A stretch of DNA of 36,055 nt from Chthoniobacteraceae bacterium. GTDB lineage: Bacteria > Verrucomicrobiota > Verrucomicrobiia > Chthoniobacterales > Chthoniobacteraceae. The stretch is taken from the NCBI GenBank assembly GCA_947476045.1, contig CANJNZ010000046.1:1-36055 (forward strand), written 5' to 3'. The notes beneath the pieces are model-generated. The model worked only from the letters and a program-made list of their open reading frames with translations, was not told the DNA's origin and did no database searches. The position numbers were made by a program, and so were the translations under genes. This document shows positions 1 through 36,055 of the stretch, in pieces. Positions within the stretch are counted from its first letter, which is position 1. Each line of letters begins with the position of its first letter.

Positions 1-59
1 CTTTGCTTCATCTTTTCGAGCACTTCTCGACGGCTTTGTTGACTCATTTCTAATGGCAT
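1..59 (-). CDS. N-terminus of a probable transposase (partial)
   Basis: Minus-strand open frame running off the left edge, with candidate ATG starts at 59 and, in frame, 47. From position 47 it reads MSQQSRREVLEKMKQ. This Arg/Lys-rich start resembles my memory of the N-terminal DNA-binding region of integrase-type transposases common in Verrucomicrobiota and Proteobacteria, but only about 15-19 residues are visible, so the family cannot be fixed. It lies just inside the paired 22-bp direct repeats, where a transposase gene of the element is expected. An unrelated short gene remains possible. Confidence 0.4.
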   Translation of the reverse strand, partial: MPLEMSQQSRREVLEKMKQ

Positions 60-144
60 CCGCTCCGGTGTCATCAGTTGTGAGGCATCGTTCCATCCTT
101 ACCCCTCTTCTGTTTTCCAGCTCGGTGTCATTTCATGTGAGGCA
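1..144 (-). mobile_element. End of an insertion-sequence-like element, cut by window edge
   Basis: Two near-identical 22-bp direct repeats lie at 66-87 and 123-144: CGGTGTCAT, four variable bases, then TGTGAGGCA (18 of 22 bases identical). The outer copy ends in CA on the plus strand (TG at the element tip when read on the minus strand), as in many integrase-type elements, and coding similarity of the adjacent TPR gene stops within a few bases of it. Repeated transposase-binding sites just inside an end are known for several DDE-integrase IS families. The minus-strand reading frame starting at 59 or 47 and leaving the window fits a transposase. The element boundary at 144/145 is inferred; the other end is outside the window, so a target duplication cannot be checked. 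Confidence 0.55.
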
Positions 145-485
145 ATTCGCTCCGCCTCGGCATATTTGCCTTGGGCTTGCAGCGCGTTGGCCAGATTATT
201 CCGGCTCCCCAGCGTATTGGGATGCTCCGCGCCGAGCACGCGCTCGCAGAGGACCAACAACGCCCGAAGCTCCGTCTCCGCTTCGGCATATTTGCCTTGG
301 GCTTGCAGCGCGTCGGCCCGCTTCGCCTGCTTTTCCGCTTCGTAGAGGAGTTTGTCTTCCTCTACGGTGAGTGTGCGTTCGGCAGCGGGGGCGGTCGGCT
401 TTTTTTCCTCCTGTTTCTCCTGCGCGGGCGCGGGGGATTGGAGGACGAGGCAGAGGAGGACGAGGAGGAGCGCGTTGCTTTTCAC
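99..485 (-). pseudogene. Secreted TPR-repeat protein, C-terminally truncated by element insertion
   Basis: From the GTG at 485 the frame encodes 128 residues: a signal peptide (hydrophobic stretch around residues 4-16, Ala-Gln-Ala type cleavage near residue 22), a charged Lys/Glu/Pro linker, then tetratricopeptide repeats of the kinesin-light-chain-like 42-residue type (GAEHPNTLGSRNNLANAL, AQGKYAEAE seen twice). The second repeat stops abruptly after KYAEAE and is followed by about 15 unrelated residues (IASHEMTPSWK...) and a TAA at 99-101. Those last residues are read from the IS-like terminal repeat. Relatives usually carry many more repeats, so this is probably a 5' fragment. The much longer frame upstream of 485 is antisense to the vWA gene and is not believed. 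Confidence 0.65.
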
Positions 486-641
486 GCCCGCGAGCCTGCC
501 GCACGCGGAAGCACGCTGGCAAGGCGGAAGGGGCGAGGGGACGCGCGGCGTTTCGCACGGGACGTCGGGCGTGACAAACTTCTGACAATTCCCGCACACC
601 TTGCTGACACATCGAACGCGGGCGTGTGGCATCTTCCCACT

Positions 642-3008
642 ATGAAAACGAAAATTCTTTCCGCTCTTGTCGCGTTGCTGGCACTGCTCACGGGGGCGCG
701 CGCCGATGGTCTCATCATCATCCACAACCCACCCGCGCCGATGCCGCAAGCGCAGCCTTGGATGCGACCGCACTACACGTTCGCGCCGCTCGAAGTGGTC
801 TTTCACAAAGTGGATGTGGACATCGCGGGGCAGAAGGCGACGACGCACGTGGAACAGGAGTTTTTTAACCCGAACAATGCGGTGCTCGAAGGCGAATATA
901 TTTTCCCGATCCCGAAAGGCGCGCATCTCGACAAGTTCACGATGAAAATCGGCGACAAGGATGTGGAGGCGGAGTTGCTCGATGCGGCGAAGGCGCGTGC
1001 GATTTACGAAGACATCGTGCGCCGTCAGCGCGACCCGGCGCTGCTCGAATACACGGGGCGCGCGGCTTTTCGTGTGCGCATCTTTCCCATCGAGCCGAAC
1101 TCGCGCAAGAAGGTGACGCTGACCTACACCGAGTTGCTGAAAGTCGACGGTGGCATCGCTGGCTATATGTATCCGCTGAACACGGAAAAGTTTTCCGCGC
1201 AGCCGCTGAAGACCGTGGCGATTAAGGTCACGGTGAATGCAGATGCGCCCATCAAGGCGCTGTATTCGCCGTCGCACGCGGTGGAAATCAAACGCGATGG
1301 CGAGAAGCGCGCGGTCATCGGCTGGGAGGCCACGAACGCACGACCAGATACCGACTTTCAACTGCTCTACTCCACGGCGAACACGGAGGTGGGCATCAGC
1401 CTGCTCACACACAAAAAGGAGAACGAGGACGGGTGGTTCCTGCTGCTCGCTTCGCCCGGCGCGAACGTGATGAAAACGAAGGACGTGAACCCGAAGGATG
1501 TGGTCTTCGTGCTCGATACGAGCGGCTCCATGGCCGGAAAAAAACTGGAGCAGGCAAAGAAGGCGATGACTTTCTGCGTCGAGAATCTGAACGACACGGA
1601 TCACTTCGAGATCGTGCGTTTCTCCACGGAGAGCGAACCGCTTTTTGAAAAACTCACCGACGCCACGCGCCCGAATCGGGACAAGGCGCTCGACTTCATC
1701 AAGGGCCTCAAACCCATCGGCGGCACGGCCATCGCCGACGCGCTGCAAAGCGCCCTCAAGCTCAAGCCAGCGACAAACAACCGGCCTTTCGTCGTCGTGT
1801 TTCTCACCGACGGCAAGCCGACCATCGGCGAGACGGACGAGGATCGCATCGTCGCGAAAGTCGTAAGCGACAACGCGAGCACGACGCGCATTTTTTCCTT
1901 CGGCATCGGCACGGACATCAACACGCATCTGCTCGACAAAATCACCGAACGCACGAAGGCCGCATCGCAATACGTGCTGCCCGAGGAGGACCTGGAAGTG
2001 AAGGTCTCCAGCTTCTTCACCAAGATCAAAGACCCGCTGCTCACGAACCTCAAACTGGAGTTCCCCGCCGGGATCAAAGTGACCAAGCTTTATCCCAATC
2101 CGCTGCCCGACATGTTTCGCGGCGACCAGCTCGTGCTCGCGGGCCGTTACAGCGGCGAAGGCGAAGGCGACGTGATTCTCGAAGGCACTCTCAACGGCGT
2201 GCCGAGGCGCATGGCGCAGAAAGTGAAATTTTCCAGCGGCGAACCGGCCAATGAGTTCATCGCGCAGCTCTGGGCGCTGCGTCGCGTGGGCTGGTTGCTC
2301 GATGAAATCCGCCTGCGCGGAGAGAACAAGGAAACGCGCGACGAAGTCGTGGACCTCGCCCGCCGCTACGCCATAGTCACGCCCTACACGAGCTACCTCA
2401 TCGTCGAGGACGAAGCGCGTCGCGGAGTGCCCGTCGCATCGCGCTCACTGCAACTCCTCGACCGCGACCGCCAAGCGCAGAGCTACTACAGCAAGAGCCT
2501 CGGCGACATGAAGGAAAAGAAAGACGGCTACGACGGCACACTCGCAGGACGCTCCAATGAATCGCTGAAGAATGCGCAAGCTCCGGGCGTCGCGCTGGAC
2601 AAAGCGTGGTCGGAAAACTTCGGCTCCGCGATTACCAGCAACGCCGCGCCCGCAGAAGCGGCAGCAGGTGGCTACGCCGCTGCAAAGCCAGCGTCATCGC
2701 TGCGCAGTGGTGGAAAAGATGGCGCACAGCTCTCCGGCACCGCAGGCGAAGTGGCCAAGCGGCTCCAGTCCGTGGATCAGCAAACACGCTGGGTGAACGG
2801 CAAGGCCTTCGCACAAAACGGCAGCAACTGGAGCGACACCGCCCTTCAAAACAAGGAGCAGCAAAACGCCAAGCGCAACCGCGTCCAATTCGCCTCGAAG
2901 GATTATTTCGCCCTGCTCACAACAAAGCCCGAGTCCGCCCAGTGGCTCGCGCTCGGCAACAGCGTCACCTTCGCCCTCGGGACCGAGGTGTATGAAATCT
3001 ACGAGTAG
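642..3008 (+). CDS. Secreted VIT and von Willebrand factor A domain protein
   Basis: 788 residues. The start is the ATG at 642, which places a clear signal peptide (MKTKILSALVALLALLTGARA) at the N-terminus; the frame is open further upstream but that part overlaps the TPR gene antisense. Residues about 30-165 form a VIT domain (vault/inter-alpha-trypsin type; EYIFPIPKGA, EAELLDAAKARAIYEDIV, YTGRAAFRVRIFPIEP). A vWA domain follows with an intact metal-ion-dependent adhesion site, DTSGS at 292-296, a Thr in GGTAIADAL and the Asp of FLTDGKPT. The last 200 residues are Ala/Gln/Ser-rich and unassigned. VIT-vWA proteins in bacteria are exported and thought to bind proteins or metals; substrate unknown. 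No LPXTG, PEP-CTERM or C-terminal membrane anchor is seen, unlike sortase-target relatives. Confidence 0.9.
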   Translation: MKTKILSALVALLALLTGARADGLIIIHNPPAPMPQAQPWMRPHYTFAPLEVVFHKVDVDIAGQKATTHVEQEFFNPNNAVLEGEYIFPIPKGAHLDKFTMKIGDKDVEAELLDAAKARAIYEDIVRRQRDPALLEYTGRAAFRVRIFPIEPNSRKKVTLTYTELLKVDGGIAGYMYPLNTEKFSAQPLKTVAIKVTVNADAPIKALYSPSHAVEIKRDGEKRAVIGWEATNARPDTDFQLLYSTANTEVGISLLTHKKENEDGWFLLLASPGANVMKTKDVNPKDVVFVLDTSGSMAGKKLEQAKKAMTFCVENLNDTDHFEIVRFSTESEPLFEKLTDATRPNRDKALDFIKGLKPIGGTAIADALQSALKLKPATNNRPFVVVFLTDGKPTIGETDEDRIVAKVVSDNASTTRIFSFGIGTDINTHLLDKITERTKAASQYVLPEEDLEVKVSSFFTKIKDPLLTNLKLEFPAGIKVTKLYPNPLPDMFRGDQLVLAGRYSGEGEGDVILEGTLNGVPRRMAQKVKFSSGEPANEFIAQLWALRRVGWLLDEIRLRGENKETRDEVVDLARRYAIVTPYTSYLIVEDEARRGVPVASRSLQLLDRDRQAQSYYSKSLGDMKEKKDGYDGTLAGRSNESLKNAQAPGVALDKAWSENFGSAITSNAAPAEAAAGGYAAAKPASSLRSGGKDGAQLSGTAGEVAKRLQSVDQQTRWVNGKAFAQNGSNWSDTALQNKEQQNAKRNRVQFASKDYFALLTTKPESAQWLALGNSVTFALGTEVYEIYE

Positions 3009-3038
3009 CCCGACGCGCAACCTGCTTAAAACACGGCC

Positions 3039-3416
3039 ATGAAAATCATACTCACCGCCATCATGTTCCTCGTCGCTTCACTGCACGGGGCTGAACCAAA
3101 GGAAAATTTCCCGGAATTCATGAACCTCGATAAAAAGACTGCTGCGGCAACTGCCCGCAAACAGGCGGAGACAGATCTTGCCGCAGGCACTTATCGCATC
3201 CTCGTTTTTGGATTACGTATGTCGAATCCACCTTTCGATCAGCGCCTCAAAAAAGCAGGTGTGCAGGTGAAAGCCATCGCCGGCTGTGTCGTCAACGACG
3301 GCATCCTCGAAGGGGCGCGCGTTTATAACGAGATCATGCGCGAAAAGCTGAAAGCCAAACTCGGCTACGACGTTTTTGATAAGAAAGCCGAACCACAAAC
3401 ACAACCTGCGAAATGA
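3039..3416 (+). CDS. Small secreted protein of unknown function
   Basis: 125 residues with a signal peptide (MKIILTAIMFLVASLHGAEP, probable cleavage near residue 18). I do not recognise the mature part. It has a Lys/Ala-rich helix around residues 30-45, a short hydrophobic strand YRILVFGLRM, the segment VQVKAIAGCVVNDG with the only cysteine, and a charged tail ending in a Pro/Gln stretch. It starts 30 bases after the vWA gene, and its TGA overlaps the ATG of the following rhodanese gene (ATGA at 3413-3416), so the two are very probably cotranslated. Acting with the rhodanese-like protein in the periplasm is inference from this overlap. Confidence 0.75.
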   Translation: MKIILTAIMFLVASLHGAEPKENFPEFMNLDKKTAAATARKQAETDLAAGTYRILVFGLRMSNPPFDQRLKKAGVQVKAIAGCVVNDGILEGARVYNEIMREKLKAKLGYDVFDKKAEPQTQPAK

Positions 3417-3946
3417 AACTGCCAATTATCTTCGCCATCGCAGCCCTCGCGCCGCTCTACGCCGCTGAAAATCCCATTCAGCAGAAAGCCGCCCCTGCCC
3501 GTCCAATCCCCAACGAGCTGATTGATTATCCGAAATACCTTCAAATCGCCCGCGAAGTGCAGCCATTGCGCGAGAAGCGGCGGCTTACCGAAGAGCAGTT
3601 CGCCACAATGGCCGCCGAACCGGGCACCATCGTCCTCGACGCGCGCAGTGCGGACAAATTCAAACTCCGCCACATTCGCGGCGCAGTCAGTCTGCCCTTC
3701 ACGGATTTCACCGTGGATTCACTTGCAAAAGTCATCCCGGAAAAGACGACGCGCGTCCTCATTTACTGCAACAACAACTTCCTCGGCGCACCCGTCTCGC
3801 TTCCCGGAAAGAAGGCGGAGATCGCACTGAACATCTCCACCTACATCGCGCTCGCGACCTACGGCTACACATACATCTACGAACTCGGTCCGCTACTCGA
3901 TGTGAAAACGACCAAGCTCCCTTTCGAGGGTGACGAAGTAAAGTAG
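3413..3946 (+). CDS. Periplasmic rhodanese-like domain protein
   Basis: 177 residues: signal peptide (MKLPIIFAIAALAPLYAAE), a charged helical stretch (residues about 35-65), then a single rhodanese domain (IVLDARSADKFKLRHIRGAVSLPF ... RVLIYCNNNF). C119 in IYCNNNFLG is at the place of the catalytic persulfide cysteine, although the loop after it is Asn-rich and lacks the usual CxxGxR pattern, so activity as a sulfurtransferase is uncertain. The C-terminal region (STYIALATYGYTYIYELG) keeps the family end. The start overlaps the stop of the upstream small gene by four bases. It is convergent with the ABC permease, with only eight bases between the stops. Confidence 0.85.
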   Translation: MKLPIIFAIAALAPLYAAENPIQQKAAPARPIPNELIDYPKYLQIAREVQPLREKRRLTEEQFATMAAEPGTIVLDARSADKFKLRHIRGAVSLPFTDFTVDSLAKVIPEKTTRVLIYCNNNFLGAPVSLPGKKAEIALNISTYIALATYGYTYIYELGPLLDVKTTKLPFEGDEVK

Positions 3947-3954
3947 TCCGCGCG

Positions 3955-5703
3955 TCACTCGCTGCTGCCGTCGTAATGATCGTAGAGGTCGCCGAGCCAG
4001 GCGATGCCGAGGGCGACTTCGAGTGCCAGGACAATGGCGGCTGTGCCGATAGTGGCGATGGCCTGCCATTGGAAGAGCGGTGCCCATTTTCCCACGGCAA
4101 ACCACGCGCAGCCCGCGAAGAAGAGGGCGGGTAAAAGCGCGGCGGCTATCGCGAGGAACTGGCTGATGCCGACGATGAGACGGAGGCCGGTGTTTTCGAT
4201 GCCGGGGGCGGCGGCTTCCTGCGGGCGAAACCATCCGGGAAAGTAAAGCGCTGCGGCGCTGGGGAGGATGGACATGGAGACATTCAACGCGGGCAGGACG
4301 ACGCCGAGCGCACACGCGCTGAGTGTGATGATGAGTTGTGCGCCGTGGATTTTTGCGAAGAGCGATGCGGCGAGCACTGCGCCAATGCCGAGCGCGGCCC
4401 ATTGCAAAAGTGTGCCGAGCACGAGCGGGCCGAGCAATTCGCCGAGGGCGAGCTGCCAGCCGGGGATGGGGTAAGTTTTCAGCAAGTCCATGGCGGCCAT
4501 TCCCTGCCGGAGTTGCGCGGTGGCGTTTTGCCCGACGATGACGAGGCTGAACAGCACCGCGATGTAGCAGCATATCCCAACGATGGCCGCTGTGACGGCG
4601 AGTGGGCCGGGCAGTTCATGGCCAATGCTTTCGTGAACATACCATGCGCCCGCGCCGAGGATGGCGAAAAAGGCCGCCCAAAATCCGAAGGTGCCTCGTC
4701 CGCCGAATTTGATGAGCGATTTCCACAAAAAGGCGAGCGGCGCAAAGCCGGTCGGGCGCAAGCGCCAGAGCGGGGTTTTGGCTTTATCGGATTTGGCTGT
4801 GAGACGCATCTCGCCTTTGCGGTGCGCAGTGAGAAATGCGGCGCGTTTTTGTGCGGCAGCGATGGAGGCTTCCTCGAAGGATACATCGGCGCGGATGACC
4901 CACAGGAAATGCAGCGCCATGATTCCGAGCGCGGGCGCGAGCGTGGCGAGGAAGGTGTGGGCGCTGTGTGCGAAATAAGGCGCGACGACCCATTTGAAAG
5001 GCGCAAGCACGTAGGGCAGCGGGCCGGTGTTCGTGAGTTGCGCGAAGAAGCCGGCAATGTCCAGCCCACCGGACGGCAATGCGGGGAGCGAGCGGCGCGT
5101 CATTTCCGCGACGATGACAAGTGCAGCCAACGCAAACAGTGCAGCAGCGCGCCTGCTCCAGTCCGCCATTCCCCTTTCGCGCAATCGCTGGAGCGCAAAC
5201 GATGCGCCGATGCGATGCATCGAGAGCGTGTTGAGGATAATCCACCATCCGCCCATGCGAAACCACGCCTCGCTCCCAGCGCGAAATCGCCCGGTGATGA
5301 ACGTGAATAACACGGAAATGATCAGCAGCGCGAATTGGGACTTGAGCAGCTTGTGAATGATGAGTGTGCGCCGCGAAATCGGCGCAGAGAAAAGAAAAGC
5401 GATCTCGGCCTCTGTGAAACCAACCGCCGCCCGCGAAGCTGGCAGCACCCATGAAAGGATCAGTGTAGTGACGAGCAGAATCGCAGCGCCCACTTCCGGC
5501 CAAAATACATCGGGCACGAGAGAGGGTCCGTGCATGCCTGTCGGTGCTCCGCCACGGAAAAGAAAACGGTAGAAGTAAAAATAGAAGTAAGCGCCACCGA
5601 TGATTGCGCCCAAAAGATATTTCGGCTGACGCAGTCGGCGGAGCCGTGCGAGCAGACCGTTCAACAGAGAGTGCGTGAGAAGGTAGCGAAGCGCGGAATT
5701 CAT
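3955..5703 (-). CDS. ABC exporter permease (ABC-2-like, multi-span)
   Basis: 582 residues from the ATG at 5703, which follows a GGGGAAG ribosome site and begins two bases after the stop of the ATPase gene; the in-frame extension upstream lies inside that ATPase gene and is rejected. The protein is strongly hydrophobic with about ten or more probable membrane segments, for example LLGAIIGGAYFYFYFYRFLF, AAILLVTTLILSWVLP, AVTAAIVGICCYIAVLFSLVIVG and a C-terminal group. Between them lies a basic cytosolic stretch (residues about 290-330, KRAAFLTAHRKGEMRLTAKS). It resembles the putative ABC exporter family that pairs with a CcmA-type ATPase; the substrate is unknown. It is cotranscribed with the ATPase gene just upstream. 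Confidence 0.85.
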   Translation of the reverse strand: MNSALRYLLTHSLLNGLLARLRRLRQPKYLLGAIIGGAYFYFYFYRFLFRGGAPTGMHGPSLVPDVFWPEVGAAILLVTTLILSWVLPASRAAVGFTEAEIAFLFSAPISRRTLIIHKLLKSQFALLIISVLFTFITGRFRAGSEAWFRMGGWWIILNTLSMHRIGASFALQRLRERGMADWSRRAAALFALAALVIVAEMTRRSLPALPSGGLDIAGFFAQLTNTGPLPYVLAPFKWVVAPYFAHSAHTFLATLAPALGIMALHFLWVIRADVSFEEASIAAAQKRAAFLTAHRKGEMRLTAKSDKAKTPLWRLRPTGFAPLAFLWKSLIKFGGRGTFGFWAAFFAILGAGAWYVHESIGHELPGPLAVTAAIVGICCYIAVLFSLVIVGQNATAQLRQGMAAMDLLKTYPIPGWQLALGELLGPLVLGTLLQWAALGIGAVLAASLFAKIHGAQLIITLSACALGVVLPALNVSMSILPSAAALYFPGWFRPQEAAAPGIENTGLRLIVGISQFLAIAAALLPALFFAGCAWFAVGKWAPLFQWQAIATIGTAAIVLALEVALGIAWLGDLYDHYDGSSE

Positions 5704-5704
5704 T

Positions 5705-6439
5705 TCACTTCCCCGCATCCTCGCCAACGAGCCGAATGAAAATTTCCTCCAGCGACGCGTCTTTTCCATCGGTGCTAAACTGCGAGTGAATTTGCGCCAG
5801 CGTGCCGTAAGCTATCTTTTCTCCACGTTTGAGGATGAGGACGTGCGAGCACACTTCTTCGAGCAAATGCAAAAGGTGGGAGCTGATGAGAATGGCGACG
5901 CCCTGCTTCGCCTGCTGCACGATGAGATCTTTTGTTCGGCGAATCGCGAGCGGATCAAGACCGGTGAGCGGCTCGTCGAAAAACATCACCTGCGGGCGGT
6001 GGAGAAAGCCACACGCGAGGGCGACTTTTTGTTTCATCCCGCGCGAAAGTTCGGTCGGTAGCTGGTCGGCTTTGTCTTTGAGTTCCAGAAATTCCAGCAG
6101 CTCGGCGCTGCGCGAGGCGGCGTCCTTAGTTTTGTAAAGTCGCGCGGTGAATTCGAGGTGCTGGCGGACGGTGAGGTAATCGAAAAGCCGCGGTTCATCG
6201 GCGAAAAACGCCAGCTTTCCCTTCGCTTCGAGCGGATTCACCGCCATGTCGTAGCCCGCGACGATTACCGTCCCATGCGTAGGCGGGATGATGCCCGCGA
6301 GGCAGCGCAGCGTGGTTGTTTTGCCGGCACCGTTCGGGCCTACGAGTCCCATGACTTCGCCAGGGCGCACAGCAAAGCTGAGTTCGCGCACGGCGGCGAA
6401 ATCGCCATAGAGCTTGGTGAGTCCGTCGGTGGCAATCAT
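5705..6439 (-). CDS. ABC transporter ATP-binding protein
   Basis: 244 residues from ATG at 6439, giving the usual MIATDGLTKLYG start; the 29-residue extension to 6526 is Arg/Ala/Ser-rich, overlaps the divergent lipoprotein gene and is not believed. Walker A is GPNGAGKT (34-41), the signature is LSRGMKQ (131-137, the common Arg-Met variant of exporter ATPases), Walker B is VMFFDEP (151-157) and the switch His is H188 in ISSHLL. The closest type is the CcmA/NatA class that drives drug, sodium or polysaccharide export. With the permease directly downstream it forms a complete two-gene exporter. Confidence 0.92.
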   Translation of the reverse strand: MIATDGLTKLYGDFAAVRELSFAVRPGEVMGLVGPNGAGKTTTLRCLAGIIPPTHGTVIVAGYDMAVNPLEAKGKLAFFADEPRLFDYLTVRQHLEFTARLYKTKDAASRSAELLEFLELKDKADQLPTELSRGMKQKVALACGFLHRPQVMFFDEPLTGLDPLAIRRTKDLIVQQAKQGVAILISSHLLHLLEEVCSHVLILKRGEKIAYGTLAQIHSQFSTDGKDASLEEIFIRLVGEDAGK

Positions 6440-6527
6440 GTGCGTGGAGGATGCGCGGCGGGGTGGAGTGGAAGCAAGCGCGCTCCGCGCTGGCAACCGG
6501 CGCGCACTTTGTGCAGCCTGCCGCACA

Positions 6528-8120
6528 GTGAAACATTTCTATCTCTGTTTGCTCTTTGCTTTTCTCGCTGCGTGTGGTCGCCAGACCGAGCGTGCGGAGT
6601 TGGTGGTGATCAATGGCGCAGAACCGGACACGATTGATCCTGCAAAAATCCGCGGGCAGCCGGAGGGGCGCGTTGCGAATTCGCTTTTCGAGGGGCTCAC
6701 GCGCTCGAATCAAGCGGGCGAGGCCGAGCCGGGCGTTGCGGAAAAGTGGGAGATTTCGCCCGATGGACGGCGCTACACTTTTCACCTCCGCGCGAATGCC
6801 AAGTGGAGCAACGGCGAGCCTGTCACTTCGCGTGATTTTCTTTGGTCGTGGCTGCGCACGCTTCGCGAGCCGGAGGCGGAATACAAATACCAGCTCTATT
6901 ACGTGCGGGGCGCAGAGGCGTTTGGCGAAGCGAAGGACAATGCCTCGCGTCCGCCGGAAAGCACCGTGGCCATCGCCGCGCCGGACGACCGCACTTTCAC
7001 TGTCGAGCTGAACAACCCGACGCCGTTCTTCATAGACCTGTGCGCGTTTTACACGCTCATGCCGGTGCATCGCTCGACTGTGGAGACTGCGGAGGCCAGC
7101 AAAGTGCCGTGGCTGCGACCCGGCAAAATCGTGAACAACGGTCCGTTCCTTCTCACCGAGTGGAAGCTGAATGATCGCATCCGGCTCGTTCGCAATCCGC
7201 ACTACTGGGACGTGGCTAATGTAAAAATGAGCAGCGTGGACATGCTGCCGTCGCCATCCGCAAACACCGCTTTTAATTTCTACAGCAACGGCATCGCGGA
7301 TCTGATCCTCGATAAATCCATGGTGCCCACGTCGCTGATTGATGAGTTGAAAAAGCGGCCCGACTACCACGCGTCGTCCATCCTCGCGACTTACTTCATG
7401 CGATTCAATGTGACGCGAAAACCGTTCGACGATGCACGGGTGAGGAAGGCTTTTGGACTCGTGGTGGACAAAGGACTCCTCACTGAAAAGGTCACGAAAG
7501 CCGGCGAAGTGGTGGCCGATGCATTCGTCCCGCCGGGCACTGCGGGCTATCAGCCGCCAGCCGGCCTCGGTCGCGATGCAGAGCAAGCGCGCAAACTACT
7601 CGCCGAGGCGGGCTTTCCCGGCGGCGCAGGTTTTCCCGTAGTGCATTATCTTTACACGAACAAGACGGAGACTGACGAAAAAATCGCCGTGGAGTTGCAG
7701 ACGATGTTCAAACGCGAGCTGGGCATTTCGATTCAGCTCACGAAGAAAGAATGGGCAGTGTATTTGAATTCGCTCAGCTCACTGGATTATGATTTCTGCC
7801 GCTCGTCATGGGTCGGCGATTACAAGGACCCGAACACTTTTCTCGACATGTTCATGACCGGCGGCGGCAACAACAACTGCGGCTGGAGCAACAAGACGTA
7901 TGACGACATCATCCGCAGCGCCGGAAAGGAGCCGGATCAGGAAAAGCGGTTCGCGCTTTTCCGAAAGGCCGAGACGATGCTCGTCCACGACGAAGTGCCC
8001 ATCGTCCCGTTTTTCAACTACGTCGTGGTGATGTTTTACGATGGTGAACGCCTCGGCGGCATACAGGGAAATCTCACGGACGAGCATCCGTTCCGCGCCA
8101 TGTTTTGGAAAAAGAAGTGA
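6528..8120 (+). CDS. Oligopeptide-binding lipoprotein (SBP_bac_5, OppA type)
   Basis: 530 residues from the GTG at 6528. This start gives a lipoprotein signal peptide, VKHFYLCLLFAFLAAC, with lipobox LAAC and the lipidated Cys at residue 16; the frame is open upstream but that part overlaps the divergent ATPase gene. The mature part has the family marks: EPDTIDPAKIRG near the N-terminus, SLFEGLTR, EKWEISPDGRRYTFHLR, AKWSNGEPVTSRDFLWSW, VRKAFGLVVDK and the C-terminal DYKDPNTFLDMF ... WSNKTYDDII. It should capture peptides in the periplasm for an Opp/Dpp importer, but no permease or ATPase of that kind is nearby. Its TGA overlaps the next ATG (TGATG at 8118-8122). Confidence 0.9.
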   Translation: MKHFYLCLLFAFLAACGRQTERAELVVINGAEPDTIDPAKIRGQPEGRVANSLFEGLTRSNQAGEAEPGVAEKWEISPDGRRYTFHLRANAKWSNGEPVTSRDFLWSWLRTLREPEAEYKYQLYYVRGAEAFGEAKDNASRPPESTVAIAAPDDRTFTVELNNPTPFFIDLCAFYTLMPVHRSTVETAEASKVPWLRPGKIVNNGPFLLTEWKLNDRIRLVRNPHYWDVANVKMSSVDMLPSPSANTAFNFYSNGIADLILDKSMVPTSLIDELKKRPDYHASSILATYFMRFNVTRKPFDDARVRKAFGLVVDKGLLTEKVTKAGEVVADAFVPPGTAGYQPPAGLGRDAEQARKLLAEAGFPGGAGFPVVHYLYTNKTETDEKIAVELQTMFKRELGISIQLTKKEWAVYLNSLSSLDYDFCRSSWVGDYKDPNTFLDMFMTGGGNNNCGWSNKTYDDIIRSAGKEPDQEKRFALFRKAETMLVHDEVPIVPFFNYVVVMFYDGERLGGIQGNLTDEHPFRAMFWKKK

Positions 8121-10129
8121 TGGACTGGCTCACATTCCGGCTCTATCGCGCGCTTGGGTTTTGCATCGCCCTGCTACCCCTGCGCGGTGCCATCCGCACA
8201 GGACGCGCGCTCGGCTGGCTCGGCTACTGGCTGCTGCCAAAATATCGCGGCATCGCGTTAAAAAATATCGGTATTGCATTTCCTGAGCGCCCTCTGCGGG
8301 AGAGAAGACAGCTTGCGCGGCAGCACTTCACCACGCTCGTCGGAAATCTTTTCGCAGCCGAAAAAATCACGCGCCTATCGTCCGATAACATTCGCGCGCT
8401 CGTGGATGTGAGCGGGCTCGATATCGCCGAGCAGCTCGTGCGCGAAAAGCGCGGTGCAATTTACCTCACCAGCCATATCGGCAATTGGGAACTGCTCGCG
8501 CAACTCGTGCCGCTCTCGCTTCCGTTTGTGAGCGGCACCATTTTCCAGCGGCTGAACAATCCATATTTCGACGCGCACATCCGCAATGCGCGCGGGCAGA
8601 GCGGACTCGCACTTTTCGAGCGCAAAGAGGGCTTCGGCGCAGCCATCGAGCTGCTGCGCAAAGGCGGTGCCGTTGGTGTATTGAGCGACCAGCATGCTGG
8701 AGATGCAGGTGTTTGGTGTCCGTTTTTCGGACGCCTCGCGAGCACTTCGCCACTCGCCGCGATGCTTGCGCTGCGCACGGGCGCGGCGGTGTTACCGCTA
8801 GCGATGCACACAAACGGCAGTGGCCGCTGGCGCATGGTGATTGAGGAACCGGTGAAATTCGGAAATCGCGATGTGGGCGAGGTAACGGCGAAATTGAACG
8901 GTGCGCTGGAGCAGATGATCCGTCGCCAGCCGGAGGATTGGTTCTGGGTTCACAACCGCTGGAAGACACCGAAGCCAAAATTTCTCCTCACAACTTACAA
9001 GCGCGGGATCGTGGCGCCAAAACCGCCCGAACGCCCGGTGGATACCGACGCGGGCGAGCTTTTCGCCTTTGCCGCACAGCAGGTGGCGGCGGCGAAACTT
9101 CAGCCATTCCGCATTGTCATCCGTTCATCAAACTGGCTCGGAGACGCAGTGATGACCGTGCCCGCCGTGCGCGCCATCAAGCGCGGAAGACCCGATGCAC
9201 ACATCACGATCCTCACCCCTGCAAAGCTCGCTGATGTCTGGAGGCTCGTGCCGGAAGTGGACGACGTCATCCCTTTCGAGGCGCCGGGTGGAAGCGGGAT
9301 CTTGCGCACGCTGCGGAGTCTTTTTCATCCGTGGCGCGTCGCGCGCAAACTGGGAGCGCGCAATTTCGATGCGGCGGTGATTTTTCCGAACAGCATCCGC
9401 TCGGCAGTCGAGGCATGGCTCGCCGGCATCCCGCGGCGCGTGGGCTATCCGGGGCACAAAGGGCGCGAGTTTTTTCTCAATCAAATCCTGCGGGAGAAAA
9501 AGAAGAAGAAGGACGTCAAGCAAGAGCACCAGGTGCATCACTACATGAAGCTGGCGGAGTTTATCGGCGCGGAAATCGACGGCGAAATCATCCTCGCCGA
9601 GAGCACAGAACGCACAGCGTCCAGTTCCACAAAACTCCGCATTGCCGTCTGCCCCGGCGCGGAATACGGAGGAGCGAAACGCTGGTTGCCGGAGCGATTT
9701 GCGGAAGTGATCCAGTCCTTCAGCGCGGAGCGTGATTGCGAGTGGACTCTCGTCGGCACGTATAAAGATCGTGTGGTAGCAGACGAAATTCTCACACACG
9801 CCAAGCACCCCGCCAACGCCACAAACCTCTGCGGCCAGACTTCACTGGAACAACTCATCGCCCGCCTGCGCGCCAGCGACGTGCTGCTCACCAACGACAC
9901 TGGCACCATGCACCTCGCCGCACTTCTCGGCGTGCGCACCGTCGCGATATTTGGAAGCACCGAGCCCGCGCTCACCGGCCCGCTTGGCCCCGGCCATATC
10001 GTGCTGCGGCACAAAGTCGAATGCAGCCCGTGCTTTCTCCGCGAGTGCCCGATTGATTTCCCCTGCATGAAAGCCATCGAGTCCCACGAAGTCGTCGCCG
10101 CAATCCGCACGATGACTGAAGCAAAATAA
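8120..10129 (+). CDS. Fused lipid A acyltransferase and glycosyltransferase family 9 protein
   Basis: 669 residues from ATG 8120, coupled to the upstream gene by TGATG; a TTG at 8105 and a GTG at 8117 are alternative in-frame starts. Residues about 1-300 are an LpxL/HtrB-type late acyltransferase: hydrophobic N-terminus, HIGNWE with the HX4E catalytic pair H119/E124, GGAVGVLSDQHAG, and FWVHNRWKTP at the end. A linker of about 25 residues (APKPPERPVDTD) leads to a GT9 domain (about 325-665): SSNWLGDAVMTVPAVRAI with GD at 341-342, VCPGAEYGGAKRWL, NDTGTMHLAALLG from 592, FGSTEPALTGPLG. GT9 enzymes include the ADP-heptose:LPS heptosyltransferases (WaaC/WaaF). The fusion would acylate lipid A and extend the core from one polypeptide at the inner membrane. 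The sugar donor is not provable from sequence. No frameshift or stop is seen at the junction. Confidence 0.9.
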   Translation: MDWLTFRLYRALGFCIALLPLRGAIRTGRALGWLGYWLLPKYRGIALKNIGIAFPERPLRERRQLARQHFTTLVGNLFAAEKITRLSSDNIRALVDVSGLDIAEQLVREKRGAIYLTSHIGNWELLAQLVPLSLPFVSGTIFQRLNNPYFDAHIRNARGQSGLALFERKEGFGAAIELLRKGGAVGVLSDQHAGDAGVWCPFFGRLASTSPLAAMLALRTGAAVLPLAMHTNGSGRWRMVIEEPVKFGNRDVGEVTAKLNGALEQMIRRQPEDWFWVHNRWKTPKPKFLLTTYKRGIVAPKPPERPVDTDAGELFAFAAQQVAAAKLQPFRIVIRSSNWLGDAVMTVPAVRAIKRGRPDAHITILTPAKLADVWRLVPEVDDVIPFEAPGGSGILRTLRSLFHPWRVARKLGARNFDAAVIFPNSIRSAVEAWLAGIPRRVGYPGHKGREFFLNQILREKKKKKDVKQEHQVHHYMKLAEFIGAEIDGEIILAESTERTASSSTKLRIAVCPGAEYGGAKRWLPERFAEVIQSFSAERDCEWTLVGTYKDRVVADEILTHAKHPANATNLCGQTSLEQLIARLRASDVLLTNDTGTMHLAALLGVRTVAIFGSTEPALTGPLGPGHIVLRHKVECSPCFLRECPIDFPCMKAIESHEVVAAIRTMTEAK

Positions 10130-10165
10130 AACACCCCGGCCTTCGCAAAAAGGCAGGGGTGTTTT
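10128..10165. terminator. Bidirectional intrinsic terminator
   Basis: Long inverted repeat starting on the stop codon of the acyltransferase-GT9 gene. The outer arms AAAACACCCC (10128-10137) and GGGGTGTTTT (10156-10165) pair perfectly, and the inner arms GCCTT and AAGGC continue the stem after one mismatch, leaving a short A-rich loop. The arm ends give a U-run on either strand, fitting its place between convergent genes (the PUR gene ends at 10213). Confidence 0.85.
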
Positions 10166-10212
10166 AAAAGAGCGAACGACGGACCTGCAATTGCCGGGCC
10201 GCCGCGGGGAGA

Positions 10213-10449
10213 TCAGAGTTTGCTCTCGTATTCGACCAGCCGAGCGAGGGCATCCAGGAAATCCCGGAACGCCGCTGCGGGCAGCATGACCGTATCGCGG
10301 CGACCACCGACGTCCTCGGTGATTTTCATGAACCTGCCGCGCTGGTTTTCTTTGAGATCGAGGAAGAACACCTTGCGATCAATCGTCACTTTTTCGGAGG
10401 CGATTGGTTCGGAAGCCATCCTTGGCCCGGGATTTTCGTCGTCTGTCAT
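10213..10449 (-). CDS. PUR-domain nucleic-acid-binding protein (DUF3276 family)
   Basis: 78 residues. After a charged, acidic start (MTDDENPGPR), the segment KVFFLDLKENQRGRFMKITE is the recognisable core of DUF3276/PUR proteins, which share the PUR-alpha fold and bind single-stranded nucleic acid. The basic GGRRDTVMLP turn and a C-terminal helix (AFRDFLDALARLVEYE) complete a single PUR unit. Family members from Bacteroidetes and Spirochaetes of similar size are known; the cellular role is not. The gene lies about 130 bases downstream of trpS on the same strand, with a weak hairpin between, so separate transcription is likely. Confidence 0.75.
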   Translation of the reverse strand: MTDDENPGPRMASEPIASEKVTIDRKVFFLDLKENQRGRFMKITEDVGGRRDTVMLPAAAFRDFLDALARLVEYESKL

Positions 10450-10531
10450 GTAGGTTTATTGGTTTTTACTTCTCCCGCAACCGCACCTTGGGGCTGGGGG
10501 CCGCCACGGAAGAGGGCGCAGACTAGTGACC

Positions 10532-10556
10532 ATTTTGCCGTGTGCAACTGGCAAAT
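10532..10556 (-). terminator. Weak hairpin downstream of trpS
   Basis: ATTTTGCC at 10532-10539 and GGCAAAT at 10550-10556 can pair with one bulged base around a 10-base loop, 25-50 bases beyond the trpS stop on the minus strand. No clear U-run follows it, so it is a poor terminator or a structure of another kind. The rest of 10450-10580 shows no gene. Confidence 0.3.
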
Positions 10557-10580
10557 GTGGCAACCTGAAGACTCCCCTAT

Positions 10581-11561
10581 TTAGCGCAGTCCGACCGCTG
10601 CACGCACCCGTTCCATCGTGCGCACAGCCACGGCGCGCGCCCGCTGTGCACCATCGTGGAGCACCTTTTCCACGTGTCCGGGATCAGCGGCGAGGGCTGC
10701 GCGTTTTTCGCGCATTGGGCGGAAAAATTCCCACAACGCATCGAAAAGTCGCTTTTTGAAATCCCCGTAGCCCGTGCCGCCGGCGCGGAAATCTTCCTCC
10801 AGTTTCGCTACCTCCGCATCGCTCGCGAAGAGGCGATATAACGCGACGATCGTTGAGCCGGCTGGATCTTTCGGCGATTCGACAGGCGTCGAGTCCGTGA
10901 CGATGCCCATGATTTTTTTACGGAGCGGCTTCTCGTCCTCAAACAGCGGGATCGTGTTGTTGTAGCTCTTGCTCATCTTTTGCCCGTCGAGCCCGATCAC
11001 GGTCGCGACATTTGGCAGGATGCTCGCCTCGGGCACGGTGAAAATCGGCGCGCTTTTGGCGTAAAGACGGTTCATCAGCGAAGCGAGATCGCGTGTTACT
11101 TCCACGTGTTGTTTCTGGTCGCGACCCACGGGCACGACGTTCGAATCGTAGAGCAAAATATCCGCAGCCATCAGCACCGGGTAGGCGAAGAGCCCGTGGT
11201 TTGGTGTCCTGTCCTTGGCAACGTGATCTTTATACGCGTGACAGTTTTCCAGCATCGGCATCGGCGTCACGCACGACAGAATCCACGCCAGCTCCGTGTG
11301 TTCCGGCACATCGCTCTGGCGAAAGAGCACGGCTCTCGCAGGGTCGAGCCCGCACGCGAGAAAATCGAGCGCAACGCCGCGTGTGTGAGCGCGCAAGTCG
11401 GCTGCATCACGCACCGTCGTGAGCGCGTGGTAATCCGCGATGAAATAGAACGCTTCGCCCTGCTCCTGCAAAGCGATGCACGGACGCATCATCCCGAAAT
11501 AATTACCGAGATGCGGCGCGCCAGTCGGCTTGATGCCGGAGAGAATGCGTTTCATTTCCAT
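10581..11561 (-). CDS. trpS: Tryptophan--tRNA ligase
   Basis: 326 residues, the usual length for bacterial TrpRS. It charges tRNA-Trp with tryptophan using ATP. Class I motifs are intact: the HIGH-type motif PTGAPHLGN (residues 12-20, H17/G19) and KMSKS at 195-199 (DGQKMSKSYNN). The family stretches YFIADYHALTT, YPVLMAADILLYDSNVVPVGRDQKQHVE and IMGIVTDSTPVE are present. The start may be the ATG at 11561 or the second ATG two codons later (11555), which gives the more usual MKRILSGIKPTG. It is divergent from the amidase gene with about 120 bases between, enough for both promoters, though no convincing -35/-10 pair is seen. Confidence 0.97.
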   Translation of the reverse strand: MEMKRILSGIKPTGAPHLGNYFGMMRPCIALQEQGEAFYFIADYHALTTVRDAADLRAHTRGVALDFLACGLDPARAVLFRQSDVPEHTELAWILSCVTPMPMLENCHAYKDHVAKDRTPNHGLFAYPVLMAADILLYDSNVVPVGRDQKQHVEVTRDLASLMNRLYAKSAPIFTVPEASILPNVATVIGLDGQKMSKSYNNTIPLFEDEKPLRKKIMGIVTDSTPVESPKDPAGSTIVALYRLFASDAEVAKLEEDFRAGGTGYGDFKKRLFDALWEFFRPMREKRAALAADPGHVEKVLHDGAQRARAVAVRTMERVRAAVGLR

Positions 11562-11682
11562 GGAAAATGCGAGGACGAGGCGCGCGCTGTCGAGTGCCGA
11601 GTGAAGTTAGGCGCTTGTGAAATTCTCTGCGGAACGATTGAACAACTGGTAGCCAAGGCGCGTCCTTTGCTAAAACAAACCC

Positions 11683-12276
11683 ATGAAAGCGAACCTGCTC
11701 CGACTGCTGTGCCTTCTGCTCTGCCTTTCAGCCAGCACGTTCGCGAAGCCAGTCATCGTCATTGATCCCGGACATGGCGGACAGGATCGCGGCGGGATGC
11801 CCGGACAGCGCATCGCGGAAAAAGGATACGCGCTCGACACAGCCAAACGACTCGACGGCGCGCTCCGGCGTGCAGGTTTTCAGACAGTGATGACGCGCCG
11901 CAGCGATGTGTTCATCCCGCTCGGCGACCGCAGCGCCATCGCCAATCAATACCGCGGCTCCGTCTTCGTGAGCATCCATTTCAATGGTGCACCAAACGAC
12001 GACGCACATGGCATCGAAACTTACTACCACCACGGACGCGACAGCGCCGCGCTCGCCAGCGCCATCCATCGTAGCGTGCTCTCCGCGACCGGCGAAGAAG
12101 ATCGCCGCATCCGCACACGTGGCCTCCATGTTTTGCGACACACACGCGGCACCGCCGTCCTTTGCGAACTCGGCTTTCTCACCAATCGCGCAGAATCGCG
12201 CCGCATAGATACAGGCAGTTACCGACAACGACTTGCAGAAGCCGTCGCGAGCGCGATCATCTCGCGCTATCGCTGA
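11683..12276 (+). CDS. N-acetylmuramoyl-L-alanine amidase (Amidase_3)
   Basis: 197 residues with a signal peptide (MKANLLRLLCLLLCLSASTFA). The whole mature part is one zinc amidase domain that cuts the bond between N-acetylmuramic acid and L-Ala in peptidoglycan. Zinc ligands H31 (DPGHGG), E46 (EKGYALD) and H99 (SIHFN) and the catalytic E162 (CELGFLTN) are all present. It lacks the N-terminal AMIN domain and any LysM or SPOR domain of the longer AmiB/AmiC proteins, so localisation must come from elsewhere. It is followed after 21 bases by nnrDE on the same strand, a likely transcription unit. Confidence 0.93.
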   Translation: MKANLLRLLCLLLCLSASTFAKPVIVIDPGHGGQDRGGMPGQRIAEKGYALDTAKRLDGALRRAGFQTVMTRRSDVFIPLGDRSAIANQYRGSVFVSIHFNGAPNDDAHGIETYYHHGRDSAALASAIHRSVLSATGEEDRRIRTRGLHVLRHTRGTAVLCELGFLTNRAESRRIDTGSYRQRLAEAVASAIISRYR

Positions 12277-12297
12277 AATTCCGAACGGATTACCAAT

Positions 12298-13794
12298 ATG
12301 ATTCTCTCCTGCGCGGCGATGAAAGCCCTTGAGGAAAAAGCGTTCACTGCTGGCGTATCGCCGGAGTTTCTCATGGAGCAGGTCGGCCATCAGATGGCGC
12401 TCGCGGTGCGGCAGTTTTTTCCACGGCCCGGCGTGTGCCTCGCCGTTTTTGGAAAAGGCAACAATGGCGGCGATGCGCTCGTCGCAGCGCGGCGTCTCGC
12501 AGCGATGGGTTGGGAAGTGCGGCTCATTCCCGCATACGCGGAAAAGGAATGGGGGCCGCTTCCACGGCAAAAGTATAAACAAGCCATCGGTTGCCACGCC
12601 GACACGCCAGCAGCTTTGCAGCAATCCACCGGTCGCCCGCTCATCGTGCTCGATGGTCTGCTCGGCATCGGCGCGAAAGGAGCATTGCAAGAACCCATCT
12701 CTTCGCTGACCCGCGCAATCAACCAACTCCGCTCCACCAGCAACGCCCACGTTTTCGCACTCGATCTGCCAACGGGGCTCGATGGAGACACAGGCGCGCC
12801 AGACGAAGCGTGCATCGTCGCCGACACCACGCTCACCGTTGGCTTTGCCAAGCAGGGACTCGTCGCCGACCACGCTGCGAATTTCGTCGGAAGAATCTGT
12901 GTGCTGCCGCTGCGCGAATTCAGCAGCCGCATCGCCAAGGCAGACGAAGACACCATTCTCACAACGCCATCGGAAATCGGCCCGATACTGCCACGCCGCA
13001 ATTTCGACACCCACAAAGGCGACTACGGTCGCATTGGCATCATCGCAGGCTCGCCCGGTTTTCTCGGTGCGGCGGTTATTTGTGCAAACGCATGTGTGCG
13101 CGCTGGCGCAGGACTCGTCACACTTTACGCGACCCCGGACTACGCCGAATCACTCGCCCGCATGGCTCCGCCCGAAGTGATGGTGCAGAGCATTCCGTCG
13201 CTCCTCGACGTGCTCTCAAAACGCCACGATGTCTTCGCCATTGGTCCCGGACTCGGCATTTCGCGCTCTGCCGAAATCGCGCAGCTCGTAGAAAAATTCC
13301 CGCAACCAACAGTCGTGGATGCCGACGCACTCAACGCCATCGCCGCTAACACCCAAATCCTCTCATCCCTCAGTGGAGAACGCGTGCTCACGCCACACCC
13401 CGGCGAAATGGAACACCTCGATCCCGATACGAAAAATCGCCCGCGTTCCGAAGTAGTGCGCGCTTTTACGCAACGATACCCGCAATGCACGCTCCTGCTA
13501 AAAGGCGCGCGCACCATCATAGGAAAATCCGGCGCGCCTCTTTGTATCAATACAACCGGCACACCCGGCATGGCCGTCGGCGGAATGGGTGATGCACTCA
13601 CTGGGGTCATCGCTGCACTCATCGGACAGCGCATACGCCTCTTCGACGCCGCCCGCATCGGCGCATGGCTCTGCGGACGCGCGAGCGAAGCTGCCATCTA
13701 CGAAGGCGGCGAATCCGAGGAAACCCTCACGCCCACACGAATGCTCGATTTTCTCTCAAGCGCATTCCGTGACCTGAGGGTGCAGTCTTTTTGA
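12298..13794 (+). CDS. nnrDE: Bifunctional NAD(P)HX epimerase/dehydratase
   Basis: 498 residues, the normal size for the fused YjeF/Nnr enzyme that repairs hydrated NADH and NADPH. The N-terminal epimerase half (about 1-215) carries GKGNNGGDALVAARRL (GNNGGD at 54-59) and FALDLPTGLDGDTG. The C-terminal ADP/ATP-dependent dehydratase half (about 230-498) has the ribokinase-like fold marks KGDYGRIGIIAGSPGFLGAA, AIGPGLG, VLTPHPGEM, LLLKGARTII and GMAVGGMGDALTGVIAAL, where the Asp of GMGD is the catalytic base. Everything needed for both activities appears intact. The short spacing behind the amidase gene suggests cotranscription rather than functional linkage. Confidence 0.95.
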   Translation: MILSCAAMKALEEKAFTAGVSPEFLMEQVGHQMALAVRQFFPRPGVCLAVFGKGNNGGDALVAARRLAAMGWEVRLIPAYAEKEWGPLPRQKYKQAIGCHADTPAALQQSTGRPLIVLDGLLGIGAKGALQEPISSLTRAINQLRSTSNAHVFALDLPTGLDGDTGAPDEACIVADTTLTVGFAKQGLVADHAANFVGRICVLPLREFSSRIAKADEDTILTTPSEIGPILPRRNFDTHKGDYGRIGIIAGSPGFLGAAVICANACVRAGAGLVTLYATPDYAESLARMAPPEVMVQSIPSLLDVLSKRHDVFAIGPGLGISRSAEIAQLVEKFPQPTVVDADALNAIAANTQILSSLSGERVLTPHPGEMEHLDPDTKNRPRSEVVRAFTQRYPQCTLLLKGARTIIGKSGAPLCINTTGTPGMAVGGMGDALTGVIAALIGQRIRLFDAARIGAWLCGRASEAAIYEGGESEETLTPTRMLDFLSSAFRDLRVQSF

Positions 13795-13873
13795 TAGAAC
13801 ACACTTTTCGCGCGGGAAAGCCTTGGCGGAGGAAGGGGCGGGGCATTAGCTTGCGGGCTCAATTTTTCGCCCG

Positions 13874-16800
13874 ATGCCCTCAGCTAAAAAATCCGCCAAA
13901 AGTCCCGCTGCAAAATCAAAGAAAGCTGCGCCAGCCGTGAAAAAGCCTGCGAATATCGCAGATGTCGCGGAACTGGCTGCGGAGCCGATGCCGAAATTCA
14001 AACCACAGCCGGGCTGCAAAGTGGTCGTGCGCGGGAAGACTTCGGCGGGTTATGCAGAAATCGCCAGCGTGTCAGGCTCAAAGGCGAAGCTGCGTTTTTG
14101 CACCGACACGGTGAACGCGGTGGAGGTAGAAGTGCCGGTGGAGTCGCTCGCGCACGCGCCGCTGCCCAATCAGACCCGCGTCTTTCACACCGCAAAGGGG
14201 CTCGTGCGCTATGGTCGCATCATCGCAGCGAAGCAGCTCACCAGCGCGATGCGCACGTATCTCGTGCATTTCCCCGGCGCGGCATCGCTCACGGAGATGA
14301 AAGAGGACGACTTTTCAGTGCGCTCGTATTTGCCGGGAGATGATCCTTCGGTCGTGCTCGGCGAGCTGGCGCAGGAGACGCCGTTCTTTTTTCAACAGCG
14401 GACAGATTTGCTGCGCGAACTGCTGCGGCAGAACCAGCTTGCGCACGGACTACCGGCACTGCTGTCGTCGAAGGTCGAAGTACTCCAGCATCAGGCCGAG
14501 GTCGCGAACCGCGTTTTGCACGACCCCGTCATCCGTTACCTGCTGGCGGACGAGGTGGGACTCGGCAAAACGATCGAAGCCGGAATCGTCCTCCGTCAAA
14601 TCCAGCTCGATGCGCCAGACTCTCGCATCGCCGTTGTCGCGCCGGACGCGCTGACGCGGCAATGGCGCGAAGAACTGGATACGCGTTTCGGGCTCGATGA
14701 CGTGGAGGTTTTCCCGCACTCGGCTCTGCTGAAAGACAAGGAGCTGCTCGACGAAGACTGGGATGTGCTCGTGATGGATGAGGCGCACCGGATCGTCGCA
14801 CGCGAAGGAGTGGTTGTTTCGGGGACGACAAGAAATGCACTGAAGATCGCGCACGCCGCGAAACATTTACTGCTGCTCTCCGCGACGCCGGTGCTTCATC
14901 ACGATGCCGACCTGCTGGCGCTTTTGGAACTGCTTGATCCGGAAAATTATTCCGCAGCGAAGCTCGCCGATTTCAAAGAACGCACGACGAAGCGCGTCGA
15001 GCTGGGGCGCGCCTTTCTCGCCCTGCGCAGCGCGACGGTTCCCGCGTTGGTGAAATTGCACGCCGGAAAACTTGCCGCGCTTTTACCAAACGACTCGACG
15101 GTGAAGGAACTCGCAGCCGCACTGAGTAAACTGGGTGCGGATGCAGTGGCAATTCAGGGTGAACTGCATCTCCACATCAGCGAGACCTACCGCATCCACC
15201 GCCGGATGCTGCGCACACGCCGCCGCTGGCTGGCCGGTGCACAAAAACGTTTTGTGCGCGATGTGCAGGAGAGCGTGGAAGTGGAACTCGATGAAGAACC
15301 GCACGCCACGCTCTGGACCGCGCTGGAAGCATGGCGCGCCGCCGCGAGCAAACGTATCGGCGACGACAAACTGCTCGCTACTGCCGCTGCAGAATACATC
15401 CGTCTCGCCGAAGCCATCGCAGCAGAGCCGGAAAAACTTGGCGACTTGGTAAAGGAAGTCGCCAAAGCGACGAAGGCCACGCCCGCGGAGGAAAAACTCC
15501 TCGCCGCGCTCGTGGACGATAAGGCCGCATGGCAGATGTCCGAAGCCCGACTCGATTTGATCGCCGAGTCGCTGCGCCGTCGCGCCACGAAGGACGGAGC
15601 CAGCGCGAAGTATGTGGTCTTTTGCCCAAGCGCACGCCTGAGCGCGGATCTCGCAAAGCGACTGCACAGTTTCTTTTCGCCCATCGGCGTGAAGGTGGCC
15701 ACGGCGAGCAAACTCGGTTCGCAGGTCGGTGAATTGTTCTCCGACTTCGCTGGCGATGCGCACGCCCGCGTGCTCGTGACCGATGCGACTGGCGAAGAGG
15801 GCTTCAATCTACAATTCGCCCGCGCTGTGTTTTTCTACGACCTGCCATGGTCGCCGATGCGGCTCGAACAACGTCTCGGTCGTCTGGATCGTATTGATCG
15901 AACAGGCGCGATTCCGTGCGTCGTCTGCACAACTGGCGAGGACGATACGCAGGCGCTCGATGAAGCATGGCGGCGCGTGCTCGATGAGGGATTTGGTCTC
16001 TACGCCGCGAGCATCTCCGATCTCCAGCATCTCGTGGACACCGAGCTTCCGCGCCTGCGTGAACACGCATTCAAGGGCGGCGCACAGGCATTGCTTGATG
16101 CGATCCCCGCGCTCGCAGAGGCTGTGAAAAAGGAGCGCACGAGCATCGAAGAGCAGGACGTAATTGACGGGATGCACAGCCTTTCGCCCGAGAGCGCGCT
16201 CGCCCGTGACCTCGCCGCAGCCGATGCCTCTGCGGAAAATTTTGGCACGGCGTTTAGCGCATATTTGCAGCGCAATCTCGGCCTTGAAGAGCGCTGGGAC
16301 GAGGAGACGAACTCGCTCAAGTTTCGCATGAAACGCGACAGCAATCCGCTCATCCCGGCGGACAAGCTGGACTCGCTCGCCGGAATGTTCGCGACGAAAT
16401 TCACCGTCCATCGCAGTGTGGTCATCGAGGATTTGTCGCTCGATTTTCTCCGCCCCGGCCACTCCGCCGTTGACGGCTGCCGCGAGCTGCTCGCGTGGGA
16501 TGACCGTGGACGCGCTTGGGCCATGTGGCGCAGCGTGCCGGGTATGAAATCACCCAAACTCGTCTTCCGCACACTCGTGCGCGTCGGCGTGGATTTGCGC
16601 AGCGTGGAAAAGGCGCTCGCATCCATTGAGTGGGATGAAATCCGTCGTGGCGGCCTGCTGCGGTTAGTGCGCAGTTGGTTCCCGGAATTTATCACCGAAC
16701 TTTGGTTCGATGAAACCGGCGAGGTTGCCGCCGAAAAACTAATCGAGCCGTGCCGTCGGCCATATCACTTCAAGTTGGATCGCAATCTCGGCAAAGAACG

Positions 16801-17176
16801 CGCCGAGCATGTGCGCTCGAAATTTGGAGAAAAGGAATGGCGCAAGTCATGCGAGACCGTTGCGAAGAAGGCGCTCTCCTCCGTGCAAAAAGGCGATACG
16901 CTCAAGCAGGCACGCGACGGTGCTCAGAAGCAGGCGGGTGATCATTTCGCGATGATGCGCGCAAGGCTCAAGGCACGTCAGCAGGCGGGGATAGATTCCG
17001 GCGCACAAGCGAAGGCGGAGGCGAAACTCGAAGACACGCTCGATACTTTGGTCGGGGAAATTTTAGCCGCGCCCATCGTGACACTGGACACACTCGGAGC
17101 CTATGCACTCAGCGAAAAACCGTGGTGGCCCGAGCCGGACTGGCAGCCTGAACTCGCCTGGCGCTCGAAGCGATAG
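13874..17176 (+). CDS. SNF2/RapA-type helicase, DpdE-like
   Basis: 1100 residues. A Lys/Ala/Ser-rich tail (1-25) precedes a region with two short beta-rich segments (about 45-150). Then comes a superfamily 2 SNF2 motor: ADEVGLGKT (Walker A K232), VMDEAHRI (D302-H305), LLLSATPVLHH, then DATGEEGFNLQFA and QRLGRLDR (666-673, arginine fingers). The middle insertion (about 400-570) and C-terminal 350 residues are mostly helical and unassigned. Family members remodel protein-nucleic acid complexes: RapA recycles RNA polymerase, while DrmD and DpdE belong to DISARM and the 7-deazapurine DNA system. The stretch DPVIRYLLADEVGLGKTIEAG recalls DpdE-type proteins to me, but no dpd or drm partner gene is present here. 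Neighbours are housekeeping, so the role stays open. Confidence 0.85.
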   Translation: MPSAKKSAKSPAAKSKKAAPAVKKPANIADVAELAAEPMPKFKPQPGCKVVVRGKTSAGYAEIASVSGSKAKLRFCTDTVNAVEVEVPVESLAHAPLPNQTRVFHTAKGLVRYGRIIAAKQLTSAMRTYLVHFPGAASLTEMKEDDFSVRSYLPGDDPSVVLGELAQETPFFFQQRTDLLRELLRQNQLAHGLPALLSSKVEVLQHQAEVANRVLHDPVIRYLLADEVGLGKTIEAGIVLRQIQLDAPDSRIAVVAPDALTRQWREELDTRFGLDDVEVFPHSALLKDKELLDEDWDVLVMDEAHRIVAREGVVVSGTTRNALKIAHAAKHLLLLSATPVLHHDADLLALLELLDPENYSAAKLADFKERTTKRVELGRAFLALRSATVPALVKLHAGKLAALLPNDSTVKELAAALSKLGADAVAIQGELHLHISETYRIHRRMLRTRRRWLAGAQKRFVRDVQESVEVELDEEPHATLWTALEAWRAAASKRIGDDKLLATAAAEYIRLAEAIAAEPEKLGDLVKEVAKATKATPAEEKLLAALVDDKAAWQMSEARLDLIAESLRRRATKDGASAKYVVFCPSARLSADLAKRLHSFFSPIGVKVATASKLGSQVGELFSDFAGDAHARVLVTDATGEEGFNLQFARAVFFYDLPWSPMRLEQRLGRLDRIDRTGAIPCVVCTTGEDDTQALDEAWRRVLDEGFGLYAASISDLQHLVDTELPRLREHAFKGGAQALLDAIPALAEAVKKERTSIEEQDVIDGMHSLSPESALARDLAAADASAENFGTAFSAYLQRNLGLEERWDEETNSLKFRMKRDSNPLIPADKLDSLAGMFATKFTVHRSVVIEDLSLDFLRPGHSAVDGCRELLAWDDRGRAWAMWRSVPGMKSPKLVFRTLVRVGVDLRSVEKALASIEWDEIRRGGLLRLVRSWFPEFITELWFDETGEVAAEKLIEPCRRPYHFKLDRNLGKERAEHVRSKFGEKEWRKSCETVAKKALSSVQKGDTLKQARDGAQKQAGDHFAMMRARLKARQQAGIDSGAQAKAEAKLEDTLDTLVGEILAAPIVTLDTLGAYALSEKPWWPEPDWQPELAWRSKR

Positions 17177-17197
17177 TGACGCTCGATAATTCAGGCT

Positions 17198-17227
17198 TAG
17201 GAAACTGCGCTTTCCCAGTTTATCCTA
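17198..17227. other. Hairpin between the helicase gene and the PSCyt operon
   Basis: TAGGAAACTG (17198-17207) pairs with CAGTTTATCCTA (17216-17227) as a 10-bp stem with a two-base bulge and an eight-base loop. It ends eight bases before the ATG at 17235. It could be a weak terminator for the helicase gene or structure in the leader of the PSCyt operon; there is no U-run to decide. Confidence 0.35.
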
Positions 17228-17234
17228 CCTAGTA

Positions 17235-19472
17235 ATGACACGTGTCTTTTTACTCCTGAGTCTCCTGCCGGCATCCGCGCTCACCGCTGCGCCCCTGCCC
17301 GCCGATCACGCTGAGAGGATGACCCGCGGGCTCGCGCTTTTTCAGAAAGACGTTCGTCCACTTCTCACGGAGCACTGTCTGAATTGCCACGGTGGAAAAA
17401 AGACGAAGGGGGAATTCGACATGGCGACGCGCGAGGGTTTGTTGAAAGGCGGTAAGGAGAGCGTTGGTGTGGTGCCTTTCGATGTGAAGGCGAGCGGGCT
17501 GCTCAAACTTGTGCGGCACGAAGTGGAGCCGAACATGCCGGACGACAAACCGAAGCTCCCGGATGATGCCATCGCGAAAATTTCCGAGTGGGTCGAAAAC
17601 GGCGCGCCCTACGACAAGCCACTCATCGAAGGCAAAAAGCCCGCACGCGACCGGGCGGTGGTGACTGCGGAGGACAAGCAATGGTGGGCCTTCCAACCGC
17701 TCGCAAAGGTCACGCCGCCCGCTGGCATCGCGCATCCGGTGGATGCGTTTCTTTCACAAAGTGCAGCGAAGAAAGGGCTGGAGTTTGCAGCGCCCGCCGC
17801 ACGGCGAGTGTTAATTCGGCGCTTATATCTCGATTTGATCGGCCTGCCGCCAACTCCGGAGGAAGTTGAACAATTCCGCCAGGCATCAAACAGCAATCCG
17901 CAATCGGCGACGGCTGCTCTCGTGGATGATTTGCTCGCGCGCCCACAGCACGGCGAACGTTGGGCGCGGCACTGGCTGGATGTCGCACGTTTCGCGGAAA
18001 GCAGCGGCTTTGAGCACGACTACGACCGCCAGGGTGCGTTCCACTACCGCGACTTTGTAATTAAGGCGCTGAACTCGGACATGCCGTTTGATCAGTTCGT
18101 GCGCTGGCAGATCGCGGGCGATGAATACGAACCGGGCGACATGCTCGCTATGTCGGCCACGGGATTCCTCGGCGCGGGAGTTTTCCCTACGCAAATCACG
18201 GCCAACGAAGTCGAGCGCACACGCTACGATGCGATGGACGATATGCTCTCGACGACGGCGAGCGCGTTCCTCGGCCTGACGGTTGGCTGCGCTCGCTGCC
18301 ACGATCACAAATACGACCCGATTCCGACGCGTGACTATTACCGGATGCTCAGCACGTTCACCACGACCGTGCGAAGCGTGCTCGATTTGAACACCGAGAC
18401 GACCGACACGCCGGAAGGGAAAAAGCCCGCAGGGCCGAAAACAAAGGTGCTCGTCTGCGCGGAGGGACACGCCCCGCTGCGGATGCACACGCAGGGCGCG
18501 GACTTTTTTCCCGACACGCATATTTTGAAACGTGGAAGTGCTGACATGAAAGAGGGCGTTGCCACACAGAGTTTCCTACAAGTGTTGATGCCTGCCGTCG
18601 ATGCTGAGAAGCAATGGCAGTGGTCTCCGCCGAACGGTGTGAAGTATTCAGGGCGTCGGCGTTCACTCACCAACTGGCTCACGGATGTGGAGCACGGCGC
18701 GGGTGCGCTCACAGCACGAGTGATCGTGAACCGACTCTGGCAACATCATTTCGGCACAGGGATCGTTGCCACGCCGAATGACTTTGGCCGGACGGGCGCG
18801 CTGCCGACGCAGCCAGAGCTTCTCGATTTCCTCGCGGGCGAATTAATTCGCGGTGGATGGAAATTGAGACCGATCCATCGTTTGATCATGACGAGCGCCG
18901 CCTACGCGCAGAGCAGCGCGCCGGATCGCGCGAAAGAATCCGCCGATCCGGCCAATGCAACTTTTACCCGGCGCATCCCACAGCGCCTCGAAGGCGAAGC
19001 GATTCGCGACAGCATCCTCGCCGTGAGTGGCGCACTTGATGAGCGGATGTTTGGCAGCGGGACGAAGGACGAACGGAGCAAGCGCCGTAGCATTTACTTC
19101 ACGGTGAAACGCAGCCAGCTCATCGGCTCGATGGTGGCGTTTGATCAGCCGGAGCCGCTGGTCAGCCAGGGTTCGCGTCCGACGACGACCGTCGCTCCGC
19201 AGGCGTTGATGCTGATGAACGGCCCGCAAGTGCGAGATTGGGCTGACGCATTCGCCACGCGCATCGGCAAGGGCGAACCCTCCGCACAAGTCACTCGCGC
19301 ATATTCGCTCGCACTGGGCCGCGCACCGACGAGTGACGAATTGAGCGATGCGCTCGCTTTTATCACAGCCCAGACGAAGAGCTACGAAGCAGAAAAAATG
19401 GCGCCAAGTCTTGCTCTGATGGATTTTTGTCAGGTGCTGTTTGGACTCAATGAATTCAGTTACGTATTTTAA
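17235..19472 (+). CDS. Planctomycete-type cytochrome protein with DUF1549 and DUF1553 (first copy)
   Basis: 745 residues with a signal peptide (MTRVFLLLSLLPASALTAAP). Domain order: PSCyt1 haem-like domain with CLNCH at 48-52 (EHCLNCHGGKKTKGEF), DUF1549/PSCyt2 (about 165-370; LYLDLIGLPPTPEEV, ERWARHWLDVARFAES, and a second CxxCH, CARCH at 352-356) and DUF1553/PSD1 (about 480-735; LTARVIVNRLWQHHFG, NDFGRTGALPTQPELLDFLA). These proteins are typical of Planctomycetota and Verrucomicrobiota and are often near sulfatases or DUF1501 proteins; the reaction is not established. Covalent c-haem in the periplasm is inferred from the CxxCH motifs. It heads a four-gene block and its stop is one base before the next ATG. 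Confidence 0.9.
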   Translation: MTRVFLLLSLLPASALTAAPLPADHAERMTRGLALFQKDVRPLLTEHCLNCHGGKKTKGEFDMATREGLLKGGKESVGVVPFDVKASGLLKLVRHEVEPNMPDDKPKLPDDAIAKISEWVENGAPYDKPLIEGKKPARDRAVVTAEDKQWWAFQPLAKVTPPAGIAHPVDAFLSQSAAKKGLEFAAPAARRVLIRRLYLDLIGLPPTPEEVEQFRQASNSNPQSATAALVDDLLARPQHGERWARHWLDVARFAESSGFEHDYDRQGAFHYRDFVIKALNSDMPFDQFVRWQIAGDEYEPGDMLAMSATGFLGAGVFPTQITANEVERTRYDAMDDMLSTTASAFLGLTVGCARCHDHKYDPIPTRDYYRMLSTFTTTVRSVLDLNTETTDTPEGKKPAGPKTKVLVCAEGHAPLRMHTQGADFFPDTHILKRGSADMKEGVATQSFLQVLMPAVDAEKQWQWSPPNGVKYSGRRRSLTNWLTDVEHGAGALTARVIVNRLWQHHFGTGIVATPNDFGRTGALPTQPELLDFLAGELIRGGWKLRPIHRLIMTSAAYAQSSAPDRAKESADPANATFTRRIPQRLEGEAIRDSILAVSGALDERMFGSGTKDERSKRRSIYFTVKRSQLIGSMVAFDQPEPLVSQGSRPTTTVAPQALMLMNGPQVRDWADAFATRIGKGEPSAQVTRAYSLALGRAPTSDELSDALAFITAQTKSYEAEKMAPSLALMDFCQVLFGLNEFSYVF

Positions 19473-19473
19473 A

Positions 19474-22047
19474 ATGACACGCCGCTTCATTCTCGCCCTC
19501 GTGATCCCGCTAAGCGCACACGCGGCGGAAAAAATTTCCTTCAACCGCGACATCCGACCGATCCTTTCAGAAAACTGCTTTTACTGTCACGGCCCGGATG
19601 CGCAGAAACAGAAAGCCGAACTGCGTCTGGATCTGCGTGATGCTGCACTGAAAGGCGGCGAGTCTGGAAAGACGGCGATTCAACCCGGAAAACCAATGGA
19701 GAGCGAAGTGATCAAACACATCCTCTCAACAGATCCCGAGGAACACATGCCGCCAAAGAAAAGCGGCAAAACGCTAAAGCCGGAACAAATCGAGTTGATG
19801 AAGCAATGGATAGCCGAGGGTGCCGAGTATCAAGGACACTGGGCATTTCTAAAACCACAGAGACCGGATGTGCCTGAAATCCGAAATCCGAAATCCGAAA
19901 TCCGAAATCCGATTGATGCGTTTGTTTATGCGCGACTGGAGAAAGAAAAAATCGCACCTGCGCCCGAAGCATCGCGTGAAACTCTGATCCGCCGCGCCTC
20001 GCTCGACCTGACTGGAATCCCTCCGACACCGGAAGAAGTGGATGCCTTCCTCAACGACCGCGCTCCAAACGCCTACGAAAAAGTCGTGGACCGTCTGCTC
20101 GGGTCTCCGCGCTATGGAGAACGCATGGCGGCGCAGTGGCTCGATTTTGCACGCTACGCGGACAGCAACGGGTTTCAGGAGGATTCTTCGCGGCAGATGT
20201 TCAGTTGGCGCGATTGGGTGATTGGCGCGTTCAACCGCAATATGCCGTTTGATGAATTCACCATCGAACAGCTCGCGGGCGATATGCTGCCAAATGCCAC
20301 GACGGATCAAATTGTTGCGACGGGTTTTAATAGAAATCACAGGCTGAATGGCGAAGGCGGACGCATTGTCGAGGAGTGGTTCACCGAGACCGTAATCGAT
20401 CGCGTGGAGACGACGGGACAGACGTGGATGGCGCTGACACTGGGCTGCTGCCGCTGCCACGATCACAAATTCGATCCCGTTTCGCAGAAGGAATTTTACC
20501 AGCTCTACGCGTTTTTCAATTCCAACGAGGAAAGCGGCGTGCTCGAAGCGCGCAATCGCGGAAACACGATGCCATTCATCAATGTCCCCACGCCGGAGCA
20601 GGCCGCACAGATCACGAAGCTGGAAAAGGAAATCAATGACGCGGAGTCGCGGAAAAACGTGGCTGCGATGGAACTGCCAAAGTTGCAGGCTGTATGGGAA
20701 GAGACACAACTCGCCGAGATTAAGAAGGCCGACGAAGCTGCTGCTCTTCAGCCGCCAACGGAACCTAAACAAAAGGCCACAACAAAGCTCACCGAGTCGG
20801 CAATCCTCGCGCTCAAGACGGAAACTGCAAAGCGCACGGATGCGCAGAAAGCGGAGCTGACGAGAATTTTCAACGACACCAACGATACGCCGGTGAAGCA
20901 GGCGGAGAAAATCATCGTGGTGAAGAAGAAGGAGCGCGACGGCATCAAATCAAACGCACCCACTACGATGGTGATGAAAGAAATCGCGCAGCCGCGCGCG
21001 GCTACGATTTTGAGACGCGGCGAATACGACAAAAAGGGCGATGTCGTGGAGCGTGGATTGCCAGCCGCGTTGCCACCGATGCCCGCCGGTGCGCCGATGA
21101 ATCGCCTCGGTTTTGCGCAGTGGCTCGTTTCCGGCGAACATCCACTCACAGCACGCGTTTGGGTGAATCGCGCGTGGGAGCGGTTCTTTGGAATGGGGCT
21201 TGTGAGGACTTCGGAAAATTTCGGCTCGCAGGCGGAGTGGCCTTCGCACCCGGAGTTGCTGGGCTGGCTCGCTACGGAGTTCGTGCGTTTGAAATGGGAC
21301 ATGAAAGCGATGCAGAAAACCATCGTGATGAGCGCGACCTACCGGCAGTCGGCGCGCAGCACGCCGGAACTGATCGAGCGTGATCCGGACAACCGCCTGC
21401 TCGCACGCGGCCCACGCTTCCGGCTCACCGGCGAGGCACTGCGGGATCAGGCGCTCGCGGTAAGCGGCCTGCTCGTGGAGAAAGTCGGAGGGCCGAGCGT
21501 GAAGCCCTACATGCCGCCGGCGGTGTGGGACGAAACGAGCGTCTATGGCGATATGCGCGGCTACAAGTCCGACACCGGCGAGGGACTTTATCGCCGCTCG
21601 CTTTACACGATTTGGAAACGCACCGCCGCGCCGCCTTCGATGTTGATCTTCGATTCCGCGACACGTGAAATTTGCACTGTGAAACGCAGCCGCACCAATA
21701 CTCCGCTGCAAGCTCTCTCGTTGCTCAACGAAATCACCTACGTGGAAGCCGCTCGCAAACTTGCGGAACGCATGCTCACCGAAGGCGGTGTTACGACTGA
21801 TGAACGCATCACGTGGGGCTTTCGCCGGGCGACGAGTCGGAGGCCCGATCCGACTGAGTTGAAGGTTCTCACCAGCGGCGTTGAGCAACGATTGGTGCAA
21901 TTCCGACAGAACGCCGAGTCCGCTAAACAGCTACTCGCATTCGGCGAATCCAAACCACTGGCAACGCTCGATCCAGCCGAACTCGCCGCCTACTCGGTCG
22001 CTGCGAATGTCATCCTGAACCTCGATGAAGTCATCACCCGCGAATAA
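19474..22047 (+). CDS. Planctomycete-type cytochrome protein with DUF1549 and DUF1553 (second copy)
   Basis: 857 residues from ATG 19474, which gives a signal peptide (MTRRFILALVIPLSAHAAE); the frame is open to a TTG at 19441 inside the previous gene. It has the same domain order as its neighbour: CFYCH at 35-39, DUF1549 with LDLTGIPPTPEEVDAFL and CRCH (second CxxCH, residues 325-329, with an extra Cys in the CCRCH run), and DUF1553 (LTARVWVNRAWERFFGMGLV, NFGSQAEWPSHPELLGWLA). It is longer than the first copy by a Lys/Glu/Ala-rich helical insertion (about 385-490, possible coiled coil). Residues 135-146 are encoded by a 7-bp tandem repeat. The two copies are clearly diverged, so the duplication is old. 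Confidence 0.9.
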   Translation: MTRRFILALVIPLSAHAAEKISFNRDIRPILSENCFYCHGPDAQKQKAELRLDLRDAALKGGESGKTAIQPGKPMESEVIKHILSTDPEEHMPPKKSGKTLKPEQIELMKQWIAEGAEYQGHWAFLKPQRPDVPEIRNPKSEIRNPIDAFVYARLEKEKIAPAPEASRETLIRRASLDLTGIPPTPEEVDAFLNDRAPNAYEKVVDRLLGSPRYGERMAAQWLDFARYADSNGFQEDSSRQMFSWRDWVIGAFNRNMPFDEFTIEQLAGDMLPNATTDQIVATGFNRNHRLNGEGGRIVEEWFTETVIDRVETTGQTWMALTLGCCRCHDHKFDPVSQKEFYQLYAFFNSNEESGVLEARNRGNTMPFINVPTPEQAAQITKLEKEINDAESRKNVAAMELPKLQAVWEETQLAEIKKADEAAALQPPTEPKQKATTKLTESAILALKTETAKRTDAQKAELTRIFNDTNDTPVKQAEKIIVVKKKERDGIKSNAPTTMVMKEIAQPRAATILRRGEYDKKGDVVERGLPAALPPMPAGAPMNRLGFAQWLVSGEHPLTARVWVNRAWERFFGMGLVRTSENFGSQAEWPSHPELLGWLATEFVRLKWDMKAMQKTIVMSATYRQSARSTPELIERDPDNRLLARGPRFRLTGEALRDQALAVSGLLVEKVGGPSVKPYMPPAVWDETSVYGDMRGYKSDTGEGLYRRSLYTIWKRTAAPPSMLIFDSATREICTVKRSRTNTPLQALSLLNEITYVEAARKLAERMLTEGGVTTDERITWGFRRATSRRPDPTELKVLTSGVEQRLVQFRQNAESAKQLLAFGESKPLATLDPAELAAYSVAANVILNLDEVITRE
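19876..19910 (+). repeat. Perfect heptanucleotide tandem repeat inside a coding region
   Basis: Five exact copies of GAAATCC in tandem (35 bp) lie between the PSCyt1 and DUF1549 domains of the second cytochrome-type gene. Because 7 is not a multiple of 3, the repeat reads through all three frames (EIRNPKSEIRNP), and gain or loss of one copy would shift the frame. The unit is unlike the surrounding GC-rich coding sequence. Confidence 0.95.
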
Positions 22048-22050
22048 TCC

Positions 22051-23505
22051 ATGAACTGCAACGACCACTCATTTCTTTCCCTCGATCGCGCGACACAGAT
22101 GACTGTGACACGCCGCACTTTCCTCGAACGCGCAGCAGGCGGAATCGGACTCGCCGCGCTCGGTTCGCTGCTCGGCGGAAAAGCGCAGGCCGCTCCCGCA
22201 TTTCCCAACTTTCCAGCGAAGGCGAAACGGATCATCTACCTTTTCCAAAGCGGGGCTCCTTCGCAGATGGACCTCTTTGATCCAAAGCCCGAGATGGAAA
22301 AACATCGCGGTGAGGATTTGCCAGCGAGCATCCGTCAGGGGCAGCGACTAACGACGATGACGAGCGGGCAGAGCAAATTCCCCGTTGCACCGAGTATGTT
22401 CAAATTCGCGCAATATGGAAAAAGCGCCGCGTGGTTCAGTGAACTGATGCCGAACATGAGCGCGATGGCGGATGACTGGTGCATCGTGCGCTCGATGAAC
22501 ACAGAGGCGATCAACCACGACCCGGCGATCACTTTCATGCAGACCGGTTCGCAACTCGCCGGACGCCCGAGCATTGGCTCATGGGTGGGCTACGGTCTTG
22601 GCAGTGAAAATAAGGATCTGCCCGCTTACGTGGTGCTCACATCGTTCGGCAGCGGACGCAAGGACGACCAGCCGCTGTATGATCGCTTGTGGAGCGCCGG
22701 ATTTTTGCCAGCGAAGCATCAGGGCGTGAAATTTCGCAACAAGGGAGATCGGGTGCTTTATCTCTCGAACCCACCCGGCATGGATGCAGCAACGCGGCGC
22801 GAATCGCTCGACGAACTGGCGGCCTTGAACGGAAAACATTTCGACACGCTGGGCGATCCGGAAATCCAGACACGCATCGCGCAGTATGAAATGGCGTTTC
22901 GGATGCAGACGAGCGTGCCCGATCTCACAGATATCTCGAAGGAGCCCGAGAGCGTGTTGAAGACATATGGACCGGAGGTGAAGACGCCGGGCAGTTACGC
23001 ATCGAACTGCCTGCTGGCGCGTCGTCTCGCGGAGCGCGATGTGCGTTTCATCCAGCTATTCCACATGGGATGGGATCATCACGGCGGACTGCCGGGGGCG
23101 ATTCGCGGCCAATGCAGGGACACGGATCAGCCGACAGCGGCGCTTCTCGCGGATTTGAAACAGCGCGGCCTGCTCGACGACACGCTGATTGTGTGGGGAG
23201 GCGAATTTGGACGGACGATTTATTCGCAGGGCGCGCTGAGTGCGAACAACTACGGGCGCGACCATCACCCTCGTTGCTTCACGGTCTTGCTGGCCGGCGC
23301 AGGAATCAAAGCGGGAATGACCTACGGAGCGACGGATGATTACTGCTACAACATCACAGAGAATCCGGTGCATGTGCATGACCTCAACGCGACCATCCTC
23401 CATCTCATGGGAGTGAATCACGAGCGGCTGACGTTCAAATTCCAAGGCCGCGATTTCCGCCTGACGGATATCCACGGAAATGTGGTGAAACAAATACTCG
23501 CGTAA
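22051..23505 (+). CDS. Tat-exported DUF1501 protein (first copy)
   Basis: 484 residues from ATG 22051, three bases after the previous stop. An in-frame ATG at 22099 would give a shorter form starting [10 protein letters not shown]; both keep the twin-arginine signal (RRTFL, R21-R22, followed by a Gly/Ala/Leu stretch to AQA). DUF1501 belongs to the alkaline phosphatase/sulfatase-like fold. Typical segments are [75 protein letters not shown] and [15 protein letters not shown]; the conserved Asp/His residues may bind metal. No nucleophilic Ser/Thr or Cys of sulfatases (CxPxR) is seen, so its enzyme activity is unproven. Close pairing with PSCyt genes is the usual context of the family. Confidence 0.9.
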
Positions 23506-23508
23506 CTC

Positions 23509-24936
23509 ATGCACTCATCCCTGCTCACTCGCCGACAAATGCTCGCCCGGGCTGGCGGCGGTTTTGGCCTGCTCGCGCTCGCTGCATTGCTGGAGCGCAC
23601 TGGACTGGCTTCTCCATCGAACCCGCTCGCGCCGCACGCGTCGCATTTTCCACCGAAGGCAAAGTCGGTGATTTGGATATTTGCGAATGGTGGGCCGAGT
23701 CAGGTGGATACTTGGGACTACAAGCCGGAGCTAATCTCGCGCGATGGAAAATCGCTGGAAGGGTTCGATGCAAAGACGGGGTTTTTTCCGGATGCCGTCG
23801 GGCCGCTGATGAAGTCGCCCTTCAATTGGGCGCAACATGGACAGAGCGGAACGTGGGCCAGTGACCTCTTTCCGCACCTCAGCAAACACGTGGATAAAAT
23901 GGCGTTCATCCATTCGTGCTGGACGCAGTCGAACAACCACTCCCCCGCCCTGTTCATGATGAACACCGGGCAAACACGGATGGGTTTTCCGAGCGTAGGT
24001 TCGTGGGTGACTTACGGCCTCGGAAGCGTTGCGGACAGCCTCCCGAGCTTTGTGGTGATGAGCGATCCGCTGAATCGTGGCTTGCCGAAGGGAAATGCGA
24101 ACAACTGGGGCGCGGGATTTTTACCAAGCGTGTTTCAGGGCACGTGGTTGCGGCCGAGCGGCGAGCCGATGGAAAATCTCAAACGCGCCTCGATGCTCAG
24201 CGATGAGAGGCAACGCGCGCAGCTCGATTTGCTGGCGAAGCTGAACCGTCGTGGTCTTGCGGAGTCCGCAGCGGAGAGCGAACTGACTGCGCGCATCGAG
24301 AGCTTCGAACTGGCGTATCGAATGCAGACGGCAGCACCCGAGGCATTCGACGTCGCACGTGAGCCAGAGCACATCAAATCGCTATACGGACTGGATCAAA
24401 AAAAATGTGCACCCTTCGCAGCTCAGTGCCTCATGGCGCGGCGGATGGTTGAGCGCGGCGTGCGCTTTGTGCAAATTTACAGCGGCGGGATGGAGAACCA
24501 GCAATCATGGGACTGCCATTCGGATCTCATCGGCAACCATCGAGGCTTTGCGCAGGAGGCGGATCAACCTGTCGCGGGTTTGCTCGCGGATTTGGAGCAG
24601 CGCGGCCTTTTGAATGACACGCTGGTGATCTGGGCTGGCGAATTTGGTCGACTGCCCATTTCGCAAAAAGGCGCAAAACCGGGGCGTGATCACAATCCGC
24701 ACGCCTTCACCGTTTGGCTGGCTGGTGGCGGCGTGAAGGGTGGATTCCACTACGGTGAGACGGACGAAATCGGTCACAAGGCTGTGGTGAACAAAGTCCA
24801 CGTGCATGATTTTCACGCCACAATCCTCCACGCACTCGGGCTCGATCACGAAAAACTCATCTTCCCTTTTCAAGGATTGGACCAGCGGCTGACCGGCGTG
24901 GAGAAATCCCGCGTCGTGCGCGAGATTTTTGCCTAG
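23509..24936 (+). CDS. Tat-exported DUF1501 protein (second copy)
   Basis: 475 residues, starting three bases after the previous stop. The Tat signal is short: LTRRQMLARAGGGFGLLALAALLE (R8-R9), here shown by RRQML and the hydrophobic run after it. The family segments match the previous protein: SVIWIFANGGPSQVDTWDYKP, VGSWVTYGLGS, LVIWAGEFGRLPISQ, GRDHNPHAFTVWLAGGGVKGG, VHVHDFHATILHALG. Differences include WDCHSD where the other has WDHHGG, so the two probably act on different partners or substrates. Each DUF1501 copy could pair with one of the two cytochrome-type proteins upstream; that is inference from the 2+2 layout. Confidence 0.9.
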   Translation: MHSSLLTRRQMLARAGGGFGLLALAALLERTGLASPSNPLAPHASHFPPKAKSVIWIFANGGPSQVDTWDYKPELISRDGKSLEGFDAKTGFFPDAVGPLMKSPFNWAQHGQSGTWASDLFPHLSKHVDKMAFIHSCWTQSNNHSPALFMMNTGQTRMGFPSVGSWVTYGLGSVADSLPSFVVMSDPLNRGLPKGNANNWGAGFLPSVFQGTWLRPSGEPMENLKRASMLSDERQRAQLDLLAKLNRRGLAESAAESELTARIESFELAYRMQTAAPEAFDVAREPEHIKSLYGLDQKKCAPFAAQCLMARRMVERGVRFVQIYSGGMENQQSWDCHSDLIGNHRGFAQEADQPVAGLLADLEQRGLLNDTLVIWAGEFGRLPISQKGAKPGRDHNPHAFTVWLAGGGVKGGFHYGETDEIGHKAVVNKVHVHDFHATILHALGLDHEKLIFPFQGLDQRLTGVEKSRVVREIFA

Positions 24937-24981
24937 CCGCCGTGCTCGACAAGGCGCGCGTGAGCGCGTGAGACTTACCGC

Positions 24982-27342
24982 GTGAGGCGCTTTCTACAAA
25001 TTTTCCTGCTTCTATTGCTGCTCACGGTGGGTGGCGGCAGTTGGTATTTATATAAAAAGGGACTCACGAAACCGTGGCGCGAATCGATCGTGGACGAAGT
25101 GCGAAAGCATGGCGTGGAGATGTCGTTTGGAAAACTGACGGTGGAGCCATTTCGGGGCCTGGTGGCGAAGGATGTAAAGATTTTCGATTCACCAAAACGC
25201 AAGCGTGTCATTGCGAAGGTGGACGAAATCGTGATTGAGGCTAACTACGCGAGCGCGGCGCGCGGACAAAATTTTCTCGATGCACTGACCTTGGTAGATG
25301 CGAGCCTCGAACTTCCGCTGGACCAGAAGCGCCCAGACGGACCTTCCGTAAAAATCGAACAACTGAATACACGCGTCCTGCTACCCCCGGGGCAATTGCT
25401 CGTGAGTCGGCTGGATGCGCTAGTTTTCGGAATCCGCGTGCAAGCGAGCGGCCAGCTCGCAAGCCCGGAGGTGCTCACATCCCGCAATACTGCCGATGAA
25501 AGGAAGGCTGATCCTGTGCTTCTTCGCACAGTCGAGGAATTGCGCGGGATGCAATACGAAGGCGCGACACCAAAGCTGGAGATACGCTTCAGCGGTGATC
25601 TCGCGCAGCCGGAAACGCTGCTCGTTGAGGCGGAATTACACGCCGAAAAAATGCGCCGTGACAGCTACCGGCTGGAAAAACTCGATGTCACCGGGAACTG
25701 GCAGAACGGTGCGTTGGTCGTGACGCGCTTTGATGCGAGAGACAGCGTTGGAAGGCTTCAACTTTCCGCCAACTACGAATCCGCCAAGCGCACGGCTCAA
25801 TTACGAATACGCTCGGGTATGGATTTGCCCGCTCTGGTGAAGGCGCTTCACATCGTGGATCTCGGCGATTTTCAATTTAAATCCGTGCCACAGCTCGACC
25901 TGACTGCGAAGGTGAAGCTAAGCCCTCCCAAGAGCACGATACCTGCGCATTATCAGGTCTTCGGACAAGTGCGACTCGGCCCGTTTAGCTACGGGAAGCT
26001 GCCTTTTGATCGTCTGAGCGCTGATTTGGCATTTGATGGCAGTCGGTGGGCGCTGCGCGAATTGTATGTGAAGCATCGCAGCGGCGGAGAACTACGCGCG
26101 GACATTCAGCAGGATTACGATGAGAAGGGCACAGGAGATTTCAGGCTGGGGCTGACGAGCACGCTGAATCCCGAGGTGTTCATGGCAGCACTAAAACTCA
26201 GTGACCCCGAAGCAGCGGCACGCTTGGGTATGTTCAAATTTTACGACGCGCCAAAAATCACGCTCAGCGCGCGTGGGCCTTCGCCGTTGGATTCAGCCGC
26301 GAGCGGGGAGCTTGTCCTTGGGAGGACAGGTTATCGAGGTGTCGAAGCGAAAAGTGCGCGGGGAAATTTACGCTATGCCGGGCGTGTGTTGAATGTGGAT
26401 GACTTCGTTGTGCAACGCGCGGAAGGCGTTGGTGGCGGCGGCCTCGCTTTCAATTTAGATGCAAAGACTGTGCAGATTAAGCAGGTGAGAACATCGCTCC
26501 ACCCGCAGGATATAGCACTATGGATAGACCCGGATCTTGTCGGCGATATACGGCCTTATCGCTTTCAAAAAAAGCCACCTCAATTGTTGATTGACGGTAT
26601 CGTGGATCAAGTGCGCGGCGGCACGCGAACCCGACTGAATGTGAACCTCGATGCCGGCGCAATGGACTACACATTTTGCGGGAAGGACCTGCATCTTACG
26701 GACGTGACGGGGAAGCTGTTCTTCACCGATGAGCGTTTGAAGATAGATTCCACACGTGCCGTTTTATTCGACGGCACAGTGAAGGGTGAGGCAGATATTT
26801 CGCTACTCAAGGCGAAGCCCGGGCATGTGGCTGCGCTACGCTTTGGAGATGTGGATTTCACAAGCCTAACCAAGCTCTACTTTGGCTATGAAGAGTCGCA
26901 GGGTAAATTGAACGGCACTTACAATTTCAACGGACGCGGCGACGATGGTCGCAGCATGAAGGGTGAAGGAGAACTCACCGTGACCGAAGGAAACGTTTTC
27001 GCGATTCCGTTCCTAGGACCGTTTAGCGACATCCTGAGCAAGATCGTGCCGGGCATCGGCTATAATAGCGCGCACAAGGCATCCATGGCGTTCGCTATTT
27101 CAGACGGTATCATCACGACGAAAAATTTCGCGATCGAGGGCCGTGGATTTTCGATGTTCGGCAACGGGCGTATTTGGTTTCTCGATGATCGTATGGATTT
27201 TGATATGCGGATCAACATGCAAGGATTGCCCGGTCTTGTGTTTTTTCCCGTAAGCAAGTTGCTGGAATATCGGGCGGACTCGAAATTCTCCAAGCCTGAG
27301 TGGAGACCAAAGGTGATCCCAAATCTGGGCGGCACCCGCTGA
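24982..27342 (+). CDS. AsmA-like inner-membrane-anchored periplasmic protein
   Basis: 786 residues from the GTG at 24982. One N-terminal membrane segment (FLQIFLLLLLLTVGGGSWYLY, residues about 4-24) is followed by a long, beta-rich region without further membrane spans. The start (GVEMSFGKLTVEPFRGLVAKDVKI) and end (GEGELTVTEGNVFAIPFLGPF, IEGRGFSMFGNGRIWFLDD) are typical of AsmA/DUF3971-type proteins. In the wider family (AsmA, TamB, YhdP) such proteins form hydrophobic grooves that move phospholipid between membranes or support outer-membrane assembly; this one is of middle length. It lies 45 bases behind the DUF1501 gene on the same strand. Whether it belongs to that operon is uncertain. Confidence 0.85.
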   Translation: MRRFLQIFLLLLLLTVGGGSWYLYKKGLTKPWRESIVDEVRKHGVEMSFGKLTVEPFRGLVAKDVKIFDSPKRKRVIAKVDEIVIEANYASAARGQNFLDALTLVDASLELPLDQKRPDGPSVKIEQLNTRVLLPPGQLLVSRLDALVFGIRVQASGQLASPEVLTSRNTADERKADPVLLRTVEELRGMQYEGATPKLEIRFSGDLAQPETLLVEAELHAEKMRRDSYRLEKLDVTGNWQNGALVVTRFDARDSVGRLQLSANYESAKRTAQLRIRSGMDLPALVKALHIVDLGDFQFKSVPQLDLTAKVKLSPPKSTIPAHYQVFGQVRLGPFSYGKLPFDRLSADLAFDGSRWALRELYVKHRSGGELRADIQQDYDEKGTGDFRLGLTSTLNPEVFMAALKLSDPEAAARLGMFKFYDAPKITLSARGPSPLDSAASGELVLGRTGYRGVEAKSARGNLRYAGRVLNVDDFVVQRAEGVGGGGLAFNLDAKTVQIKQVRTSLHPQDIALWIDPDLVGDIRPYRFQKKPPQLLIDGIVDQVRGGTRTRLNVNLDAGAMDYTFCGKDLHLTDVTGKLFFTDERLKIDSTRAVLFDGTVKGEADISLLKAKPGHVAALRFGDVDFTSLTKLYFGYEESQGKLNGTYNFNGRGDDGRSMKGEGELTVTEGNVFAIPFLGPFSDILSKIVPGIGYNSAHKASMAFAISDGIITTKNFAIEGRGFSMFGNGRIWFLDDRMDFDMRINMQGLPGLVFFPVSKLLEYRADSKFSKPEWRPKVIPNLGGTR

Positions 27343-27357
27343 TGGGGCTCATTAGGT

Positions 27358-28353
27358 TTAAAACCGCGCCGAGAAAGTCACGCCTGCGCCGCTGTCCCAC
27401 TTGTTGTAGTCGGCGACGGTGTCGTCGGTGGAGTTGCGGTTTTCGTAGCTGACGAAAGTGCGCAGGGAGGCCCAGTCGTTGAAAGAATAAATCAGCGCGA
27501 GACCGACTGTGTTGTAGAAGTCGTTGCGGTCGCTGTTTTCCGTGTAGTGCGACCATTGAAAACGGTAGTAGGGCTGGACGACTAGGTGCGGCAGCAATTC
27601 CTGCGAGTAGAAAAGACCGAGCGTGCTGTCGAGGCGGTCATTGATGTGCTGCACGGGCATCGGATCCGTTTGTGTCCAGTGATACGCGCCGTAATAACCG
27701 ACGGTCAGCTGACCGTTTCCAATCTGGAGGTTGCGCTCGATGCTCCAGCTCGGCGTGAGTTCCACATAAAATTCATTCCAACCGTCTTCGTGCGAAAGAT
27801 AGCGGTTGTAATCCAGCCCCAGACTGGCGACCCATTTTTCATCCCATGAATGGCGCGCTGAGAGAAATACGGTGCTCACTGCGAAGTCGAAATTGTTGAG
27901 CTGATTCGCTGTCTTATCGAGACTGTAGAGCCACCATTGGTGCCGGTAGCCCGCTTTTGTGGAAACCTGTCCTCCCATCAACGAAAACGGGGGCGGTGTG
28001 ATTGCGGCTTGAGCGGTGAGCACCATGACGCCCGTCTCGCGATTGGCTTTTTCCGTGAGCAAAGCGTTGGTTGTGTAAAAAAATTGTGCATCCGCGTAGG
28101 CCTCGATCCAATGATGCGCGGGAGCTGCACCTTGCGGACGAGCGATGAGAAATTGCGGACCGACATCCTCAATTTCGCCCCGGAAAAGTTCCGGGGCCTG
28201 GCGGTTTTCCATATCCTTGGTGAGCATGCTGCCGGACATCTGGGCTTGTGAGCGGACAGCCGCACTGCGCGTGGTGGCGATTGCGCGATCTGCGACATTT
28301 TGTGCAAACGCTGCGGTGGTCAGAGCGGATAAGAATAGTAGAATGAGCTTCAT
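27358..28353 (-). CDS. Probable outer-membrane beta-barrel protein
   Basis: 331 residues from ATG 28353, which gives a signal peptide (MKLILLFLSALTTAAFA); the frame upstream of this lies in the FecR gene. From about residue 75 the sequence alternates polar and aromatic/hydrophobic residues in strand-length units separated by Asn/Asp turns (HHWIEAYADAQFFYTTNAL, AGYRHQWWLYSLD, VQPYYRFQWSHYTENSDRN, LRTFVSYENRN) and ends in Phe (GVTFSARF), the usual BAM recognition residue. I see no specific family; transported substrate unknown. It starts 28 bases after the FecR gene stop, so the two are very likely cotranscribed and perhaps partners. It is convergent with the AsmA-like gene. Confidence 0.75.
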   Translation of the reverse strand: MKLILLFLSALTTAAFAQNVADRAIATTRSAAVRSQAQMSGSMLTKDMENRQAPELFRGEIEDVGPQFLIARPQGAAPAHHWIEAYADAQFFYTTNALLTEKANRETGVMVLTAQAAITPPPFSLMGGQVSTKAGYRHQWWLYSLDKTANQLNNFDFAVSTVFLSARHSWDEKWVASLGLDYNRYLSHEDGWNEFYVELTPSWSIERNLQIGNGQLTVGYYGAYHWTQTDPMPVQHINDRLDSTLGLFYSQELLPHLVVQPYYRFQWSHYTENSDRNDFYNTVGLALIYSFNDWASLRTFVSYENRNSTDDTVADYNKWDSGAGVTFSARF

Positions 28354-28381
28354 ACAATGTGGGTGTGTGCTGTGAGTGGTC

Positions 28382-30349
28382 CTACGGCTGCGGAGCAGTG
28401 CCGCGGTATGGTCGGATGACGATACCGGGGCCGGCGGGTGTCGGCGCCGCGCCATTTTGAATGACAAAACTTTGTGCAGATGCGCCGCCATAGGTCACAT
28501 TTCTAACGAAATTCACCCTGCCCGGTATTGGCGGAACACCCGTGTTGGGGTTTGGTGCAAGTGTGCCTATCTGCGATTCAAGCAAGACGCGTGAGCCATT
28601 TTTAAAGTTCACGTTGTTCAGCGCGATTGTGCGCGATTGCACGAGGACATCGCTGGCAAAAAAATTCACTTTGTTCATGGCGACAAGCTCGTTGCCATAG
28701 ATGTGGACGGTAGGTTGGCCACTGATTGGAGCAGTGCTGGGCGCGCCATTTGGTGATGTGGTGTTCGTCGAGCGATCAAAAAGCTGGACTGCGTTGAGCT
28801 TCACCGCACGTCCCGCAACAATTTGAGTAAACTTCCCCTGTGTCGCCGTGTGATCTAAAATCACATCTCTCTGCGCGCCTGCTAAAACGGCTCTTGATGC
28901 ATAAAGCCTGCTATATCCCTTCGGGATTAGTGGCGACGGGTCAGCCGCTCCATCGGGGCTGGAAACACCAACCTGCGCGCCTGCGCCTGTGATGAGGATA
29001 TCCTGATTGGCATACAGGGTCGCATCGGTCCCCGCGGAGATACGGATAGCTGACAACTCCATTTGTCCTGCTGCCATGTCCACTGCGCCGAGTGTATTTT
29101 TTGCACTAAAATCGGTGAGTCGCAGGGGCACATCGAGAGACAAAGTATTCCGGTCTCCCGGTAGTGGCTGATCCGGGGAAATACTGGATCCAACTGCGAT
29201 GAAAGTGAGCCGCTCGGAGTCGGACATTACGCTCGTGCCCAAGGGTGCCTGGAAAGTTCCTCCAGCCAGAAATTGAATCTGCCCATTGAAGTGGCCCAAA
29301 TCCACGGATTGATTGAAAAGAACGTCATTCAGCGCGAGGAACTGAAAGAGATCGTGCCCGACATATGGCATCAAGTTTACAGTGGGCGTGTCGAAGAGGA
29401 TATTGCTGCCGATGAATTGAATCGGGTTGAGCGCTGAATCTATGACGCCATTTTTTCTGTGCTCGGGGCCAAATAGCTTCGCGCCCGGGATGCCGTCGGT
29501 CGTGAAGAGGCGCTCGGGATCGAGGTTGGGTGCGCTGATGATTGCATCGCTAGTCCCAGCTGCAGCAAGGGGCGATACGGGCACTTCCGGCTCACTCTGC
29601 TGCTCGACGATTGTATCTCGGGCTACATCCACTTTGTAGGCGAAATTTGGTGAACCGCTCGCAAGCAAGCCTGAGTCGAGAGCCTTACCGCTTGCGAGAT
29701 CGAGCTCTTGTTGTCGGATGGCAGCTTGAATTTTTCCCGCCGATGGCAATTGCTTTTTAAAGCCGCTGACCAATTTCGAGGCACCCACCTGCTGGCTGAG
29801 ACGAAACTCAAACACATTCGAAAGCCTTCCACCCGGCAGCGCATAAACCATGTTGCCCGCTGCTAGGGTTCTCACGGATCCGTCTCCACTCTTCACACGG
29901 CCTTTGCCTTCGATCAGCAATACTTTGAACCCGCCGTTTTGAGTAGCCGTCACCACGAGCGTCGTGCCGAGCACAGCCGCAGATGCGGCAGGGGTTCGTA
30001 TCGTCCCGCCGCCTTTGCCACTGGGACTTTGGAAAAGGATGCTCCCTTTCTGTAAATCAATCTCCCGCGATTCCGGTTGAAATGAAAAAACGGTGTTTTG
30101 CCCGACACGCGTCACGGTCTGATCTTCGGAAACCATCTCAGCCCGAGAATCCGGCCCGGTGCGCAATACGTTCGGTGCGTTAAAAGCCTGCTTTACCTGT
30201 GCTGCGCTGGTTTTTTTTGATGCGGGCTCAATGACGCGGACATTGTTAACCACTTCCGTAATCGTGGCGCGGTCAATATTCGCAGCCAGACTGAGCAAGG
30301 GTGCCGCAAGCGTTACAATGGTGCCAAGGAGGATGGTGCGTGCTTTCAT
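28382..30349 (-). CDS. FecR-domain protein with C-terminal beta-strand repeats
   Basis: 655 residues with a signal peptide (MKARTILLGTIVTLAAPLLSLAA). Residues about 50-175 form a FecR domain: NVLRTGPDSRAEMVSEDQTV, RVGQNTVFSF, QKGSILFQSP, TIRTPAASAAVLGTTLVV, VLLIEGKGRV. Classical FecR sits in the inner membrane and passes a signal from an outer-membrane receptor to an ECF sigma factor. Here there is no N-terminal cytoplasmic part, no membrane span besides the signal peptide and no sigma-factor gene beside it, so it is more likely a secreted member of the family. Residues about 290-655 are rich in short strands with Asn/Gly/Ala turns (MELSAIRISAGTDATLYANQ, SRTIALNNVNFKNGSRVLLE), resembling beta-helical surface proteins. 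It leads the unit with the beta-barrel gene. Confidence 0.8.
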   Translation of the reverse strand: MKARTILLGTIVTLAAPLLSLAANIDRATITEVVNNVRVIEPASKKTSAAQVKQAFNAPNVLRTGPDSRAEMVSEDQTVTRVGQNTVFSFQPESREIDLQKGSILFQSPSGKGGGTIRTPAASAAVLGTTLVVTATQNGGFKVLLIEGKGRVKSGDGSVRTLAAGNMVYALPGGRLSNVFEFRLSQQVGASKLVSGFKKQLPSAGKIQAAIRQQELDLASGKALDSGLLASGSPNFAYKVDVARDTIVEQQSEPEVPVSPLAAAGTSDAIISAPNLDPERLFTTDGIPGAKLFGPEHRKNGVIDSALNPIQFIGSNILFDTPTVNLMPYVGHDLFQFLALNDVLFNQSVDLGHFNGQIQFLAGGTFQAPLGTSVMSDSERLTFIAVGSSISPDQPLPGDRNTLSLDVPLRLTDFSAKNTLGAVDMAAGQMELSAIRISAGTDATLYANQDILITGAGAQVGVSSPDGAADPSPLIPKGYSRLYASRAVLAGAQRDVILDHTATQGKFTQIVAGRAVKLNAVQLFDRSTNTTSPNGAPSTAPISGQPTVHIYGNELVAMNKVNFFASDVLVQSRTIALNNVNFKNGSRVLLESQIGTLAPNPNTGVPPIPGRVNFVRNVTYGGASAQSFVIQNGAAPTPAGPGIVIRPYRGTAPQP

Positions 30350-30444
30350 GGCTCATTCCTAGGGAATTTGCGAAGTCAGGTCAACTATAACCCAAATATT
30401 TCGCCGTGCCATCAACCATGATTAAAGTCGGAAAAGACACCGCT

Positions 30445-31182
30445 TCAGCGGGCGAAAATGAGCTTCGAGCCGGCAATCAAAAGCACGACAGCGAGGAGGC
30501 GCTTGATGGTCGCTGGCTCGAAACGCCTGCTGCCATAATACGAGCCTGCTAAACCGCCGACAACGGCTGCGACCGCGAGCGGGGCGGTGAATGTCGGAAT
30601 GCTTTTGGTGCTGCTGAGATTACCGAGCAGACCGGAGACTGAGTTCACAAGAATAAACACGGCGGATACAGCGGCAGCCGACTTGGCGCGCGCCCAGTGC
30701 ATGAACAATAGCATTGGAGTCAGGAAAATTCCCCCGCCCGTTCCAGTGAGCCCCGCCAGCAATCCCATCCCTCCACCGATGGGAATGGCAACACGAAGCG
30801 ATGGCTCATGTCCCAGTGTGTCTTCGGGCGGTCGGGCAAAAAAACGGAATGCCGAGAAAAGCAGAACCAGACCCACGAGCACTTTGAAGGTCTGATTCGG
30901 AAGGCTGATGTAGCCGCCCATGAAAGCGAACGGGATGGAAAGCACCGCAAACGGCCAGAACAAACGCCAGGAAAAATGTCCCGCCTTCCAAAAGTGCCAC
31001 GCTGCGATGCAGGCTACCAAGATATTGAGACCAAGCACCGTCGGCTTGATGACGTCCGGAGCCAGATTAAACAATCCCATGACGGCGATATAGCCCGACG
31101 CGCCGGCATGGCCGACGCTTGAATAGAGAAATGCGATAACGAAAATCGCCCCAGAAAGTAATGCGAGTTTTTCAGGCGTCAT
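30445..31182 (-). CDS. TauE/SafE-family permease
   Basis: 245 residues with about seven or eight probable membrane segments. N-terminal LALLSGAIFVIAFLYSSVGHAGASGYIAVMGL, the central GLLAGLTGTGGGIFLTPMLLF (the conserved G-x-G-G-G segment of the second half), and AAVVGGLAGSYYGSRRF with the C-terminal IKRLLAVVLLIAGSKLIF fit the family, which exports sulfite, sulfoacetate or related organosulfur anions or imports others. The substrate cannot be told from sequence and no sulfur-metabolism gene is adjacent, although a rhodanese-like gene lies 27 kb away in the window. It is on the same strand as its neighbours with 59 and 95 bases on either side, so it may be transcribed alone. Confidence 0.88.
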   Translation of the reverse strand: MTPEKLALLSGAIFVIAFLYSSVGHAGASGYIAVMGLFNLAPDVIKPTVLGLNILVACIAAWHFWKAGHFSWRLFWPFAVLSIPFAFMGGYISLPNQTFKVLVGLVLLFSAFRFFARPPEDTLGHEPSLRVAIPIGGGMGLLAGLTGTGGGIFLTPMLLFMHWARAKSAAAVSAVFILVNSVSGLLGNLSSTKSIPTFTAPLAVAAVVGGLAGSYYGSRRFEPATIKRLLAVVLLIAGSKLIFAR

Positions 31183-31241
31183 ATCACAAGCAGCAGACGC
31201 CTAGGGCATCCCCGCTTTTCATCGAGCCATATTTTCCCTTT

Positions 31242-34200
31242 CTAAGCCTGACCAGTTAAAATGTAGAGGACTGTGTTACCAGTCGGGAAAGGATTCGCGC
31301 CCGGGTGCGCCAGAACTGCCCTGTTATCCGGCCCAAACTGGACAAAAAGATTGTAGTTCAATGGGATACTGGAGCCATAGTAGCTGTAAATGGTCCAGCG
31401 CCCGCCACCGCCCGCTGAGAGGCTGGCTGTAGGCGGGAGGTTGCTCGTGACGGTGCGGAAGCTGCCTTTTGTTCCAAGCGGGTTGGCTACGAGCAGAATA
31501 TCACCGCTCGTGGTGCTAATGGCACCATCCAGCAATGCAAACCCGTTGTAACGATCCACCAGTTCAATATCAGTGCCGGCTGTTAGTCTGCCGATTTGTG
31601 TAAAACGATTACTGGTGTGATCCAGTGTAATGCTGCCCGCAATGCCGGTGACGCTGGTTTCCAGACGCAGGGCGTTGATGCGGCTTGTCTGTGTCAAATC
31701 ACCATTTTCTAACAAAGTGGCGTTGGTTGTGAGATTCAGCGTGCCGGTGATTGCTGCGCTATAGATGGCCATATTTCCGTCCTCCACGATGGTGGCGTTG
31801 CCTGCCCGCAGGCTGAGGTTGCCAAAATGGTTTCCACTACCGCCGATGATAACGCTGGCACCTGGCGCCCCAATTTTAGCCTGACCAGAAACGTTCCATG
31901 GCTGGGAGCTAGTAATGTTGCTGCCCGTGTTAATAGTGAGTTTTGTGGCATTGATAGCGCCAAGGAAGCTGGCTACGCCATTAATAGTATAGCTCTGGCT
32001 GTATATCGTATTTGCATCGTTGATTGTCAGATCCAAGGAGCGCGTGGTGATGCTGGCGGCCGCGATACCTGCGTCAAAAGTAACGTCTCCATTCGTGTTG
32101 ATGCGGAGGCTGTTGATACGGTCGTTGCCGCCAACGCTTGCATCAAACTTCACGCTGCTTCCGGTGGCGTTGGGCGTGCGGTTTGTAACGCTGAGGCTGT
32201 AGTTTTTGCCTGCCACGCTATCCACGGTGCTGACGAATTCTATCAAGCCGGTCACATTCTGACTGACAAATTCTGCACTTCCGAGAAGTTGAACCGCATC
32301 GAGATATGTTTGGTTGCCGCTGGCAGTGGTTAGAATACGACCCTTGGTGAAGGTGGTGCCGCCGCCATTGACCAAAACGCTCGCGGCAGTAATGCCTTTC
32401 TCAATGCGGGTATAGCCGCTCGCGTTCAGGGTGACATCACCAAATACAGGTTGGCTGGTTGAGGCGCTCCCGACGCGAGCCAGAAGCTGGATTTGGCCCA
32501 TTCCAGCGATCAGTTCGATGTCTTCCCCGCCTGCAAATGCAACCAGACTACCTCGAGTGATGATGTTGCCTCCTGATGTTTCGAGAGTCAGCGGTGTGGC
32601 CACTACAACTCCGTTTTCTATATCTATCAAACCTCCATCCGTGGTGATGTCGCCATTGAGTCTTGTCGCGGGTCCACGGAAGAGAAAGCCGCCATCAGCA
32701 CCGTCTGCTTCAAGGGCAGAATTTAAATAGATGGTTCCACCCGTTCTTTGCCGGAAGGTAACCGGGTCGTGGAAAACGGAGTTCGTAGAAATAACGATAT
32801 TCGCAACTCCCTGCGAGCGCGTGATGAGGATGGATGCCCCACCATCGGCGATGGCGCCGATATCGTCTTCGGAAATGGAGAGCGTGTTGAGGTCTCCGCT
32901 TTCCGCACCGCCGACAAGGACGGCAGTGTCCGCGGAGCGTGCAATCAACGAAAGGGTTCCCGCGACATGAACGGTGTTTGCTCCACCTCCAAAATTAATC
33001 TCGTCACTGGTGATGCTGAGCCCGCCGGCGACGTAAACTTCATCCAATGCCCCGTTGCCAAAATTCGCGGTGCTTGCGGATGCAATGGTCAGGCTCTTGA
33101 GGGGCACGACAGATCCACCGATATCGGCATTGAAGGTGACTATGCCTTCCCCGGTAGTCAGTATCAGCGCCCCTTTGCCTGTGGGCTCGCTGCTCACGGC
33201 ACCTTCGAAGGTGACGTTGCTGTTCTTCGTATTAATGGCGACGGAATTGAAAAGTGTAACAGGCCCGTTGAAGATGATATCGGCCAGCCCGTCGTTGAAT
33301 GAGATGAATCTGCGGCCAAGGAGCCGGATGTCGCTGCCGGTGTAGGTCTGGCTTCCCGTCGAAAAAGTATTGGGCTGCAGCCGCAGGATGCCGCCGGTGA
33401 CATTCACGGAAGCAAGGCGCGCGCTGCCGCCGACGCTAGTGCCGGAGTCGGGCGACGGGTTTTGTCCGGCGATATAGACTTCCGCCGTGCCGGCGTTGAT
33501 AACGAGTGCCTGATTCCCGTTAATGGTGCCGGTAAGAGTGATGTTGCCACCGGCACTGGTGTCAAAAGTAGTATCTCCACTGAGCAGCATGGCTCCATTG
33601 AGGGTAATCGTGCGGGAATCTGTCGTAATTCCGGGTGCAGTTCCGCTGAAGATGATGTTTGCTGCAATGATATTAAATGAGGCATCGGAATCGCCGACGA
33701 GCGGACCATCTGCAATTTCAACGGAGCCAGTCGCGGGCGGGTGTCCTGGGCTGGTTGTGGACGCCGTAATATAAACCGGATCGTGAAAAGTGACAGGCGT
33801 GGCTGCGGGCGTGACGATATTCACTGCTCCAGTCTGAATGGTCGCGCCGATATTGATACGGTTGAAGCCGTCTAAGATATGTGGAATTTCTGCGATCTCG
33901 ATATTCAGTGTGCCCGTGGCGGAATCGCCGATGCCGATGGTAGTGGTGGCGAGGTTGCCCTTGAGGGTCAGGATGCCACCGCCGGATATGTCGTTATCCA
34001 GCGCGAGTCCATCGGCGATGATGGTGATGTCGCCCGTTGGCCCGCCTGCGACCGCGATGCTTTCACTAACGGTGAGCGTGGCGGTTCCGGTAGTGATGCT
34101 GACCGCTTCAGCAGTCAGTGGCGCGGCAACCGTCAGATCTCTGTTATTGTTGTTGAGGGTAAAAATACCGACGCCGGCGGTAGTCGCGCCCAAAGTCGCG

Positions 34201-36055
34201 CCCAAGTTGGTGATGAGAGTGCTGAGTGTAACATCGCCGTTCGCGGTGACGATGAGAGTTCCAGAGGAACCGCCGATGCTGACATCAACGACGCTTCCGC
34301 CTGTATTGGTGATGCCGTTGTTGCTGTTAAGCGTAAGTGCTTGGTTGTCCATTATCGTGATGCCGCCATTGAAATCAATGACCCCGCCGTTGAGGACAAT
34401 GTTGGTGTTGCTGAAGCCAAGGCCGACGGTGCCAAGGCCGACGGTGCCAAGGCCGCCGATATACAGGGTGCCCAGGCCCGCAGCGTCCCCAATGGTTATT
34501 TCGCCACCTTCGGCGCGGAGGGCGAAGAGGTCGGCGAGACTGAGGTTAAGTCCGGTGCCGGTGTTGTTGAGATAAATATTGGAATCATTGCGTGACGAGG
34601 TCACATTAATTTTGCCAGATCCAGCATCAATGATACCGCTGAGAGCGACATCGGCTGCGGTGATGATCACATTACCGGCTTGGACGTAGGAGGCTCTATG
34701 GTTTTGCGTGAATGAGCCGCCCGTGCCTGCTGCTGAACCATCACGATCGGCGTTCACAGTGAAATCTCCGGTCGTCGTGATGTAGGCACCAACTCCATCG
34801 AGGATGATGTTGCGCGGTGCAGTGAGAACGAGGTTGGCGTCGTTTAAATTCAGCGCGCCTGCGAGGGTGAGGTCTGCGCTGGCGTTATGATCGAGGGGAT
34901 TGCCGTCAGGATAGCCTGCATTAAGCGTGACGTCCGCAACTCCGATGACACTGATGTTGGAGCCGCCGCCGAGGCTGATTAGATCACCTGCATTCAAAGT
35001 GATGTTGCCACCGTCTGCGCCACCCGCGAGATCCGTGCTGATAGAGCCTACGAGCGTTAGATCGGCAGTGGCACCGGATGCGAAAAGAGTAACATCCGCG
35101 CCGCTGGTCTGGCTGACGGGGCCGTTGACGGTCATGTTGCCCGTGCTGGTGATGTCAATGTCAGCGCCCCCTGCTGCGACGGTATTCACAATAAGTGATG
35201 TCGAATTGGTAAGCCAGATTCCCCCCGCCGTCGCTGTGGCTGCGATGCTGGTCGCTGTCATTTCGAGGGGATCTACCGAGGTGGCAATCGAGTTCCCCGC
35301 AGCAAGGGTGACTGTTCCACCAGTAATGTTAAGCGATGAGCCGTTAGCGTCGTCTAGATTGCCTACGCAGGTAATAGAAACCGTGGAAATATTATTATTG
35401 ATGACAAGTAGGGCGAGATCGTTGGCATCAACCAATATCAGATTTTGTCCACTCGTAATCTCTACAGTCGAAAAATCGTTCCCAACATCATCCAATGTCA
35501 CATCGTTCGCTCCGGCTACAATCGTCGCCACTCCGCCAACGCTCAGCGCACCGCTCTGCGTCAATGCTCCCCCTACCGTCACATCCAGCGTTCCGCTCAC
35601 CGTCGAAGCACCGAGGATCAGACCATCCGCATCCGTCACACTCACGTTGTTACCGCTCGTGATCGTCACCGTGCTAAACGTGTTCGCAGAACCCAGCGTG
35701 ATGTCGTTCCCGCTCCCAGCTTCTATCGTCGCCACCCCAACTACTATCAGCGCTCCGCTCTGCGTGATCGCTCCGCTCGTATTCACGTCCAGCGTTCCGC
35801 TCACCGTCGAAGCACCGAGGATCAGCGCATTCGCATCCGTCACACTCACATTGTTCCCGCTCGTAATTATCAGCGTGGAAAAATCGTTACTGGCATCACC
35901 CAATGTCACATCGTTCCCGCTTCCCGCAGCAAACGTCGCCACTCCGCCAACGCTCTGCGCTACGCTATGCGTGTTCGCTACTCCACACGTCACACCAAGC
36001 GTCCCGCTCACCGTCGAAGCACCAAGGATCAGACCATCCGCATCCGTCACACTCA
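31242..36055 (-). CDS. Giant beta-strand-repeat surface protein (C-terminal part, N-terminus outside window)
   Basis: At least 1603 residues are visible and the frame is still open at the right edge (codon AGT before the apparent GTG at 36050), so the start is outside the window and that GTG is not a start. The sequence is rich in Gly, Thr, Ser, Asn, Ile and Val, very poor in Cys and Lys, and made of strand-turn units (VTITSGNNVSVTDA, NGITNTGGSVVDVSIGG), as in filamentous-haemagglutinin-like or autotransporter passenger proteins. The right 600 bases hold near-identical repeats of 68-69 residues. The C-terminus (NPFPTGNTVLYILTGQA) has no beta-barrel translocator, PEP-CTERM or sorting signal, so the secretion route is unknown. 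It is presumably exported to the surface; function as adhesin or matrix protein is inference. Confidence 0.8.
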   Translation of the reverse strand, partial: SVTDADGLILGASTVSGTLGVTCGVANTHSVAQSVGGVATFAAGSGNDVTLGDASNDFSTLIITSGNNVSVTDANALILGASTVSGTLDVNTSGAITQSGALIVVGVATIEAGSGNDITLGSANTFSTVTITSGNNVSVTDADGLILGASTVSGTLDVTVGGALTQSGALSVGGVATIVAGANDVTLDDVGNDFSTVEITSGQNLILVDANDLALLVINNNISTVSITCVGNLDDANGSSLNITGGTVTLAAGNSIATSVDPLEMTATSIAATATAGGIWLTNSTSLIVNTVAAGGADIDITSTGNMTVNGPVSQTSGADVTLFASGATADLTLVGSISTDLAGGADGGNITLNAGDLISLGGGSNISVIGVADVTLNAGYPDGNPLDHNASADLTLAGALNLNDANLVLTAPRNIILDGVGAYITTTGDFTVNADRDGSAAGTGGSFTQNHRASYVQAGNVIITAADVALSGIIDAGSGKINVTSSRNDSNIYLNNTGTGLNLSLADLFALRAEGGEITIGDAAGLGTLYIGGLGTVGLGTVGLGFSNTNIVLNGGVIDFNGGITIMDNQALTLNSNNGITNTGGSVVDVSIGGSSGTLIVTANGDVTLSTLITNLGATLGATTAGVGIFTLNNNNRDLTVAAPLTAEAVSITTGTATLTVSESIAVAGGPTGDITIIADGLALDNDISGGGILTLKGNLATTTIGIGDSATGTLNIEIAEIPHILDGFNRINIGATIQTGAVNIVTPAATPVTFHDPVYITASTTSPGHPPATGSVEIADGPLVGDSDASFNIIAANIIFSGTAPGITTDSRTITLNGAMLLSGDTTFDTSAGGNITLTGTINGNQALVINAGTAEVYIAGQNPSPDSGTSVGGSARLASVNVTGGILRLQPNTFSTGSQTYTGSDIRLLGRRFISFNDGLADIIFNGPVTLFNSVAINTKNSNVTFEGAVSSEPTGKGALILTTGEGIVTFNADIGGSVVPLKSLTIASASTANFGNGALDEVYVAGGLSITSDEINFGGGANTVHVAGTLSLIARSADTAVLVGGAESGDLNTLSISEDDIGAIADGGASILITRSQGVANIVISTNSVFHDPVTFRQRTGGTIYLNSALEADGADGGFLFRGPATRLNGDITTDGGLIDIENGVVVATPLTLETSGGNIITRGSLVAFAGGEDIELIAGMGQIQLLARVGSASTSQPVFGDVTLNASGYTRIEKGITAASVLVNGGGTTFTKGRILTTASGNQTYLDAVQLLGSAEFVSQNVTGLIEFVSTVDSVAGKNYSLSVTNRTPNATGSSVKFDASVGGNDRINSLRINTNGDVTFDAGIAAASITTRSLDLTINDANTIYSQSYTINGVASFLGAINATKLTINTGSNITSSQPWNVSGQAKIGAPGASVIIGGSGNHFGNLSLRAGNATIVEDGNMAIYSAAITGTLNLTTNATLLENGDLTQTSRINALRLETSVTGIAGSITLDHTSNRFTQIGRLTAGTDIELVDRYNGFALLDGAISTTSGDILLVANPLGTKGSFRTVTSNLPPTASLSAGGGGRWTIYSYYGSSIPLNYNLFVQFGPDNRAVLAHPGANPFPTGNTVLYILTGQA
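34416..34455 (-). repeat. 15-bp tandem repeat in the giant gene
   Basis: GCCAAGGCCGACGGT (plus strand) occurs twice in tandem at 34416-34430 and 34431-34445, followed by 10 bases of a third copy. On the coding strand it encodes Leu-Gly-Thr-Val-Gly repeated, an in-frame expansion of five residues per copy. Confidence 0.9.
35440..36055 (-). repeat. Tandem 204-207-bp coding repeats
   Basis: The anchor CCGCTCACCGTCGAAGCACC (plus strand) recurs at 35593, 35797 and 36004, spacing 204 and 207 bases. On the coding strand each unit is 68-69 residues, beginning VTDAxxLILGASTVSGTL and ending STVTITSGNNVS. Long stretches are almost identical at the DNA level, while a more degenerate copy lies at about 35400-35520 and the repeats fade toward the gene's 3' end. 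The array continues past the right edge. Confidence 0.92.

Follow-up and report, generated by a model that had tools for sequence, protein, structure and literature searches.

A conserved gene joining an LpxL-type acyltransferase to a WaaF-type heptosyltransferase II in the class Verrucomicrobiia

Introduction

LpxL and WaaF both work on the cytoplasmic side of the inner membrane; WaaF acts on Hep-Kdo2-lipid A, and the step catalysed by WaaC (HepI) lies between those of LpxL and WaaF. The substrate of LpxL is Kdo2-lipid IVA (PMC6286764). In a 36,055-nucleotide stretch of DNA from a Chthoniobacteraceae bacterium (referred to here as the window), a single open reading frame appears to encode relatives of both enzymes, raising the questions of whether this is a genuine fusion and of what is gained by joining two such steps in one polypeptide. 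Both enzyme families are well known; no description of their fusion was found in the literature searched, with prior automatic annotation being possible.

Results and discussion

The fused gene and its domains

The gene lies on contig C46 of a draft genome (4.37 Mb, 97% complete, 123 contigs) and its frame is open throughout (Table 1). The initial annotation, made from the window alone, proposed a true fusion of a late lipid A acyltransferase with a GT9 domain, and this proposal stands: both domains occupy one frame, neither a stop nor a frameshift occurs at or near the linker, and the same junction is shared by 92 related loci in independent genomes.

Table 1. Window coordinates of the fused gene, its parts and its upstream neighbour
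Feature	Position	Strand	Basis or location
Fused gene, LpxL-type acyltransferase and WaaF-type heptosyltransferase II, 669 aa	8120..10129	+	Pfam, NCBIfam, alignment
Acyltransferase half, residues 3-283	8126..8968	+	PF03279
Catalytic H119	8474-8476	+	Acyltransferase half
Catalytic E124	8489-8491	+	Acyltransferase half
Conserved C-terminal segment of acyltransferase half, residues 287-300, PxPxFLLxxYKRG-like	8978..9019	+	
Variable linker, residues 301-328; low confidence 314-321	9020..9103	+	
GT9 / heptosyltransferase II half, residues 329-669	9104..10126	+	
G341-D342	9140-9145	+	GT9 half
NDTG (N592-D593-T594-G595)	9893-9904	+	GT9 half
Cys-rich tail, C635-C649	10022-10066	+	GT9 half
OppA-like peptide-binding protein gene, upstream neighbour	6414..8120	+	

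The N-terminal half matches PF03279 (residues 3-283, E 1.6e-52, 179 bits against a cut-off of 22.3; Pfam). The LpxL, LpxP and LpxM equivalogs of NCBIfam match it as well, all below cut-off (best 134 bits against 248), so that it is classed within the PF03279 superfamily rather than as a proven LpxL, with acyl position and donor not fixed by sequence. It shares the fold, the HX4E motif and a conserved arginine and aspartate with LpxL/HtrB and LpxM (PF03279; A. baumannii LpxM, 5kn7) and differs from them in being fused to a glycosyltransferase and in scoring below every LpxL/LpxM equivalog cut-off.

The C-terminal half matches PF01075 (residues 405-645, E 2.7e-41; Pfam) and exceeds the cut-off of the heptosyltransferase II equivalog TIGR02195 (residues 331-666, 201.8 bits against 134.6; NCBIfam), with TIGR02193 and TIGR02201 far under theirs; its best structural match is E. 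coli HepII (1psw; Foldseek). The initial label, GT9 heptosyltransferase-like, was correct as to family and can be refined to specifically HepII (WaaF)-like. The fold and the GD and ND(T/S)G motifs are those of WaaF, which is usually a protein in its own right but here follows an acyltransferase as the C-terminal half of one chain. Residues H119, E124, R158, D190, G341-D342 and N592-D593-T594-G595 are invariant in a 48-sequence alignment, and those already picked out in the initial annotation (H119/E124, GD at 341-342 and NDTG from 592) had been correctly placed. The counterparts of the first four in E. coli LpxL are H132, E137, R169 and D200 (PMC6286764).

An AlphaFold2 model built from the 48-row alignment has a mean pLDDT of 89.6 and a pTM of 0.89, with pLDDT under 50 at residues 314-321 only. 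Because uncertain placement of two similar-sized halves should lower pTM clearly, the model predicts that the halves adopt one fixed relative arrangement. The N-terminal half finds LpxM (5kn7) and PatA as structural matches (Foldseek), and none of the PDB matches listed (LpxM, PatA and GT9 enzymes) spans both halves.

Mean identity among relatives is 47% for the acyltransferase half, 52-57% for the GT9 half and 24% for the linker. Of the joining stretch, originally described as a linker of clean Pro-rich sequence, only residues 301-328 are variable, whereas residues 287-300 are more conserved than either domain (59% mean identity over 43 relatives). The linker is also longer here than in most relatives, in which the median distance between the two domain models is 17 aa.

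The upstream OppA-like gene ends in a TGA stop codon that shares one base with the fusion's likely ATG (TGATG), and the same neighbour precedes the fusion in 14 loci of the order, including that of Chthoniobacter flavus; the two genes are probably co-transcribed. LPS genes do not adjoin the locus. Elsewhere in the window, a DpdE-like SNF2 helicase (13874-17176, +; NF041062, 766 bits against a cut-off of 500; DpdE according to PADLOC) is encoded; a scan of proteins encoded downstream of it in the window picked up no other dpd gene. It is followed by two PSCyt1/PSCyt2/PSD1 proteins and then two DUF1501 proteins (17235-24936, +), a pairing common in planctomycetes and Verrucomicrobia, by a FecR-domain protein (28382-30349) and by an open frame (31242-36050, -) that contains DUF5649 repeats, is at least 1602 aa long, reaches the window end and has the FecR-domain gene upstream.

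Conservation and distribution of the architecture

Both halves lie in one frame across the junction in all 92 relatives examined, which come from the same order and from family f11 and may include some genomes present in two collections; four of the 92 are interrupted by contig ends, within the acyltransferase half only. The isolate C. flavus Ellin428 carries the fusion and single-contig genomes have the same junction. The order yielded no clean orthologous split into two intact genes. Its members are fused throughout, and the condition named at the outset as refuting a fusion, homologues that are always split, does not hold. The fusion is the sole PF03279 gene in several families and the only one in two reduced, single-contig genomes (0.9 Mb) belonging to the order.

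In a genome scan, the best 80 loci were all titled Verrucomicrobia or subgroups thereof, with matches covering both halves. Beyond the phylum the survey comprised these best 80 genome-contig matches and plasmids; no record in the plasmid collection covered 80% of the query, and a viral structure library yielded only separate glycosyltransferases of note. Across 288 genomes surveyed within the phylum, the complete architecture turned up in many Verrucomicrobiia families, at identities down to about 30%, whereas the orthologous WaaF/GT9 enzyme was seen standing alone outside this class. The fusion is probably old in the class and is present through much of it; it is conserved and, judging from the alignments, both halves are under constraint.

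Proposed function

We infer that the product is a bifunctional membrane-attached LPS enzyme, and an old fusion with LpxL-like secondary acylation and WaaF-like transfer of the second heptose is its probable identity. The N-terminal half would add a secondary acyl chain to a Kdo-lipid A precursor, a separately encoded WaaC-like enzyme would add the first heptose and the C-terminal half would then transfer the second inner-core heptose from ADP-heptose. Joining most probably serves to keep an otherwise peripheral heptosyltransferase next to the acyltransferase at the membrane, with the two in a fixed 1:1 ratio.

Separate genes for a WaaC-like enzyme (contig C5), WaaA and LpxK are present in the genome. 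As to separate counterparts of the two halves, it carries two PF03279 genes and four GT9 genes besides the fusion, but none of these GT9 genes passes TIGR02195; redundancy of the fusion with a separate waaF in this genome was rejected on this basis. A heptose kinase (contig C35, 332 bits against a cut-off of 345) and an adenylyltransferase (contig C33, 177 bits against 181.5) both score far above background, and by these matches the genome appears to be equipped for ADP-heptose synthesis.

The initial suggestion that the fusion might channel the lipid A intermediate or change the order of steps is not supported as stated. Since a separate third enzyme, HepI (WaaC), must act between the two steps, direct channelling between the active sites is unlikely and co-localisation is likelier than hand-over. 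The bifunctional heptose kinase/adenylyltransferase HldE and the LpxC/FabZ fusion are likewise LPS-pathway enzyme fusions restricted to some taxa, the latter being reported in Verrucomicrobia and others (PMC3087551). In HldE the two steps belong to a single pathway arm, whereas the present fusion brings together lipid A acylation and core assembly, in steps that are not consecutive.

Separate fates of the two halves

Every fused or truncated sequence shown from the fused clade retains the histidine, glutamate and aspartate of the acyltransferase, and the GT9 half occurs in four states. In the order studied here and in f11 its WaaF motifs are canonical and are accompanied by a Cys-rich tail, the GD, AKRW and ND(T/S)G motifs being present in 79-80 of 81 loci of the order. 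In a second group, for which 'Opitutales-like' serves as an analysis label (part of f10, f7, f13, f15 and f16), the motifs are intact, the Cys tail is absent and the sequence is very divergent. In genus g9 of f8, very probably the gut bacterium Akkermansia, the half is of full length with NWLGD, KRW and NDTG replaced and the Cys tail mostly kept. In the other f8 genera and in genera g15 and g21 of f10, only a tail of ~100-160 aa is left.

The acyltransferases of the latter two f10 genera (loci L126, L139, L158 and L202) cluster with the truncated f8 type and not with those of other f10 members, possibly through horizontal replacement or because of a family-label issue. In one f6 genome (G280; L138, 2155-4159, -) the frame of the fusion is interrupted within its GT9 part, by frameshift or assembly error. 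Two further loci (L134 and L136) with a long in-frame stretch upstream of GT9 were rejected as fusions, the stretch having no match to an acyltransferase profile.

The state of the GT9 half parallels the capacity to make its presumed donor. RfaE domain II gives a strong match (152-187 bits) in 16/16 genomes with an intact GT9 half and in none of nine with an eroded half (66 bits or less); six of seven genomes of the Akkermansia genus also have a strong match. Genomes G140 and G085, whose half is eroded, show no GT9 gene. The Fisher value (5e-7) overstates the correlation, since in the acyltransferase tree the eroded members group as a single clade and few independent events thus lie behind it. 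The co-occurrence agrees with an ADP-heptose-dependent enzyme. Where heptose use shrank, the GT9 half probably either lost its catalytic motifs, as in Akkermansia, or was reduced to a short tail, with the acyltransferase half staying.

Two families inside the class, f9 and f12, have a stand-alone WaaF and no match to the acyltransferase half of the fusion; because WaaF works there without that half, joining is not essential to it. In f9 waaF adjoins lpxK. The two f9 genomes checked (G042 and G072) contain no PF03279 gene.

The sufficiency of WaaF by itself in f9 and f12, the shortness and variability of the middle linker, and the erosion of the GT9 half with the acyltransferase half retained are all compatible with a neutral fusion, in which a stop codon within an operon was lost and the halves, joined without coupling, act as if separate. 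This reading has a real, though smaller, chance of being correct than a bifunctional enzyme that profits from being joined: a neutral fusion sits less well with the lack of clean orthologous splits in the order, with the fixed arrangement predicted for the halves and with the retention of a motif-less GT9 half at full length across Akkermansia.

Origin of the fusion

Set against the phylum's other LpxL-type proteins, the acyltransferase halves of all fusions form one clade (support 99), and a branch (98/82) has the GT9 halves of the order and of Akkermansia together on the same side. In the free tree the Opitutales-like GT9 halves lie on a long branch, away from those of the order; their grouping with HepI is disfavoured (AU p 0.034). 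This position, and the missing Cys tail, would be explained if the Opitutales-like fusion arose independently, in a second event that linked the same acyltransferase with another GT9 gene. Such an event has a fair probability but is the less likely reading, given that the tests do not reject (AU p 0.23) a single GT9 clade including the Opitutales-like members, although the best tree lacks it, and that the acyltransferase halves are monophyletic.

In one f10 locus (L154, genus g24; 1479-3455, -), an LpxL-type gene and a GT9 gene, both distinct from those of the fusion, adjoin in one frame with a single TGA between them. It was rejected as an orthologous split, its acyltransferase lying outside the fused clade and its GT9 being of another type; the arrangement possibly shows how such fusions start.

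The divergence of the Opitutales-like GT9 half, and the variation in acceptor and donor among GT9 members, also bear on whether this half transfers another sugar or another heptose (e.g. as HepI or HepIII) instead of heptose II. For the present protein this is improbable in view of the TIGR02195, TIGR02193 and TIGR02201 scores, the best structural match to HepII and the separate WaaC-like gene. An assembly or frame artefact, conceivable in a window taken from a 123-contig draft, is of negligible probability given the same junction in 92 other loci, C. flavus Ellin428 and single-contig genomes among them.

Implications for Akkermansia

One genome (G113) of g9, the presumed Akkermansia genus, has a single PF03279 gene, which is the fusion with the motif-less GT9 half, and one other GT9 gene, a candidate HepI. 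The motif-less half of a relative in the same genus (G111) was modelled as a folded GT-B domain (pTM 0.86) that structurally matches GT9 enzymes including HepII, and the Akkermansia half is accordingly predicted from the model to be a full-length GT-B pseudo-domain without catalytic motifs. In a further genome of the genus (G024; L129, 2721-4863, +), the acyltransferase and motif-less GT9 halves lie in two overlapping frames.

The core oligosaccharide of A. muciniphila is reported to contain one heptose, and a low-identity LpxL-like gene of this species was flagged in 2025 as a 'potentially new acyltransferase' (PMC12527988). A motif-less GT9 half fits the one-heptose core, and because G113 has only one PF03279 gene the flagged gene is probably the fusion. 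A bolder extension of the bifunctional reading, that the fusion is an LPS assembly unit coupling acylation with heptosylation and that the Akkermansia GT9 half is a pseudoenzyme scaffolding or regulating acylation, seems unlikely as it stands.

The fusion bears on the prediction of LPS for the whole class, including A. muciniphila, the lipid A acylation of which is debated. It also offers a natural experiment on the fate of one half of a putative bifunctional enzyme once its pathway shrinks.
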